Origin: Gemmatimonadota bacterium
GTDB lineage: Bacteria; Gemmatimonadota; Gemmatimonadetes; Longimicrobiales; Gaopeijiaceae
DNA length: 57,321 nucleotides
Reading direction: 5' to 3'
NCBI GenBank assembly: GCA_029863525.1
Contig: JAOTVL010000005.1
Span: 1-57,321 of the forward strand
Shown piece by piece: positions 1 through 57,321 of this stretch (within the stretch, counting starts at the first letter, position 1; every line of letters starts with the position of its first letter). Made by a program: the position numbers and the translations under genes. The notes beneath the pieces are model-generated. The model saw only the letters and a program-made list of their open reading frames with translations. It had not been told where the DNA came from and made no database searches.

Positions 1-15
1 TTCGTTGAGTTGGTC

Positions 16-264
16 TCAGTGGTCGTCGTGGTTCAGCTCGTACTCACGCTGCGTGTGCATTCGCTCCTCGCCCTGACGCTTGTCGCGCTTGCGCGCGGCG
101 CGCATCGCCATCTCGTGCGTCCCGGACGAATGTACCGTCGGAAGAGAGAACGCGCGCTCCAGGTTTTGGCTCTCGCATTCGGGGCACACCGCCTTGGCGT
201 CGCCGCGAATGAGCGCCTCGAAGTCGTTCCCACAGTCTTGGCAGGAGTACTCGTAGATAGGTAT
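16..264 (-). CDS. FmdB-type zinc-ribbon protein
   Basis: Small putative regulatory protein of the FmdB/CxxC_CxxC_SSSS family. The family hallmark PIYEYSCQDCG is followed by FEALIRG, then a second pair CPEC about 20 residues later, so one four-Cys zinc ribbon is seen. The tail (about 40 residues) is charged and rich in His, Arg and Glu. Family members start with Met just before PIYEY or PTYEY. Here that codon is ATA (262-264), preceded by ATC, and a GGAG sequence sits 6 nt upstream of the ATA. The nearest legal in-frame start is a GTG at 372, which has no ribosome site and would add 36 residues without family resemblance. I therefore give the extent from the conserved position and treat the start codon as unresolved. 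It diverges from the DUF4168-like gene. Function in the cell is not known for most members. Confidence 0.78.
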   Translation of the reverse strand: MPIYEYSCQDCGNDFEALIRGDAKAVCPECESQNLERAFSLPTVHSSGTHEMAMRAARKRDKRQGEERMHTQREYELNHDDH

Positions 265-403
265 GATGCTCTCCGCGTCAGGATTCGTACGTCGACCCGA
301 AGCCGAAGAATACGATGAACTTCGGGCGGCAAACAACGGTAGTACACCTGCCCCGTTGGGGGATCCGACCACTGCGTCAGTTCAAGTCGACACAGGAACA
401 CCG

Positions 404-775
404 ATGACGTTTCAACGACGCGCGCTGGGCTCGAGCCTGGCCCTCTTCGCTCTCTTGGCGCTGGCCGGTCCGGCAGCGGCGTGGGCTCAAGACGCCCCGC
501 CGACCCCCGACCGGGAGCAGCTCGTGCGTTTCGCGCAGGTCCACCTCGCCATCAACGTCGCCCGTGACGAATTCCACGGGGCTATCGCCCGGGTGCACGA
601 TGCGGAAGGACGCAACCGCGCCCGGGAAGAGGTCGACACCAAGATCGCGGCGATTCTCGAAGAGCACGAGATGACCCGCGAGGAGTACGACGACTTCATC
701 CTCCTGATCAGCCTCGACGGCGACCTGAGGGCGAGCTTCGAGGAGGTCATGGCGGAGCTCCAGGACCCCAGCTGA
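404..775 (+). CDS. secreted DUF4168-like protein
   Basis: 123-residue exported protein. Residues 1-29 form a signal peptide (MTFQRR, a hydrophobic Leu/Ala stretch, then AWAQ). The mature part is an acidic helical domain of about 90 residues with the pattern FAQVHLAINVARDEF, then EVDTKIAAILEEHEMTREEY, which resembles DUF4168 in spacing and in the EMTREEYDDF segment. Start ATG is chosen because it opens the signal peptide and has AGGAA upstream. No catalytic residues are evident. The role of DUF4168 proteins is unknown and the periplasm is the likely location. The gene stands alone, converging with the ankyrin gene across a GC hairpin. Confidence 0.75.
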   Translation: MTFQRRALGSSLALFALLALAGPAAAWAQDAPPTPDREQLVRFAQVHLAINVARDEFHGAIARVHDAEGRNRAREEVDTKIAAILEEHEMTREEYDDFILLISLDGDLRASFEEVMAELQDPS

Positions 776-780
776 CGTCG

Positions 781-811
781 GCCCGCTCGATCGCTTGGCA
801 CGCTAGCGGGC
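781..811. terminator. GC hairpin between convergent genes
   Basis: GCCCGCT at 781-787 pairs perfectly with AGCGGGC at 805-811, loop 17 nt. It lies between the convergent stops at 775 and 822 and could end transcription from both sides. There is no T-run, so the assignment rests on position and stem only. Confidence 0.4.
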
Positions 812-821
812 TCGCGTCGAC

Positions 822-2690
822 TCAGCAGGACACGCAGTTGTGGTTGTTCTTGGCGCCCAGGCTCTCGAGCAGCTCGATGGTCGCCGGAAACGGGCTGATA
901 CGCTGAAACGGTCCGTTCGCCATGTCGACCGTGGTTCGTCCCTCCCTGCTCACCGCGGTCACGTCGGCCCCCTGCTCCACCAAGTAGAGGATCAACTCGT
1001 TGTCGCCCCGCGACGCGGCATGGTGCACGGCGTTGTAGCCGTTGTGGTCGCGCGCGTTCACGTCGGCCCCGAGCTCCTCGACCAGATACCGGACCGCGGG
1101 CAGCCACCCATCCGGCACGACACGATGGATGTTCGCCGCGTACCCCTCTCCGTAGCCGACCCCCGTGGCGGCGTGAATCGGATAGGCGCCGGGTCCACCG
1201 ACCTCGACGGGCGGTAGGCCGGAGGGGTCGGGTCCCACGGTCGCCGGGCCGCGACCGAACCGGCCGCCCGCCGTCTTCATGGTCGGGATGTTCGGATCGG
1301 CTCCGTATGCGACCAGCATCTTCATGGCGTCGAGGTCGAGCGCGTAGGCGGCACGCCAGAAGGGCGTCGCGCCCATGCGATCCACACGCAGGTAATCGTC
1401 ACCGAAGGTGGTGAACCAGAGCTGCTTGGTGAGACGGACATTCGGATCCACACCGGCCTCCAGGAACGCCTTCATGAGCTCCAGGTAGGTCACCTCCTGC
1501 TGCATGTAATCGGCGGGCTGCGGGTGCCGCGACTTCGGAATCCACTGCGTGTTGAGCGTCGTGTACAGCGGTGTAGCGTTCGCGTCCGAGGCGATCCCCG
1601 GGTCGGCCCCCGCCTCGAACAGCCTCATCGCCAGGTCGAAATGGCCGTTGATCGTGGCAATGAGGAGCGGCGTGGAGTGGTCTCCGCCGCTCTGCTGGTC
1701 GATGTCCACGCCGGCCTGGACGAGCGCCATCGCGGTCTCGATATGGCCTTCCCGTGCGGCCAGGTGCAGCGGCGACAGACCACCGTAGCCACCCACCAGC
1801 TGGGCGTGCGAATAGCGCGACGAGGGCACGCGATCGCGTTGCTGGTCGTTGATCTCCTCACGCGACGGAGCCCGGTCCGGGGTGCCGGCGCCGGCTGGCG
1901 GACCGCCGGGGCGCGCTCCGGGATCGGGCCGATCCCCCCGCTGCTGCGAGGGCGCGCCTGCGGAGCCTGGAGGTCCCCCTCGTCCGGCCGGGGCTCTCCC
2001 CTCGGCTGCGGCCATGATCTGCTGGTGGATCTGCTCCTGACGTGCCCGGTCCTCGCGGTCTTGGGTTTCGCGTTGGTCCATGTCCATCACGCGCGCGGTG
2101 AGCGAGGCGTCGGCCCCCGCCACCAGGAGGGTGCGCACGACGTCGGTGCGACCCGCGGCCGCGGCGTACATGAGCGGCGTTTGGAGCCATCGAGGCTCCT
2201 TGGCGTCGACCTCGGCGCCGTGTTCGAGCAGCGCCTGAACCGCTCGGAGGCTCCCGGAGGCCGCCGCGTAGTGGAGCGGCTGCACGCCGGCCGGTGACGT
2301 CCGGGCGCGCGCATCGGCCTCGCCCTCGAGAAGCACCTCCACGACGTTGGCCGCCCCCTTCTTCGCCGCGATGTGCAGCGGCGTGTAGGCGCCGACCCGG
2401 GTCACCGAGCCCGCGTTGGCCCCGGCCACCAGGAGCAGCTCGGCCATCTCGGGGTTGCCGTGCTCGGCGGCCCAATGGAGCCCGGTCATTCCGTCTCCCT
2501 GCGACGCGTTCACGTCTTCCCCGTCTCGCAGCAGCGACCGGACCGTCGCGACGTCGTTCTTCATGGCCGCGTCGGCGACCGGCGCTTCGGGCGCGCCTCC
2601 GCCCCACAGCACGAGGGTCGCCGCGAGGGCACCCCAGGCATGGGCTCGCAGCGAGGGGGACAGGCGGATCTTCGAGGCTCCAGTTGTCAT
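822..2690 (-). CDS. secreted ankyrin-repeat protein
   Basis: 622 residues: N-terminal signal sequence (hydrophobic AWGALAATLVLW), then ankyrin repeats in two blocks. Block one (about 40-200) shows repeated TGLHWAAEHGN, TPLHIAAKKG, QPLHYAAASG and TPLMYAAAAG units. A low-complexity Gly/Pro/Arg/Gln linker follows (about 215-290). Block two (about 300-600) contains SPLHLAAREGH, TPLLIATINGH, TPLYTTLNTQ, TPFWRAAYALD and NAVHHAASRGD. The tail ends with NCVSC. Ankyrin arrays bind proteins. An exported one suggests a periplasmic or surface scaffold. It is the last gene of the operon with the two DUF1592/DUF1552 pairs, 15 nt after the DUF1552 stop, so a job tied to those proteins is likely but unproven. 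Confidence 0.9.
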   Translation of the reverse strand: MTTGASKIRLSPSLRAHAWGALAATLVLWGGGAPEAPVADAAMKNDVATVRSLLRDGEDVNASQGDGMTGLHWAAEHGNPEMAELLLVAGANAGSVTRVGAYTPLHIAAKKGAANVVEVLLEGEADARARTSPAGVQPLHYAAASGSLRAVQALLEHGAEVDAKEPRWLQTPLMYAAAAGRTDVVRTLLVAGADASLTARVMDMDQRETQDREDRARQEQIHQQIMAAAEGRAPAGRGGPPGSAGAPSQQRGDRPDPGARPGGPPAGAGTPDRAPSREEINDQQRDRVPSSRYSHAQLVGGYGGLSPLHLAAREGHIETAMALVQAGVDIDQQSGGDHSTPLLIATINGHFDLAMRLFEAGADPGIASDANATPLYTTLNTQWIPKSRHPQPADYMQQEVTYLELMKAFLEAGVDPNVRLTKQLWFTTFGDDYLRVDRMGATPFWRAAYALDLDAMKMLVAYGADPNIPTMKTAGGRFGRGPATVGPDPSGLPPVEVGGPGAYPIHAATGVGYGEGYAANIHRVVPDGWLPAVRYLVEELGADVNARDHNGYNAVHHAASRGDNELILYLVEQGADVTAVSREGRTTVDMANGPFQRISPFPATIELLESLGAKNNHNCVSC

Positions 2691-2705
2691 GGTCGTCTCC
2701 CGCGC

Positions 2706-4121
2706 CTACCGGTCGGGCGCCGTGGTGCTCGGCATGGTGAGGGGCAGCTCACCGGTGCTGTCCCCGAAGCTGTCGATGTCGTCGTGGCCGAGGGTGTGCA
2801 ACATCGACAACATCGCGTTGGCCATCGGCGTGCCGTCGGGCGCCTTCAGGTGGAGGTTGCCCTCGAGCTTTCCGTTGGCGTGACCCAATACGACGAGCGG
2901 TGCCCGCCGGTGGTTGTGGATGTTCCCGTCGGCCATGGGCGATCCGAAGACGATCATCGTCTTCTCGAGCAAGTCGGTGCCGCCCTCGTCGATGTCTTTC
3001 AGCTTCTGGAGGAAATACGGAAGCATGCTGACGTGGTATTTGTTGATGACCGCGAAGTCGAGGATTGCCGCCTCGCGCCCACCATGGTGCGACGCCGGGT
3101 GGAACGGCGTCTCCGTGCCGCTTTCCGGGTAGACGCGCGACGAAGCGTCGCGTCCTGTCTTGAACGAGAACACGCGTGTCATGTCCGAAGCGAACGCGAG
3201 CGCCTGCAGGTCGAACATGAGATGCATGTGCTCGGTGAACGAGTCGGGGACGCCCGCGGGGGCGCCCGGCAGCTCGCGCTCCTCACCCGACGAATTCTGG
3301 GCCTCGACCGACTGGATGCGCCGCTCGATCTCCCGCACGTTGTCGAGGTACCGATCCACGCGGTCGAGGTCCTGCGGCCCGAGTCGCCCACGCATGCGGG
3401 CCATGTCTTCGGTGATCCAATCGAGAATGCTCCCGCTCGTACGGCGGCGGCGGGCCCGCTCGGCGGGGGAGCCCCCTGCACCGAAGAGGAGGTCGAACGC
3501 GACGCGCGGATCGCGGATCATCGGCAGGGGCTCGGTCGGCGACGCCCAGCTGATCGAATCGGTGTAGACGCAGGAATAGCCGTAGGCGCATCCGCCCGCC
3601 TGATCCACGTTCTCGATACAGAGCTGCATGGAGGGGATCGGTGTGTTCTGCCCGAACCGGTTCGCGTAGATCTGATCGAGCGACGTTCCGACGTAGACGT
3701 CCGAGCTCTCGGTCTGCTTCGGATGCGACTGCGTGAGGTAGACCGAGCTCGACCGGAAGTGGTCGCCCCCGATCTCGTGCGGCTGGAACGCCTCGGCCAT
3801 GCGGACATCGGTGTTGCTGACGATCGTCAGATAGTCGCGCCACGGATCGAGAGGAAGCAGCGCGCTCGGTGTGAGATCGAAGGCGCTGCCGACGTCGGCC
3901 GGCGCCCACAGATTCTGGCTCGCGCCCCACTCGTTGCTGCCCGCCGCCCCGTGCACGAGCTCGATGGCCACCAATCGCGTGGGGTCGGATTCGTCCAAGC
4001 CACGGCCCGCGCGAAGTCGACCGGCCGGGACCATGGCATCCAGAAACGGCAACGCCACGCTGGCACCCATTCCACGGAGGAAGGTCCGGCGGTGCATCTT
4101 CTGTCCGGTGATGAACTCCAT
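2706..4121 (-). CDS. DUF1552 protein, copy A
   Basis: 471 residues. The N-terminus carries a twin-arginine-like motif (HRRTFLRGMG) followed by a hydrophobic stretch, indicating export in folded form. The rest matches the DUF1552 family: ELVHGAAGSNEWG, LTIVSNTDVRMAEAF, EIGGDHFRSS, YLTQSHPKQT, GTSLDQIYA, then the C-terminal MIVFGSPMADGNIHNHRRAPLV. DUF1552 proteins have no proven reaction. Their genes nearly always sit beside a DUF1592-type c-type cytochrome gene, as here (22 nt downstream of copy A of that gene). It closely resembles the DUF1552 protein at 6665-8077, so the two are recent paralogues. The last residues (TTAPDR) diverge between copies. Confidence 0.92.
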   Translation of the reverse strand: MEFITGQKMHRRTFLRGMGASVALPFLDAMVPAGRLRAGRGLDESDPTRLVAIELVHGAAGSNEWGASQNLWAPADVGSAFDLTPSALLPLDPWRDYLTIVSNTDVRMAEAFQPHEIGGDHFRSSSVYLTQSHPKQTESSDVYVGTSLDQIYANRFGQNTPIPSMQLCIENVDQAGGCAYGYSCVYTDSISWASPTEPLPMIRDPRVAFDLLFGAGGSPAERARRRRTSGSILDWITEDMARMRGRLGPQDLDRVDRYLDNVREIERRIQSVEAQNSSGEERELPGAPAGVPDSFTEHMHLMFDLQALAFASDMTRVFSFKTGRDASSRVYPESGTETPFHPASHHGGREAAILDFAVINKYHVSMLPYFLQKLKDIDEGGTDLLEKTMIVFGSPMADGNIHNHRRAPLVVLGHANGKLEGNLHLKAPDGTPMANAMLSMLHTLGHDDIDSFGDSTGELPLTMPSTTAPDR

Positions 4122-4143
4122 GTCGTTCGTCTCCCCTAGGGGC

Positions 4144-6651
4144 TCAGTTCAGGTTGTCTGCCGCGACCGTGGCCGCGCTCTGCATGCGGAAGGCGTCGCT
4201 GCGAACGATGCCGATGAAGAACGACGACAGTCGGTAGTCGTCCCGTTCGGCGTCCCGTACGATCCGGCGGATCGTGGGCTGGTCGTAATACTCCACCCGT
4301 CGGCCGAGCGCGTACGCCATGAGGTTCGACGCGAACGTGCGCACCAGCGGAATCGGACGTTTCAGGAGTGCCTGCTGGAGTTCCACGGGACTCGTGATGG
4401 GCGTGCCGTCGTAGAAGTCGCCCCGCGTGTCGAGCGAGTTGCCGTTCTCACGGATGCGCCATTTGCCCGTGACGCCGTAACTGTCGAGCGCCAAGCCGAT
4501 GGGGTCCATGAAGCGATGGCACGCGTTGCAGGTGGGGTTCGCGCGGTGGATCTCCATGCGCTCGCGCGTCGTGAGTACGCGACCCCCGTCCGACGCCTCG
4601 GTCTCCTCGAGATCCGGGACGCCCGGAGGAGGAGGAGGCGGTGGCGTGCCCATCAGCACTTCCATGACCCACTTGCCGCGAAGGACGGGTGACGTCCGCC
4701 CCGCGTGCGAGGTCAGCGTGAGAACGCTCGCGTGCCCCAAGACGCCGCGCCGACGGTCGTTGGGATACTCGACCCGGCGGAAGTCATCGCCGGTCACCCC
4801 CTCGAAACCGTAGTGACTCGCCAGGCGCTCGTTCACGAACGTGTAGTCCGCAGTGTACAGCTCGAACAGCGACCGGTCTTCCTTCACGAGATTCGTGAAG
4901 AAGAGCTCGGTCTCCTGTAGCATGTCGTCCGCGAGCTGCTGATGGAAGTCGGGCTCGAGACGGACGTCCGGGTGAACCTTGTCGAGGTCCTGCAGCCGTA
5001 GCCACTGGGCGGCGAACCGGGATCCGAGCGCCCGCGCCTTCGGATCGGCGAGCATCCGCCGGACCTGGGCTTCGAGCTCGTCGTCGTCGGACAGCTCCCC
5101 GCGCTCCGCCAGGTCGAGGAGCTCGGCGTCGGGTGGGGCACCCCAGAGGAAGTACGAGAGCCGCGCCGCGAGATCCTCGTCGGCGACGGGATACAGGCCT
5201 CGTCGATCCTCGTCGCTCGGCGCTTCCTCGAAGCGGAAGACGAAGTGCGGGCTGGCGAGCATCGCTTCCAGCGCGGTGCGGATTCCGATCTCGAAGCCGC
5301 CCTCGTCGCGGCCGTACTCGTAGAAGCCGAGGAGCGCCTCGCGGTCCTCCTCTCTGAGTGGACGGCGGAACGCCTGCGTGCCGAGACGCTCGATGATCGA
5401 CTCGGCGCACGAGCGCTCTTCGCCGGGGCCCAGAGGACGGCACGTGAAGATCGCTCGCCGGATCGGCGTGTCGGAAACGCCAGTCACACTTTCCGGACCC
5501 ACGATGACGAGGTCACGCATGTGCGGCAGCGACATGATGCCGTAGGTGCCAGCAATAGCCGTGCTGGCCAACGACCAATCGTGTGGCGAGATGAGATCCT
5601 GCACGGGGCCGTCCGCTTTCTCCAGGAACGCGGCGGTCACGCGGTGGGGTCCGGCGGTGATGTGCAGGGCGTCGGTACGCATCTCCACGCCGCCGGGGTT
5701 CGACACGTGCATCCACCGATCGATGTCGAGCAAGGCGACCCGCTCGCCGTCGATGGAGATCTCGACCCGTTCGGGATCGTCGGCGGTGGTGTTCAGGTTC
5801 GAGGCGCCGTTGCCGACGGCGGTTCCCGTGGTCTCGTGGTGAAACGAGAAGCGGAAGACGTACGCCCCGTCCGCCGGAAAGTTGTGCGTCACGGAAATGC
5901 CGCCGCGCGTCCCGTACGGAGCGCCCGGTACGCGCTCGGTCTGAGATGCCCAACGGGGCACCCGGTACTGCGCCTCTCGCGACGTCGCGTTCGGGTCGCC
6001 CACCGCGAGGCGGCTGATTTCGGCGGCGGCGTTCAGGTACGCGTCGAGCAGTGTGGGCGACAGCATCTGCGCGTCGGCGATGTTGTCGAAATTCGCGCTC
6101 TTCGTGTCCGGCGGGAGGTAGTCCGCACCGTCGATTTGGAGGCCCAGGAGGGCGTGCACGGAGGCCGCGTACTCCGCCTGGTTCAGACGCTGGAACGTCC
6201 GTCCGCCCGGGTTCGGATCGGCTTCGGCGGCACGATCGAGCCGGTTCTCCAGCGCTTCGACCAACGCCGTGAGCGTGTCACCGGCCGGCCTCGAGACGCC
6301 CGGAGGCGGCATCATCCCGGCGCGCAGCTTCACCACCATCTTCTCGGCGGTCGCGCCGTCGAGCTCGGGACGCGTCGCGTCGAATTCCTCGAGAGACAGG
6401 TTTCCGCGAAGGCGTCGATCGGAATGACAGCGGACGCAGTACTCCTCGATGACGTCGTTGTCGTCGACGGCGACGGGACCGGCACCGATGAGCGCCGCGG
6501 TCCCTTCATGCCCACCCACGTCGCTCGGCACGACACTCCCGACCGCACGTGCCCATCCGGGTCCCTGGGTGGTCGCGAGTTCGGTGCCCCCGAGGGTGAT
6601 CACCAGTCCACCCGCCACCGCAAGCGAGACCATCGTTTTCATTCCGGTCAT
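4144..6651 (-). CDS. DUF1592 diheme cytochrome c-type protein, copy A
   Basis: 835 residues with signal sequence. Domains in order: a planctomycete-type c heme domain with CVRCH at residues 72-76 and the following RRLRGNLSLEEFD; DUF1587 (FQRLNQAEYAASVHALLGL, about 150-215); a carbohydrate-binding-like beta region (about 235-370); DUF1595 (about 400-480); DUF1592 (ARLSYFLWGAPPDAELL, about 495-625); DUF1588 with PTCNACHRFMDPIGLALD, giving a second CxxCH near residue 710; DUF1585 at the C-terminus (MAYALGRRVEYYDQP). Two covalent hemes are predicted, so a periplasmic redox enzyme or electron carrier acting with its DUF1552 partner. Substrate unknown. A proline run (about nine Pro) precedes GVPDLEE and is kept in copy B. 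Confidence 0.92.
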   Translation of the reverse strand: MTGMKTMVSLAVAGGLVITLGGTELATTQGPGWARAVGSVVPSDVGGHEGTAALIGAGPVAVDDNDVIEEYCVRCHSDRRLRGNLSLEEFDATRPELDGATAEKMVVKLRAGMMPPPGVSRPAGDTLTALVEALENRLDRAAEADPNPGGRTFQRLNQAEYAASVHALLGLQIDGADYLPPDTKSANFDNIADAQMLSPTLLDAYLNAAAEISRLAVGDPNATSREAQYRVPRWASQTERVPGAPYGTRGGISVTHNFPADGAYVFRFSFHHETTGTAVGNGASNLNTTADDPERVEISIDGERVALLDIDRWMHVSNPGGVEMRTDALHITAGPHRVTAAFLEKADGPVQDLISPHDWSLASTAIAGTYGIMSLPHMRDLVIVGPESVTGVSDTPIRRAIFTCRPLGPGEERSCAESIIERLGTQAFRRPLREEDREALLGFYEYGRDEGGFEIGIRTALEAMLASPHFVFRFEEAPSDEDRRGLYPVADEDLAARLSYFLWGAPPDAELLDLAERGELSDDDELEAQVRRMLADPKARALGSRFAAQWLRLQDLDKVHPDVRLEPDFHQQLADDMLQETELFFTNLVKEDRSLFELYTADYTFVNERLASHYGFEGVTGDDFRRVEYPNDRRRGVLGHASVLTLTSHAGRTSPVLRGKWVMEVLMGTPPPPPPPGVPDLEETEASDGGRVLTTRERMEIHRANPTCNACHRFMDPIGLALDSYGVTGKWRIRENGNSLDTRGDFYDGTPITSPVELQQALLKRPIPLVRTFASNLMAYALGRRVEYYDQPTIRRIVRDAERDDYRLSSFFIGIVRSDAFRMQSAATVAADNLN

Positions 6652-6664
6652 ACCGTCTTTTCCC

Positions 6665-8077
6665 TCATCCGGCAGAAGTCGTCGACAACGGCATCCCCAG
6701 CGAGAACTCGCCTGTGCTGTCGCCGAAGCTGTCCAAGTCGTCGAGTCCGAGCTCGTGTAAGAGCGTCAGCATCACGTTCGCCATCGGCGTGCCGTCCGGC
6801 GCCTTGAAGTGAAGGTTGCCGTCCAGCGCACCGTTGCCCTTCCCCAACAAGACAAATGGGCACCGCCGATGGTTGTGGAGATTCCCGTCGGCCATCGGAG
6901 ACCCGAATACGATCATGGTCTTTTCGAGCAGATCCGTTCCACCCTCGTCGAGCGCCTTCAGACGCTCGAGGAAGTACGGAAGCATGCCCACGTGGTACTG
7001 GTTGATCTTGTGGAAGTCGAGGATTGCTTCCTCACGTCCACCGTGGTGCGACGCCGGGTGGAACGGCCGATCCGTGCCACTCTCCGGGTACACCCGACCC
7101 GAAGCGTCCCGGCCCGTCTTGAAGGAGAAGACCCGCGTCATGTCCGAGGCGAAGGCGAGCGCCTGGAGGTCGAACATCAGGCGCATGTGCTCCTCGAAGG
7201 AGTCCGGCACTCCGGCCGGCGCGCCCGGAAGCTCTCGCTCCTCGCCCGTGGCGTTGCGCGCTTCGACCCCCTGGATGCGCCGCTCGATCTCGCGGACGGT
7301 GTCCAGGTAACGTTCCAGCCGCTGGGCGTCGTTTGCGCCGAGCTCCCGCTTGAGGTACGCGACCTCCCCGGTGATCCAATCGAGGATGGAGCTGTTCGTG
7401 CGGCGACGCATGGCTCGGTCTTCGACCGTTCCACCGGCGCCGAAGAGCATGTTGAACACCACGCGCGGGTCCCGGATCATCGGCAACGGCTCGCTCGGCG
7501 AGGCCCAACTGATGGTGTCCGTGTACACGCAAGAGTAGCCGTAGGCGCAGCCACCGGATTGGTCGACGGGCTCGATGCAGAGTTGCATCGACGGGATCGG
7601 CGTGTCCTGACCGAATCGGCCCGCGTAAACCTGGTCCATCGACGTGCCGGCGAAGACGTCGGAGCCTCGGGTCTGCTTCGGGTGCGACTGCGTCAGGAAT
7701 ACCGCGCTCGAACGAAAGTGATCGCCGCCGATCTCGTGGGCCTCGAACGCCTCGGCCATCCGAACGTCGGTGTTGCTCACGATCGTGAGGTAGTCGCGCC
7801 ACGGATCGAGCGGGCTCAGCGCGCTGGTGGTGAGGTCGAAATCGCGCCCGACTTGCGGCGGATTCCAGAGATGCTGCGTGGCGCCCCACTCGTTGCATCC
7901 GGCCGCCCCGTGTACGAGCTCGATCGCCACGAAGCGGGTGGCATCGGCGGCGGCGCGGCCGGAGGCCGTGAGTCGCCCGGCCGGAACCATCGCGTCGAGG
8001 AAGGGCAGCGCGACCGTCGCACCCATCCCCCGAAGGAACGTGCGTCGTTCGATGTGGTTGCCGGTGATGAAGTTCAT
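6665..8077 (-). CDS. DUF1552 protein, copy B
   Basis: 470 residues, same architecture as the copy at 2706-4121: twin-arginine-like ERRTFLRGMG, hydrophobic segment, ELVHGAAGCNEWG, EIGGDHFRSS, FLTQSHPKQT, MIVFGSPMADGNLHNHRR. Its ATG overlaps the stop of the upstream DUF1592 gene by 4 nt (ATGA), so the two are translationally coupled, as expected for partners made in fixed ratio. Differences from copy A are scattered over the length, with runs of identity in the catalytic-looking core, consistent with duplication of a two-gene unit and later divergence. Exported, probably by Tat. Reaction unknown. Confidence 0.92.
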   Translation of the reverse strand: MNFITGNHIERRTFLRGMGATVALPFLDAMVPAGRLTASGRAAADATRFVAIELVHGAAGCNEWGATQHLWNPPQVGRDFDLTTSALSPLDPWRDYLTIVSNTDVRMAEAFEAHEIGGDHFRSSAVFLTQSHPKQTRGSDVFAGTSMDQVYAGRFGQDTPIPSMQLCIEPVDQSGGCAYGYSCVYTDTISWASPSEPLPMIRDPRVVFNMLFGAGGTVEDRAMRRRTNSSILDWITGEVAYLKRELGANDAQRLERYLDTVREIERRIQGVEARNATGEERELPGAPAGVPDSFEEHMRLMFDLQALAFASDMTRVFSFKTGRDASGRVYPESGTDRPFHPASHHGGREEAILDFHKINQYHVGMLPYFLERLKALDEGGTDLLEKTMIVFGSPMADGNLHNHRRCPFVLLGKGNGALDGNLHFKAPDGTPMANVMLTLLHELGLDDLDSFGDSTGEFSLGMPLSTTSAG

Positions 8078-10551
8078 GGCCGGGAGACCTCGACTCGTTG
8101 CATGCGGAAGGCGTCGCTCGTCGCGACCCCACGAATGAAGGCGGAAATGCCGTACCCCTCGCTCGCTGCATTCCGGACGATCGCGCGGATGGTGGGCTGG
8201 TCGTAGTACTCGACCCTTCGACCGAGTGCGTAGGCCATGAGATTTTGCGTGAACGTCCGCATGAGCGGTTCAGGACGCTTCAATAGGGCGTCGACCAGCG
8301 CCGAAGGCGAATCGATCGACGTGCCGTCGTACAACTCGCCGCGCGTATCGAGAGGATTGCCGTGCTCTCGGATCCGCCACCGTCCCGTGACGTCGAAGGC
8401 ATCGAGCGCGAGTCCGATCGGGTCGATGAAGCGGTGACAGGAGTTGCACGTCGGATTCGCACGGTGGGCCTCCATCCGCTCGCGCGTCGTGAGCGTGCGG
8501 CCCTCCGACGCGGCGTCGGTCTCCTCCAGGTCCGGCACGCCCGGAGGGGGTGGCGGGGGAGGCGTGCCCATGAGCACCTCCATGACCCATTTTCCACGGA
8601 GGACGGGCGACGTGCGATCCGCGTGGGACGTCAACGTGAGCACGCTGCCGTGCCCGAGCACGCCGCGCCGACGGGCGTCCGGGTATTCGACACGGCGAAA
8701 CGCACGCCCTGTCACCCCCGGAATCCCGTAGTGGGCGGCCAGTCGCTCGTTCACGAAGGTGTAATCGGCCTGATAGAGGTCGAAGACGCTCCCGTCGCGC
8801 CGGACAAGGTCGGTGAAGAACAGCTCGGTCTCGCGGCGCATGGCGTCGGCGAGCTGCTGGTCGAAGTCGGGGAACCAGTAGGAATCCGGATGCACCTTGT
8901 CGAGGTCCTGAAGCCGGAGCCACTGCGACGCGAAGCGCGTGCCGAGCGCCTCCGCGCGCGGATCCGCGAGCATGCGATCGACCTGGGTGCTCAGCTCGCC
9001 GGGGTCGCCGAGCCGGCCCTCGTCGGCGAGTCGTCGGAGCTCGGCGTCGGGCGGCAGCGCCCAGAGGAAGAACGAGAGGCGACTCGCGAGCGCGTGGTCG
9101 CTGATGCGGTACACGCCGCCCGGGCCGGCCTCCTGCGCGGGCCGCTCGAAGCGGAAGACGAAGTGCGGGCTGGCCAGGATCGCTTGGAGTGCCGTCCGGA
9201 CGCCGATCTCGAAGCCGCCCTCCTCTGCGCCCTCGTCGTAGAAGGCCAAGAGCGCGTCCGCGTCCCGGTCCGTAAGAGGTCGGCGGTATGCCTCGGCACC
9301 GAGGCGGGTCAGGATCGCGCTCGCGCACGGGCGTTCTTCGCTCGGTCCCACTGGGCGGCAGGTGAAGATCCGATCCCGGACCGGGTGCTGCGACACGCCC
9401 GTGACCCGATACGGACCGCCGATCACGAGATCCCGCAGATGCGGAAGCAACGTGAGCCCGTAGCCTCCCATTCCCGTGTGACGATCCGCAATCGACCAGT
9501 CGTGCGGCGAGAGGAGGTCGTCGACGGGACCCTCCGCGGTTTCGAGGAACGCCGCCGTTACACGGTGCGGGCCAGCCCGTATGGCGATCGGCGCCGTCTT
9601 CATCGAGATCTCCCACGGGTCGGCGTAGCTGAGCCACGAGTCGACCTCGAGGAGCGCGGCGCGCTCGCCGTCGATCGAGATCTCGACCTGCTCTCCACGC
9701 GCGAGCTGCCCCGCGAAGCCGTCACCGGTGGTGGTGTGATGGAAGTAGATCGAGAAGACGTAGTCGCCGTCCGCCGGGAAGTTGTGCACGACGGACGTGC
9801 CCCCGCGTGTTCCGAACGGGGCACCGTCCACGCGCTCCGTCTGTGACGCGTATCCGGACACCGTGTAGGTCGCCTCGCTCGGCGTCGCGGTGGGGTCCCC
9901 GACCGCAAGACGCGCGAGCTCGGCCGCGGCGTTCAGGTACGCGTCGAGGAGCGTGGGCGACAGCATCTGCACGTCGGCGATGTTGTCGAAGTTCTCGCTC
10001 TTCGTGTCGGGCGGTAGATACGCGCCCGGATCGATCTGCAAACCGAGCAGCTCGTGAATCGACGCGGCGTACTCGGCGCGATTCAGACGTTGAAAGGTGC
10101 GCCCACCCGGATTCGGCCGGTCGGCGGCGGCACGATCGAGCCGCGCCTCGAGCGCCTCCACGAGCTGGACCAGCGTGTCCGCCGCGGGTCGGGACACGCC
10201 CGGAGGCGGCATCATCCCGGCGCGCAGCTTGACGACCATCCGCTCGGCGATCTCCGCGTTGTCCTCTGGGCGGAGCGCGTCGAAACGCTCGAGCGACAGA
10301 TTCCCGCGGAGACGTCGCTCCGAGTGGCATCGGACGCAGTACTCCTCGATGACGACGTTCTCGTCGAAGCCCCCCGACCGCGCGTCGGCCGCCGGCTGCG
10401 AGGCGGCCAATTGCGAGACGGCCGGGTGCATGACGCGCACGCCGGAATCGGACGCGCCGGTGGCGGGTCGGGACTCTGGAGCCCCGACCGACAAGACCAC
10501 GAAGCCGCTGGCCACAAGAAGCCACGCGGACACCGTCTTGGCGCCGGTCAT
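8074..10551 (-). CDS. DUF1592 diheme cytochrome c-type protein, copy B
   Basis: 825 residues. Start ATG at 10551 is chosen because the protein then begins MTGAKTVSAW, matching the start of copy A (MTGMKTMVSL), and opens a signal sequence. The reading frame remains open far upstream, but that extension runs antisense through the amidohydrolase gene and is not real. Domains as in copy A: CVRCH at residues 72-76, DUF1587, beta region, DUF1595, DUF1592, DUF1588 with CNSCH near residue 703, and DUF1585. First gene of the five-gene operon; its promoter must lie in 10552-10740, shared with the divergent amidohydrolase. Likely periplasmic electron-transfer enzyme of unknown substrate. Confidence 0.92.
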   Translation of the reverse strand: MTGAKTVSAWLLVASGFVVLSVGAPESRPATGASDSGVRVMHPAVSQLAASQPAADARSGGFDENVVIEEYCVRCHSERRLRGNLSLERFDALRPEDNAEIAERMVVKLRAGMMPPPGVSRPAADTLVQLVEALEARLDRAAADRPNPGGRTFQRLNRAEYAASIHELLGLQIDPGAYLPPDTKSENFDNIADVQMLSPTLLDAYLNAAAELARLAVGDPTATPSEATYTVSGYASQTERVDGAPFGTRGGTSVVHNFPADGDYVFSIYFHHTTTGDGFAGQLARGEQVEISIDGERAALLEVDSWLSYADPWEISMKTAPIAIRAGPHRVTAAFLETAEGPVDDLLSPHDWSIADRHTGMGGYGLTLLPHLRDLVIGGPYRVTGVSQHPVRDRIFTCRPVGPSEERPCASAILTRLGAEAYRRPLTDRDADALLAFYDEGAEEGGFEIGVRTALQAILASPHFVFRFERPAQEAGPGGVYRISDHALASRLSFFLWALPPDAELRRLADEGRLGDPGELSTQVDRMLADPRAEALGTRFASQWLRLQDLDKVHPDSYWFPDFDQQLADAMRRETELFFTDLVRRDGSVFDLYQADYTFVNERLAAHYGIPGVTGRAFRRVEYPDARRRGVLGHGSVLTLTSHADRTSPVLRGKWVMEVLMGTPPPPPPPGVPDLEETDAASEGRTLTTRERMEAHRANPTCNSCHRFIDPIGLALDAFDVTGRWRIREHGNPLDTRGELYDGTSIDSPSALVDALLKRPEPLMRTFTQNLMAYALGRRVEYYDQPTIRAIVRNAASEGYGISAFIRGVATSDAFRMQRVEVSRP

Positions 10552-10740
10552 CGATTCATGTGCCTCGTCGCGCGGCCCGGCGGAAACGGGCGCGGGAAAG
10601 AGCGAGCCCCCGGTCGGACGTCCCATACGGGCGACCCTTCGACCCAGGAGCACTTTGCGGAAAATACCGTCCGACCGACGTCGGGACCAGCGATGCGCTC
10701 CCTCGTTTGCGGGCCAACGATGCCCTCGGTACCGTTTCGC

Positions 10741-12021
10741 ATGATTACGACTCTCCGCCGCCTCGCCATCGGGCTCGCCCTCGTCGCCGCCGGCTGCGAA
10801 GCCACCGACGGCACCTCCACCACCGCGTTCACCGGCGCCACGGTGTGGGATGGAACCGGTTCGCCCCCGATCGCCGACGCCACGATCCTGGTCCGTGAGG
10901 GTCGCGTCGTCTCGGTCGAATCGAATGGCGCCGTTCCCTCCGGAGCCACCGAGATCGGGCTCGACGGTCGGTACGTGGTACCCGGACTCGTGAACGCACA
11001 CGGCCACGTGAGCGGGGCGTGGGCCGACGGGGACGTCGTGGGCGAGCTCGAGCGGGTCCGTGGCGACCTGGAGCTCTTCGCGCGCTACGGGGTGACCACC
11101 GTGAACAGCCTCGGCGACGGGGAGCCCGTCGTGGCCGCCCGCGACTCCGCCTCGGACACGGACCCCCGCGCACGACTGCGCGCGGCCGGTCCCGTCATCA
11201 CCGCCGAGGAGCCAGCCGCCGCTCGCGAGGCGGCGCTCGACAACGCGGAGATGGGTGTCGACTGGCTGAAGCTCAGGGTGGACGACAACCTGGGCACGTC
11301 GGCGAAGATGCCGTGGAACGCCGTCCAGGCGGTCCTGACGGTCGGTGACGAGACGGGGATCCCCGTCGCCACGCACCTCTTCTACCTCGAGGACGCGAAA
11401 CGCCTCCTCGAGATGGGCACCGCCATGGTCGCCCATTCCGTTCGAGATCGCCCCGTGGACGCGGCGTTCACCGATCGACTGCGGGCCTCGGGCGTGTGCT
11501 ACGTGCCGACGTTGACGCGCGAGGTGAGCACCTTCGTGTATGCCGATCGGCCCGAGTTCTTCGACGATCCGTTCTTCATCCGTTTCGCGAACTCCGAGGA
11601 AGTCGCGCGACTGTCCCAAGCCGATTTCATGCGACGCATGGCCGACAGCCCGACCGCCGCAGGCTATCGGGAGGGGCTCGCCCACGCGAAGGAGAACGTA
11701 AAGACGCTCCACGATGCCGGGGTCATGGTCGCGATGGGCACGGACGCCGGTCCCGCGGGCCGCTTCCCCGGCTACTTCGAGCACATGGAGCTGTGGATGA
11801 TGGTCGACGCCGGGCTCTCGCCCGCGGACGCCCTGCGGAGCGCGACGGCGGTGGCCGCCGAGTGTGCGCGGGTCGACGACGTCGGCACGCTCGAGCCGGG
11901 GCATTGGGCCGACTTCTTGGTGCTTGGCGAAGATCCGTTGGTCGATATCCGTGCGACGCGGAGCCTGGAGCGGGTCTACATCGCGGGCGCCCGGGTAGCA
12001 CCGGATGGGCCCGGCGGCTGA
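10741..12021 (+). CDS. amidohydrolase family lipoprotein
   Basis: 426 residues. Lipoprotein signal with lipobox VAAGC at about residue 19, then the N-terminal beta-sandwich (ATVWDGTGSPPIADATILV) and a metal-dependent TIM barrel: NAHGHVSG (HxH metal pair, about 86-88), DWLKLRVDDN (candidate bridging Lys, about 176), ATHLFY and VAHSV histidines, and MGTDAGP with the catalytic Asp. The C-terminal return of the sandwich is LEPGHWADFLVLGEDPL. This is the imidazolonepropionase-like branch, which hydrolyses C-N bonds in cyclic or peptide-like substrates; the exact substrate cannot be read. ATG at 10741 is preferred over one at 10693 because it opens the lipoprotein signal. Its end overlaps the next gene by 17 nt. 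Confidence 0.9.
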   Translation: MITTLRRLAIGLALVAAGCEATDGTSTTAFTGATVWDGTGSPPIADATILVREGRVVSVESNGAVPSGATEIGLDGRYVVPGLVNAHGHVSGAWADGDVVGELERVRGDLELFARYGVTTVNSLGDGEPVVAARDSASDTDPRARLRAAGPVITAEEPAAAREAALDNAEMGVDWLKLRVDDNLGTSAKMPWNAVQAVLTVGDETGIPVATHLFYLEDAKRLLEMGTAMVAHSVRDRPVDAAFTDRLRASGVCYVPTLTREVSTFVYADRPEFFDDPFFIRFANSEEVARLSQADFMRRMADSPTAAGYREGLAHAKENVKTLHDAGVMVAMGTDAGPAGRFPGYFEHMELWMMVDAGLSPADALRSATAVAAECARVDDVGTLEPGHWADFLVLGEDPLVDIRATRSLERVYIAGARVAPDGPGG

Positions 12022-12796
12022 GGGGCTTCGACCGGAGGAGCTGGCGCGTCAGCTCCTCTCGCTAGGGGTCGAGCCCGGCGGGGTCCTCCTGGTTCACACG
12101 TCGTTTCGGGCGCTCCGACCCGTCGACGGCGGACCCGGAGGGGTGATCGTCGGGCTGCGCGAGGCCCTGGGCCCGGAAGGTACCCTGGTCATGCCCTCGT
12201 GGTCGGCCGAGCGCGGTCCGCCCTTCGACCCCTCACGCTCCGAGAGCGCGCCCGACCTCGGCGTCGTCGCAAGCGTCTTCTGGAAGCTGCCGAACGTCCG
12301 CCGAAGCGATCATCCACACGCCTTCGCGGCGATCGGGCCGCGAGCGACGGACGTGCTTCGCGACCCGCTCCCCCTCCCGCCCCACCGACCCGAGAGTCCG
12401 GTGGGCAGGGTGCACGAGCTGGACGGGCAGGTGCTCCTGCTCGGGGTCGATCACGACGCCGACACCACGATCCACCTCGCGGAGGTGGTCGGGGGTGCCC
12501 CGTACCGCGTCCCGAAGCAGTGCACCATCCTGCGCGACGGCCGACCGTTCGTGATCGAGTACGGGGAAAACGACCACTGCTGCCGGCGATTCAAGGCAGT
12601 GGACGACTGGCTCGAAGGCGCGGGCGCTCAGACCCGGGGCCCGGTGGGCCGGGCGATCGCCCGCCTCGCGCGTTCCCGGGACATCGTCGACGTCGTGGTC
12701 GATCGGCTCGCGTCGGACCCGCTCGTCTTCTTGCACGAGCCGGACGAGGGATGTGCCGACTGCGACGAGGCTCGCGCTACCGTACCCGCCGCCTGA
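12005..12796 (+). CDS. AAC(3)-family N-acetyltransferase
   Basis: 263 residues resembling aminoglycoside 3-N-acetyltransferases: LLVHTSFRALRPVDGGPGG near the start, LGPEGTLVMPSWS, FDPSRSESAPDLGVVASVF, RSDHPHAFAAIGP, SPVGRVHELDG, LLLGVDHDADTTIHLAE. These are the family's coenzyme-A binding and acceptor-site segments, and His in TTIHLAE is usual. Cytoplasmic acetyl-CoA-dependent acylation of an amine is expected. Many chromosomal members have no antibiotic role, and nothing here shows resistance. A C-terminal Cys-rich piece (CADCDEA) is present. The start lies inside the amidohydrolase gene (17-nt overlap), indicating coupled expression. Confidence 0.88.
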   Translation: MGPAAEGLRPEELARQLLSLGVEPGGVLLVHTSFRALRPVDGGPGGVIVGLREALGPEGTLVMPSWSAERGPPFDPSRSESAPDLGVVASVFWKLPNVRRSDHPHAFAAIGPRATDVLRDPLPLPPHRPESPVGRVHELDGQVLLLGVDHDADTTIHLAEVVGGAPYRVPKQCTILRDGRPFVIEYGENDHCCRRFKAVDDWLEGAGAQTRGPVGRAIARLARSRDIVDVVVDRLASDPLVFLHEPDEGCADCDEARATVPAA

Positions 12797-12992
12797 CGAC
12801 GCCGTGCCTGACCGCCGGACTCGCCGCTGCCTTCGACCACTAGTTGTCGCATCGCCCTGGGAGGTTCAGATGCGCCGGAGTCGCGTGATCCGGTTTGGGC
12901 AGGCCTTACGTATCTCCCGTTAGAAGCCACTCCCACGCGAATCGGCCTGTCGCCCGGCACTGTGGGACTTCAATTGGCCGCCGGAGGCTCGC

Positions 12993-15900
12993 ATGACCGT
13001 AGACATGCCCCAAGCCCGTCTGATCGCCGCCCTGGGCCTGAGCGTCTTGCTCGGCGCCTGTTCCGATTCGAGCCCGGCGGCCCCCGGCGAGGACGTCGCC
13101 CGGCTCGACCTGGATCAGGTGGCCGTCGAGCTCGAGCTTCGCGACAGCCTTCAGATCAACGCCGCCGCTTTCAGCCCATCCGGCACCCTGCTTGGCAACC
13201 CAACGATCACCTGGACCAGCAGCGACAGGACCGTCGCCACCGTGTCGGACAACGGTCTGGTCACGGGAACGGGGGCCGGAGTCGCGACGATCACGGCAAC
13301 GGCCGACGCGGCTTCAGCCCAGGTCCGCGTCACGGTCGTGGGCTACAACATCGCCGCCAACGTCGCGGTCATCGACTCGACGGCTCTCGATCTGCTCAGC
13401 GACAGTACCGAGCGATCCACGGGTACCTACCGGTTCCAGATCCTGCAGCGGCCCGCACCGACGTTCGAGATCGGCACAGTCATGGTCGGCACCCAAGATC
13501 TGGGCTTCCTTCGCCGGGTCACGTCCGTCTCTACGGCGGGCGACGTGATCACGCTCCAGACCACGCAGGCCGCCCTCAGCGACGTCATCGAGGAAGGCTC
13601 GCTGGACACCACCATCGACCTCATCTTCAGCGCGGGTGCACCCAGCCTCATCGGTCCTGTGACACCCGGCGAGGTCCGGTGGGGAGCGGCCACGTTCACG
13701 CCGCTCGTACCCGGTGCTACGCTCACTGCGGCTGGCATCGCCCTGAGCAACCTCGACATATGCAAGTTGCTCGAGACTCAGGGCGGGCCCGGCTGTCCCT
13801 CGGCGATCAAAAAGCTCGAGATCAAGACCGGCACGTTGGACTTCGGTCCGTCGTTCGACCTTAGCGCAAGCTGGAGCGGCTTGTCATTGTCGAGCTTCGA
13901 AGGCGTCGTCGACGGCACCGTCAAAGCCGACTTCGACCTTGTCCTGCAGGCGGAAGGGAGCATCTCACCCATCAAGCCCCAGATCGACATCGCGGAGATC
14001 ACCCGCCCGTTCTACGCGATGATCGGACCCGTGCCCATCATCGGCTACGTCGAGCTCGGCCTCAAGGGCGGTCTCGAGGCGAAGGCCACGGCCAAGGGCT
14101 CCATCGAGGCCGGCTTCACCAACACCCATTCCGTCAGGGTCGGCGCCAACTGGTCCGACAGCGGAGGCTGGTCCCCCGTCTTCGAAAGCGACCGCACCTT
14201 CGACGCCAAGTTGCCGTCCCTCGCCGAGGGCACGCTTTCCGCTCAAATCGACGTCGAGACCACCCTGTTTCTCAAGCCCGAGCTCAAGATCATCTTCTAC
14301 GGCCTCGTCGGGCCCTTCGCCAACATCGAGCCATTCGGCAAGTTCACCCTCACGTTCGGCACCGCTGCTTGCGGCATGAAGAGCGAGGCAGGGATCAACA
14401 GCGAGATCGGGTTTACCATCCCATTCCTCGACTCCAAGGTCGGCAACTTCTCCCACAAGAACGCACCCTGGTTCAACTGGCCTGGTAGGAACTGGGACTG
14501 CCCCCTTGGCTCCCTGGACATCGCCGCCGTCACCACCGGCGCGAGTCCCGACACCGACGGCTACTCCATAGTCGTCGACTCCAAGAGCAAGGGCACCGTA
14601 GGCTCCAACGCCGAGACCTCGCTTCCGTTCATCGAGGTCGGCATACGCTCGGTCACCCTCGAAGGCATCGCGTCGAACTGCACCGTCGTCGGAGACAACC
14701 CCAGAGAGGTCACCGTCAATACTGCAACGGCCACTGCAGTGACCTTCGAGGTCGAGTGTGCCGACCCCGGGGGGAATCTTACGGTGAGCCTCCGCACCAC
14801 CGGCACGAACCTCGATCCCGACGGCTACCGCGTCCTCGTCGACCGCACGCACAGCCTGCCGGTCGCCATCAACGGCACAGCACTCTTCGAGGGGATGGCC
14901 TCGGGCGACCATGAAGTCGTCCTCGACGGCCTGGCCCCTAACTGCGTCGTCGTCGGATCCAACCCCCAGACCGTGGCGGTGCCGCCCGGCACCGACGTCA
15001 CCGCCTCCTTCGAAGTGACCTGTGCCGCGACTCAGCTCGTGGTCCGCACGGAAACCACGGGGCCACCTGCCAGCATCGACTGGTCCGCCAGCGTCCACGG
15101 CGGCGACACCCAGCCCATCGGACCCAACGATCAGGTCACGTTCGATCTCGCGGCCGGAAGCTATCAGGTCGAGATCCTCGGCCTGCCGTCCAACTGCGCC
15201 GTGGATGGGTCCAACCCTCGTACGGTCCTGCTCGACGCCACGGAGATCACCGAGACGTTCGTGGTAAACTGCGCGGGCGGGGGGATCTCCATCACCGTCA
15301 CCACGGAGGGCGACCCAGCACCGGCCACTTCCTACACTGCCCAGGTCGACACCCTCACCAAGAGCATCGCCACCGACGGCACGGTCGATTTTCTGGACGT
15401 GGCCGAGGGCGCGCACGACGTGCTCCTCACCGACGTCCCGGCGCACTGCCTCGTCCAGGGCGAGAACCCGAGAAGCGTTGACGCGCCCGGCTCCACCAAC
15501 TTCGAGGTAGTCTGCGAGCAGCCTACGCTGTGCCTGAGTCCTCCCGATGGGCATCAGATCCAGAGCGAGGTGACCACCGACTGGGACGCGAGCGAGCCGA
15601 TGCCCACGATGACGCCGACAATCGTGAAAGAAAACTACGGCGATATCGAAGCAATGTCCGAGCTGAGTAACATGACGGGGGATCAGTCGGCGACTGTTTT
15701 CGCTCAGGTATTCTGGGACGACTGGTGGAACTTCATCCCGGTCGACGAAACGCGGCTAGGTGAGTCCGCGATCATGAAGCTCCGTGTCAGCGGGCTGCTG
15801 CAGCGAGAGGCCGACCCGGATGGCCGAAGCCACGCTTACTTCAACGCGATGGGTTTCGGCGGGCTGATCTTGGAGATCGAGGGTGGCGACACCGCGACGG

Positions 15901-16118
15901 GCGTCGTCGTGGACGAGCCTGTGGAGATGCCGATCACGCTCGGTACCTGGAACGGTGCTTCGGGTTGGGTCAGAGCCACCGCCGCCAGCAACTGGCCGGG
16001 GACCGCGCCTTCGGCCAGAGTCGCGCAGCAGATCCAGGTGGTGGATGTCATCGACACCCTCGGGCGCAGCATCCCCATCCGCCAAATGTGCACTGCCAGC
16101 GGTACCGACTACAGGTAA
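12993..16118 (+). CDS. Ig-like lipoprotein with Cys-paired repeats
   Basis: 1041 residues. Lipobox LGAC near residue 23. Residues 35-110 form a BIG2-type Ig-like domain (ITWTSSDRTVATVSDNGLV, GVATITATAD). A long region with no family I recognise follows (about 115-500). From about 508 to 840 there are four tandem repeats of roughly 82 residues, each with a turn such as DPDGYRVLVD, a strand ending GDHEVVLDGL or similar, a motif SNC..VG.NPR.V and a closing VEC or VTC, so each carries two Cys that could pair. The last 200 residues are distinct. Probably an outer-membrane-anchored surface protein of structural or binding role. Preceded by 196 nt in which I see no gene. Confidence 0.88.
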   Translation: MTVDMPQARLIAALGLSVLLGACSDSSPAAPGEDVARLDLDQVAVELELRDSLQINAAAFSPSGTLLGNPTITWTSSDRTVATVSDNGLVTGTGAGVATITATADAASAQVRVTVVGYNIAANVAVIDSTALDLLSDSTERSTGTYRFQILQRPAPTFEIGTVMVGTQDLGFLRRVTSVSTAGDVITLQTTQAALSDVIEEGSLDTTIDLIFSAGAPSLIGPVTPGEVRWGAATFTPLVPGATLTAAGIALSNLDICKLLETQGGPGCPSAIKKLEIKTGTLDFGPSFDLSASWSGLSLSSFEGVVDGTVKADFDLVLQAEGSISPIKPQIDIAEITRPFYAMIGPVPIIGYVELGLKGGLEAKATAKGSIEAGFTNTHSVRVGANWSDSGGWSPVFESDRTFDAKLPSLAEGTLSAQIDVETTLFLKPELKIIFYGLVGPFANIEPFGKFTLTFGTAACGMKSEAGINSEIGFTIPFLDSKVGNFSHKNAPWFNWPGRNWDCPLGSLDIAAVTTGASPDTDGYSIVVDSKSKGTVGSNAETSLPFIEVGIRSVTLEGIASNCTVVGDNPREVTVNTATATAVTFEVECADPGGNLTVSLRTTGTNLDPDGYRVLVDRTHSLPVAINGTALFEGMASGDHEVVLDGLAPNCVVVGSNPQTVAVPPGTDVTASFEVTCAATQLVVRTETTGPPASIDWSASVHGGDTQPIGPNDQVTFDLAAGSYQVEILGLPSNCAVDGSNPRTVLLDATEITETFVVNCAGGGISITVTTEGDPAPATSYTAQVDTLTKSIATDGTVDFLDVAEGAHDVLLTDVPAHCLVQGENPRSVDAPGSTNFEVVCEQPTLCLSPPDGHQIQSEVTTDWDASEPMPTMTPTIVKENYGDIEAMSELSNMTGDQSATVFAQVFWDDWWNFIPVDETRLGESAIMKLRVSGLLQREADPDGRSHAYFNAMGFGGLILEIEGGDTATGVVVDEPVEMPITLGTWNGASGWVRATAASNWPGTAPSARVAQQIQVVDVIDTLGRSIPIRQMCTASGTDYR

Positions 16119-16125
16119 GGAGCGC

Positions 16126-16166
16126 GCGCTCGAGCCCATCCGTGCCAACCGGACGCTCGAGCGCGG
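16126..16166. terminator. 11-bp perfect stem between convergent genes
   Basis: CGCGCTCGAGC (16126-16136) pairs perfectly with GCTCGAGCGCG (16156-16166), loop 19 nt. It starts 8 nt after the Ig-like lipoprotein stop and 31 nt before the stop of the convergent propeller gene, so it could serve both. No T-run follows. Confidence 0.5.
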
Positions 16167-16197
16167 CTGTGTCTGCAGCGGACGTCGGAGCCGCGCC

Positions 16198-17427
16198 TCA
16201 ACGCGGCATCGAGTAGCGTTCCAGATAGTTGAGGTCGAAGTCGTCGAAGGTCACGACATAGACCGTGCCGTCTCCGAAGCCGACGATCCTTCGGTCACCA
16301 GGGAGCGCATAGCTGTCGACTCGCGCGCCGCTCCGGTCGAACACGTCGTAGGTGGTGTCTTCACCCGCGGGCATGTGGCGACGGATCCACGCGCGGGATC
16401 CGCCATCGACCACGATGCGCCCGCTGTCGAACGGCGGCTTGACGTCCGGCCATTGGTACTGGGAGATCTCACGCTGGCGCGTCATGCCGCCTCCGCCGCG
16501 ACTGAACGACGTGCGCATGGCGCCTCCGTCCGTCATCTCGATGGAGATTCCGATACCGCCACCGGTCCGGCCCTGCGAGTCGACCCACTCCTCTTTCTCG
16601 GGCGTGCCGATCGACACGGGATCATACGCAACGGCGGGGCCGGCGGTCATCGTGCCGTCCGCACCGAACCACTCCACGTGGTAGTCGCCGGAGCGGGCCA
16701 CGACCACCGAACCATCCGGCGCCACGCCCCACGCGTCTTCCATCGAAAGCGGCACCTGCTGGATGCTCACGGATTGGTTGTTCGGCCCACCCGACACCGT
16801 GCGCACCCGGTCGGCGAGCTTGAACTGGGCGATCGTGTCGATCGCCAAGGAGCCGCGCTCGACCCGGAGGACCGCGCCGGAGTCCGGGAGGCTTCCCATT
16901 CCGGCGCCCATCGATCGAGAATAGACGTTGCCGTCTGCGTCGACCCCCTGCGGAATCGCCACCACCAACCCCGAACGGGGATCGCCCGACGACAGAGGAG
17001 AGGTCGGCCCGAAGCCCAGATCCGGGCCCATGGTGATCATCCGCCCATTGCCCAGGTCGACGAGGAGCGTCGAGTCTCCGGGAAGCGCCCAAACCGCGTC
17101 GGGCTGGCGATACTCCTCCGGCCCCTGCCCCTCCGTGCCGATCTGCGAGCGCGTGCCGGCTTCGAGATCGACGTGGTACAGGGCCCCGCCGAGCGGGTCG
17201 GCCACGAGGACCGTGCCGTCGCCGAGCTCACGCACCGTCTGGATCGCCCCGAAGTCCTCGGGGAACGTCGCGGTGGGGGTCCCGAGCGTTCCATCCGCGG
17301 AGACCTGGCCTCCATCCGAATCTCGGGCGAACGCCTCGGCGTCGTCCGAGGGCGCGCACGCCGTCAGCGGCAGAAGAGCGACCAGGAGAGGCGCCGGCAA
17401 TCGTCGACGAACGTGCGGAGCGGCCAT
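16198..17427 (-). CDS. beta-propeller lipoprotein
   Basis: 409 residues. ATG at 17427 has GAGGAG 7 nt upstream and opens a lipoprotein signal with lipobox LTAC near residue 23. The mature part looks like a 6-bladed propeller of the NHL/TolB-like kind: repeated strands with TVRELGDGTVLVADPLGG, YHVDLEAGTRSQIGTEGQGP, PDAVWALPGDSTLLVDLGNG, AWGVAPDGSVVVARSGDYH and GDRRIVGFGDGTVYVVTFDD. Such proteins are common and unassigned in this kind of genome. No catalytic residues recognised. Likely attached to the outer membrane. It lies 138 nt downstream of the symporter operon on the same strand and might be read through from it. Confidence 0.82.
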   Translation of the reverse strand: MAAPHVRRRLPAPLLVALLPLTACAPSDDAEAFARDSDGGQVSADGTLGTPTATFPEDFGAIQTVRELGDGTVLVADPLGGALYHVDLEAGTRSQIGTEGQGPEEYRQPDAVWALPGDSTLLVDLGNGRMITMGPDLGFGPTSPLSSGDPRSGLVVAIPQGVDADGNVYSRSMGAGMGSLPDSGAVLRVERGSLAIDTIAQFKLADRVRTVSGGPNNQSVSIQQVPLSMEDAWGVAPDGSVVVARSGDYHVEWFGADGTMTAGPAVAYDPVSIGTPEKEEWVDSQGRTGGGIGISIEMTDGGAMRTSFSRGGGGMTRQREISQYQWPDVKPPFDSGRIVVDGGSRAWIRRHMPAGEDTTYDVFDRSGARVDSYALPGDRRIVGFGDGTVYVVTFDDFDLNYLERYSMPR

Positions 17428-17565
17428 CGGATTTCTCCTCGGGGGAGGTGGTTCGAGGATGGAGCGTGGAAGGTCGTGCATGTCAGGTATAGTCATAGAT
17501 GCGCACGCGCTTGGGCAGCGTTGCCTCGCCTCGCGTGCCGGTTCTGGGCGGTTGCGCGTCTCGGC

Positions 17566-19269
17566 CTAGATGTTCAGCTCGTGCGCCTCTCCCGCCCCCC
17601 TCGGAACGCGGATGAGGTCGACGAGGACCTGCACCTGGGGCGGTGGCTCCGGGGTGAACCGCGACACGACGACGGTGATCGTGAAGTTCAGCAACATCCC
17701 GACGGTGCCGATGCCCTCGGGGCTGATGCCGATCCACCAATGCTCGGCGCTGTTCAGCTCCGGATGCATGAAGTTGAAGTACACGATGTACGCCGCCGTG
17801 AACGTGATTCCCGCGATCATGCCGAGGATCGCCCCTTCCCTGGTCGTACGCTTGGAGAAGATCCCCAGGATGATGACCGGGAAGAACGAGGACGCCGCCA
17901 GGCCGAACGCGAACGCGACCACCTGCGCGACGAAGCCGGGCGGATTCATGCCGAAGTAGCCAGCGACGAGCACCGCCAGCCCGGCAGCGATTCGCGCCGC
18001 GAGCAGCTCCTGCTTTTCGGTGATCTGCGGCATCAGGCTCCGCTTCAAGAGATCGTGACTCACCGCGGACGAGATCACGAGCAAGAGGCCCGCGGCCGTC
18101 GACAGCGCGGCGGCGAGACCACCCGCGGCGACGAGACCGATGACCCATCCCGGAAGATCGGCGATCTCCGGGTTGGCGAGCACCATGATGTCTCGATCGA
18201 CCGTGAGCTCGTTGGTCTCGGCCGAGGCGGGCCCCACGTACTGGATGAGCCCGTCGCCGTTCGCGTCTTCGAAGCTCACCAGCCCGGTCGCCTCCCAGTT
18301 GGTGAACCACTCGGGCACCTCCGAATACGGCACTTCGTCGACGCTGGCGATGAGGTTCGTTCGCGCGAACACCGCGACCGCGGGTGCGGTCGTGTACAGA
18401 AGGGAGATGAAAAGGAGCGCCCATCCCACCGAGATCCGCGCGTCACGCACCCGCGGGACGGTGTAGAATCGGATGATCACGTGCGGTAGCCCCGCGGTCC
18501 CGACCATGAGCGCCGCGGTAATGAAGAAGACGTCGAGCGTGGACTTGGAGCCGCTTGTGTACGGCGCGAATCCCAGCTCGGCGTGGAGTCCGTTGAGGCG
18601 CTCGAGGAGCGCCACACCGGTGGCCTGGTCCACGCCCCCGAGTCCGAGCTGGGGAATCGGGTTGCCGGTGATCATGATCGAAAGGAAGATCGCCGGCACC
18701 ATATACGCGAAGATCAGCACGCAGTACTGCGCAACCTGCGTATAGGTGATCCCCTTCATTCCGCCGAGCACGGCATAGAAGAAGACGATCGCCATGCCGA
18801 TCGCGACGCCGAGGTTGATGTCGACCTCGAGGAAACGACCGAAGACGATGCCCACCCCGCGCATCTGGCCGGCGACGTAGGTGAACGACACGAAGATCGC
18901 GCACACCACCGCGACGATCCGGGCGACCTGGGAGTAGTAGCGGTCCCCGACGAAGTCCGGCACGGTGAACGCGCCGTACTTGCGCAGATACGGCGCCAGC
19001 AGGAGGGCCAGCAGAACGTAGCCGCCCGTCCACCCGAGGAGGTAAACGGAGCCGTCGTATCCCATGAACGAGATCAGCCCCGCCATCGAAATGAACGAGG
19101 CCGCGCTCATCCAGTCGGCCGCGGTCGCCATCCCGTTCGCGAGCGGGGAGACCCCGGTGCCCGCGACGTAGAAGTCCTGGGTCGTCGAAGCCCGCGACCA
19201 GACCGCGATCCCGATGTAGAGCGCGAAGGACGCGGCCACCAGGAGAAATGTCCACGCCTGGACGGTCAT
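17566..19269 (-). CDS. SSS-family sodium:solute symporter (large subunit)
   Basis: 567 residues, about 13 membrane segments, of the solute:sodium symporter family closest to acetate/VC_2705-type transporters. Visible: FYVAGTGVSPLANGMATAADWMSA near residue 35, GYDGSVYLLGW, PDFVGDRYYS, GGMKGITYTQVAQY, GTAGLPHVIIRFYTV, and GGLAAALSTAAGLLLVISSAVSHD, a sodium-site helix. The ATG overlaps the stop of the DUF4212 gene by 4 nt, the arrangement typical of this two-component transporter. Likely substrate is a small carboxylate or amino acid, imported with Na+. A soluble loop of about 60 residues (NLIASVDEVPY to NPEIADLPG) interrupts the membrane part and holds an EF-hand-like DANGDGLIQ segment. Confidence 0.93.
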   Translation of the reverse strand: MTVQAWTFLLVAASFALYIGIAVWSRASTTQDFYVAGTGVSPLANGMATAADWMSAASFISMAGLISFMGYDGSVYLLGWTGGYVLLALLLAPYLRKYGAFTVPDFVGDRYYSQVARIVAVVCAIFVSFTYVAGQMRGVGIVFGRFLEVDINLGVAIGMAIVFFYAVLGGMKGITYTQVAQYCVLIFAYMVPAIFLSIMITGNPIPQLGLGGVDQATGVALLERLNGLHAELGFAPYTSGSKSTLDVFFITAALMVGTAGLPHVIIRFYTVPRVRDARISVGWALLFISLLYTTAPAVAVFARTNLIASVDEVPYSEVPEWFTNWEATGLVSFEDANGDGLIQYVGPASAETNELTVDRDIMVLANPEIADLPGWVIGLVAAGGLAAALSTAAGLLLVISSAVSHDLLKRSLMPQITEKQELLAARIAAGLAVLVAGYFGMNPPGFVAQVVAFAFGLAASSFFPVIILGIFSKRTTREGAILGMIAGITFTAAYIVYFNFMHPELNSAEHWWIGISPEGIGTVGMLLNFTITVVVSRFTPEPPPQVQVLVDLIRVPRGAGEAHELNI

Positions 19270-19595
19270 GCGTCGCTTCCTTCGTCGACCTGGAACTCGA
19301 GATCCAGCCGATTCATCAGCCAGACGTACACGAAGATCAGGACGACGAAGACGTAGATGGCGCCTTGCTGCGCGAACCAGAACCCGAGCGGATAGTTCGT
19401 GCCCGGAAGCGTGAGCGCGTTCAACGCCTCTGCGAATACGATTCCGCACAGGTACGAGACGGTGAACCAGATCGCGATCATGATGCCCACGTAGCGGATG
19501 TTTCGGCGCCAGTACTCCTCGTGGCGCGCGACGGTCTCGGGGTCGGTCACGGAGGGGCGTCCCGCCGCCTCTCCGAAGTGCGGACGTTCACTCAT
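19266..19595 (-). CDS. DUF4212 small symporter subunit
   Basis: 109 residues with two predicted membrane segments (IMIAIWFTVSYLCGIVFAE and WFAQQGAIYVFVVLIFVYVW), preceded by the soluble EEYWRRNIRYVG motif and followed by MNRLDLEF. This is the DUF4212 (putative solute symporter small subunit) pattern. It is encoded directly before the VC_2705-type SSS protein with a 4-nt overlap, and its own start overlaps the DUF1684 stop by 1 nt. It presumably assembles with the large subunit in the inner membrane. Confidence 0.92.
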   Translation of the reverse strand: MSERPHFGEAAGRPSVTDPETVARHEEYWRRNIRYVGIMIAIWFTVSYLCGIVFAEALNALTLPGTNYPLGFWFAQQGAIYVFVVLIFVYVWLMNRLDLEFQVDEGSDA

Positions 19596-20623
19596 CAGTG
19601 CTCCCAGTCCTTCTCGCCCGCGTGAACCGCGACGGCGAGACGGTTGTCCCGGGTCGGAAGTGGACAGGTGGCGTAGCCCGTCCAGACGCAGGGAGGGTTG
19701 TACGCCAGGTTGAAGTCGAGCACGACGCGCCCGTCGGCGTCCGGCCGATCGAACCAGACATATCGCCCCCCGCCGTACGTCTCGTCACCGCTCGTCGCGT
19801 CGGCGAAGACCATCATGAAACGATCGCTGTCGGGAGCCCCGGTGACGTCGAGCGTGTGACGTTCACCGTCGATCCAGAATTCCAGATACGCGGGAGAGGA
19901 AGACTCCGACGACGTGCCGAGCACGTTCGGGACCATGACCGTCTTCTCGTGTGGAACCCACCGAGCCGTGACGCGCCAGTCGGTGCTGGTCGGATACCGT
20001 TCGATCCCGTCGAAGACATCGTACACCGGGCTCTCGTTGTCTCGGACCCGAAGCGCCTTCTCGTCTCCCCGACTCACCAAGATCCAGTTGATGGGCCCGT
20101 GTCGGAGTACGATCGACTTCCCGTCGCCCGCCGAGCCGAGCGCCTCTTCTTCGATCCTGGGGTCGGTCGACACGTCCGGCGGAATCGCACCCGATCCGGC
20201 CGGGAGACTCAGCGTGGAGTCGATGCCCATCGTGACGGCGACACCCGGCTCGGCCACGAACCGGACGTCGTCTCCGGACCGAACGATCCGGCCGACGACG
20301 GGCGCGGCCTTGTCGGCCGGGAGCACGAGATCGGCGTCGGCGGAAGAGCCGAGTGTCGTTTCACCCTCCGGGAGCCAATGGAGCGCGATCAGCGACAACC
20401 ACGAGTCGGGCGCCTCGAGCTCGGCGACCCGCGCCTCGTGGAAGGATGCGATCGCGTGGCGGTGCACCTCCGGGTCGACGGGCACCGGGTCGGGTGGCGA
20501 CGAGCAGGCGACGAGCACCAGCCCTGCGAGGATTGCACCCGATCGCCGGGGCCGAGCCGAGAAGGACCTCAGCCGGGACACACGCCCGGCAAGTTCCCGC
20601 GGCGCTGGCCCCGTCGTCGTCAA
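19595..20623 (-). CDS. DUF1684 lipoprotein
   Basis: Lipoprotein (lipobox LVAC) with a DUF1684 domain: HEARVAELEAPDSWLSLIALHWLPEGE, TLGSSADADLVLPA, then the C-terminal FNLAYNPPCVWTGYATCPLP and RLAVAVHAGEKDW. DUF1684 proteins are of unknown activity; the Asn-Pro-Pro-Cys segment is their most conserved part. I choose the TTG at 20623: it overlaps the cyanophycinase stop as TTGA, and GGGGGAG lies about 8 nt upstream, giving 342 residues. A GTG at 20581 would give 328 residues and a more usual signal peptide length, so the start is not certain. Third from last in the coupled operon. Confidence 0.85.
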   Translation of the reverse strand: MTTTGPAPRELAGRVSRLRSFSARPRRSGAILAGLVLVACSSPPDPVPVDPEVHRHAIASFHEARVAELEAPDSWLSLIALHWLPEGETTLGSSADADLVLPADKAAPVVGRIVRSGDDVRFVAEPGVAVTMGIDSTLSLPAGSGAIPPDVSTDPRIEEEALGSAGDGKSIVLRHGPINWILVSRGDEKALRVRDNESPVYDVFDGIERYPTSTDWRVTARWVPHEKTVMVPNVLGTSSESSSPAYLEFWIDGERHTLDVTGAPDSDRFMMVFADATSGDETYGGGRYVWFDRPDADGRVVLDFNLAYNPPCVWTGYATCPLPTRDNRLAVAVHAGEKDWEH

Positions 20624-21564
20624 CGTCCGCTCCCCCACGGCCTGGGCTCCAGGCCCTGGAGTGGCCGCTCGACCTCCGTGGGCCTCGTCGCTTCCCGGGT
20701 CGCCAGGTTGTAGCGGTCCCCCGGCGCGAGGAAGTAGAACTGCCCGCCGGACGCGGTCGTGGTCCGGTTGTCGTAGATGAGCGCGTACGACCGGCCGATG
20801 ACCTGGAAGCGGTCTCCCTGCACCACGATCGCGGTATCCTCGTCCAGCCCGATCCCGAGGAGCTCGGGGTGGGCCTCGATCACCTCGATCATGTCGAATT
20901 GACGGTTCCGCTGCAGGACGTGTTGGTCGATCCCGACGTTGCGCAGGTAGCCGAAGCCCCGCTGATGGTCGCCCATCATGACGGTGTTGCTGCCTGTGTC
21001 TCCGCGCACCAGGAACGAGCCCTGGATGGACGCGCCGGCGGACGACCCGCCGATGACGCCACCGCGATCGAGCACTTCCTGGAAGGCCTGCTCCGTCTTC
21101 GTGCCGCCGTAGGCGTCGACGAGGCGCCACTGACGCCCACCGAAGAAGAAGACGCCGCCAGCCGTCTTCAGAGGCTCGATGAAGGCCTCGGTATCGGCGA
21201 CCGCGGGGTCGACCGTATGCAGCAGCGTCAGGTTGCGCGCACCCGCGGCGCGCCAGGCGTTGAGGCCACCGTAGAACTCGTCGTACTCCTCCGCCCCGCC
21301 CGCCGTGGGCACGAGGACGATGTGCGCGTCGGGTCCGCCGGCCAATGCGATGAAACGCTCGTAGATCTCGGGAGAGCGCATCGCTCCACCCACGACGACG
21401 AGCGAGCCGTTCTCCGGTCCGACCTGCGGGGGTGCGGGCGAGACGTCCTGCGCGCCGAGGCCGGTGGTGCCGAGCAGCGCGAGCCCCGCGCCGAGAGTAG
21501 CCGCCCGTGCGAGCGCCGCGGCCCGCTCCCTTGTCGTCATGACGTCGTCGGGTCGAAAGATCAT
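20620..21564 (-). CDS. secreted cyanophycinase-like S51 peptidase
   Basis: 314 residues. Signal peptide (LARAATLGAGLALLGTTGLGAQ) after an N-terminal charged piece; MTTRER at residue 9 is an alternative start. The catalytic segment GGSSAGASIQG places the nucleophile Ser near residue 175, as in peptidase family S51 (cyanophycinase, dipeptidase E). Other family parts are GSLVVVGGAM, VFFFGGRQWRLV and GIGLDEDTAIVV. Cyanophycinases cut the Asp-Arg polymer to beta-Asp-Arg dipeptides. A secreted version would attack polymer or isoaspartyl peptides outside the cytoplasm. It sits between two Na+ symporter modules, which fits release of a product that is then imported. No cyanophycin synthetase is in view. 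Confidence 0.88.
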   Translation of the reverse strand: MIFRPDDVMTTRERAAALARAATLGAGLALLGTTGLGAQDVSPAPPQVGPENGSLVVVGGAMRSPEIYERFIALAGGPDAHIVLVPTAGGAEEYDEFYGGLNAWRAAGARNLTLLHTVDPAVADTEAFIEPLKTAGGVFFFGGRQWRLVDAYGGTKTEQAFQEVLDRGGVIGGSSAGASIQGSFLVRGDTGSNTVMMGDHQRGFGYLRNVGIDQHVLQRNRQFDMIEVIEAHPELLGIGLDEDTAIVVQGDRFQVIGRSYALIYDNRTTTASGGQFYFLAPGDRYNLATREATRPTEVERPLQGLEPRPWGSGR

Positions 21565-21574
21565 AGAGCCTCCA

Positions 21575-23071
21575 TCAAGTCGAAGATCCGTAGACTTGTC
21601 GTTCCACTTCTCCGTGGATCCGTTCGAGCGTAGCGGTCGAGGGGCCGGGCGTCACGGCGGACACACCGACGGCGGCGACCGAGTTCACGAGAAGCGACCA
21701 GATCCCGCCGTGCATTCCCATGGGGTGGGGAATCACCACGAGCGTGACGTACAACGTGGCCAGCCCTGCGAAGAGACCGGCGAGCACGCCGAGTCGCGTC
21801 AACGTGCGCGGGCCCGGGAAGCACACGCCCAGGATCGCGGGCATGAGCTGCAGCGCGCCGGCCCCGGAGAGCGTGACCAGGACCACCAGGAAGTCGAACG
21901 TCTGAACCGACAGTACATAGCCCACCACGAGGAGCGCGGCCACGAAGCCCCGCCCGACCCACACGTAATGGCTCTGCGTTGCGTCCGGGGCGAAGTAGCG
22001 CTGGTACACGTCGCGGGTCAGCACGGTCATGTTCGCGTGCAGGATCGAGTCCAGCGTCGACATCGCCGCCGCCGTGGCGCCGGCCAGGATCAGGCCGGTC
22101 AGGATCGGCGGCGCGTGCGCGAAGAGCAGCTCGGGGAAGATCTGGTCCGGGATCTCGAGTCCGGGCATGGCGACCGCCCCGCCCAACCCGACCAGCGCCG
22201 CGGGAATATAGAGCGTCATGAGGTAGATCGGCGTCGTCGCCCCGAGAAGCTTGATGGTCTTCGCGTCGACCGCCGTGTAGTACCGGATCATCATGTGTGG
22301 CTGGAAGATGATTCCGAACGACAGCGTGATCGTCATGCCGATCCACATGCCCGGCGTGAAGAATCCGCGCGGCCCGGGCAAGCTGAGCAGGTCCGGTCGT
22401 TGCGCCTGCACCTGCCGCCAGAGCTCCAACGGCCCCCCGAAGAGCTCGTACGCGAGGTACATCGCCCCGACCCAGACCGCGACATACATCCAGATGCCCT
22501 GGATGACGTCCGTCCAGTAGACGGCTCGCAGCCCGCCGGCCATCAGATAGGCCGCCGCGACGACCAGGAGGATCAGCGTACCGAGCTCGAAGGAGATTCG
22601 ACCACCCGACGCCACATTGATGATGTAACCGAGGCCCTGCGCTTGGACCTGGATGTAGAGGATGGTGAAGACGACCGATACGATCGCGACCACGACCCGA
22701 ACCGCCTCCGACTCGTAGAAGTCGGCGAGCATGTCGGCCGGCGTGATGTATCCGAACGCTTTGCCGAGCGCCCAGATCCGAGGCCCGAGGACGTAGGTGA
22801 TGGCGCCAACCAACAGCGTCCACGTTCCGGCCGCCCAGAACCCGATCCCGTGCGTGTAGAAGAAGCCGCCCGAGCCGAGGAAGGCGAAGGCCGAGTGGAA
22901 GGTCGCCACCACCGTCAGGTACAGCACGATGAAGCCGGCCTTGCGCCCGTAGAGGAGGAAGTCCTCCATGTCGACCGTCATGCGCCGATTCGCCACCACA
23001 CCCAAAACGATCGTGGCGAGCAGGTAGACGAAGATCAGCGAGGTCGCGACGACCCAGGGCTCCACCCTCAC
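21575..23071 (-). CDS. SSS-family sodium:solute symporter
   Basis: 498 residues, about 13 membrane segments. GTG at 23071 is chosen: it overlaps the stop of the DUF3311 gene as GTGA, and the protein then begins VRVEPWVVATSLIF at the first membrane helix. SSS family signatures: FLLYGRKAGFIVLYLTVVATFHSAFAFLG, GYITPADMLADFYES, GGLRAVYWTDVIQG, FGIIFQPHMMIRYYT, and ATAAAMSTLDSILHANMTVLTRDVY, the Na+-site helix. Resembles the panthothenate/proline-type branch that pairs with DUF3311 proteins. Imports an organic solute with sodium; substrate not readable. 10 nt before the cyanophycinase-like gene. Confidence 0.93.
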   Translation of the reverse strand: MRVEPWVVATSLIFVYLLATIVLGVVANRRMTVDMEDFLLYGRKAGFIVLYLTVVATFHSAFAFLGSGGFFYTHGIGFWAAGTWTLLVGAITYVLGPRIWALGKAFGYITPADMLADFYESEAVRVVVAIVSVVFTILYIQVQAQGLGYIINVASGGRISFELGTLILLVVAAAYLMAGGLRAVYWTDVIQGIWMYVAVWVGAMYLAYELFGGPLELWRQVQAQRPDLLSLPGPRGFFTPGMWIGMTITLSFGIIFQPHMMIRYYTAVDAKTIKLLGATTPIYLMTLYIPAALVGLGGAVAMPGLEIPDQIFPELLFAHAPPILTGLILAGATAAAMSTLDSILHANMTVLTRDVYQRYFAPDATQSHYVWVGRGFVAALLVVGYVLSVQTFDFLVVLVTLSGAGALQLMPAILGVCFPGPRTLTRLGVLAGLFAGLATLYVTLVVIPHPMGMHGGIWSLLVNSVAAVGVSAVTPGPSTATLERIHGEVERQVYGSST

Positions 23072-23298
23072 ACCCCCCTGCGGAGCGCCCAGACGAGCAC
23101 TCCGACCAGCGCGCAGTAGATCGCGAGCAAGACGACGAAGAAGAGGGGGAAGCCGCCGATCCACGACTCCGGCCGATCCCACAGCGCGTGCGTGATCGGA
23201 GGCATCGCGAGGAAGAAGAGCGCGACGAACGACACGGTCGCGATCCACCCGTCACGGGTGCGAGGAATGAAGTGAGACTTCGGGGCAGTGGGCGGCAT
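23068..23298 (-). CDS. DUF3311 small membrane protein
   Basis: 76 residues with two predicted membrane helices (WIATVSFVALFFLAMPPI and FFVVLLAIYCALVGVLVW) separated by the short loop ALWDRPESWIGGFPL, which matches DUF3311. Such proteins are encoded immediately upstream of SSS symporters and probably act as a small subunit. ATG at 23298 gives MPPTAPKSHF; a longer reading from 23370 is possible but adds no family sequence. First gene of the six-gene operon. The promoter should lie in 23299-23495, shared with the divergent barrel gene. Confidence 0.87.
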   Translation of the reverse strand: MPPTAPKSHFIPRTRDGWIATVSFVALFFLAMPPITHALWDRPESWIGGFPLFFVVLLAIYCALVGVLVWALRRGV

Positions 23299-23495
23299 GG
23301 CGGGCGAACATGAACCGCCATCCCGCGCCGCGCCACCTGGGGAGATTCGAGTGTCCCCGAGAGATGACACTCAGCCACGCCTTCCAACCGCACCCAAGAG
23401 ACATTCAACTCACTGCTGTAAAACGACTTAACTCCTTCGGACGGCCGCGGCACACGTCCTGCACTTCATGTGTGCAGAAATCTCTAGGAGGAACC

Positions 23496-24212
23496 ATGGG
23501 ACGGATTGCGAAGACGGTCTTGGTGTCGGCCCTGCTGCTCGCCAGCGTGCAGCCGGTCGACGGGCAGCGGCGCCACAGGGACGCGCACCGCAGCGGACCG
23601 GGTGGGGTCTTCGGCGTCAGCTTCGTCGCCGCCGACGCCGTGGGTGATTTCGGTACGGTGGTAGACCAAGGCTTCGGTGCTCAGTTCACCGCCGGCTTCC
23701 CGATGGCGGCCGACGGCCACCTCCGTCTGCGTGCCGATCTCGGGTTCGTCGTATACGGGCTCGAGCGTCTCCACTACTGCGGGATCTCGTGCCGCGTGAC
23801 GTCCGAGCTCACGACGACGAACAACATCGTCCACGTGGGGATCGGGCCCGAGGTGGTTTTCTCGAGTGGTCCCGTGCAGCCCTACCTCTTTGGCACGGCT
23901 GGCGGCTCCTTCTTCGTGACCTCGTCTTCCCTGGACGATCACGACGGGTATGGCCCGTACCTCCAGACGACGAATTACTCGGACGGGGTCTACTCGCTCA
24001 AGTACGGCGGCGGCCTCCGGATGCGGGTCGGCGGCCATCACAGGCCGGTCTTCATCGACCTCGGGGTGGAGCGTCACGACAACGGCATCGTCGACTACCT
24101 CACGCGCGGCGACATCGTGGACAACCCCGATGGAACGGTCACGCTCTTCCCGAACCGAAGCGACGCGGACCTCGTGACCTTCCGACTCGGCGTGGCCTTC
24201 CGGATCCACTAG
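23496..24212 (+). CDS. outer-membrane beta-barrel-like protein
   Basis: 238 residues. ATG at 23496 follows AGGAGG by 5 nt. Signal peptide MGRIAKTVLVSALLLASV..VDG. The mature part alternates short amphipathic strands and turns: FGVSFVAADAVGDFG, LRLRADLGFVVYGLER, VHVGIGPEVVFSSGPVQPYLFGTAGGSFF, LKYGGGLRMRVG, and it ends with a strand LVTFRLGVAFRIH, as in OmpA/OmpW-like 8-stranded barrels. One Cys pair (YCGISC) in an extracellular-looking loop. No operon partner. Function unknown. Confidence 0.82.
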   Translation: MGRIAKTVLVSALLLASVQPVDGQRRHRDAHRSGPGGVFGVSFVAADAVGDFGTVVDQGFGAQFTAGFPMAADGHLRLRADLGFVVYGLERLHYCGISCRVTSELTTTNNIVHVGIGPEVVFSSGPVQPYLFGTAGGSFFVTSSSLDDHDGYGPYLQTTNYSDGVYSLKYGGGLRMRVGGHHRPVFIDLGVERHDNGIVDYLTRGDIVDNPDGTVTLFPNRSDADLVTFRLGVAFRIH

Positions 24213-24303
24213 AGCTGACGACGAACGAGACGCCGTGGCGCGGGGGCTGCTTCCGCTCCGGACCGGTCACCACCCCATGGGAGTGGCACCCGCCCACGGT
24301 CGT

Positions 24304-25641
24304 CTAACGATCGAGCACGCGGCGCACCGCTGCGCGATCGACCTTCCCGTTCGGGTTGCGCGGTATCTCTCCGTCGAGCTGCCACGTGCGCGGTAGCTTC
24401 GCGGGGGAGAGCGTCTCGCGGAGGTGGCGCTCCAGCTCCTCCAGGTCGAACTCACCGACCACGGGCTCGACCCACGCACCGACGCGCTCCCCCCATTCCT
24501 CGTCGGGAATCCCCACGACACACGCGTCAATCACGGTAGGGTGCGCCCGAAGCGCCTCTTCGACTTCGACCGCGTCGACGGTGACGCCGCCAGTCACGAT
24601 TCGGTCGATCCGCCGACCGGTGACCCAGAGTCGTCCCTCCGCGTCGATGCGCCCGAGGTCTCCCGTTCGATACCAACCGTCTTCGTCCGCGAGTGGGCCC
24701 GCGTCGGGGCCCACGTACCCGAGCGCCCGAGTGGCTCCGCGCGCGGCGATCTCGCCCGCGGCGTCCACGCGGAGGTCGACTCCCGGGAGCGGGGGGCCGA
24801 CGGTTCCAGGGACCGATCGGGTGAGCTCCGGCGGCGCGGTCGCGATCTGCGAAGACATCTCCGTGGCGCCGTACGTGAGCGCGATCGGCCAGCCACGGTC
24901 GATGGCCCGCTGCACCAGCGCAGCCGGAGCGTGGGCGCCACCGACCAGCACGCAGCGAAGGGAGCTCGGCGGCGCCTGCTCCCCATAGGCGTCGAGCAGG
25001 CGCATAAGCTGCGTGGGGACGAGCGACAGGTGCGTCGGCGCGCCTCGATGGCGGGTCGCGTCCGAGCCGGGGGCTCGATCGAGGAGGTCGGCGATCGCCT
25101 CGATACCGGGTTCGTCGGGCACCACCAGCGCGCCACCCAGCAGGATCGAGCGGACGACCAGGGCGAGACCACCGACGTGCGCAGGCGAGAGAGAGGCGAC
25201 CCAGACGTCGCTCGATCCGAGCCCCAGCCGATCACGCGCGGCGCGAGCACTCGCCTCCAGGTTGGCGAAGGAGAGGGCGACCCCACGTGGGCGACCCGAT
25301 GTCCCCGACGTCCACAGGACGACGAAGGTCTCGGATGGGAGCGTGCCAAGCTCGACCGCACCCTTCGCCGCCACCCTTTCGGACTCGGTCAGCCGAGCGT
25401 GGAGCGGCACGGGGATCGCCCCGACGCGCCAGAGCGCCAGGAGCTCGACGACCGAGGCGACCGATGGCTCCGCGACGAAGGGGACGACCTCGCCCGAAGA
25501 GCGGCCCTCGGCGAACAGCGCGTCACGGCGTGCGTCGACCCGATCGTTCAACTCCGCGTAGCTCGATACGAGCCCACGACGCACGAGCGCGGGCGCCCGA
25601 CCTTTGGCTCCCGAACGCGCGAGCACGTCGACCGCGCTCAC
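24304..25641 (-). CDS. menE: o-succinylbenzoate--CoA ligase
   Basis: 445 residues of the ANL acyl-CoA synthetase family. Activates o-succinylbenzoate with ATP and CoA for menaquinone synthesis. Motifs: WTSGTSGRPRGV (P-loop-like, about residue 110), ALTYGATEMSSQI (A5), DEDGWYRTGDLG (A7), GRIDRIVTGG and PRNPNGKVDR with the C-terminal catalytic Lys (A10). Shorter than general acyl-CoA ligases, as usual for MenE. Its start overlaps the menA stop by 4 nt; last gene in the men operon. Assignment rests on family plus context. Confidence 0.92.
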   Translation of the reverse strand: MSAVDVLARSGAKGRAPALVRRGLVSSYAELNDRVDARRDALFAEGRSSGEVVPFVAEPSVASVVELLALWRVGAIPVPLHARLTESERVAAKGAVELGTLPSETFVVLWTSGTSGRPRGVALSFANLEASARAARDRLGLGSSDVWVASLSPAHVGGLALVVRSILLGGALVVPDEPGIEAIADLLDRAPGSDATRHRGAPTHLSLVPTQLMRLLDAYGEQAPPSSLRCVLVGGAHAPAALVQRAIDRGWPIALTYGATEMSSQIATAPPELTRSVPGTVGPPLPGVDLRVDAAGEIAARGATRALGYVGPDAGPLADEDGWYRTGDLGRIDAEGRLWVTGRRIDRIVTGGVTVDAVEVEEALRAHPTVIDACVVGIPDEEWGERVGAWVEPVVGEFDLEELERHLRETLSPAKLPRTWQLDGEIPRNPNGKVDRAAVRRVLDR

Positions 25642-26528
25642 CCGAGTGCCAGTCCCAGTCCGAGCAGGGCCCCGTAGACCACGACGGCCCGCGCGGTGGA
25701 TCCGAGCGCGGGCAGAAGCTCACGGGGATCATGGAACGTGCGGACGGCCCGCAGGGGCGTTCGCACGAGCGGCAAGAAGAGGAGCGCGGCGAGCGCCGCC
25801 TCGGGCCACCCGAAGCGTAGCACGCCGACGACGGGAACGGCGGCGGCCGCGACGACGAGGGCGTGGTATTCGACCCGAGTCCCCGTGACGCCCAGACGGA
25901 CCGCCAAGGTACGCTTGCCCGCGACCCGATCGGTCTCGATGTCGCGGAGATTGTTGACCACCAGAATCGCGGTGTTCAGCGCCCCGACACCGGCGCCGGC
26001 CAGCACCGCGTCGGGAGGCCAGGCGAGCGCCTGCACGTAGTACGTGCCGCCCACCGCGATGAGCCCGAAGAACAGGAACACGAAGAGGTCGCCCAAGCCG
26101 TGATAGGCGAGCGGGAACGGTCCACCCGTGTAGAGCACGGCGCACGCGACGGAGGCGAGCCCGATCCACACGATCGGCCAGCCCGCCACCCACACCAGGT
26201 ACACGCCGACGAGCATGGCCGCGCCGAGCACGGCCCACATGGCCCGCTTGACGGACGCCGGGGGGAGAATCCCCGCTTGCGTGACGCGCACCGGACCGAC
26301 CCGCGCTTCGGTATCCCCGCCCCGCACGAAATCGTAGTAGTCGTTGGCGAAGTTCGTCCCGATCTGGATGAGAACCGCGCCGAGGAGGGCGGCCACCGCC
26401 GGTAACCAGGCGAGCGTCTGATGGAAGGCCGCCAGGCCGGCACCGGTCAGGACGGGCGCCACGGCGGCGCTCAGCGTCTTCGGCCGCGACGCCAGCAACC
26501 ACGCCCCTCCGCGGGACAACTCTGTCAC
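25638..26528 (-). CDS. menA: 1,4-dihydroxy-2-naphthoate polyprenyltransferase
   Basis: 296 residues, about 9 membrane helices, UbiA superfamily. Attaches a polyprenyl tail to dihydroxynaphthoate in the inner membrane. GTG start at 26528 is preferred because GGAGGAGG lies about 7 nt upstream and the protein then begins MTELSRGGAWLLASRPKTL, as MenA proteins do. First Asp motif NDYYDFVRGGDTE near residue 61, second LRDIETDRVAGKRTLAVRLG-type segment (DIETD) near 190. The order between the cyclophilin lipoprotein and menE, with a 4-nt overlap into menE, supports the call. Confidence 0.94.
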   Translation of the reverse strand: MTELSRGGAWLLASRPKTLSAAVAPVLTGAGLAAFHQTLAWLPAVAALLGAVLIQIGTNFANDYYDFVRGGDTEARVGPVRVTQAGILPPASVKRAMWAVLGAAMLVGVYLVWVAGWPIVWIGLASVACAVLYTGGPFPLAYHGLGDLFVFLFFGLIAVGGTYYVQALAWPPDAVLAGAGVGALNTAILVVNNLRDIETDRVAGKRTLAVRLGVTGTRVEYHALVVAAAAVPVVGVLRFGWPEAALAALLFLPLVRTPLRAVRTFHDPRELLPALGSTARAVVVYGALLGLGLALG

Positions 26529-26565
26529 GGCGCCTCCTCCCCTCGTTACGGCCGCGTGGTTCTGG

Positions 26566-27225
26566 TCACCGCCAATAACCGACGACCCTCGTGGAGATGA
26601 TCGAGTCGAGCTGAGGATAGTCTCGGCGCAGATAATCGTTGCCGAGCAGACGGATCGAATCCTGACTCGGCATCCGTTCCTGATAGGCACCGTAGAAGCC
26701 GTCGATCACCTCGAGGCCCTCGACGATCTCGCCGATCGGCGGATACCCTTCGACGCCTCCACTCATGAGTCGATCGAGTCGCTCGTTGTCGACCAGATTC
26801 ACGAAGAGCTGGTACGAACGAGTCTCCGGCCCTCCTCGTGCGAAGGCGACCACGCCCCGGCGGTTGCTCGCCACGGTCGGTTCGTCGGGCAGCCCATGAT
26901 CTCTCCACACCGAGTCCAGGACGGGGTCGCCGGAGTATCCCCATTGGGCGACGAAGCCGTCGACGACTCTGTAGATCCGTGCACCGGCGTAGAAGTTCTC
27001 TTCCATGAGGTGGTAGGCGCGATCCACGCCCGCCGGTGACCACTGGCGACGCATCTTCACGGTGAACGTGCCCTCGCTCGTCTCGATGTCGACCAGGAAG
27101 GAGTCAGGTGCTTCGAGGTTCAGCACCTCCGGAGAGGGATCGTACAGCGCCGCATTTTGACCGCACGCCGCCACCGCGAGCGCAGCGGCGATCGCCCAAG
27201 CGAGGGAGGAGCCGCGGGCATGCAC
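26566..27225 (-). CDS. cyclophilin-type peptidylprolyl isomerase lipoprotein
   Basis: 219 residues. GTG at 27225 opens a lipoprotein signal (MHARGSSLAWAIAAAL, lipobox VAAC at about residue 21). The rest is a cyclophilin domain: VDIETSEGTFTVKM, NFYAGARIYRVVDGFVAQWG (the family's F-x-R-V-x-x-x-F-x-x-Q-x-G pattern, with the catalytic Arg), GVVAFARGG, SYQLFVNLVDNERLD and GYPPIGEIVEGLEVIDGFY. A periplasmic protein-folding enzyme. It sits between menB and menA (gaps 32 and 37 nt) although it has no known part in menaquinone synthesis. The usual Trp of cyclosporin-sensitive members is not obvious. Confidence 0.88.
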   Translation of the reverse strand: MHARGSSLAWAIAAALAVAACGQNAALYDPSPEVLNLEAPDSFLVDIETSEGTFTVKMRRQWSPAGVDRAYHLMEENFYAGARIYRVVDGFVAQWGYSGDPVLDSVWRDHGLPDEPTVASNRRGVVAFARGGPETRSYQLFVNLVDNERLDRLMSGGVEGYPPIGEIVEGLEVIDGFYGAYQERMPSQDSIRLLGNDYLRRDYPQLDSIISTRVVGYWR

Positions 27226-27257
27226 ACCGCTCCATCCCGAAACCGGCGGCGACTCCC

Positions 27258-28097
27258 TCACCAGGGTAGCCAGGGGTATTGCCGGAAGTTCGGGGGGCGT
27301 TTCTCCAAGTAGGCCTTCTTCCCCTCCTGGCCCTGCTCCGTCATGTAGAACAGGAGGGTCGCGTTTCCGGCGAGCTCTTGGAGCCCCGCTTGCCCGTCGA
27401 CGTCCGCGTTGAAGGCGCTCTTGAGCAGCCGAATCGCGAGTGGGCTCTTCTTCAAGATCTCCTGCGCCCACTCCCATCCTTCCTGCTCGAGCTGTTCGAG
27501 CGGGACCACCTTGTTGACCATCCCCATCTCGTACGCTTCGGCGGCCGAGTACTGCTTGCAGAGATACCAGATCTCTCTCGCGCGCTTCTGCCCCACCTGA
27601 CGCGCCAGGTACGACGATCCGAAGCCTCCGTCGAACGACCCCACGATGGGGCCGGTCTGACCGAAGACGGCGTTGTCGGCCGCGAGCGTGAGATCGCAGA
27701 CCACGTGGAGCACGTGGCCACCCCCGATGGCGTAGCCCGCGACGAGCGCGATGACCGGCTTGGGCATCGACCTCATGTAGCGTTGTAGCTCCAACACGTT
27801 CAGTCGCGGTACGCCACTCTTTCCGACGTATCCGGCCTCGCCCCGGACCCTCTGGTCCCCACCCGCGCAGAAGGCCCACTTCCCGTCCTTCGAGGGACCG
27901 TTGCCCGTCAGGAGCACGACTCCGATATCGGGATCTTCGCCGGCGTCCCGAAACGCCTCCTGCATCTCGAGGAGTGTGTCGGGCCGGAACGCGTTGCGGA
28001 CCTCTGGTCTGTTGAACGCGATCCGGGCCACCCCGTCGGACTTGTGATAGGTGATGTCCTCGTAGCGTTTGACTTCCTTCCAATCGGGCTTGCTCAT
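27258..28097 (-). CDS. menB: 1,4-dihydroxy-2-naphthoyl-CoA synthase
   Basis: 279 residues of the crotonase superfamily. Closes the second ring of the naphthoquinone by Dieckmann condensation of o-succinylbenzoyl-CoA. Motifs: [28 protein letters not shown] (MenB-type oxyanion loop), [37 protein letters not shown] with the conserved Asp, and the C-terminal [14 protein letters not shown]. Length and all segments are standard for MenB. Cytoplasmic. 75 nt after menD. Confidence 0.96.
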
Positions 28098-28171
28098 GTC
28101 GGTTCGGTCAGGGTGTGGGCGGTCGAGAATCGACGCTGGATCAGGGCTCTCTCGAGTGGAGTCGCGGGCGA

Positions 28172-29944
28172 TTACCCCAGCACTTGGCGCACGCTCCGCG
28201 CGACGGCGGTGGCCAGATCGGTACGACGACGCTGCTCGGTGACCCGGTCTGTCCGGACTCGGAGCACGGCGCTCCGCTCCGCGCTCAGGGCCTCGGCGAG
28301 CGAGCTGGCCAGAACGTCGACATCCACTTCCTCGTACGACAGGCCGTGCGCCTCCGCGGCGTGCCGAGGGTCGATCGCGTGCGGGGTCGCGAAGAAGCGC
28401 GTGAAGTGAGGCTCATGGTCCGAGATCGGCAGCATCTGGAAGATCCCACCTCCGTCGTTGTCGACGACCACGAAGACGACGCGAGCGTCGGCCTCACGAC
28501 TCCACAACAGGCCGTTCTGGTCATGAAAGAACGCGACGTCCCCGATGACGCAGACCGTCGTCGCCCCCAGGGCCGACGCCACCCCGAAGGAGGACGAGAC
28601 GACCCCATCGATTCCGCTCGCGCCCCGGTTCGCGAATACCGGGACCGGCATCTCTCGAATGCCGCCGAAGGCGTCGACGTCGCGGATCGGCATCGAGCTG
28701 GAGACGAAGAGTCCACCGTCGACCGTGGCTGCCTCGACCACCTGCCGCGCCAAGACGGCCTCCTCCGGAGCGACCCCGTCGGCCGTGGCCCGCTCGATCA
28801 CCGCTCGGGCGGCGAGCTCGGCTCGTTCCCAGCGACCCCTCCACTCCGCGTCGACCGACCCTTGTGGGCTCCACCGCTCGGCGAGGCGATCGAGGGTGTC
28901 GGGCTCGTCGGCCGTCAGATAGCGCGTCGCGGTGGCGCCATGGTCCTTCCACCGTCCGCCCGCGCTCAGAACGATTTGCTCCACCCCGTCGTGGTGCAGG
29001 AGCCACCGCTGCAGCGCAGCCGATGTCGGGGACGAGCCGACCCGCAGCACGACGGTCGGTGCGAGGCCCGCCCGGACCTCCTCGTCACGCAAAAAGAGGT
29101 CGTAGGTGGACACGATGGACGCCCCCGGCGTGCTTCCGCAGCGCGCACCCGAGAGTGGGTCGGCGAGCACCGGAATGCCGGTAGCCGCCGCGAGGCGCAG
29201 AATCGACGGGCCGACGTCCCACCCTCGCTCGCTCGGCCCCGCGACGATCACACCCCGGGTCGCGTCCATCGACGCGATCAGCTCGTCGAGCTCGGCATCG
29301 GAGAGCACGCTTCGTCCCACGATGACCCTGGTGAAGGGGGCCCCATCGGGTCGTCCGGTCGCGGCGAGTGGATGTTCGGCGAGGAAGGACGCATCCGGCT
29401 CGGCCGGCTCCAGCGGCTTGTCGAAAGGGGCGTTGATGTGGACCGGGCCGGCGTCCGGGCCGATCGCGGAACGATACGCCCTGCTCGCCACCCCTCGTAG
29501 ATGGCGGAGCGCCGGACCCTCGGCGGTGGGGGGCGCGAGCTCGTGGAAGGCGCGCGCGTACGGGCCGAAGATCCCGACCTGATCGATCGCCTGGTTCGCG
29601 TCGGCTCCTCGCAGCCGCGGCGGGCGGTCGGCGGTGAGGAGAAGAAGCGGCACCCCACTCTGCGATGCCTCGACCACCGCGGGCAGGAGGTTCGCGACCG
29701 CCGTGCCCGAGGTCGTGACCACTGCTGCGGGGCGGCCGGAGGCCTTCCCGACGCCGAGCGCGAAAAAGGCGGCCGAACGTTCATCCAGATGCACCCGCGC
29801 ACGCAGTCGGGCATCGTCCGCGACGGCGAGCACGAGCGGCGTGGATCGGGAGCCCGGCGCGATGACCACGTCTCGAAGGCCGGCACGGGCAAGCTCGTCG
29901 ACGAGCGCCCGGGCCCAAAGTGTGTTGGCGACCGAGCCGCTCAT
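28172..29944 (-). CDS. menD: SEPHCHC synthase
   Basis: 590 residues, thiamine-diphosphate enzyme that joins 2-oxoglutarate and isochorismate. ATG at 29944 overlaps the menF stop by 4 nt and gives [18 protein letters not shown], a normal MenD beginning. Motifs: [64 protein letters not shown], and the diphosphate/Mg2+ site with [16 protein letters not shown] near residue 500. Full family length. The upstream open frame to 30247 runs through menF and is not coding. Confidence 0.95.
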
Positions 29945-31332
29945 GGCGCGGCGGAGCGGGATACCGTCGCGTCCAGCACGGCACCGGCCCCACGGAGCGC
30001 GTCGAGCATCGGTTCGAACTTGATCCCGGTCTCCTCCCACTCCAGTGCGGGCACCGACCCATCGACGATGCCCGCGCCGGCGAACAGCCGCCATCCCGAG
30101 CCGGTCGACACCCCGGTACGGAGCGCTGGCGCGAAGGCACCGTTGCCCTCCCCGTCGAACCATCCCACGGGCCCCGCATACCAGCCACGCTCGAACGGCT
30201 CCTCCATGGCCAGGAACTCGAGGGCCGCGTCGCGCGGCAGGCCGCACACGGCCGGCGTCGGGTGTAGGAGGCGCAACAGGTCGAGGACGCCGACGTCGGC
30301 CGGAACGCTGGCGCGGATCTCCGTCTCCAAGTGTTGGATCCGTGCGAGCGTGAGGACGTGAGGCTGCGGGTCGGTCCGGATCTGGTGGGCCACGGTCTCG
30401 AGGCGGGCCACCATGTCGTCCAGCGTGATGCGCTGCTCGGCGCGGTCCTTGTCGCTCGCCAGGAGCTGCGCGGCTAGCTCGGCCTGCTCACGGGCTGTGT
30501 CACCCCGGCGGATCGATCCAGCGACCGCGGTCGCGTGGAAGACCCCGTCGCGCAGCGTGGCGACCGTCTCCGGGGCGGCTCCGACCAAGGCCGCGCCGGG
30601 CGACGGCTCGAAGAGGAAGACGTGACTTCCGCGGTTCACCTCGCGAAGCCGCCGAACCACGTTCACGGGGTCGATACGGCCCTCGATCTCCACATCGAGC
30701 GTCCTCGCCAGGACGGCCTTCGAGATCGAGCCGTCTCGAATCGCGCCGAGCGACGCGTCGACGGCGGCCTCCCAGCTTTCGCGGTTGGTCGGCGTCGCTC
30801 GGCCGCTCGCGGACATGGCCGGCGCGGCGAAGTCGGCGCGCGCCGCCAGCTCGGCCCTCAACGACTCGGCGAGGCGGCGCAACCGGCCGAAGACGTCCGG
30901 AGAGGTTCTCGGATCCACGAGCAGCCGGGCCCGAAGCCAAGCGTCACCGGTCCCATCACCTTCCAGCTCGAAGTGGGGCAGATGGAACAGCCACGACGGA
31001 AACTCGCTCCAAACGCCCTGGCCCACGTGGTCGTCACGAAACGACAAGCCTCCATAAAAGCGCGCCCGTGCCGCGCGCGTTTTCCCGGCCGGAACGAGCG
31101 GATTCGCGGCGACCGCGCGAGCGGCTCGTTGGATGCGGTCGAACCGATCGGGACCCGCACCGTCCCCAGCCCGCAACTCGGCCGCGACGCCGCGATGGGC
31201 GACCCACCGATCCCCACGCGCCCAGAAGCCCCGCTCCTCGCCTTCCGCATGACGCAGGAAAGTGTCGGGACGCAAGTCGGGCGCGGGAATCGTGACCGTC
31301 GCGAGACGGAGTCCTTCGTCCGAGGACGCCAA
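29941..31332 (-). CDS. menF: isochorismate synthase
   Basis: 463 residues of the chorismate-utilising family. First committed step of menaquinone synthesis. C-terminal catalytic half: SISKAVLARTLDVE, GSHVFLFEPSPGAALVGAAPE, ATAVAGSIRRG, HPTPAVCGLPRDAAL, ERGWYAGPVGW, FAGAGIVDGS and EWEETGIKF, the chorismate and Mg2+ site residues. The start is TTG at 31332: an AGGAGCT ribosome site lies 7 nt before it and no ATG is nearby. It begins the men operon. An entC-type siderophore role is less likely given the neighbours. Confidence 0.94.
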   Translation of the reverse strand: MASSDEGLRLATVTIPAPDLRPDTFLRHAEGEERGFWARGDRWVAHRGVAAELRAGDGAGPDRFDRIQRAARAVAANPLVPAGKTRAARARFYGGLSFRDDHVGQGVWSEFPSWLFHLPHFELEGDGTGDAWLRARLLVDPRTSPDVFGRLRRLAESLRAELAARADFAAPAMSASGRATPTNRESWEAAVDASLGAIRDGSISKAVLARTLDVEIEGRIDPVNVVRRLREVNRGSHVFLFEPSPGAALVGAAPETVATLRDGVFHATAVAGSIRRGDTAREQAELAAQLLASDKDRAEQRITLDDMVARLETVAHQIRTDPQPHVLTLARIQHLETEIRASVPADVGVLDLLRLLHPTPAVCGLPRDAALEFLAMEEPFERGWYAGPVGWFDGEGNGAFAPALRTGVSTGSGWRLFAGAGIVDGSVPALEWEETGIKFEPMLDALRGAGAVLDATVSRSAAP

Positions 31333-31386
31333 GCGAGCTCCTGAGACGCTGCCACGCGGCCCCCCACCATGGACGGCCGGCTCGCC

Positions 31387-31415
31387 AATATAGACGTCCG
31401 AACGGCGAGTTGAAG
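31387..31415 (-). promoter_or_regulatory. possible men operon promoter
   Basis: On the minus strand TATATT (31387-31392) resembles a -10 box, with a weak -35 (TTCAAC, 31409-31414) 16 nt upstream. It lies between the DUF6174-like gene and menF. A CTCGCC/GGCGAG inverted repeat surrounds it. Only the -10 is convincing. Confidence 0.3.
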
Positions 31416-31422
31416 CGGTCCG

Positions 31423-31896
31423 TCAGCCTCCGGTGGGCACGCTCGCGTCCGACGGCGCTTCGGTGACCCGGAATCCGAGCTCCTCGTCGGCGACGTTCTG
31501 TTCGTAGTCGATGAAGATCTCGACGGGCACGCCGGTATCCGGGTCGTAGGTGACGTCGACCTCGAACGCGTCTCGCCCGAACGCGTCGGCGACGACGTCG
31601 AAGAGCCCCTCGACCGTCGGATACCATTCCCGTTGGTCGACGGGGACGGGGTCACCGGAGTCCACGAACCGGTGACCTGACGCCTGGCTCCCCGTCACGA
31701 GCATTCGCACCGGTCCCTCCAGCGCACAGAAGCAGAGGCGCTCGACGGCGTACTCGTACGCCGCGGGGCGCACCTGAGCCCAGCGGGCCCGATTTCGGTT
31801 CAGCTCGGCGAGGTCGTCGATGCCGGGTCCGGAGATCCCACATCCGGCGAGGCCGAGGGAGCCGGCCAGCGCCGCGGTGGTGAAGATACGTCTCAT
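31423..31896 (-). CDS. small DUF6174-like lipoprotein
   Basis: 157 residues. Signal peptide MRRIFTTAALAGSLGLAGC with lipobox LAGC. The mature part contains WAQVRPAAYEYAVERLCFCALEGPVRMLV and later TVEGLFDVVADAFGRDAFEVDVTYDPDTGVPVEIFIDYE (described by parts: Tyr-rich start, CFC motif, FDV helix, YDP..G.P strand), which is the layout of DUF6174 proteins. Function unknown. It is upstream of menF on the same strand with a 90-nt gap, and diverges from the PD40-like lipoprotein. Confidence 0.75.
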   Translation of the reverse strand: MRRIFTTAALAGSLGLAGCGISGPGIDDLAELNRNRARWAQVRPAAYEYAVERLCFCALEGPVRMLVTGSQASGHRFVDSGDPVPVDQREWYPTVEGLFDVVADAFGRDAFEVDVTYDPDTGVPVEIFIDYEQNVADEELGFRVTEAPSDASVPTGG

Positions 31897-32144
31897 TGCA
31901 GATCCTCGAATTGAGCCACGCGTCCGGTTGACGATCGAGGCACCTCAAATGTGACACCCTTCCCCGGTTCGCTGGTCCGAACAGCCCTCGAGCAAGGGGC
32001 AGTGCGCCGCGATTCTCCATGCTATCTTGCCTGCTGACCACGCTACGTACCCGTGAACCGTCCCTGGGAAGGGTGATGAGCAACGACGACGCATCGCGGC
32101 AGATCACCACCTCGGCCCTACCACGCTCCGGGCCCGCTCCGTGC

Positions 32145-33155
32145 ATGGAGCGACGCCGGGGGAGTCCGTGGCGCGTCGGCGTCCTCGGCTGGACCCGGAG
32201 CCTGACGCTCGTGCTTCCGCTCCTCTGGGCGTTCGCGGCCTGCGGGGGTTCGACCCGGGACGGGGCCGCGGGGTCGGACGCCGCGGTGCCCGAGGAGGCG
32301 TTCGTGCCGCCGCGCGACACGGACATACTCGTCGCGGAGCTTCTCTGGGAAACCGCGGGCCCACCCAGCATCGGGGCGCCGACGAACCTCACACGCCGCC
32401 CGGACTACGACAATCAGCCGTCCTTCGTTCCCGACGGCTCGGGGCTGTGGTACACGGTGAACGACCCTCAGGCCGGCCAGGCCGACATTTGGCGCTACGA
32501 CTTCGCCTCGGCCACCGTCGCGCCCGTTACCCAGAGCAATCCCGAAAGCGAGTACTCCGCCACGCCGCTCCCTTCCGGCGATGGCGTCTCGGTCATCCGG
32601 GTCGAAGCAGACTCCACGCAGCGACTATGGCGCTTCGACCTCGACGGCTCGAACGGGTCGGTCCTTCTCGCGAACGTGGCCCCGGTCGGCTACCACGCGT
32701 GGGTCGACGAGAATACCGTGGTGATGTTCGTCCTCGGTGCTCCACCCACGCTTCAGGTCGGCGACCTCCGGACCGGGCGCGCGCGCGTCGTGACCGAGGA
32801 CATCGGCCGCTCGATCCAGCGGATCCCGGACAGCTTCGACGTGAGCTTCGTCCAACGCCACGAGGACGGCACCTCGACGATCATGCGCCTTCCCGGTAGC
32901 GGCGGCGACCCCACGCCCATCATCGAAGCGGTCGGAGGGGGCGACTTCCACGCCTGGGCACCCGACGGAACGCTCCTCATGGCCCAGGGCCCCATCGTGT
33001 ACGCCGCGGTGCCGGCCGAGACGCGCACCTGGACGCCTGTCGCCGACTTCAGCGACCTGCGCATCGTCATCACCCGCCTCGCCGTGAGCCCCGATGCGTC
33101 CCAGATTGCTCTGGTCGCCGAGGTCGCGCCGCTGGACGCCTTTCCCGGGAACTGA
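32145..33155 (+). CDS. PD40-like beta-propeller lipoprotein
   Basis: 336 residues from ATG at 32145, which opens a signal MERRRGSPWRVGVLGW, a hydrophobic stretch and lipobox FAAC. An ATG at 32076 has the better ribosome site (GGGAAGGG) but would place 56 residues before the Cys; both remain possible. The mature part has WD40-like repeats of the TolB/PD40 kind: RRPDYDNQPSFVPDGSGLWYTV, ADIWRYDFASATVAPVTQ, FHAWAPDGTLLMAQGP and LAVSPDASQIALVAE. Such domains bind partners or substrates. First of four plus-strand genes that end in an S9 peptidase with similar repeats. Confidence 0.8.
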   Translation: MERRRGSPWRVGVLGWTRSLTLVLPLLWAFAACGGSTRDGAAGSDAAVPEEAFVPPRDTDILVAELLWETAGPPSIGAPTNLTRRPDYDNQPSFVPDGSGLWYTVNDPQAGQADIWRYDFASATVAPVTQSNPESEYSATPLPSGDGVSVIRVEADSTQRLWRFDLDGSNGSVLLANVAPVGYHAWVDENTVVMFVLGAPPTLQVGDLRTGRARVVTEDIGRSIQRIPDSFDVSFVQRHEDGTSTIMRLPGSGGDPTPIIEAVGGGDFHAWAPDGTLLMAQGPIVYAAVPAETRTWTPVADFSDLRIVITRLAVSPDASQIALVAEVAPLDAFPGN

Positions 33156-33240
33156 CCGGAGAACCGTGTAGCGGGCACCCACGGTCGGTGCCGATCCACG
33201 GCCACCCAATCGCAGAAGCCGAAGTACCGGAGAGCCGACG

Positions 33241-35310
33241 ATGACCAGCCGTTCCACGCGGGGCCGCCAGGCCCACGTTTCCGCCCTCGCTGCCCTCGTG
33301 CTTCTGCTGGTGCTTCCAGTATCCGGGGTCGCGCAGGCAGACGCCTCCTCCGTCACCCGTCTCGTGCCGAGCTCGGACCGCGTGACGGTGGCGATGGGCG
33401 AGCGAGTTCCCTTCTCCGTCCGTGCGGTCGACGCTTCCGGCCGCGCAATCGACGCTTCGCTCCGGGTTATCGCGCCACGCAACGCGGTCTCGATCGGGGA
33501 TGACTTCCTCGAAGGACTCGCGCCGGGAGAGTATGAGGTGATCGCCACGCTGGTCGTGGGCCCCGGCGTACAACCCCTCTCCGTGACGGTCCCGGTGGTC
33601 GTCACTTGGCCCGCGGTGACGAATCTGAGCATCGACGCGGCCGAGGGGTCGCTCTTCGTCGGAACGACGCTCACGCACCGGGTCACCGCGCGCCACGCGG
33701 ACGGCTCACGCCGCCCCGACCCATCCGTCCGTTGGAGCTCGTCGAATCCGGGCGTCGCTTCTGTCGACCCGTTCGGCAACGTCACGGGGCACGCGGCGGG
33801 GAGCACGACGGTGACGGTATCGTTCGAGGGAGTCGAGGCGTCTGCCGACTACTCCGTGCAGCCCTTTCCCGACGTCGAATTGACCCTGGAAGGGGGTCCC
33901 GCGGAAGCACGAACGGGCGACGTGATTCGATTCGAGGCCGTGGCGCGTGACGGGTCCGGGCGAATTCGGGCCGATATCCCCTTGGTCTGGTCTCATTCGT
34001 ATACGGCCACGGACGGAATGCTCGGTGTGCCCGCCACCGGGCAGATCGCCCAGGACGGCGCTTACGTTGCGGACGTTCCAGGAATCCACACCGTGATGGC
34101 ATCGGCCGGAGGGCGTACGGCCCGGCACACGTTCATGGCCACGCCGCGCGACGTGGTCCAGGAGCTCGAGATCGTCGGACACGGAGCCGAGGACTGGTAC
34201 CGAACCACCGATCTCTGGGCATTCGAGGGAGTCGACGGGCGCGACTATGTGCTGACCGGCTCCAAGGTCTCCGGCGGGTACGCCTTCTTCTACGACGTCA
34301 CGAACCCGGGCGCGATCACCAAGATCGATTCGATCCAGGTGGACGCGCGCACCGTCAACGACGTGAAAGTCTCGCCGGACGGACGCTACGGGGTGCTGTC
34401 CCGCGAGGGCGCGACGAACCGTAGAAACGGCCTCGTCATCGTCGACCTTTCCACGCCGAGCGCGCCCCGCGTCGCCTCGAACTACGAGGACGGCATCACG
34501 GGCGGCGTGCACAACATGTTCGCCGACGACGACTACCTCTACGCGCTCTCCGACGGCGACAAGTACGTCATCATCGACATGACCGACATCTACGCGCCAC
34601 GTTACGTGTCGGAGTACAACCACCCCGACAGCCGCGTGCACGACGTGTGGGTCGCGAATGGGCTGGCCTTCTCGTCGGAGTGGGGCACCGGGGTCGTTGT
34701 CGTAGACGTGGGCAACGGTCGATGGGGTGGCTCGCCGGACAACCCCGTCTTCGTGACCAACTACCCGACCCCGTCGGGGGCGACGCACGCCGCCTTCCCG
34801 TACTACTCGGAGTCCACGGGCAAGACCTACCTCTTCCTCGGCGACGAGATCATGAACCGCCGTGGACTCGCGTGGGCCGGATACCCGCGATCCATGGGCT
34901 CGTACGCCGACCAATACGACCCCGACACCGGCACCGGCGGCATCCCGCTCGTGACCCGTGGGTACATTCAGGTCGTCGACTTCACCGACCCGGAGAATCC
35001 GGAGATGGTCGCCCGCTACGAGGTGCCCGAGTTCGGGACTCACAACCTGTGGGTCGAAGACGACAAGCTCTATCAGGCGTACTACGAGGGCGGGCTTCGC
35101 GTGGTCGACGTGAGCGGAGAGCTCATGGGCAACCTGTACACACAGGGTCGGGAGATTGCCGTATTCAAGTCCGCCACGCCGGCCGGTTACACGCCCAACG
35201 CCACCATGGTCTGGGGCGCACAGCCGCACAAAGGCCACGTCTTCTTCAGCGACACAAACTCGGGGCTCTGGGCGGTCAAACTGCTGCCCAAAGGCCGACC
35301 GATCTCGTAG
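33241..35310 (+). CDS. secreted Ig-like and LVIVD-repeat protein
   Basis: 689 residues. Signal peptide (ALAALVLLLVLPVSGVAQA). Three Ig-like segments (about 38-310), the second of BIG2 type (VRWSSSNPGVASVDPFGNV, AGSTTVTVSFEG). Residues 320-689 form an LVIVD-repeat propeller: NGLVIVDLSTPSAPRV, DKYVIIDMTDIYAPRYV, GVVVVDVGNGRW, GYIQVVDFTDPENPEMVARY, GGLRVVDVSGE. A GTHNLWV/HAAFPYY histidine pattern recurs in the blades. LVIVD proteins are surface or periplasmic and of unassigned function. Preceded by 85 nt after the PD40-like gene. Confidence 0.88.
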   Translation: MTSRSTRGRQAHVSALAALVLLLVLPVSGVAQADASSVTRLVPSSDRVTVAMGERVPFSVRAVDASGRAIDASLRVIAPRNAVSIGDDFLEGLAPGEYEVIATLVVGPGVQPLSVTVPVVVTWPAVTNLSIDAAEGSLFVGTTLTHRVTARHADGSRRPDPSVRWSSSNPGVASVDPFGNVTGHAAGSTTVTVSFEGVEASADYSVQPFPDVELTLEGGPAEARTGDVIRFEAVARDGSGRIRADIPLVWSHSYTATDGMLGVPATGQIAQDGAYVADVPGIHTVMASAGGRTARHTFMATPRDVVQELEIVGHGAEDWYRTTDLWAFEGVDGRDYVLTGSKVSGGYAFFYDVTNPGAITKIDSIQVDARTVNDVKVSPDGRYGVLSREGATNRRNGLVIVDLSTPSAPRVASNYEDGITGGVHNMFADDDYLYALSDGDKYVIIDMTDIYAPRYVSEYNHPDSRVHDVWVANGLAFSSEWGTGVVVVDVGNGRWGGSPDNPVFVTNYPTPSGATHAAFPYYSESTGKTYLFLGDEIMNRRGLAWAGYPRSMGSYADQYDPDTGTGGIPLVTRGYIQVVDFTDPENPEMVARYEVPEFGTHNLWVEDDKLYQAYYEGGLRVVDVSGELMGNLYTQGREIAVFKSATPAGYTPNATMVWGAQPHKGHVFFSDTNSGLWAVKLLPKGRPIS

Positions 35311-35373
35311 GGGACGGTCCATGCCAGCACCCCGCATCCGAGCGCCGCTTCGCTTCCCGGAGGGCAACACCCC

Positions 35374-35709
35374 GTGACCTGGTGGTTCTACTTCTTCTGG
35401 CTCCTCAGCGGCGGCTTCACGCTGCTCTTCGGCGTCGCGGCGCTGACGTACATCCGCCGCACTCTTCAGCTCATGAAGGCCGACGAGGACGGCTCGCCAC
35501 AGGAGCGGATTCTCGACGGCATCGAGGAGTTGAACGTCCGTTTACACGGCATCAACGAACGACTCGTCGACTTGGACGAACGCATCGACGGACTCGAGCG
35601 CCGACTCCCGCTGGGTACCGTCATGGCCCGCTTGGTGGGTGCGCCGGCGGAGATCGAGGACACATCCGCACCGTTCGACAAGGAGCCTCCGAGTGACCAT
35701 CGCAGGTAG
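35374..35709 (+). CDS. small membrane protein with coiled coil
   Basis: 111 residues from a GTG. One N-terminal membrane helix (MTWWFYFFWLLSGGFTLLFGVAALTYI, described as about residues 3-26), then a heptad-like acidic stretch (ILDGIEELNVRLHGINERL, LDERIDGLERRL) predicted to form a coiled coil, and a disordered tail. No family recognised. The last 17 nt overlap the S9 peptidase start, suggesting coupling. A second protein of the same plan lies at 44982-45251. Confidence 0.7.
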   Translation: MTWWFYFFWLLSGGFTLLFGVAALTYIRRTLQLMKADEDGSPQERILDGIEELNVRLHGINERLVDLDERIDGLERRLPLGTVMARLVGAPAEIEDTSAPFDKEPPSDHRR

Positions 35710-37669
35710 CCGCGCTCCCAAGGCGCTGGCGCTCCTGGTCGTGTGCGGGTCGTACGCCCTGGCGACGACGGCGTCGCCCTCGGCCGCGCAGACGGCCGAA
35801 ACGCTGCCCCTTACGTGGGAGAACATCTTCACCCGCTCGACTGGAGCCCGGCAGGCCGCCCTGTCGCCAGACGGCCGCTCCGTTGCCGTGGCGGCGTCGA
35901 CGCCAGACGGCTCCGACGTCTTCCTGGTCGGCGTCGAGGGGGGGGAAACGATAAGGGTCGTCGAGGGCGCGTCTTCCCCCGTGTGGATGCCAGACGGTGA
36001 CGCCCTTCTCGTCTCCGCCCTCGGTGACCTCTGGCTCGTGCCCGTTCTAGGCGGAAGACCGGCCCCGACGAGCTCAACCGCCGCCGGAGCCATCGATCTC
36101 CGCTCACCGCCCCCCTCCGTCGTTCGCGTCACACACGACGAGTCCGACGAGCGTGCCGCGCGGCCCTCGCCCGACGGGCGAACCATCGCCTTCTACTCAG
36201 GACGCTCGGGCCACCAAGACATCTGGCTCGTGTCCACCGACGGCTCGCAGGCTCCACGACGTCTGACGAACGCGAGCATGGCCGACGACGACTTCCGCTT
36301 CGCGCCGGCTTGGTCGCCCGATTCCGAGCGCATCGCCTACTTCTCGAACAAGTCGGACTACTGGGAGGACGATATCTGGGTCGTCGACGTGGCGATGGGC
36401 TCAGAGCGCCAGGTCAGCCGGGGACTCATGGCTTCGTCGACCCCGGTCTGGTCGCCCGACGGGTCTCGCATCGCCTTGCTCGCGACGTCGAAAGACGAGT
36501 ACTGGTACGAAGACCTCGCGTACCTGTACGTCCTCGATCCGGACGCGGGCACCGAACGGATCGTCGACATGCAGGTCCATGCCACGGACTGGCTCCACAA
36601 CCTCGGCGTGTTCTGGAGCCCCGACGGGTCGGAGCTCTTCTTCCCACTACTGGAGCGCGCGCGCATGGAGTTGTGGCGCGTGCCCGCGGAGGGAGGGGTG
36701 GCAACGCGGATGACGAACATGGGTGGGCACTTTCGCGCCTACCATGCGAACGCCGCCGCCTCCGGTTTCGTCTTCCTCCGCTCGACGCCCACACGAGGGA
36801 CCGATGTAGACTATCTCGACGCGCTCGGCGGACCGACTCGACAGCTCACCCACTTCGCCACCACGTGGGAGGGCGTCGCGGAGCCCGAGGAGATCAGCTA
36901 TCGCAGTTGGGACGGGCTCTACATCCAAGGCTTCCTCTATCGGCCGCCGGACTTCGACCCGGCGGGCTCGTACCCGACCCTGGTCCAGGTTCACGGCGGG
37001 GGAACGAACTCCTACCTCCATTCGCTGAATACCACCGAGCAGTACCTCGCCCAACAGGGCTACGTCGTGCTCGCGGTGAACTACCGGGGCGGTTCGGGCT
37101 TCGGGCGCCCCTTCCAGGACCTCGGCGTGGAGGATTGGGCGAACGGACAGGCGGGGGACGCGGCGGCCGCCGCCGACTTCATCCGCGCCCAGCCGTGGTC
37201 GAACGGTCGCGTCGGAATCTACGGATATAGCTACGGCGGGATCACGAGCATGGCAGCCATTGCCCGTTTCCCCGGTGCCTTCGACGCGGCGGTCCCGATG
37301 GCCGGGATCTACGATTTCGCCGACGCCTACACGAACGCCGATCGACTCGGAAAGATCTTCATCAGGACCGGCCACGGAGGCTCACCCGACGAGCGGCCCG
37401 AGGTCTACGCGGTGAGCAACACGCTCGCGCGCGTCGCGAACGTGCAAACGCCGGTGCTCACCATGCACGGTGAAGCGGACGTGCGAGCACCCTATCGGCA
37501 GTTCGAGCTCGCCGTTGGCATTCTCGACCGAGAGGGGAAGGTGTATGAGGCGCATTCGTACCCGAACGAGCCGCACGGCTTCAGGGACCCGATGAACCGG
37601 GTGGATATGTATCAGCGGCTCGAGGCTTGGTTCGATCGCTGGGTGAAGCGCGCCGGAATAAGCCAATGA
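35693..37669 (+). CDS. S9-family prolyl oligopeptidase-type peptidase
   Basis: 658 residues. GTG start with AAGGAG 8 nt upstream; signal peptide ending SPSAAQ. N-terminal PD40-like propeller (HDESDERAARPSPDGRTIAF, RFAPAWSPDSERIAYFSN, GVFWSPDGSELFFP), then the alpha/beta hydrolase domain: LVQVHGGGTNSY, AVNYRGGSGFG, GIYGYSYGGITSM with nucleophile Ser513, Asp near 596 in GEADVRAPYRQ and His near 628 in NEPHGF. All three catalytic residues are present. Exported serine peptidase of the DPP IV/acylaminoacyl-peptidase kind, cutting short peptides in the periplasm or outside. Ends at a terminator-like hairpin. Confidence 0.93.
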   Translation: MTIAGSRAPKALALLVVCGSYALATTASPSAAQTAETLPLTWENIFTRSTGARQAALSPDGRSVAVAASTPDGSDVFLVGVEGGETIRVVEGASSPVWMPDGDALLVSALGDLWLVPVLGGRPAPTSSTAAGAIDLRSPPPSVVRVTHDESDERAARPSPDGRTIAFYSGRSGHQDIWLVSTDGSQAPRRLTNASMADDDFRFAPAWSPDSERIAYFSNKSDYWEDDIWVVDVAMGSERQVSRGLMASSTPVWSPDGSRIALLATSKDEYWYEDLAYLYVLDPDAGTERIVDMQVHATDWLHNLGVFWSPDGSELFFPLLERARMELWRVPAEGGVATRMTNMGGHFRAYHANAAASGFVFLRSTPTRGTDVDYLDALGGPTRQLTHFATTWEGVAEPEEISYRSWDGLYIQGFLYRPPDFDPAGSYPTLVQVHGGGTNSYLHSLNTTEQYLAQQGYVVLAVNYRGGSGFGRPFQDLGVEDWANGQAGDAAAAADFIRAQPWSNGRVGIYGYSYGGITSMAAIARFPGAFDAAVPMAGIYDFADAYTNADRLGKIFIRTGHGGSPDERPEVYAVSNTLARVANVQTPVLTMHGEADVRAPYRQFELAVGILDREGKVYEAHSYPNEPHGFRDPMNRVDMYQRLEAWFDRWVKRAGISQ

Positions 37670-37676
37670 CACCGGC

Positions 37677-37705
37677 GGCTCGGGCGCCTAGCCGGCACCC
37701 GAGCC
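37677..37705. terminator. 8-bp stem between convergent genes
   Basis: GGCTCGGG (37677-37684) pairs with CCCGAGCC (37698-37705), loop 13 nt. It sits 7 nt after the S9 peptidase stop and just before the stop of the convergent SRPBCC gene, so a shared terminator is likely. No T-run. Confidence 0.5.
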
Positions 37706-37714
37706 TCGTCGGCA

Positions 37715-38152
37715 TCAGGCGACGATCGCGGTAAAGTGCTCGATGCAGGCCGACCAACCTTCCTCGTGGCCCTTGCGGGCTTCCTCCACCGGGAAGCCTT
37801 CGTGCACCAAAACGAGCTCGGTGCCCCCGTCGACTTCGTTGAACTCCACGGTGACGAGTGTCTCGCCGACGGCGTTCTCTTCGTCTTCCCAATCCCAGGT
37901 GTAGACCAACCGCCGGGGCTCGTCGACCTCCCGGTACGTCCCGAACGCGTTGTGCGGCTTACCGTCGACGAGCATGTGGATCGCAAACGCCCCCCCGACC
38001 TTGAGGTCGGTCTCGATGTTCTGCACCCCGCCCGGCGCCGGGCAGGACCAGAGCTTCATGTGCTCGGGTCGCGTCCACGCGTCCCACACCTTCTGCCGCT
38101 CCGCCCGGATCGTCCGCGCGATGCGCACTGCGCCCACCGTCTCAACGCTCAT
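37715..38152 (-). CDS. SRPBCC (AHSA1-type) protein
   Basis: 145 residues. ATG at 38152 gives MSVETVGAVRIARTIRAERQKVWDAWTRPEHM, the usual AHSA1/START-like N-terminus, followed by LWSCPAPG, DLKVGGAFAIHM, GTYREVDEPRRLVYTWDW, VTVEFNEVDGGTELVLVHEGFP and GHEEGWSACIEHF. A helix-grip fold that binds hydrophobic ligands. It overlaps the ArsR gene by 11 nt. ArsR + SRPBCC pairs of this type are common in actinobacteria and others, the regulator controlling both. Ligand unknown. Confidence 0.92.
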   Translation of the reverse strand: MSVETVGAVRIARTIRAERQKVWDAWTRPEHMKLWSCPAPGGVQNIETDLKVGGAFAIHMLVDGKPHNAFGTYREVDEPRRLVYTWDWEDEENAVGETLVTVEFNEVDGGTELVLVHEGFPVEEARKGHEEGWSACIEHFTAIVA

Positions 38153-38540
38153 GTGCCTCTTCCTCGTTGTGGTGCAGCCGGTCCTCTCCGCCACCCCGTT
38201 CCTCCGGCGGGCGGTCTGGCGCCTCCAAGTAGGCCGCCAGTGAATCCAGCTGCTGTGTCCAGAATGCCCGGTGTTCCTCGATCCAGTCCCTGGCCATGTC
38301 CATCGACTCCGGGTCGTAGCTGCACCGGTGTACACGACCGTCCTTCTCCCGTCGAATGAGACCCGCCTCGTCCATCACCTTGAGGTGCTTCGACACCGCC
38401 ATCAGCGAGACGTCGAAAGGCCCGGCGAGATCCGACACCGACGCACTCCCGTCTCGAGCGAGTCGCGTGAGGATGGCGCGCCGAATCGGGTGCGCCAACG
38501 CCGCGAACGTCTTGTCGAGGTCGTTGGAGAAATCGATCAT
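38142..38540 (-). CDS. ArsR-family transcriptional regulator
   Basis: 132 residues, winged helix: DKTFAALAHPIRRAILTRLARDGSASVSDLAGPF, recognition helix VSLMAVSKHLKVMDEAGLI, wing RREKDGRVHRCSYDPE, then SMDMARDWIEEHRAFWTQQLDSL. No CxC or other metal-binding Cys in helix 3, so a metal-free subgroup typical of ArsR-SRPBCC operons. The ATG is only 2 nt from the perfect inverted repeat at 38543-38574 that contains its promoter, so autorepression is likely. The C-terminal tail is charged. Confidence 0.93.
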   Translation of the reverse strand: MIDFSNDLDKTFAALAHPIRRAILTRLARDGSASVSDLAGPFDVSLMAVSKHLKVMDEAGLIRREKDGRVHRCSYDPESMDMARDWIEEHRAFWTQQLDSLAAYLEAPDRPPEERGGGEDRLHHNEEEAHER

Positions 38541-38542
38541 GG

Positions 38543-38576
38543 GACAATATTAAACGACTTGGTTTAATATTGTCAA
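38543..38576 (-). promoter_or_regulatory. ArsR operator with embedded promoter
   Basis: GACAATATTAAAC (38543-38555) and GTTTAATATTGTC (38562-38574) form a perfect 13-bp inverted repeat, spacer 6. Read on the minus strand, TTGACA (38571-38576) and TTTAAT (38549-38554) are -35 and -10 boxes 16 nt apart, both within the repeat. Transcription would start at about the ATG at 38540, giving a leaderless mRNA. The AT-rich block stands out from its GC-rich surroundings. It also covers the last codon and stop of the ArsC-like gene (stop 38573-38575). Confidence 0.82.
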
Positions 38577-38920
38577 CCGTCGATCCACGCGCTCCACTCG
38601 GCTTCGGCCAGGCCCACGCTGAGGTGCTTGCCACTGCGAACGAGGGGCTGCTTCAGAATGAGCGGTTCCTCGGACGCGATCTCGAGCCATCGGTCGTCGC
38701 CGTAGTACGCCGTCTGGAGACCGAGTGCCTTGAAACGTTTCGCGTCGCGGTCGATGAGCGACTCTTCGCCGAACTTCTGGAAGAAGCGGCGGAGCTCACC
38801 CACGGACGGCGCGCGCTGCTTGAAGTCGACGAAGTGGACCTTGATCCGGCGCTCCTTGAAGAAGCGCTCGGCTTTGCGCACGTCGGCGTTGTTCTTCACG
38901 CCGAAGATCTGGACTTCCAT
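38573..38920 (-). CDS. ArsC/Spx-like protein lacking Cys
   Basis: 115 residues with the ArsC/Spx/YffB thioredoxin-like fold: VQIFGVKNNADVRKAERFFKERRIKV near the start (given by parts: FGVKNNADV, KAERFFKER), VHFVDFKQRAPSVGELRRFF, then ILKQPLVRSG, the conserved ending with the cis-Pro and Arg, and KHLSVGL. In the family the first loop is KNC or CSK with the catalytic Cys; here it reads KNN and the protein has no Cys at all. It therefore cannot work as an arsenate reductase or redox switch by the known mechanism. Upstream of arsR on the same strand, its stop lying in the arsR operator. Confidence 0.87.
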   Translation of the reverse strand: MEVQIFGVKNNADVRKAERFFKERRIKVHFVDFKQRAPSVGELRRFFQKFGEESLIDRDAKRFKALGLQTAYYGDDRWLEIASEEPLILKQPLVRSGKHLSVGLAEAEWSAWIDG

Positions 38921-39035
38921 GGCTCGCTGGATGCGCGGGGCTGATGGTGTTCTTCCCTAACCTACGTCGGGGCGACGCCGGACGGAGTCCGGGACAACCA
39001 CTTTGCTTCCCGCGCGCCCGCTCGTACCGTTCGGC

Positions 39036-40070
39036 ATGGACGCCCAGCTCGCACTCTTTCCCGAAGAGCCGACCGAACCGAGTCCCGCCGCGGTGGGGCC
39101 GGCCATCGTGCCGGACTCCCTCCGGGCGACCGCGGAACGGCTTCCCGAGGCCCTGCGCATGGGCACGTCGTCGTGGAGCTTCCCGGGCTGGCAAGGGCTC
39201 GTGTACGACCGCCGGGCCTCGCAAGCGACGTTGGCGCGACACGGACTGGAAGCGTACGCCAGCCATCCCCTGCTTCGCACCGTGGGACTCGATCGGACCT
39301 ACTACCGACCGATCGAGGCGGCCGACTTCCGTACCTACGCCGAGGCGGTACCGCCCGATTTCCGCTTCCTGGTCAAAGCCGACCGCCTCCTCACCTCCCC
39401 TGCCGATCCAGAGACGTACGGGGTTCGCGCGCCAAATCCTCGCTTCCTGGACGCGGCGTACGCGGTGGACCGGGTGGTGGGTCCCATGGTCGAAGGGCTC
39501 GGGGCGAAGGCCGGCCCGCTCGTTTTCCAGTTCTCCCCGATCCCCCCGAACCTGGTCGGCGGCACCCGCTCCTTTCTGCGGCGGCTCCACCATTTCCTGG
39601 CCGCTCTTCCCAAGGGACCTCTGTATGCGATCGAGCTTCGCACGCCGGCGTTCCTCACGAACGACTACGCGCGCCTGCTCGAGGCGACGGGAGCGGCGCA
39701 CTGCTACAACGTGCACCCATCGATGACGCCATTGGACCGCCAGCTCGGCCGGATTTCGCCGTTCTATCAGCCGGCGCTGATCGTTCGCTGGATGCTACAC
39801 GAAGGCCTCAAGTACGAGGTCGCGAAGGAACGGTACGAGCCGTTCGACCGGATCGTCGACGAGGACAGGGTGTCGCGTGATAGGATCGCGGTCGCGGTGC
39901 TCGACGCATTGATCGCCGAGCGGCCCGCGTTCGTCATCGCGAACAACAAAGCGGAGGGGTCGGCACCGCTTTCCATCTTCCGCCTGGCGGAGAGAATCTC
40001 GAGGTGGGCGGTGAGCCCCGATGTGAGCGTCGCCGAGGCCCCGGCGGAGGGCGACGTGCGTGCCTCGTAA
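39036..40070 (+). CDS. DUF72 protein
   Basis: 344 residues. ATG at 39036 gives MDAQLALFPEEPTEP. DUF72 TIM-barrel family: RMGTSSWSFPGWQGLVYDR, LRTVGLDRTYYRPIE, VPPDFRFLVKADRLLT, GPLVFQFSPIPPNL, PKGPLYAIELRTPAFLT, and near the end ERPAFVIANNKAEGSAPLS, the conserved Asn-Asn-Lys segment. Members are cytoplasmic, structurally like endonuclease IV/xylose isomerase barrels, with no established reaction. Its end overlaps the next gene by 11 nt. Confidence 0.9.
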   Translation: MDAQLALFPEEPTEPSPAAVGPAIVPDSLRATAERLPEALRMGTSSWSFPGWQGLVYDRRASQATLARHGLEAYASHPLLRTVGLDRTYYRPIEAADFRTYAEAVPPDFRFLVKADRLLTSPADPETYGVRAPNPRFLDAAYAVDRVVGPMVEGLGAKAGPLVFQFSPIPPNLVGGTRSFLRRLHHFLAALPKGPLYAIELRTPAFLTNDYARLLEATGAAHCYNVHPSMTPLDRQLGRISPFYQPALIVRWMLHEGLKYEVAKERYEPFDRIVDEDRVSRDRIAVAVLDALIAERPAFVIANNKAEGSAPLSIFRLAERISRWAVSPDVSVAEAPAEGDVRAS

Positions 40071-40530
40071 CGTGTCCGAAGGCCTGCGAAATCCCAGGGT
40101 CTGGCTCTACGTCGCCGGCGGATGGTTGGTCTTCGCGGGTCTCGCCCATCTCGGATTCCACGTGTGGGGCCTCGTGCTGGAAAACGATTCGTCGGGGGGA
40201 CTCCGCGAATTCGCCATGAATGCGATGAAGCAGGCGCAGTCGCCCGACCCCCTCCGCCCCAGCATGTGGCGCGTATACCGGCTCCATTCGGTGTACGTGG
40301 GATTGCTGTGGCTCTTCGCGGGAGGGGTCGACATGGTCACGGCAGTGGCGTCGAACTCCTCGCGCTTGTGGGCGACGGTCGGGCTGGGTCAGACTGCGTT
40401 CTGGACCCTCGCCTTCGTCCCGGCCGCATTGATCGACCCCGTCATTCAGCCCCTCATTGTCGCAGCGATCGCTGTTCCCCTGCACGGAATCGTGTACCTC
40501 ACGGCGGAGCAAGCAGAAGTCACACCGTAG
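40060..40530 (+). CDS. four-helix membrane protein
   Basis: 156 residues with four predicted membrane segments (VWLYVAGGWLVFAGLAHLGFH; VYVGLLWLFAGGVDMVTAV; GQTAFWTLAFVPAALIDPV; QPLIVAAIAVPLHGIVYLT, each about 20 long). A HxxFHVW motif in helix 1 and LHSVYVG in helix 2 recall small LIC_13387-like membrane proteins, but I am not sure of a family. GTG at 40060 has GGAGG 9 nt upstream; a GTG at 40072, right after the DUF72 stop, is an alternative. Function unknown. Confidence 0.72.
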   Translation: MPRNVSEGLRNPRVWLYVAGGWLVFAGLAHLGFHVWGLVLENDSSGGLREFAMNAMKQAQSPDPLRPSMWRVYRLHSVYVGLLWLFAGGVDMVTAVASNSSRLWATVGLGQTAFWTLAFVPAALIDPVIQPLIVAAIAVPLHGIVYLTAEQAEVTP

Positions 40531-40573
40531 GTGGGCGTGCGCCACCCGGTGGCGTAGGTCGCGCCGATCGAAC

Positions 40574-40624
40574 CCCTTTGGCCGGCCCTACCCTTCGGCG
40601 GGCCTACCCTTCGGCCGGCCCTAC
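40574..40624. repeat. short tandem repeat, three copies
   Basis: Three imperfect 17-18 bp units (consensus CCCTTCGGCSGGCCTAC) in tandem at 40574-40624, between two convergent genes. The last unit includes the stop codon of the serine hydrolase. The GGCCGGCC cores can fold as hairpins, so the array may help end transcription. Confidence 0.55.
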
Positions 40625-41796
40625 CCGCTCGGCGGACCGCGCAACGCTCTCACCAGCTCCTGCGCCTCCCGCCCCAGGTTTACCGCGCCACCCGCATAGT
40701 TGCGGAGCAGAACCACCCCGATCGCAGCCTCGGGGTCCAGCGCCATGTGGGCGTTGTATCCCGCCACGGAGCCGCCGTGCGAGGCGATCCGTCGACCGTC
40801 TTGATCGACAGAGATGGTGAAGCCGAGCCCATACCCGCGCCGCGGGTCCTCCGGAGTCTGGACCGCGAGCATCTCCTGCCGGCTGCGGTCCGACAGGAGG
40901 CGGAGGCCGGGAACACCCGCGGCCGCACCGAGGAGCCGGCCGAGATCGGCGACGGTCGAGTACACGCCGCCGTTCGGCACCTTGTAGCCTCGCCCCGCGT
41001 GCTCTCGGTACGGCTGCTCCGCGTCGATGACGCCGTTGCGCACCGCGTAACCGCTCGCGAGACGAGGCTCCAGCTCGCCGCCGACCACGACGAACGCCGA
41101 GCCCGTCATCCCGAGCGGCTCGAACACCTCCTCTCGAACGAGCGCGCGGTAGGGGCGACCTGCCGCCCGCGCGAGCGCCAGTCCCAGGATTCCGAAGCCG
41201 ATGTTGGAGTACTGGTAGCGCGCGCCGGGGATCGAATCGTACGCCGTGCGCGGGATCGACTCGAGCACGCGTTCCTCCCACAGATCGATCGGGCCCACGA
41301 CGGACTCCGCCCAATCAGGCTCGCGAACGAGGCCAGCCGTATGGCTCGCCAAGTGGCGGAGCGTCACGATCGGTGCGCCCGGGCGGGGATCCGCGATGCC
41401 ATCGATCTCGGGCAGGTAGCGGCGTACCGGGTCGTCGAGGGAAACGACACCCTGATCGACCAACCGCATCATGAGCATCGCCGTCACCGACTTGGAGATC
41501 GAGCCGGTGCGCGACACCGAAGCCGTCGCCATCGGCACGCCATTCTCCCGACTCGCCAAGCCGAACGCCTTCGCCCAGATCAGATCGCCGTCGACCATGA
41601 CCCCCGCGACGAGGCCACCCACGTCGTCTTCGGCCACACCCGACGCGAGTCGGTCGGCGAAGGCGTCGAGCGCCTCGTCCCAACCCTGCTGCGCCATCCC
41701 CGAAACGGGTACCCAAACGCCCAGAAGGAGCAGGGCGAGCGTCACCATGTGGGCCGTACCGCGTGCCGATGAACCGCGCCACGGGCTCGTCGTCAC
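40621..41796 (-). CDS. secreted beta-lactamase-fold serine hydrolase
   Basis: 391 residues. GTG at 41796 overlaps the aminotransferase stop (GTGA) and opens a signal peptide (AHMVTLALLLLGVWVPVSGMAQ). Class C beta-lactamase/DD-peptidase fold: SVSRTGSISKSVTAML with the SxxK pair (SISK) near residue 103, YQYSNIGFGILG with YSN, and ASHGGSVAGYN with the HGG of the third motif. LASHTAGL is also typical. The family includes esterases, D-aminopeptidases and penicillin-binding-like enzymes, and sequence alone does not pick one. Third gene of the symporter-aminotransferase operon, which favours peptide or D-amino-acid substrates. Confidence 0.88.
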   Translation of the reverse strand: MTTSPWRGSSARGTAHMVTLALLLLGVWVPVSGMAQQGWDEALDAFADRLASGVAEDDVGGLVAGVMVDGDLIWAKAFGLASRENGVPMATASVSRTGSISKSVTAMLMMRLVDQGVVSLDDPVRRYLPEIDGIADPRPGAPIVTLRHLASHTAGLVREPDWAESVVGPIDLWEERVLESIPRTAYDSIPGARYQYSNIGFGILGLALARAAGRPYRALVREEVFEPLGMTGSAFVVVGGELEPRLASGYAVRNGVIDAEQPYREHAGRGYKVPNGGVYSTVADLGRLLGAAAGVPGLRLLSDRSRQEMLAVQTPEDPRRGYGLGFTISVDQDGRRIASHGGSVAGYNAHMALDPEAAIGVVLLRNYAGGAVNLGREAQELVRALRGPPSG

Positions 41797-42998
41797 GCGA
41801 CACCCGCCTGCTGTTCCCGCCACGAACGAACACTCTCGAGGACGCGCTCCACGTCGCTGTCGTCGTTGTAGACGCCGAAGGAGAAGCGGAGCACGCCGCT
41901 ACGAAGCGCGAACACGACCCCTCGGTCGACCAGATGCCGATGGAGCTCGTTGACCTCGGGGTCGTCGGCCGTGTAGTGGCGACCGGCTCCCAGCCGCCCA
42001 GCGGAGACGATGTGGGCCAGATGTGGGCCCGGGGCTCCGCCGACGACCGGAAGGCCCTCAGCTACGAGCCCCTCTGCGAGTCGGGCACCGAGGCGGCGCA
42101 CGTGGGCTTCGATCGCGGGCACGCCGATTTCCTCGATCAACCCGAGCGCGGCCCGTGTCGCCGCCATTCCCAGGTAGTTGTAGTTGCCCAGGTCGAACCG
42201 CCGCGCGCCCGGCAGATACTCGAGGGGACCGGCAGAGTACGCGGTCTCGTGCGCGTCGAGCGCGATGCCGTAGCGGGCCACCTGGATCGGAACGAGGTCC
42301 TCCGCGACTGCCCGGCGCACATAGAGGAATCCGAATCCGTACAACGACAGGAGGCACTTCTGCGCCGCCACGGCCATCGCGTCGAAGCCGAGCGCGTGCA
42401 CGTCCGTCTCCATAGCGCCGATGGACTGGGCTCCGTCGGCGAGCGTGAGGGCACCGGCCTTTCGGGCCGCCGCGACCAGCGGCTGGACGTCGGTGACGAA
42501 GCCGGGCGCAAACGACAGCGTCGGGAACGTGACGACCCGCGTTCGGTCGTCGATGGCGGAGATCATGGCCCCGATGGGCATGACGCCGCCCTCCGGAGGG
42601 ACCGCTCGGACCTCGACGCCGTGCCTCCTCTCGAGGTTGTACCAGAGGTAGATGTTGTTCGGGTGCTCCAGCTCCGGGCACAGGACGACGTTGTCACCCC
42701 GCTCCCAGGTCAGACTCGCGGCGAAGAGGTTCAGACCCTCTGACACATTCTTCGTGATCGCGACTTCGTCGGCGTCGGCGCCGATCATTCCGGCGAACTT
42801 CGCGCGCGTCTCGTCGACCTGCTCGCGCAGAAGGTCCTTGTCGGCGGTACCATCCACCGCGGCGTCCATGTGCGCGGAGACGGCGTCCCGGACCGTGCTC
42901 GGAACGAGGCCCTTGGCGGCGATGTTGAGGTACGTCTGGCGGTCCGCTCCGGGGAAGAGCGCGCGGATGTCTCGGTTCACGTGGGGTTTCGTTTCCAT
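41793..42998 (-). CDS. class V aminotransferase
   Basis: 401 residues, PLP-dependent fold type I, cysteine desulfurase/isopenicillin-N epimerase-like group. METKPHVNRDIRALFPG start at 42998. Visible: YLNIAAKGLVP, VAITKNVSEGLNLFAASL, LCPELEHPNN (PLP-stacking region), LTLADGAQSIGAMETDVHALGFD with the PLP Asp, and VAAQKCLLSLYGFGFLYV with the Schiff-base Lys. No desulfurase Cys loop is evident in the C-terminal third, so transamination, racemisation or lyase action is more likely than sulfur transfer. Overlaps the symporter gene by 22 nt and the hydrolase gene by 4 nt. Confidence 0.88.
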   Translation of the reverse strand: METKPHVNRDIRALFPGADRQTYLNIAAKGLVPSTVRDAVSAHMDAAVDGTADKDLLREQVDETRAKFAGMIGADADEVAITKNVSEGLNLFAASLTWERGDNVVLCPELEHPNNIYLWYNLERRHGVEVRAVPPEGGVMPIGAMISAIDDRTRVVTFPTLSFAPGFVTDVQPLVAAARKAGALTLADGAQSIGAMETDVHALGFDAMAVAAQKCLLSLYGFGFLYVRRAVAEDLVPIQVARYGIALDAHETAYSAGPLEYLPGARRFDLGNYNYLGMAATRAALGLIEEIGVPAIEAHVRRLGARLAEGLVAEGLPVVGGAPGPHLAHIVSAGRLGAGRHYTADDPEVNELHRHLVDRGVVFALRSGVLRFSFGVYNDDSDVERVLESVRSWREQQAGVA

Positions 42999-44197
42999 TC
43001 CGAATGAGCGACGAGCGACGTTCCGACCAAGTCGCCCATGACGTTGATCGTGGTGTTGCCCATGTCGACGAGACGATAGATGCCGCCGACGATCGCCGCG
43101 ACCTCGATGGGTAGGTTGAACGCCTGGACGTAGATCAGCGCGATGACGAATCCGCCACCCGGGATCCCGCCGGAGCCCTCGGACAGCAGCAGCCCGATGA
43201 GGAGAATCGATACGAAAGACGCGGCGGAGAACTCGACCCCGGCGGCCTGCGCCGTGAAGAGGAACACCGCACCCAACATGACCGAGGTCCCGTCTTTGTT
43301 GAGCTGCGCGCCGAGCGGGAGCGTGAATGAGTAGATCCTCCTCGGCAGACCGATCTTCTCGGCAATGTCCAACCCCACGCTCAGAGACGCGAGGCTCGAC
43401 GTGGTGGCCACGGTGGTCGCCCACAATGGCCCGGTGTCTCGGAGGAAACGACCCGGCGACCGATCCGTGAAGAACCGGAGGAGCGTCATGTATCCCACGA
43501 AGACGATGGCCTGACCCACGTACACGCCGATCAGGAAGCGCGTCATCGGGCCGAGCAGCTGGGCCCCATAGCGGCCGACCGTAACCGCCATCAGGGCGCC
43601 TATGCCCACCGGCGCGGTCCACAAAATCAGGTCGACGAGCCGGCGGAGGAGCGCGGCCAGGTCCGAATAGAGCGCGGACAGTCGGGACCTCGCGTCCTCG
43701 GCCAGCAGCAGCGTACCGATACCCAGCAAGACGGCAAGGACCACGATCTGCACGACGTTGCCCTCCGCGAATGCGCGGACCGCGTTCGTCGGGAAGAGTC
43801 CGAGCAGGACGTCCGCGATCGCGGGAACTTCACCGACCGCACCGTCCACCTGTTCGGTGAGCTGCATCCCGACGCCGGGCCTGAGCAGCGCCATCGCCGC
43901 CAGCCCGATGCTCAAGCCGATGACATCGGTCGTGACGTAATAGCTCATGATCTTGCCCGCGAGTCGACCGAACGTGCGGACGTCGGTCAAGGCGGTGAGC
44001 CCCGCGAGGAGGTTGAAGAACACCAGCGGGATCGCCGCCAGCACGAGCAGCCGGATGAACAGGTCGCCGACCGGCTGCAGCACGGCGATCCGTTCGCCAA
44101 CGACCACGCCCAGCACCGAGCCGACGAGCATGCCGATCAGGATCCGGGTCCCGAGTCCCATGCCCGGACGCTCGGGTAAGCTCTGCGCGGTGGTCAT
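42977..44197 (-). CDS. dicarboxylate/amino acid:cation symporter
   Basis: 406 residues of the DAACS (GltP/DctA/GltPh) family. Eight membrane helices and two re-entrant loops. Signatures: GVVVGERIAVLQPVGDLFIRLLVLAAIPLVFF at the start (by parts), TTVATTSSLASLSVGLDIAEKIGLP (the Ser-rich hairpin 1), PLGAQLNKDGTSVMLGAVFLF (the NMDGT-like Na+ motif, here NKDGT), SEGSGGIPGGGFV (hairpin 2), and VDMGNTTINVMGDLV (substrate helix 8, usually R-T-x-x-N-V; here the motif is NTTINV with Asp/Met upstream). Na+- or H+-driven import of amino acid or dicarboxylate. First gene of the operon. Confidence 0.93.
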   Translation of the reverse strand: MTTAQSLPERPGMGLGTRILIGMLVGSVLGVVVGERIAVLQPVGDLFIRLLVLAAIPLVFFNLLAGLTALTDVRTFGRLAGKIMSYYVTTDVIGLSIGLAAMALLRPGVGMQLTEQVDGAVGEVPAIADVLLGLFPTNAVRAFAEGNVVQIVVLAVLLGIGTLLLAEDARSRLSALYSDLAALLRRLVDLILWTAPVGIGALMAVTVGRYGAQLLGPMTRFLIGVYVGQAIVFVGYMTLLRFFTDRSPGRFLRDTGPLWATTVATTSSLASLSVGLDIAEKIGLPRRIYSFTLPLGAQLNKDGTSVMLGAVFLFTAQAAGVEFSAASFVSILLIGLLLSEGSGGIPGGGFVIALIYVQAFNLPIEVAAIVGGIYRLVDMGNTTINVMGDLVGTSLVAHSEWKRNPT

Positions 44198-44241
44198 GAC
44201 GCGGAACTTGCACTCGCCGACGCTCGCAGCAAGTGTGGAGA

Positions 44242-44460
44242 ATGAGAACGAGACTCGTGTTCCTGGTGGCCGCGCTCGTCGTCGCGGGGTGCGGCGGCGA
44301 CTCGGACGACGAGGCGACGGCGGCCGACACGTTGACGCGTGCGCAAAAGGACAGCATCATCGCAGACATGCCGATCCCAGGTGCCGGGGCGGTGGGCGCG
44401 GCCATGCGATCCCGCGATGCGGCCAACGCGCGTACAGAGGCACATGACACCATCCGCTGA
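44242..44460 (+). CDS. small lipoprotein
   Basis: 72 residues: MRTRLVFLVAALVVAGCGG with lipobox VAGC, then an acidic DSDDEATAAD segment and a helical tail (LTRAQKDSIIADMPIPGAGAVG, AANARTEAHDTI). The TRAQKDSIIADMPIPG segment is seen in other small lipoproteins of this kind of genome as far as I recall, without known function. A GTG at 44233 is also in frame. 44 nt from the divergent symporter gene and 3 nt before the next gene. Confidence 0.68.
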   Translation: MRTRLVFLVAALVVAGCGGDSDDEATAADTLTRAQKDSIIADMPIPGAGAVGAAMRSRDAANARTEAHDTIR

Positions 44461-44463
44461 CGA

Positions 44464-44985
44464 ATGCGTCCAACCAACAAAGACCTCGTGGGCTTCGTGC
44501 TGGCAGCAAGCACGCTCGGGCTCTTGGTCTTGCACGGTGGAGACCGCCACCCGGCCTTGACCGTCACGGCTCTCGGTGGGAGCCAGAACAGTGATCGGGT
44601 GGTCGCGTTCATCGACGTGAATCTCTTGGGATCGGTCGACGCGTCGCTGGTCCAGCACCAGGTCGTGCTGGTCCGATCGGGGGTGGTGAGCGCCGTCGGA
44701 GCGGTGGGCGACGTCTCGCCTCCTCGCGGCGCCCTCGTCATCGGCGGAAACGGCTCGGATTTCCTCGTGGGCGCAGACGTCGACCCTGAGGGGAGGGTGC
44801 AGGGCCTCGATGCATCCCACGCGATCGAGCGCGGGGCCAGGGCCGACTTCCTCTTGCTCCCCGCCGATCCCAGGGCCGACGCAGGCGCTGTGCGACGCGC
44901 GGAGGGCACGATGGTCGCGGGCGCCTGGTACCCGACCGGCGTCGGGCCGCAGACCGACAGGGCCCGCGCCGGGGGCGGACCCTAG
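44464..44985 (+). CDS. barrel-less amidohydrolase-like protein
   Basis: 173 residues. N-terminal signal/membrane stretch (VGFVLAASTLGLLVL). Then a half that reads like the start of a metal-dependent amidohydrolase (VVAFIDVNLLG, HQVVLVRSGVVSAVGAVGDVSPPRGALVIGGNG) and, almost at once, a half that reads like its end (LDASHAIERGARADFLLLPADPRADAGAVRR, MVAGAWYP, by parts). The intervening TIM barrel with HxH, Lys, His and Asp is absent; only GSDFLVGADVDPEGRVQG joins the two. The protein could thus be the beta-sandwich alone, without activity. Either an old in-frame deletion or a reused domain. Ends with a 4-nt overlap with the convergent gene. Confidence 0.7.
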   Translation: MRPTNKDLVGFVLAASTLGLLVLHGGDRHPALTVTALGGSQNSDRVVAFIDVNLLGSVDASLVQHQVVLVRSGVVSAVGAVGDVSPPRGALVIGGNGSDFLVGADVDPEGRVQGLDASHAIERGARADFLLLPADPRADAGAVRRAEGTMVAGAWYPTGVGPQTDRARAGGGP

Positions 44986-45251
44986 TCCTCCGAGATCTCG
45001 TTCTTCCCTGACGAAAGCAGCCGCTCTGTGAAGTCCTGGCGCTCTTCCATCAGTCGAAGGCGTGCGTCCACCGAATCGAGCAGGTCACGAACCTGTCCGA
45101 GTTCCGCCTCGACGCCCTCATCCCGGTCGCGCGCGTACAGCGCGAGAAGCTCCGAAACGCGGAGGGCCAGAGGCCGCAGGATCAGCACGCCTCCCACGGT
45201 CAAGGCGAGCACGATCGAAACGATCATGGGTGCTATGTATTCCCAATCCAT
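44982..45251 (-). CDS. small membrane protein with coiled coil
   Basis: 89 residues: N-terminal membrane helix (APMIVSIVLALTVGGVLIL), then LRPLALRVSELLALYARDRDEG and an amphipathic helix (ELGQVRDLLDSVDARLRLMEERQDF) predicted to coil. Same plan as the protein at 35374-35709 and reminiscent of PspB-like proteins, without clear homology. Function unknown. Its stop lies within the end of the barrel-less amidohydrolase-like gene on the other strand. Confidence 0.72.
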   Translation of the reverse strand: MDWEYIAPMIVSIVLALTVGGVLILRPLALRVSELLALYARDRDEGVEAELGQVRDLLDSVDARLRLMEERQDFTERLLSSGKNEISED

Positions 45252-45375
45252 CCGCCTTCTCCGCTTCGCGAGTGGCCCGCATGCGCGCTCCCTACGAGGC
45301 TCGGCCGGGGCGCGTTTCGGTCCACCTCAAGCTATACTAAGAGAAAGAACGTACGCCCCGAACTCGGACCGAAAT

Positions 45376-45885
45376 ATGCGCGCCTTTTCAGCCATCATGG
45401 TTCTCGCCTTCGGAAGCTTCGCCTGGGTCGGTTGCGACGACGCGAACGCCTCGGCTGGCAACGACACCAGCGCCTCGCCCGCGAGCGATGCGGCGGTCGC
45501 CGTGGATCTTCCCACCGTCCTGGTCTACAAGACGCCGACGTGTCTATGCTGCAACGGTTGGGTGGAACACCTCGAAGCCGCGGGCTTCACCGTCGACGCC
45601 CGCAACGTGTCGGACCTGATGACCGTCAAACGCGACGCCGGCGTGCCCCCACAAATGTCGTCGTGCCACACCGCGATCGTCGATGGCTACGTCGTCGAGG
45701 GACACGTTCCCGCTGAGCTGATGAAGGACCTCCTCGCGAATCGACCGGACGTTGCAGGCATCGCCGCACCGGGCATGCCGACCGGGTCTCCTGGAATGGA
45801 GGGACCGAACGCGAAGCCATACCAGGTTCTCTCCTTCACTCACGACGGTGAAGCCGCCGTGTACGCGGAAGTCGACCCCCGCTGA
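45376..45885 (+). CDS. DUF411 metal-binding protein
   Basis: 169 residues. Signal sequence with a lipobox-like VGC near residue 20, Ala/Ser linker, then a DUF411 domain: VLVYKTPTCLCCNGWVEHLEAAGF with the CLCC motif, VKRDAGVPPQMSSCHTAIVDGYVVEGHVPAE with SSCHT, and the C-terminal PGMPTGSPGME. The Cys, His and Met-rich ends suggest periplasmic copper or similar metal binding, as proposed for this family. A -10-like TATACT lies at 45333-45338 in an AT-rich stretch; no good -35. The regulator genes that follow may be in the same transcript (21 nt gap). Confidence 0.9.
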   Translation: MRAFSAIMVLAFGSFAWVGCDDANASAGNDTSASPASDAAVAVDLPTVLVYKTPTCLCCNGWVEHLEAAGFTVDARNVSDLMTVKRDAGVPPQMSSCHTAIVDGYVVEGHVPAELMKDLLANRPDVAGIAAPGMPTGSPGMEGPNAKPYQVLSFTHDGEAAVYAEVDPR

Positions 45886-45906
45886 CCAACCGCAGGAGAC
45901 GGTTCG

Positions 45907-46278
45907 ATGCCCCCGATTCCCGTCGTCGTGGTGGTGGAGGACGAGACGGCCCTGGGGCATGTGATCCGAGACGTCCTGACCGACGAGGGTTACGAGGTGC
46001 TTCCGGTGCGCGACCAGTACGCGGCGGTGGCAACGCTCAGATCCCAGAAAGTCGACCTGGTCATCGCGGACCTCCCGTCTCCGTCGGACGGCCAAGCGGA
46101 TCCCGTCGCTGAGATCGAGAATGATTTCCCCGATGTTCCACTCATTCTGTTGCGGGAGCAAACCCCGCAGGACGTTCCCTTCTTCGGGCCGTGGCGGCAG
46201 CGCGGATCCAAGGTCACGCTCCGACGACCATTCCGACTCGACGACCTGCTGACCGTCACGCGTCACATCTTGGATTGA
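45907..46278 (+). CDS. degenerate receiver-domain protein
   Basis: 123 residues, a single CheY-like domain. PVVVVVEDETALGHVIRDVL supplies the acidic pair and VDLVIADLPSP the candidate phospho-Asp. The conserved Thr/Ser strand reads PLILLREQ and the conserved Lys-Pro reads RRPF, so the switch Thr and the Lys are both replaced. It may be phosphorylated poorly or act as a fixed-state protein. AGGAG precedes the ATG. Followed by a normal receiver protein at 46382 after 103 nt. Confidence 0.82.
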   Translation: MPPIPVVVVVEDETALGHVIRDVLTDEGYEVLPVRDQYAAVATLRSQKVDLVIADLPSPSDGQADPVAEIENDFPDVPLILLREQTPQDVPFFGPWRQRGSKVTLRRPFRLDDLLTVTRHILD

Positions 46279-46381
46279 GGGTCAGCCGGCCGAGGGGTCG
46301 GTCAAGATGCTTGATCTTCGAGGGACCCGGGATGTAGGCTGGAGCAGGCACCTCACCCCGCCTCAGACCTGAGATCAATCC

Positions 46382-46771
46382 GTGGCGCGTATCCTGATCG
46401 TCGATGACCAAGAGTCCGATCGACTCCTGATCCAAGCGATTCTCGCTCGGGTCGGGCACGACACCGTCGTCGCCACGGGCGGCGAGGAGGCGCTCCGCGA
46501 GTTCTTGAAGTCGGGAATCGACATCGTCGTCACCGATCTTCAGATGCCCGACGTGCACGGATTCGAGCTCATCTCGATCCTGCGCGAGTTCGATCCACCG
46601 CCGGCGGTGATCGCGGTCTCGGCGACCGGTCCCTTCCAGCTCCAAATGGCCGAAGCTCTCGGCGCGCAGTGGACGCTCATGAAGCCGCTCGATCCTCGCC
46701 TGCTCCTCGACGCGGTGCAGCGCGCGGAGGAGTCCGGAAGCGCCGACCAGGAGCATCTCTCCTCCTCCTGA
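46382..46771 (+). CDS. single-domain response regulator
   Basis: 129 residues from a GTG. Complete CheY-like domain: ILIVDDQESDRLLIQAIL (Asp pair), IDIVVTDLQMPDVHGFELI (phospho-Asp in VTDLQMP), IAVSATG (Ser/Thr), LMKPLD (Lys). No output domain; a short Ser-rich tail. Probably relays phosphate or binds a partner. Candidate kinases include the PAS kinase 0.7 kb downstream on the other strand. Confidence 0.9.
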   Translation: MARILIVDDQESDRLLIQAILARVGHDTVVATGGEEALREFLKSGIDIVVTDLQMPDVHGFELISILREFDPPPAVIAVSATGPFQLQMAEALGAQWTLMKPLDPRLLLDAVQRAEESGSADQEHLSSS

Positions 46772-46815
46772 GGCTCGCTCCCCTCTGACGCGCGCCGTCA
46801 TCCGCGGTTCCATCA

Positions 46816-46832
46816 CGCCGCACTTCGTGGCG
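46816..46832. terminator. small hairpin between convergent genes
   Basis: CGCCGC (46816-46821) can pair with GTGGCG (46827-46832) allowing one G-U, loop ACTTC. Lies between the stops at 46771 and 46860. Weak evidence. Confidence 0.28.
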
Positions 46833-46859
46833 GTCCGGGCGTCACACTCGTCCGGGGCG

Positions 46860-47513
46860 TCAAACTTCCTTGAGCAGGCCCGACCGTAGCGCGAAACGGA
46901 CCAACTCACTGCGATGACTCAGGCCGAGCTTATCCATGATCCTCGACCGATAGGTGTCGACGGTCTTCGGGCTGATGAAGAGCTTCTCGCCGATCTCCCG
47001 TGAGCTGAAGCCCTCGGCCGTCAGCGCGAGGACCTCCTGCTCTCTCGAGCTCAGGTCCTTGAGCCCCGCCGAGTCGTCCCCTTCCGTGTCCTTGTACCTC
47101 CGCAGCAAGAGCGTCGCAGCCGTCGGCGGCAAGAAGACCTGACCGCGAGCCACCACACGAATCGCTTCGATGAGGTCGGTGTCCGCGCTCGTCTTCGTCA
47201 GGTAGCCGCTCGCGCCCGCCTCCACGACCGGCACCAGATACTCTTCCTCCGCGTGCACGGTCAACACCAATACGTGGGTTTCAAGCCCGAGTGCAGAAAT
47301 GCGCCGCGTCGCTTCCAATCCGTTCGACCCGGGCATCGCCAGATCCATGATCACCACGTGCGGCTTGAGCTCCCGCACTCGATCGACGGCTTCATCTCCG
47401 GACGAAGCCTCGCCTACGACCTCGAACCGGTCTTGGGCGTCGATGAGTGCGCGGATTCCCGCTCGAAACATCTGGTGGTCGTCGACGAGCAGAATCTGGA
47501 TTGCGTTATTCAC
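46860..47513 (-). CDS. NarL/FixJ-type response regulator
   Basis: 217 residues from a GTG that overlaps the kinase gene by 8 nt. Receiver: ILLVDDHQMFRAGIRAL, VVIMDLAMPGSNG (phospho-Asp), LVLTVHAEEEYL, GYLTKTSADTDL (Lys). C-terminal LuxR-type helix-turn-helix: LSSREQEVLALTAEGFSSREIGEKLFISPKTVDTY (by parts) and LGLSHRSELVRFA. DNA-binding transcription factor, phosphorylated by the adjacent PAS kinase. The divergent usp-CBS genes are plausible targets. Confidence 0.94.
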   Translation of the reverse strand: MNNAIQILLVDDHQMFRAGIRALIDAQDRFEVVGEASSGDEAVDRVRELKPHVVIMDLAMPGSNGLEATRRISALGLETHVLVLTVHAEEEYLVPVVEAGASGYLTKTSADTDLIEAIRVVARGQVFLPPTAATLLLRRYKDTEGDDSAGLKDLSSREQEVLALTAEGFSSREIGEKLFISPKTVDTYRSRIMDKLGLSHRSELVRFALRSGLLKEV

Positions 47514-48531
47514 GGGCGACTTCCGATTGAATAGGCAGGGTAACGCGGACGAGCGTGCCCTTTCCCAGTTCGGAATCTACACATAAGCGTCCGCCGATCA
47601 TCTGCGCGCGCTCCTGCATCCCTATGAGACCGAGTCCTGTCCGGCCGTCCGCTTCGACGGAGGCGACGAAGCCGCAGCCCCGGTCGCGTACCTCGGCGAC
47701 CACCTGGCCCTCGGATCGAAAGAGGCGCACGCTCGCCGACTCCGCACCCGAGTGCCGGAAGGCGTTCGACAACCCCTCTTGGACGATCCGATACAGGGCC
47801 AGCTTCTGGGTCGCATCGAGCACATCGTTGACGCGACCGAGCTGCGCGCTGGCCTTGAAGCCCGCCTCCGAAAGCGTGCGCACGTGGGCACGGACAGCCG
47901 ATTCGATCCCGAGCTCTTCGATCTCGGGTGGACGCAAGCCACGCGACATGCGTTTGACGCTTTCGGCGGCCTCCACGATCTCGGCCCGAACCTCTTCGAA
48001 GAGCGCCTTTCGGCGCGCGTGATCGCGTTCACGCGAGAGGGCACCGACGCGGAGGATCAGGGTGGCGAGACGCTGCGCCGTATCATCGTGCAGCTCGCGC
48101 GCGATTCGCTTTCGCTCCTCCTCAGTCGCCCGGAGCGCACCTTCCGAGAAGTTCTGCAGCCTGCGATATCCGGTCACGTCGCGAATCGAGCAGACGACCC
48201 GTAGCCCTCCGTCAGCCTGTACCCACGGGCTGAGGCTGATCTCGACCGGGACCTCCGAGCCGTCGCTCCGCAACGCCTTGAGGTCCAATCCAACGCCCAT
48301 CGGGCGGTCGTGCGGGTTCCGAATGAAGCCTTCGCGATACGCCACGTGCACCTCCCGCAGAGCTTCGGGAAGGAGGGCCTCCACAGGACGGCCGATGAGC
48401 TCGTCAGCGGACCAGCCGAACATCTGCTCGACCTTCGGATTGACCGCGCGAATGACCCCGTCGTGGTCGACGACGGCCACGCCGTCAGGCGCCGCGTCGA
48501 ACACGGCCCGGTATTCGTCTGTGGTGAGCAT
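47506..48531 (-). CDS. soluble PAS-domain histidine kinase
   Basis: 341 residues from ATG at 48531 (MLTTDEYRAVFDAAPDGVAVVD). Residues 5-125 form a PAS domain with a C-terminal PAC motif (GLRVVCSIRDVTGYRRL). HisKA_3 domain: ARELHDDTAQRLATLILRV with the phospho-His near residue 155. HATPase: AFRHSGAESASVRLFR (N box variant), DRGCGFV (G1), GLGLIGMQERAQMIGG (G2). No membrane segment, so it senses a cytoplasmic cue, perhaps redox or small ligand via PAS. No heme- or FAD-binding residue can be named. Paired with the NarL-type regulator. Confidence 0.93.
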   Translation of the reverse strand: MLTTDEYRAVFDAAPDGVAVVDHDGVIRAVNPKVEQMFGWSADELIGRPVEALLPEALREVHVAYREGFIRNPHDRPMGVGLDLKALRSDGSEVPVEISLSPWVQADGGLRVVCSIRDVTGYRRLQNFSEGALRATEEERKRIARELHDDTAQRLATLILRVGALSRERDHARRKALFEEVRAEIVEAAESVKRMSRGLRPPEIEELGIESAVRAHVRTLSEAGFKASAQLGRVNDVLDATQKLALYRIVQEGLSNAFRHSGAESASVRLFRSEGQVVAEVRDRGCGFVASVEADGRTGLGLIGMQERAQMIGGRLCVDSELGKGTLVRVTLPIQSEVARE

Positions 48532-48747
48532 CGGCGTCGGTGCCCCTTGGATTCCACGAATGAGTTGACAGGAATTCTCCCACACCCGTCCAGGCGCTTC
48601 CCCACCCGACGTGCGCGCCCGCTCCCGACATCGGCGGCGAGGGCGCGTGGCCAGAATGTAGAGGATCCACCGCCCCCCGCGAGAGGTAGGGCTGGGCGGT
48701 CGCACCGAATCGACTCGCCTCTCGCGATCGAACCATGAGGAGGACCG

Positions 48748-49656
48748 ATGTACCGACAGATCCTTGTTCCACTGGACGGGTCGGCCTTCGCGGAGGCCGC
48801 GCTACCCCTCGCGCTCGAGATCACTCGGCGCACCGGTGCCGACCTCAGCCTCGCGACCGTGCTCGAACCCGTGACCTCCTTTGCATACGAGGGATGGGAA
48901 GGGGCTGCGGTGGAGTGGAGTCGCCAATACCTCGAAGACGTGCTGGACCGGATGGAGGGCCAGTGTGGCGGTGAGTTGGACCACACCGTTCTGAACGGCC
49001 ATACGGTCGAAATGCTCCAGAAGGAGGCTGAGGCCCGCTCGGCGGACCTCGTCGTCATGGCGTCCCACGGTCGAGGAGCGTTCTCGCGATTGTGGCTCGG
49101 TTCCGTGGCTGACGGGTTCGTACGACAGACTCACCTCCCCGTCATCCTCGTGCGTCCGGATGAGGACGCAACGCCCGTCGAGGACTTCACGCACTCCTTC
49201 GAGACTCTGCTGATCCCGCTCGACGGCTCTGAGTTGTCGCAATCGGCGATGGCACACGCGACCGAGTTCGGCGAGCTCTTCGATTCCGCCTACCACCTCA
49301 CCCGGGTGGTGACCTATCCGATCGATCTCGCCTCTCCCTACCTTCCGCATACGGCGCAGCTGAACCAAAAGGTGCTCGACGACGCGAAGGAGGGAGCCGC
49401 CAAGTACCTGGAGGAGCGGGCCGAAGAGATGAGGCGACGCGGTCTTCGCGTGACGACATCCGTAGCGGTGGACGCACAAGCCGGTCAGGGAATCCTGGCG
49501 GAAACCGAGGCGGTCGGCGCCGACATGGTCGCCATGGCGACCCACGGTCGAAAAGGACTCAGTCGGGTCGTGCTCGGTAGCGCTGCCGATAAGGTTCTGC
49601 GAGGTCTCCATAAGCCCCTTCTACTCCACCGTCCGAACGGCGTAGACGACTCGTGA
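48748..49656 (+). CDS. tandem universal stress protein
   Basis: 302 residues, two UspA domains. Domain 1 (1-145): YRQILVPLDGSAFAEAALPLAL, VVMASHGRGAFSRLWLGS with the ATP-binding G-x2-G-x9-G-S pattern. Domain 2 (155-300): LLIPLDGSELSQSAMAHA, VAMATHGRKGLSRVVLGSAADKVL (by parts). Both nucleotide motifs look intact. AGGAGG 5 nt before the ATG. Followed after 37 nt by a CBS-domain gene; both diverge from the histidine kinase gene, with a 216-nt shared control region. Likely general stress or energy-status protein. Confidence 0.93.
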   Translation: MYRQILVPLDGSAFAEAALPLALEITRRTGADLSLATVLEPVTSFAYEGWEGAAVEWSRQYLEDVLDRMEGQCGGELDHTVLNGHTVEMLQKEAEARSADLVVMASHGRGAFSRLWLGSVADGFVRQTHLPVILVRPDEDATPVEDFTHSFETLLIPLDGSELSQSAMAHATEFGELFDSAYHLTRVVTYPIDLASPYLPHTAQLNQKVLDDAKEGAAKYLEERAEEMRRRGLRVTTSVAVDAQAGQGILAETEAVGADMVAMATHGRKGLSRVVLGSAADKVLRGLHKPLLLHRPNGVDDS

Positions 49657-49693
49657 GGACTCATTGACTTTCTTGAACGAACCAGGAGGCTCC

Positions 49694-50248
49694 ATGCCCT
49701 CGGTACGAGATATCATGCGGACGGACGTCGTGACCATCAGAGCCGACGATTCCGCCAGGTCGCTGGCCCGTCTGCTCGCGGACTCGGAGATCAGCGGCGT
49801 GCCGGTCCTCGATGGGAATGGCGCCGTCGTCGGGGTCGCCTCCACGACCGACCTGGTGCGTCTGGCGGCGGGAGAGGCTGAGATCAGCCTTGCGTCCGCC
49901 ACCCTCAGACCGGAGTTCGATCGCTCGTCCGACATCGACGAGGAGGAGTTCGACGACGTCCTTGAAGCCGACCCGTACGGTTTCTTCTTACCGGAAGACA
50001 GCGCGTTCGCCGCCGGGGCGATCTTCGAACAACTTCCCGAGTCTACGTTCGACCGCATGACGGTCGAGGACGTGATGACTCCGGTCTCCTTCTCCGTCAG
50101 GCCAGACATGACGGTACCCGAATTGTGCGCCTACCTGGTTCGAGGTCGGATCCACCGCGCGCTCGTGGTCGAATCCGGCGCACTGGTTGGCATCGTCACG
50201 TCGCAGGACGTACTTCGCGCTGTTGCCGAGGGAAGCCTCGTCGTATAG
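49694..50248 (+). CDS. two-CBS-domain protein
   Basis: 184 residues from ATG at 49694 (AGGAGG 4 nt upstream). CBS 1: SVRDIMRTDVVTIRADDSARSLARLL, GVPVLDGNGAVVGVASTTDL. CBS 2: TVEDVMTPVSFSVRPDMTVPELCAYL, HRALVVESGALVGIVTSQDVLRAV (by parts). The two are separated by about 65 residues including a very acidic stretch (SSDIDEEEFDDVLEADPYG), longer than in ordinary CBS pairs. Binds adenine nucleotides in other members. Co-transcribed with the tandem stress protein. Confidence 0.9.
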   Translation: MPSVRDIMRTDVVTIRADDSARSLARLLADSEISGVPVLDGNGAVVGVASTTDLVRLAAGEAEISLASATLRPEFDRSSDIDEEEFDDVLEADPYGFFLPEDSAFAAGAIFEQLPESTFDRMTVEDVMTPVSFSVRPDMTVPELCAYLVRGRIHRALVVESGALVGIVTSQDVLRAVAEGSLVV

Positions 50249-50291
50249 ACGTCGGTACAGTTGACCGAGTCCGCTTCGCCGGAGGAGCACC

Positions 50292-51554
50292 ATGCGCGAC
50301 GTCGTGATCGTGGGCGGAGGACCCGCCGGCCTGACCATGGCCAGCTACCTCGCCGACGCGGGGATTCAACCACTGGTTCTCGAGAAGCTCAATCACCCTC
50401 GACCGCATGTGGGCGAGTCCCTCATGCCGTCGACGGTGCGCGTCCTCCGCGAAATCGGCTTCCATGGCATCATGGAAGACGCCGGCTTCACGAGCTCGGG
50501 TGGCGTAGTTTACCACCCGCCCGATCGAGAGGACGTGATTCTCCCATACGCAGGATTCCCGCAGGAAGGCATCGACCAGCCCCACACCTACCACGTCGAT
50601 CGGGGCCGATTCGACATGCTCCTGATGAAGCACGCCGAAGCGAAGGGCGCCAAGATCGTTCAGGGCGTCGGGGTGGACGAGGTCCTCTTCGACGCGAACA
50701 GCCGCGCGCACGGCGTCAGTGTGAGCGTGGGCGGCGCCAGGCTCGATCTCGAGTCCCGGATCGTCGTCGATGCGGCAGGGCGCACGACGCGCATCGGCCG
50801 CCAACTGGAGTTGCGCCGGAACCACCCGGTCCTCGACCAGTTCGCGTTGCACGCGTGGTGCGTAGATGTCGATCGAGGACCGCCAGACACGGAGCGGTAC
50901 ACGCACATCTACTTCCTACCAGAACTTCGCGGATGGGCGTGGCAGGCGCCTGTCGCCGACGCGTATACGTCCGTGGGCATCGTGGCCGCCCGGTCGAAGT
51001 ACTCCGAGCTGCACCTCGGCGTCGATGAGTTCTTCCGCTTCGCGCTCGGGACCAGCTCCAAACTTGCCCACGCGATGCGAGCGGCGGAGCGGATCAACGA
51101 CATCAAGGGCGAGATCAACTACAGCTACAGCCTCGACCGAGTGTGCGGCGACGGGTGGCTCGCCGTGGGAGACGCGGCTCGGTTCATCGACCCTGTGTTC
51201 TCATCGGGCGTTAGCGTCGCCATGCACTCGGCCAAGTTCGCCGCGGAACGCGTCGAGGCGGCGCTCGCGAACGACGACACGAGCCGCTCGATGTTCTTGC
51301 CGTACGAGGACATGATGCTGAGTGGCGCCGCGGTTTGGGACGATTTCGTCCGACTCTATTACCGGCTCCTGCCCGCCTTCACCGAACTGCTCGAATCGAG
51401 GGAGCACCGCCACGCGGTCATGCGGATGATTCAAGGCGACACGTGGCGCGGCTCGGACGCCGCATGGCTGGCCGAAATGCGCGCGATGGTCCGCAAGGTG
51501 GAGGAGGCCGACTCCCACCCCTGGCGGGACGAGCTCGTCGACCTCCCCTTCTGA
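50292..51554 (+). CDS. FAD-dependent oxidoreductase of halogenase type
   Basis: 420 residues. Rossmann FAD motif VVIVGGGPAGLTMASYLADAG, then HVGESLMPSTVRVLREIGF, VDRGRFDMLLMKHA, VVDAAGRTTRIG, and the second FAD motif DGWLAVGDAARFIDPVFSSGV. This is the flavin-dependent halogenase/geranylgeranyl-reductase-like superfamily. Halogenase marks are partial: the WxWxIP motif reads WAWQAP, and where phenol-type halogenases have a catalytic Lys (F-x-x-K-x-G) this one has GFTSSGG. So hydroxylation or reduction is as likely as halogenation. Cytoplasmic, GGAGGAG before ATG. Alone or read with the usp-CBS pair (43 nt gap). Confidence 0.88.
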   Translation: MRDVVIVGGGPAGLTMASYLADAGIQPLVLEKLNHPRPHVGESLMPSTVRVLREIGFHGIMEDAGFTSSGGVVYHPPDREDVILPYAGFPQEGIDQPHTYHVDRGRFDMLLMKHAEAKGAKIVQGVGVDEVLFDANSRAHGVSVSVGGARLDLESRIVVDAAGRTTRIGRQLELRRNHPVLDQFALHAWCVDVDRGPPDTERYTHIYFLPELRGWAWQAPVADAYTSVGIVAARSKYSELHLGVDEFFRFALGTSSKLAHAMRAAERINDIKGEINYSYSLDRVCGDGWLAVGDAARFIDPVFSSGVSVAMHSAKFAAERVEAALANDDTSRSMFLPYEDMMLSGAAVWDDFVRLYYRLLPAFTELLESREHRHAVMRMIQGDTWRGSDAAWLAEMRAMVRKVEEADSHPWRDELVDLPF

Positions 51555-51616
51555 GCGGCGGGGTGAGACGGACTCGCGGGTGCGAGGGGTGTTCCAAACC
51601 TCTCATACCAGACATC

Positions 51617-52180
51617 ATGCTTCGCATGAGAGTTTCAATCCTGGCGGTGCTCTGCGCCCTCGGACTCGCGATCGTGCCCGCGGACGGGGACGCACAAGTG
51701 CGGCGCGGACGCGGCGGCGACCCGTTGCCGACCTGGGCGCCCATCGCGGTCGGCCTGCGCGCCGGATGGGACCAGCGGGCGAATGCAGAGGTCTTGGGCG
51801 CCCACATTCGAATCCCGGTCGTTCGAAGCGGAATCCTCGAGTTCGTGCCGAATGCCGAGATCGCCTTCCTCAGTGGCGCCAAGGACTACCAGTACACGCT
51901 CGAAACGGCGTGGGTGCCCGGGGGCCCGCGGGGGGGCGTCTTCGTGAGCGCCGGCATCGGGTGGCGCGACACGGTCGTTGCCAGCGCCACGTCGGGCCGA
52001 CCCCGAGACACGTTTTTCGGATACGTGCTCGGCGCCGGCGGGAAGACGCGTGTCGGTCGCGTAGAGGTCGAGGTCGCCCTCCGGTGGGTTTTCCTCAATG
52101 ACACGACGTACCGACCGAATGCGGCGACCTTCGGGATCAACTACCCGCTGTGGCAGATCGGACCAGGGGCCGGGGAATGA
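51617..52180 (+). CDS. exported beta-barrel-like protein
   Basis: 187 residues. Signal peptide RMRVSILAVLCALGLAIVP..DGDAQ; ATG at 51617 or 51626. Mature part with barrel-like strands: PIAVGLRAGWDQRANAEVLGAHIRIPV, LEFVPNAEIAFLSG, GVFVSAGIGWRDTV, FFGYVLGAGGKTRVGRVEVEVALRWVF (by parts). The strand spacing and aromatic ends suit a small outer-membrane barrel, as for the protein at 23496-24212. No family named with confidence. Confidence 0.72.
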   Translation: MLRMRVSILAVLCALGLAIVPADGDAQVRRGRGGDPLPTWAPIAVGLRAGWDQRANAEVLGAHIRIPVVRSGILEFVPNAEIAFLSGAKDYQYTLETAWVPGGPRGGVFVSAGIGWRDTVVASATSGRPRDTFFGYVLGAGGKTRVGRVEVEVALRWVFLNDTTYRPNAATFGINYPLWQIGPGAGE

Positions 52181-52216
52181 CGTCGATGCGCCACCTCGTC
52201 GTGCCCGGCTGAGGTC

Positions 52217-53236
52217 TCAGCCGCCGGTGGAGGCGGGTTCGGGCTTCTTCGTAAGAACCACGTAGTCGGCGAGCGGTCCATGTTCCTCGGCCGACCAGTC
52301 GTCCACGTCGTCGGCCTTCGTCATCACGATGGTCGTCACACGCGTGCCAGGCCGGTAGTCGGCGATTCGCTCAGGGATGCCCGTGCCCTTCTCCACGTGG
52401 AAGGAGCCCGCGAAGTGGACCACGAAGCCTCCCGTGTGTCTGACCAGGGCCTGAGTGACGGCATGCCCCATGGACGCGTCCCACAGGGCCTGCGAGTAGA
52501 TTGCGTTCGGGTTCATTTCGTAGCCGCTCGGCTCCGCATCATGGCCGGACATCGCCTCATCCATGATCGCCTCCCACTGTTCGCGGTACGACCGTGACGG
52601 TCCAGGGTACGGGAGTGGTGGGAGGAAGCCGCGGGCCATCTCCGAGAGGCTCGCGAGGGACTCGGGGCCTTCGCTGGTGACCCGGCTCACGTAACGGCGG
52701 GGGGCGTTGGCCGCTACGATTGGCGTGCCGCGCTCCTTCGCGAGCTCCACCAGCGGCCGGTAGCGAGCCTCATAGTGGTCCCACGGACGAGCGCTTCGCA
52801 GGAAATGCTGCTCGGAGATCTGGCCTTCCAGGTACTCGTCCAGGATGTATTGGACATCGCGCTCGAACATCTCCAGGCTCAGAACCACCGTGCGACCAGA
52901 CCCGGAGGGCGCGCCGATCTCGTCGAGTACGGTACCGAGCAGGGACGTCTCGAGCGCGTGGCCGACCATGTCATCGTGTTCCTCCCCGACGAGCAGAACG
53001 TCGTCACCCACCGCCGAGCGGACGATTGCGTACAGGGACGTCTCGATGCCCCATCGGTCGTAGATCTTGTAGTCCTGCCCCTCGACGAGCGAGTCCGGCT
53101 GCAGCCCGGCGAGCGCATCGGGAGATGGCGCCTGGGCCGAGACCGGAGCAGCCGCAACCAGCGTCGCCGAGAGGGCCCCCAGCAAGACGGCGGCTTTCGC
53201 TGGATTGAGGAGAAGCAGGGTACGTCTCGTCGGCAC
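52217..53236 (-). CDS. ChaN-family exported protein
   Basis: 339 residues. Signal peptide (LLGALSATLVAAAPVSAQA). ChaN-type heme-binding uptake domain: DDVLLVGEEHDDMVGHALETSLLGTVL (by parts), VVLSLEMFERDVQYILDEYLEGQISEQHF, WDHYEARYRPLVELAKERGTPIVAANAPRRYVSRV and the closing GGFVVHFAGSFHVEKGTGIPERI. The GEEHDD and GSFHVEKG segments are the family's conserved polar site. Campylobacter ChaN binds heme, but many members are uncharacterised. Periplasmic or membrane-attached. On the same strand as, and 148 nt after, the ATPase gene. Confidence 0.9.
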   Translation of the reverse strand: MPTRRTLLLLNPAKAAVLLGALSATLVAAAPVSAQAPSPDALAGLQPDSLVEGQDYKIYDRWGIETSLYAIVRSAVGDDVLLVGEEHDDMVGHALETSLLGTVLDEIGAPSGSGRTVVLSLEMFERDVQYILDEYLEGQISEQHFLRSARPWDHYEARYRPLVELAKERGTPIVAANAPRRYVSRVTSEGPESLASLSEMARGFLPPLPYPGPSRSYREQWEAIMDEAMSGHDAEPSGYEMNPNAIYSQALWDASMGHAVTQALVRHTGGFVVHFAGSFHVEKGTGIPERIADYRPGTRVTTIVMTKADDVDDWSAEEHGPLADYVVLTKKPEPASTGG

Positions 53237-53384
53237 GTCGGGACTCCGATTCCAGGGTCTCTACGGACCCAAAGCTACACCTGAGGGACCCGTCCGTGCG
53301 ACCGGTCCGCGGCGAAATCTCGACCCGACGTCTCGAGCGGACGGGCTGGTGAGCTACGTCCGGACCCGTGATCCGGCCCAACGC

Positions 53385-54281
53385 TCATGCTTCGTTCTCC
53401 CAGATCATGCGCAGATACCGCTCGGGTGCGTTGAGGAAGTCGCGCACGAGTGCCACCGAGTCCAGCTCTTCATACGACACGGGGCGGACCGGAAGCTCGT
53501 CGAAGCTCAGGATCCGCGCTCCCGGCACGGCCATGAGGATCGGAGAGTGCGTGGCGATGAGGAGCTGGCTGCCTGAGTCCACAGCGTTCCGGACCATTTT
53601 CAAGAACGCCAGCTGGCTCTGAGGTGAGAGTGCGGCTTCCGGCTCATCGAGCAGGTAGAGTCCGTTCGGCACGAGACGCTGAGCGAAGAGGTTCAGGAAC
53701 GCCTCGCCGTGAGAGCGCGCGTCTGGATCTTCACCGTATCGGTCGATCATCGCCCCGATGGACGCCCGGTGCGGTCCCTTCGCCAGGGTTCGCGCGTAGT
53801 CCGAGGCGCCAGCCAGTTCCTGATCGATGCGCCGGAGCTCGCTCTCGTGCTCCGTGCGCTGCTCCGCGATCCGTTTCTGAAAGCCGAAGAAGTCCTCGGC
53901 CCGCAGGAAGAAGCCCCGGTGGGTACGCCCCCTCCAGGTCAGCGCCAACCTTCGCGCCAGTCGACGCTGGGGTTCGAGCGTCGGGTCGGCCGAGGGCCGA
54001 ACGGAGCCGACGGCGGGGAGCGCGGTGGCGATGGCGAGTGACTCGAGGAACGTCGACTTCCCAGACCCGTTCTCGCCGACCAAGAGGGTCACCTGCGTAT
54101 CGAGTTCGATCCGATCCAGCGTCGAGATGGACGGCACCGAGAACGGGAAGTCGCCTCGTGCGTCGAAGCCCGCGCACGCGATGGCGGCGAGCTGGACGGC
54201 GGACGTGCTCGGGCTCAGGGGGTCTCCAGGGAGTGATGACCTCGACCCCGAAGAAGCTACGGGGTGGGCACCGCACGGCAA
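53385..54281 (-). CDS. AAA/ABC-type ATPase (COG3910-like)
   Basis: 298 residues, cytoplasmic P-loop ATPase of the SMC/RecF-like group. Walker A LLVGENGSGKSTFLESLA near residue 70, an insertion with helical segments (FGFQKRIAEQRTEHESELRRID, by parts), SHGEAFLNLF acting as signature motif, Walker B YLLDEPEAALSP, and IATHSPILMAVPGA with the switch His. Such stand-alone predicted ATPases are common, with little functional evidence; some sit in toxin or defence loci, but no partner nuclease is next to this one. The start is not fixed by a ribosome site. 28 nt after the PadR gene. Confidence 0.88.
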   Translation of the reverse strand: MPCGAHPVASSGSRSSLPGDPLSPSTSAVQLAAIACAGFDARGDFPFSVPSISTLDRIELDTQVTLLVGENGSGKSTFLESLAIATALPAVGSVRPSADPTLEPQRRLARRLALTWRGRTHRGFFLRAEDFFGFQKRIAEQRTEHESELRRIDQELAGASDYARTLAKGPHRASIGAMIDRYGEDPDARSHGEAFLNLFAQRLVPNGLYLLDEPEAALSPQSQLAFLKMVRNAVDSGSQLLIATHSPILMAVPGARILSFDELPVRPVSYEELDSVALVRDFLNAPERYLRMIWENEA

Positions 54282-54309
54282 TGCCGTCCGGTGCCTACCC
54301 CGCCGTGCG

Positions 54310-54876
54310 TCAGAGCTGCTCGAGGTCGCGTCGAGCCCTGTCGAGAATCTCCCGCACCTTCTCGGTCCGCTCGAAATCGGAGGAGGCGACGGCGCTGAAC
54401 GCCGCTTTCGTCAAGCGACCCCAGCTGCCCCAGATCTCAGCGGTCTCCGGCCCCATGTGCACGCCCCAGTCTTTCCATCCGTGGGCACGCTGCCAAATCC
54501 GCTCGATGTGCTCCTCGTTGACGAGGAGCTCCTCCCGCCCAGAGTCGGTGAGGTGATAGATCTTCTTGTCGGCGTCCTCGACGATCTTCACCAACCCCTC
54601 GTCTTCGAGCTGCTGGAGGACCGGGTACACGGTACCGGCGCTGGCCTTGTACATGCCGCCCGAGCGCTCCTCCAACCGCTTCATGAGCTCGTACCCGTGC
54701 GCCGGCTCGTCCTGGAGCAGCGACAAGAGGGCGAGGCGGACCTCTCCCTGCTTGAAGAACCTCCTCCCGGGTCCGCGACGGTGACGCCCCCGCCGACGAG
54801 GACCCATGCCGACATCCCAGTCGAAGATCCAATCGAAGTCCATGCCCCGCCTCCGGCTCTTCGTGTGACAACCCAT
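54310..54876 (-). CDS. PadR-family transcriptional regulator
   Basis: 188 residues. ATG at 54876 has AGGAGG 8 nt upstream, giving MGCHTKSRRRGMDFDW; an ATG at 54843 is also in frame. An Arg-rich N-terminal stretch (PRRRGRHRRGPGRRFF) precedes the winged helix: LALLSLLQDEPAHGYELMKRLEERS, SAGTVYPVLQQLEDEGLV, KKIYHLTDSGREEL. The C-terminal helices serve dimerisation. Usually a repressor of transporters or detoxification genes; here the ATPase gene follows. A perfect palindrome lies upstream at 54963-54978. Confidence 0.92.
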   Translation of the reverse strand: MGCHTKSRRRGMDFDWIFDWDVGMGPRRRGRHRRGPGRRFFKQGEVRLALLSLLQDEPAHGYELMKRLEERSGGMYKASAGTVYPVLQQLEDEGLVKIVEDADKKIYHLTDSGREELLVNEEHIERIWQRAHGWKDWGVHMGPETAEIWGSWGRLTKAAFSAVASSDFERTEKVREILDRARRDLEQL

Positions 54877-54962
54877 AATCCCAGCCTCCTGTTTGCTGGT
54901 GCCGGAGTCCCCACCCCGGCTACCTGGACGTTCCACGATGCACGGTACTACGCATCGCACAC

Positions 54963-54978
54963 TATATCGTACGATATA
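54963..54978. promoter_or_regulatory. palindrome upstream of PadR gene
   Basis: TATATCGTACGATATA is a perfect 16-bp palindrome 86 nt upstream of the PadR start and 17 nt past the end of the mutM gene. Short CACA/TGTG arms lie outside it (CACA 54958-54961, TGTG 54985-54988). AT-rich in GC-rich surroundings. A TTGACC on the minus strand just upstream could be a -35. Probable autoregulatory operator. Confidence 0.65.
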
Positions 54979-54994
54979 TCTTTCGTGTGATCGG

Positions 54995-55915
54995 TCAACC
55001 GGGTCGCCGACCCGACTCCTTCGAGCGCAGCTCCTCCAGCTCGTCCAGCGTCCGCGGCCAATCGTCGCCCAAAAGCCTCGACATCCCGCGATCGGCGAGG
55101 AGCTTCCCGTCCGTCTGGCACGTCGCGCAGTAGTTCGTTTCGCGATCCGCATACTTGATCCGCTGGATCGGTGATCCGCAGACTGGGCACGGCTCCCCGA
55201 ACTTGCCGTGCGCGGCCATCGCCGGGTGGAAGGCGGTGATCTTGTGCGGGAAATCGCTTCCGAACTCCGCTCGCAACCGGGCCGTCCAGTCGGCGAGCGA
55301 CCGCCGCGTCACCTCGTAGAGGCGCTCGACCTCGCGGTCGTCGAGGTGGCCCGTCCGTTGAAGCGGAGAGAGCCCGGCGAACAGGAGAATCTCGTCTGAG
55401 TGTGCGTTGCCGATCCCGCTGAAGACCCTAGGATCCGTGAGCGCACGCTTGAGCGTCCGGTTCTCCTCGGTCAGACGGGCGCGGAACTCGGCGAGCGTCG
55501 CCGTCCCGACCTCGAGGCCTCCGGGGTCGACCTCCGCGAGCCCGGCCTCGCCCTGCACCACATGCAGAGAGGCCCGTTTCTTGGTCGACTGCTCGGTCAG
55601 GAGGAGTGTCCCCAGGGGAAAGTCGAACGCACCGTGGGCACGCTTCTTCGGCACGGCACTTCCCGGCTTGGTCCACTTGAAGCGCCCGGTGATCATGAGA
55701 TGGAAGACGAGGAACAGGTCGTCCTCCATTTCCCAGACGATCCGCTTGCCGATGCGCCGGAGACCGGTCACGACCCTTCCCTGCGCGGCACTCAGCGGTG
55801 GATCGTACGTTCGAAGCAATGAGGGCGATCGCACACGGATTCGCTCGAGGGGCTGCCCCAGGATCGTCCGCTCGAGGCCCTCCAAGTACGCGGTGATCTC
55901 GGGGAGCTCGGGCAT
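54995..55915 (-). CDS. mutM: Fpg/Nei-family DNA glycosylase
   Basis: 306 residues from ATG at 55915: [15 protein letters not shown], with the catalytic Pro2 and Glu3. Excises oxidised bases and cuts the strand by beta-elimination. [25 protein letters not shown] (Lys of the catalytic pocket region), H2TH motif [20 protein letters not shown], and the C-terminal zinc finger [23 protein letters not shown] with Arg at the tip. In classical Fpg the H2TH reads GNIYADE; here it is GNAHSDE, so the protein belongs to a divergent branch and Nei-like specificity is possible. Gene symbol is the family name. Confidence 0.9.
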
Positions 55916-55926
55916 GTGTGTCGATC

Positions 55927-57129
55927 CTACCGGAGCGGGACGACGCCCCGGATCACCACCTCCCAGTAGCTGGCGAAGCGACCGTCGGCGAGCACCGAAA
56001 CGGGTTGGAGCGTCTGCGTCGCGTAATAGCCCTGGATCGCGGAGGGATGAGGGCGACCGAAGTTGGGAAAGTAGCTGCGAATCACCACGGCATCGGCTGC
56101 GGTCGAGAACGCTCGGAGGTTGTCGACCCACCGCTCGAACGTCCGCGCCTGCCAGAGATAGAACTCCACGTTCGAGGCATAGAAGGCCGTCAGACGAAGT
56201 CCCATCTCCTCGAGCACCGAGGCCATCTCCGGGAGCGCATGCGAGCCGGACAGGTCGCCCACCACAGGGATGATCCGATTAGCGAGCTGGAGGTCTCGGA
56301 CCACCGCGTACCTGTCCCTCGACGACAGGTAGGACGCCGCGTCTCCGTCGGCGTCCGTCTCGAGAAGGAGCTGACGGTACGTCGGGTAATAGGGTCGGGG
56401 AGGTCGGCCATGGCTGGTGAAGCGTAGACCGGGCCCCGAACGCACGAACGATCCGTGGAAGCGGCGAATCGTGTCCATGTCGTCCGGCGACAGCGGTACG
56501 TCGAGAAGGCGGATCTCCGCGGTAAGGGAGTCTTCAAGCGCCGCGATGTATGCCGTGCCCTCGGGACCCGCCGACCGAGCGGCCCAAGCGGAATCGACGT
56601 AGGCGACGATGCCGTCGATCGACTCGCCGACCCACGCGGCCGGCTCGGTCGGGGCTCGCACCCCATGAAGGGCCGACAGAAACTCGACGCGTGTCGAAGC
56701 CCGCTCGATGAGTGCCTTGAGGAGTAGGTGGTGGAGCAGGTTGTCCCGGCGGACATCGACGATGAAGGCGAGGTCGGGCCTCAGCTCGGCGATGTACGAG
56801 AAGTTCTGGTCGGGCCCCACCCCGATGTACGCCCCTCCCTCCAAGCCGAGGCGGCCGAGGGCGTCGACGACGTTCAGATACCCGGACTCGTTCGAGATCA
56901 GGTTGTCGGTGTCGAAGTAGCCGCCCTCTTCGGAGATCCGCTCGACGAGCGCGGCGAAGTCCGCCGGGGCGATCGCCTCCTGCGCCCCGAGAAGCTGGAG
57001 GCTCGGGGAGGCCGCTTCACACCCGAGGCACGTGAGTGCAGAAATGAACCCGAGCAAGCACGTTCTGAACCGGGCGCTGGCGGGGGGTGCGACCGGACGG
57101 CTCGGAGCTCCACCCTCTTCCCGGTTCAT
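55927..57129 (-). CDS. LIC_10091-family lipoprotein
   Basis: 400 residues from ATG at 57129 (GAGGAAGAG upstream). Lipobox-like LGC near residue 37 after the hydrophobic [15 protein letters not shown]. The mature part matches the LIC_10091 family: [53 protein letters not shown] (by parts), [22 protein letters not shown], and [23 protein letters not shown]. The VGPDQN and VDVRRDN segments are reminiscent of a nucleotide- or SAM-type Rossmann site, but no reaction is known. Most members I recall are soluble; the lipobox here places it outside the cytoplasm. Its stop is 11 nt before the mutM start. Confidence 0.88.
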
Positions 57130-57285
57130 CGTCGCTCTTCCTCGCTCATGGGAGAAAGGAGCGCGGGCGTCGCCGGGCACGCAAGGGCTCCGACGCCCCC
57201 CCGGGGCCCGCTCGATTCGCCTTGCGAAGCCTCCGGGGAGCCCCGAGGTTGCTCCCTGAAATCATCCCCTCCGAGGAGCTACCCG

Positions 57286-57321
57286 ATGCGGACCACGATC
57301 GGCACCCTCTCGCTCGTTGCG
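57286..57321 (+). CDS. start of an exported protein (partial)
   Basis: Only 12 codons lie in the window (MRTTIGTLSLVA). GAGGAG ends 7 nt before the ATG, and the reading starts like a signal peptide. No product can be named. Diverges from the LIC_10091-family gene. Confidence 0.5.
   Translation, partial: MRTTIGTLSLVA

What the first reader, a model, noticed from the sequence alone, without database searches (positions are those of the whole stretch)
822..10551. Tandem duplication of a DUF1592/DUF1552 pair ending in an exported ankyrin protein
Two (diheme DUF1592 cytochrome, twin-arginine DUF1552) units sit head to tail with 4-22 nt junctions, and a secreted ankyrin-repeat protein closes the operon. 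The copies share architecture, the CVRCH and CNxCH heme sites and even the proline run before GVPDLEE, yet differ throughout, so both were kept under selection. DUF1552/DUF1592 pairs are known as neighbours but have no assigned reaction. Retention of two paralogous pairs plus a scaffold-like protein suggests a periplasmic redox complex made of two related modules. This is my leading candidate for an undescribed system.
Basis: partly seen in the sequence, partly recalled or inferred. Interest (0 to 1): 0.8.

Follow-up and report, generated by a model that had tools for sequence, protein, structure and literature searches.

The report
Exported cytochrome, metalloprotein and ankyrin trio
This bacterium carries several copies of a three-gene set for exported proteins (a two-haem cytochrome, a metalloprotein shaped like a sulfatase, and an ankyrin protein that usually ends in a fixed pair of cysteines) that nearly always sit together in its relatives, which points to one unstudied machine, perhaps for processing sugars outside the cytoplasm.

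Summary
In detail: two DUF1592/DUF1552 pairs and an exported ankyrin gene lie head to tail at 822-10551 (-). The real unit is a triplet, DUF1592–DUF1552–ankyrin, of which the double pair is a local variant. In 81 sampled genomes of the window's phylum, DUF1552 and this ankyrin family occur in the same 32 genomes; 122 of 128 DUF1552 matches have the ankyrin gene downstream on the same strand. Triplets also occur in Acidobacteriota and Woeseiaceae. The double pair recurs in five other genomes, and a and b are separate ortholog groups: old, not recent. New here: 75 of 83 full-length ankyrin proteins end in CxxC. DUF1552's model resembles the alkaline phosphatase/sulfatase superfamily and DUF1592 has a β-domain resembling CBM6/35/36, both only at weak E-values. 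Best reading: an exported three-protein redox module, perhaps for glycans. Reaction, complex and electron path are unproven. The held paper library had no paper with DUF1592+ankyrin or DUF1552+DUF1592.

The parts
8074..10551 (-). DUF1592a: exported two-haem protein, first gene (825 aa)
   Evidence: Pfam PSD3, PSD5, PSD4, PSCyt3, PSD2 and weak PSCyt1; CVRCH at 10324-10338, CNSCH at 8434-8448
6665..8077 (-). DUF1552a: RR-signal (Tat-type) HXXSHH protein (470 aa)
   Evidence: Pfam PF07586 E 6.9e-83; RRTF 8036-8047, HPASHH 7043-7060
4144..6651 (-). DUF1592b: exported two-haem protein (835 aa)
   Evidence: Pfam PSD3, PSD5, PSD4, PSCyt3, PSD2; CVRCH 6424-6438, CNACH 4516-4530; AF2 model pLDDT 72.8, pTM 0.70
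5479..5979 (-). β-domain of DUF1592b (about residues 225-391) resembling CBM6/35/36 folds
   Evidence: strands in the model; Foldseek 7ay3, 2w3j, 8j3y, 4qb2, 5fui, none at E<=1e-3; no Pfam CBM by sequence
2706..4121 (-). DUF1552b: RR-signal (Tat-type) HXXSHH protein (471 aa)
   Evidence: Pfam PF07586 E 2e-80; RRTF 4080-4091, HPASHH 3084-3101, His57 within VHGA 3945-3956; AF2 pLDDT 68.2, pTM 0.75
822..2690 (-). exported ankyrin-repeat protein, last gene (622 aa)
   Evidence: Pfam Ank families, best E 5.2e-56; hydrophobic N-terminus and only two Cys
825..848 (-). C-terminal tail NNHNCVSC of the ankyrin protein (residues 615-622)
   Evidence: Cys619 and Cys622 invariant in 27 of 27 aligned; CxxC tail in 75 of 83 full-length proteins
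404..775 (+). neighbour, convergent: small exported DUF4168-like protein, recurrent between the first and second triplet
   Evidence: cluster in 12 loci of 12 genomes; DUF4168 4.4e-5, just under Pfam's cut-off
10747..12021 (+). neighbour, divergent: exported amidohydrolase-family protein (start codon not fixed)
   Evidence: Pfam Amidohydro_1 3.8e-21; DNA similarity to the same place in L021, L023, L025, L038

Best explanation
The region encodes an exported three-component redox module whose basic unit is DUF1592–DUF1552–ankyrin; in this lineage an extra DUF1592–DUF1552 pair is placed in front and appears to share one ankyrin protein. Proposed mechanism: the DUF1552 protein, folded in the cytoplasm and exported by the Tat route, holds a metal centre in an alkaline phosphatase/sulfatase-like fold and is the substrate-facing part; the DUF1592 protein binds the substrate, probably a glycan, through an internal CBM-like β-domain and passes electrons through its two c-type haems; the ankyrin protein docks the two, and its mobile CxxC tail acts as a redox or metal-binding arm at the interface. 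Different triplets in one genome (up to 12 DUF1552 matches) would serve different substrates. Shown: gene order, near-obligate linkage, export-type signals and haem motifs by sequence, the conserved CxxC tail, ortholog-group retention. Inferred: folds (weak matches), glycan substrate, complex formation, direction of electron flow and the role of the tail.
For: Linkage: same 32 of 81 genomes; 122 of 128 DUF1552 matches followed by the ankyrin gene; 3 of 125 listed ankyrin matches lacked one upstream. In three Acidobacteriota genomes 27 of 27 (10+9+8) DUF1552 matches have it downstream (matched by eye). Stop-to-start gaps of DUF1552 and ankyrin genes: 80 cases, 26 of them overlapping by 1-26 nt, commonly 4 nt. 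DUF1552 tree: ankyrin-linked clade of 66 rows, SH-aLRT 100, long stem; the 3 unlinked rows in it are two first pairs of a double pair and one gene at a contig end. CxxC tail in 75 of 83. Two CxxCH in 74 of 75 DUF1592. Fold hints. TonB receptor-like genes near 14 of 40 triplet loci against 1 of 20 control windows. Literature: Cbp2D of Cellvibrio japonicus, with a DUF1587 domain and two CxxCH domains, is needed for growth on insoluble cellulose and its X183 cytochrome domain can start LPMO reduction (PMC12542752 abstract and sections 19, 22; PMC8981238 section 5 and a passage). Some PSCyt genes of Verrucomicrobia carry CBMs and neighbour sulfatases (PMC5615132 section 13).
Against: No structure match reached E 1e-3 and no CBM was seen by sequence; jelly-roll folds without sugar binding also appear among the hits. 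The neighbourhood enrichments are modest (p 0.012, 0.047, 0.023 in 12 tests; none survives Bonferroni) and the loci are not independent. One L030 locus has DUF1592 followed directly by an ankyrin gene without DUF1552, so DUF1552 is not always needed beside it. Seven DUF1552 genes in three Acidobacteriota genomes lack the family ankyrin downstream, so the pair works without it elsewhere. No complex was modelled. No sequence-level PDB relative.
Confidence: 0.4

Rival explanations
1. The ankyrin protein is a maturation factor, not a working subunit: an exported chaperone whose CxxC tail reduces the CxxCH cysteines of DUF1592 before haem attachment, or delivers haem or metal to DUF1592 or DUF1552. 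It would work like Cj1386 of Campylobacter, an ankyrin protein reported to traffic haem to catalase.
For: The ankyrin gene is last in the operon and beside a haem protein gene in 80 counted DUF1552–ankyrin neighbours. The tail is a CxxC without the His of a haem-attachment site; no CxxCH was found there in the 75. L030 keeps DUF1592–ankyrin without DUF1552, with the tail intact. The Cj1386 precedent is given in PMC4518328 (passages seen).
Against: DUF1592/DUF1552 pairs elsewhere lack this ankyrin and must mature without it. Each triplet keeps its own diverged copy (45-56% identity within the window's genome), which a general chaperone would not need.
Confidence: 0.25
2. A respiratory or detoxification module without glycan substrate: DUF1552 oxidises or hydrolyses a small organic substrate and DUF1592 feeds electrons to the respiratory chain.
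For: Creatininase-family genes near 9 of 40 triplet loci against 0 of 20 controls (p 0.023); a conserved divergent amidohydrolase-family gene; haems suited to electron transfer.
Against: The CBM-like β-domain and TonB receptor-like neighbours point to polymers or oligomers; Cbp2D is linked to cellulose.
Confidence: 0.2
3. DUF1552 is a plain sulfatase-like or phosphatase-like hydrolase and the haem protein is only a binding or sensing partner; there is no redox reaction.
For: Every one of the 50 Foldseek rows shown looks to be of the alkaline phosphatase superfamily (the superfamily label is recalled).
Against: Haem sites kept in 74 of 75. I could not point to a conserved nucleophile of the known sulfatases; the family is marked by HXXSHH instead.
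Confidence: 0.12
4. The grouping is only shared ancestry of an operon, with no joint function.
For: Related genomes are not independent samples.
Against: Linkage holds in up to 12 diverged copies per genome and across three phyla, with the same genomes having or lacking both.
Confidence: 0.03

Closest known systems
DUF1592/PSCyt3 and DUF1552 gene pairs of Planctomycetota and Verrucomicrobia ('planctomycete-specific' cytochromes; PMC5615132, section 13 read)
   Same: Same Pfam domains and gene adjacency; example: plasmid of Planctomyces sp. SH-PL62 with DUF1587, DUF1592, DUF1552, DUF1080 in a row. Function stated as unknown in that paper.
   Different: In that Planctomyces example the next gene is DUF1080, not ankyrin. 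The window's DUF1552 lies in a separate ankyrin-linked clade with extra conserved His57 and His404.
Cbp2D/Cbp2E of Cellvibrio japonicus (PMC12542752 abstract and sections 19, 22; PMC8981238 section 5 and a passage)
   Same: Cbp2D has a DUF1587 domain, two single-CxxCH cytochrome domains and a carbohydrate-binding module; genetic role in cellulose growth.
   Different: Cbp2D also has YceI-like and FN3 domains; no DUF1552 or ankyrin partner is described in the parts read. Sequence relation to the window's proteins was not tested beyond the shared domain name.
Cj1386, ankyrin protein for haem trafficking to catalase (PMC4518328, passages seen)
   Same: Ankyrin protein linked to a haem protein.
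   Different: Partner is catalase; no comparison of sequences or tails was made here. The similar AnkB/KatB pair of Pseudomonas is recalled; one search gave only a listing.
Alkaline phosphatase/sulfatase superfamily (LtaS/LtaP, S1 sulfatases, autotaxin)
   Same: Weak Foldseek matches of the DUF1552 model (best 4uop_B, E 4.2e-3, prob 0.99).
   Different: 10% identity, no PDB relative by sequence, HXXSHH instead of the known active-site motifs (recalled).

Membership tests
DUF1592-type two-haem protein | domain order PSD3 (DUF1587), PSD5 (DUF1595), PSD4 (DUF1592), PSCyt3 (DUF1588), PSD2 (DUF1585) over Pfam cut-offs | tested here: met
   both window proteins
DUF1592-type two-haem protein | N-terminal and C-terminal CxxCH | tested here: met
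   74 of 75 relatives have two
DUF1592-type two-haem protein | covalently bound haem | not testable with these tools
   needs protein
DUF1552 (PF07586, HXXSHH) | profile match over cut-off, HXXSHH motif, RR signal | tested here: met
   among 100 DUF1552 proteins of at least 400 aa, 92 have HxxSHH and 98 an RR in the first 22 residues
Alkaline phosphatase/sulfatase superfamily | fold | tested here: inconclusive
   all 50 rows shown fit, but best E 4.2e-3 on a model of pLDDT 68.2
Alkaline phosphatase/sulfatase superfamily | two-metal site and nucleophile | not testable with these tools
   no coordinates available; His341, His345 and His402 (window b numbering) are kept in all three groups, His121 in nearly all
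CBM6/35/36 carbohydrate-binding module | β-sandwich fold | tested here: inconclusive
   7ay3 prob 1.00, TMt 0.58, rmsd 8.1, E 6.2e-3; other jelly rolls also hit
CBM6/35/36 carbohydrate-binding module | sequence-family match | tested here: not met
   three β-domain segments, no Pfam CBM at E up to 5
Ankyrin-linked DUF1592–DUF1552 triplet (group defined here) | exported ankyrin gene directly downstream, same strand | tested here: met
   window and three further loci of its genome; 122 of 128 DUF1552 matches in 32 genomes
Ankyrin-linked DUF1592–DUF1552 triplet (group defined here) | ankyrin protein ending in CxxC | tested here: met
   window NNHNCVSC at the very end; 75 of 83
Cbp2D-like LPMO electron donor | YceI-like and CBM2 domains beside the cytochrome domains | tested here: not met
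   not among the Pfam matches of either window DUF1592
Dot/Icm ankyrin effectors (NCBIfam names) | score over the curated cut-off | tested here: not met
   best 103.5 bits against a cut-off of 600; generic ankyrin similarity

The most novel reading that the evidence does not exclude
The trio is a single exported enzyme split over three proteins, in which the ankyrin protein's C-terminal CxxC tail reaches into a partner's active site as a swinging redox arm or metal ligand supplied in trans. Pointer: in the one DUF1552 subclade whose ankyrin partners lack the CxxC end and have C-x11-C followed by a longer tail instead (6 of 6), the otherwise constant His57 of DUF1552 is Met, and classical DUF1552 without this ankyrin mostly have Asn there (9 of 12). 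This is one evolutionary event, not independent repeats, and L030's DUF1592–ankyrin locus without DUF1552 would place the tail's partner on DUF1592 there.
Probability: 0.15. Interest if true: 0.85.

Novelty: new variant of a known kind. Interest (0 to 1): 0.6.

Why it matters
[quoted passage not shown]). Finding an almost obligate third partner with an invariant-looking CxxC tail gives a concrete handle: a defined three-protein set to co-express, a two-residue mutation to test, and natural experiments (double pairs, DUF1592–ankyrin without DUF1552, the C-x11-C variants). If it is an oxidative glycan machine, it would be a widely distributed secreted redox system in Gemmatimonadota and Acidobacteriota that annotation now lists as unknown domains.

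Tried and rejected
Recent tandem duplication: rejected; a, b and c are ortholog groups. Ankyrin gene as chance neighbour: rejected. Reading the proline run and haem sites as evidence for special retention of both copies: rejected, they are family features. NCBIfam hits to Dot/Icm ankyrin effectors: rejected, far below cut-offs. PDB relatives by sequence: none convincing. CBM by sequence: none. Promoter and terminator scan: 0 promoter-like and 4 terminator-like sites, as in shuffles. Direct overlap of contig C85's left end with C197: none found; their adjacency rests on synteny with L020-L026 and matching intergenic lengths only. Paper searches for ankyrin with Gemmatimonad and periplasm gave two Brachyspira papers, listing only. 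Other papers opened for single passages only: PMC6004670, PMC7789669, PMC2754498, PMC11495043.

Limits of the counts. One search's match list was cut by the tool ('more matches are not listed'); I pasted its first 125 rows and left out the later listed rows, which are further pieces of partly matched genes, and all 128 rows. Edge-to-edge gaps over 1 kb there reflect ankyrin genes matched only in part. The six DUF1552 misses are window pair a (pair b follows), G052:C471 and G058:1585701 (a weaker ankyrin gene directly or two genes downstream), and G061:C48, G059:C208, G046:C70 (not followed up). Of the 81 genomes, 49 had neither family. The DUF1552 tree used 78 rows; L020, L022-L029, L034, L035, L038, L040 were left out as close relatives. 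One search counted only ankyrin proteins of at least 500 aa; the shorter ankyrins of L082, L125 and L138, which lack the CxxC end, are not in the 83. The 8 of 83 without CxxC are 6 C-x11-C variants, L057 (outside the clade) and L041 (reading frame probably broken near the end). The 'SusD-like' label for one neighbour cluster is by eye: Pfam gave no family for its representative. One control family was commoner in controls: S9-like, 3 of 40 against 4 of 20.

Full report
What is there. The minus strand of the window carries DUF1592a (10551-8074), DUF1552a (8077-6665), DUF1592b (6651-4144), DUF1552b (4121-2706) and an ankyrin-repeat gene (2690-822) with junctions of -4, 13, 22 and 15 nt. Both DUF1592 proteins have the domain order PSD3-PSD5-PSD4-PSCyt3-PSD2 and two CxxCH sites; both DUF1552 proteins have an RR signal and HPASHH; the ankyrin protein has a hydrophobic N-terminus and only two cysteines, in the last four residues. 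A convergent DUF4168-like gene (404-775) and a divergent amidohydrolase-family gene (to 12021) flank the set.

The window's own genome. The window is contig C85 of a 3.6-Mb, 83% complete assembly with five DUF1592 and five DUF1552 matches and four close ankyrin matches. The other three loci, on C97, C209 and C197, are single triplets in the same order. So the unit is DUF1592–DUF1552–ankyrin and the window holds one triplet with an extra pair in front.

Taxonomic spread. A scan of 84,980 species genomes with the ankyrin protein gave 23 loci: 19 labelled Gemmatimonadota or groups within it, three Acidobacteriota (including Vicinamibacterales), one Woeseiaceae. DUF1552 was found in all 23, and DUF1592 upstream wherever the contig reached that far (L034 and L040 show only part of DUF1552 at the contig start). 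Because these loci were found through the ankyrin gene, the unbiased test is the reverse one. In 81 genomes drawn from the window's phylum, the DUF1552 profile (E<=1e-10) hit 32 genomes and the ankyrin profile (E<=1e-60) the same 32; 49 had neither; 122 of 128 DUF1552 matches had the ankyrin gene within 2.5 kb downstream on the same strand. The tools name no phylum for these genomes; Gemmatimonadota is inferred from the named nearest relatives. In three Acidobacteriota genomes, reached through their ankyrin loci, 27 of 27 DUF1552 matches have the ankyrin downstream; in the Woeseiaceae genome 2 of 4, the others being one cut by the contig end and one distant copy without it. In a draw of 50 genomes of the phylum of L042, 7 had DUF1552; in the six new ones, 5 of 12 DUF1552 genes (G128, G085, G101) had the family ankyrin and 7 of 12 (G108, G093, G098) did not.

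Phylogeny. A tree of DUF1552 with these outsiders puts the ankyrin-linked genes in one group of 66 rows with SH-aLRT 100 and a long stem (quick method, no bootstrap). The three rows in it without an adjacent ankyrin are the first pairs of the double-pair loci (window, L021) and L136, which ends with its contig. Outside this group ankyrin genes without the CxxC end appear beside some pairs: directly downstream in L082 and in the Novosphingobium plasmid L138, two genes downstream in L057, and divergently in L125. So a link between these pairs and ankyrin proteins may be wider than the CxxC group.

The double pair. Trees of DUF1552 (41 rows) and DUF1592 (34 rows) give matching groups a, b and c: a 6 rows (95/91) and 5 rows (100/100), b 11 rows (100/100) and 10 rows (100/100), c 9 rows (97/93) and 9 rows (100/100). 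The window's two pairs are a and b; C197 is c. The order a-b-ankyrin is visible in L021, L023, L025, L029 (first gene cut by the contig) and L038, and in part in L022. In L020-L026 a second triplet, group c, follows about 1 kb after the first ankyrin gene with the DUF4168-like gene between in most, so C197 is probably the next contig; no sequence overlap of the ends was found. Purifying selection: dN/dS (Nei-Gojobori, dS about 1) 0.16 and 0.26 between a and b, 0.06-0.16 between orthologs.

The ankyrin tail. In 27 aligned ankyrin proteins two cysteines near the C-terminus are invariant while mean column identity is 52%. Among 83 full-length proteins 75 have CxxC within about 12 residues of the end, in 55 with Cys as the very last residue; 61 have no other cysteine after residue 35; the common context is NNHNCVSC; none has a following His. 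Six more form a variant with C-x11-C and a longer tail. Their DUF1552 partners are exactly one six-row group (SH-aLRT 100), in which His57, present in all 82 main rows, is Met; classical DUF1552 have Asn in 9 of 12. This is suggestive of contact between tail and DUF1552 but is a single event. Against it, L030 has a DUF1592–ankyrin locus with an intact CxxC tail and no DUF1552 between.

Structure. DUF1552b modelled at pLDDT 68.2, pTM 0.75; all 50 Foldseek rows shown (of 112) look to be alkaline phosphatase superfamily, best E 4.2e-3. DUF1592b modelled at pLDDT 72.8, pTM 0.70; its β-domain (about 225-391) brings CBM36, CBM35 and CBM6 structures and enzymes with such modules, best single-domain hit 7ay3 with prob 1.00, E 6.2e-3, among other jelly rolls (50 of 643 rows shown). 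Neither reaches E 1e-3. No relative in the PDB by sequence; no CBM by Pfam. No complex could be modelled.

Neighbourhood. Against 20 control windows of the same genomes, 40 triplet loci are richer in TonB receptor-like genes (14 against 1, p 0.012), a cluster that looks SusD-like by eye (11 against 1, p 0.047) and creatininase-family genes (9 against 0, p 0.023); 12 clusters were tested and none survives correction. Copy number reaches 12 DUF1552 matches in G045 and G078, as expected of a module adapted to several substrates (inference).

Mechanism. The best-supported account is an exported redox module in which DUF1552 provides a metal centre, DUF1592 binds substrate and carries electrons, and the ankyrin protein holds them together and contributes a CxxC arm. 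Order, linkage, motifs and constraint are shown; folds are hinted; substrate, complex and electron path are inferred. The nearest experimental lead is Cbp2D of Cellvibrio japonicus, with a DUF1587 domain and two cytochrome domains, which is required for growth on insoluble cellulose and whose X183 domain can start LPMO reduction (PMC12542752 abstract, sections 19 and 22; PMC8981238 section 5 and a passage). The main rival makes the ankyrin protein a maturation factor, as reported for Cj1386 and catalase (PMC4518328 passages).

Novelty. The pair is known and without assigned function (PMC5615132 section 13). In the held open-access library, searches for DUF1552 with DUF1592 and for DUF1592 with ankyrin returned no papers, six papers held any of six family terms, and none of the passages opened from them described an ankyrin partner. 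Subscription papers are not covered. I file it as a new variant of a known kind: a clade of the known pair with a near-obligate third partner.

Noticed in passing
window 24304-31332 (-): Run of genes with AMP-binding, UbiA, enoyl-CoA hydratase, TPP-enzyme and chorismate-binding domains, in order fitting menaquinone biosynthesis (MenE, MenA, MenB, MenD, MenF by recall).
   Followed up: partly
L030 9326-13746: DUF1592 followed after 57 nt by an ankyrin gene ending in NNHKCMSC, with no DUF1552; in the other L030 locus a 282-aa gene sits between DUF1592 and DUF1552.
   Followed up: partly
L033 3120-6850: Two ankyrin genes in a row, both with the CxxC end, behind one DUF1592–DUF1552 pair.
   Followed up: no
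L138 3410-8608 (Novosphingobium plasmid): A distant DUF1592–DUF1552 pair followed directly by a 413-aa ankyrin gene without a CxxC end.
   Followed up: partly
L137 1843-8090 (Planctomyces plasmid): DUF1587, DUF1592, DUF1552 and then DUF1080 in a row: in this pair from another phylum the third position is held by DUF1080.
   Followed up: no
window 404-775 (+): Small exported DUF4168-like protein, found in 12 loci of 12 genomes in this analysis, in most of them between the first and second triplet.
   Followed up: partly
DUF1592b residues Cys404 and Cys415; DUF1552b residues Cys178 and Cys184: Conserved cysteine pairs outside the haem sites (fraction 1.00 of main rows), possible disulfides or partners of the ankyrin CxxC.
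   Followed up: no
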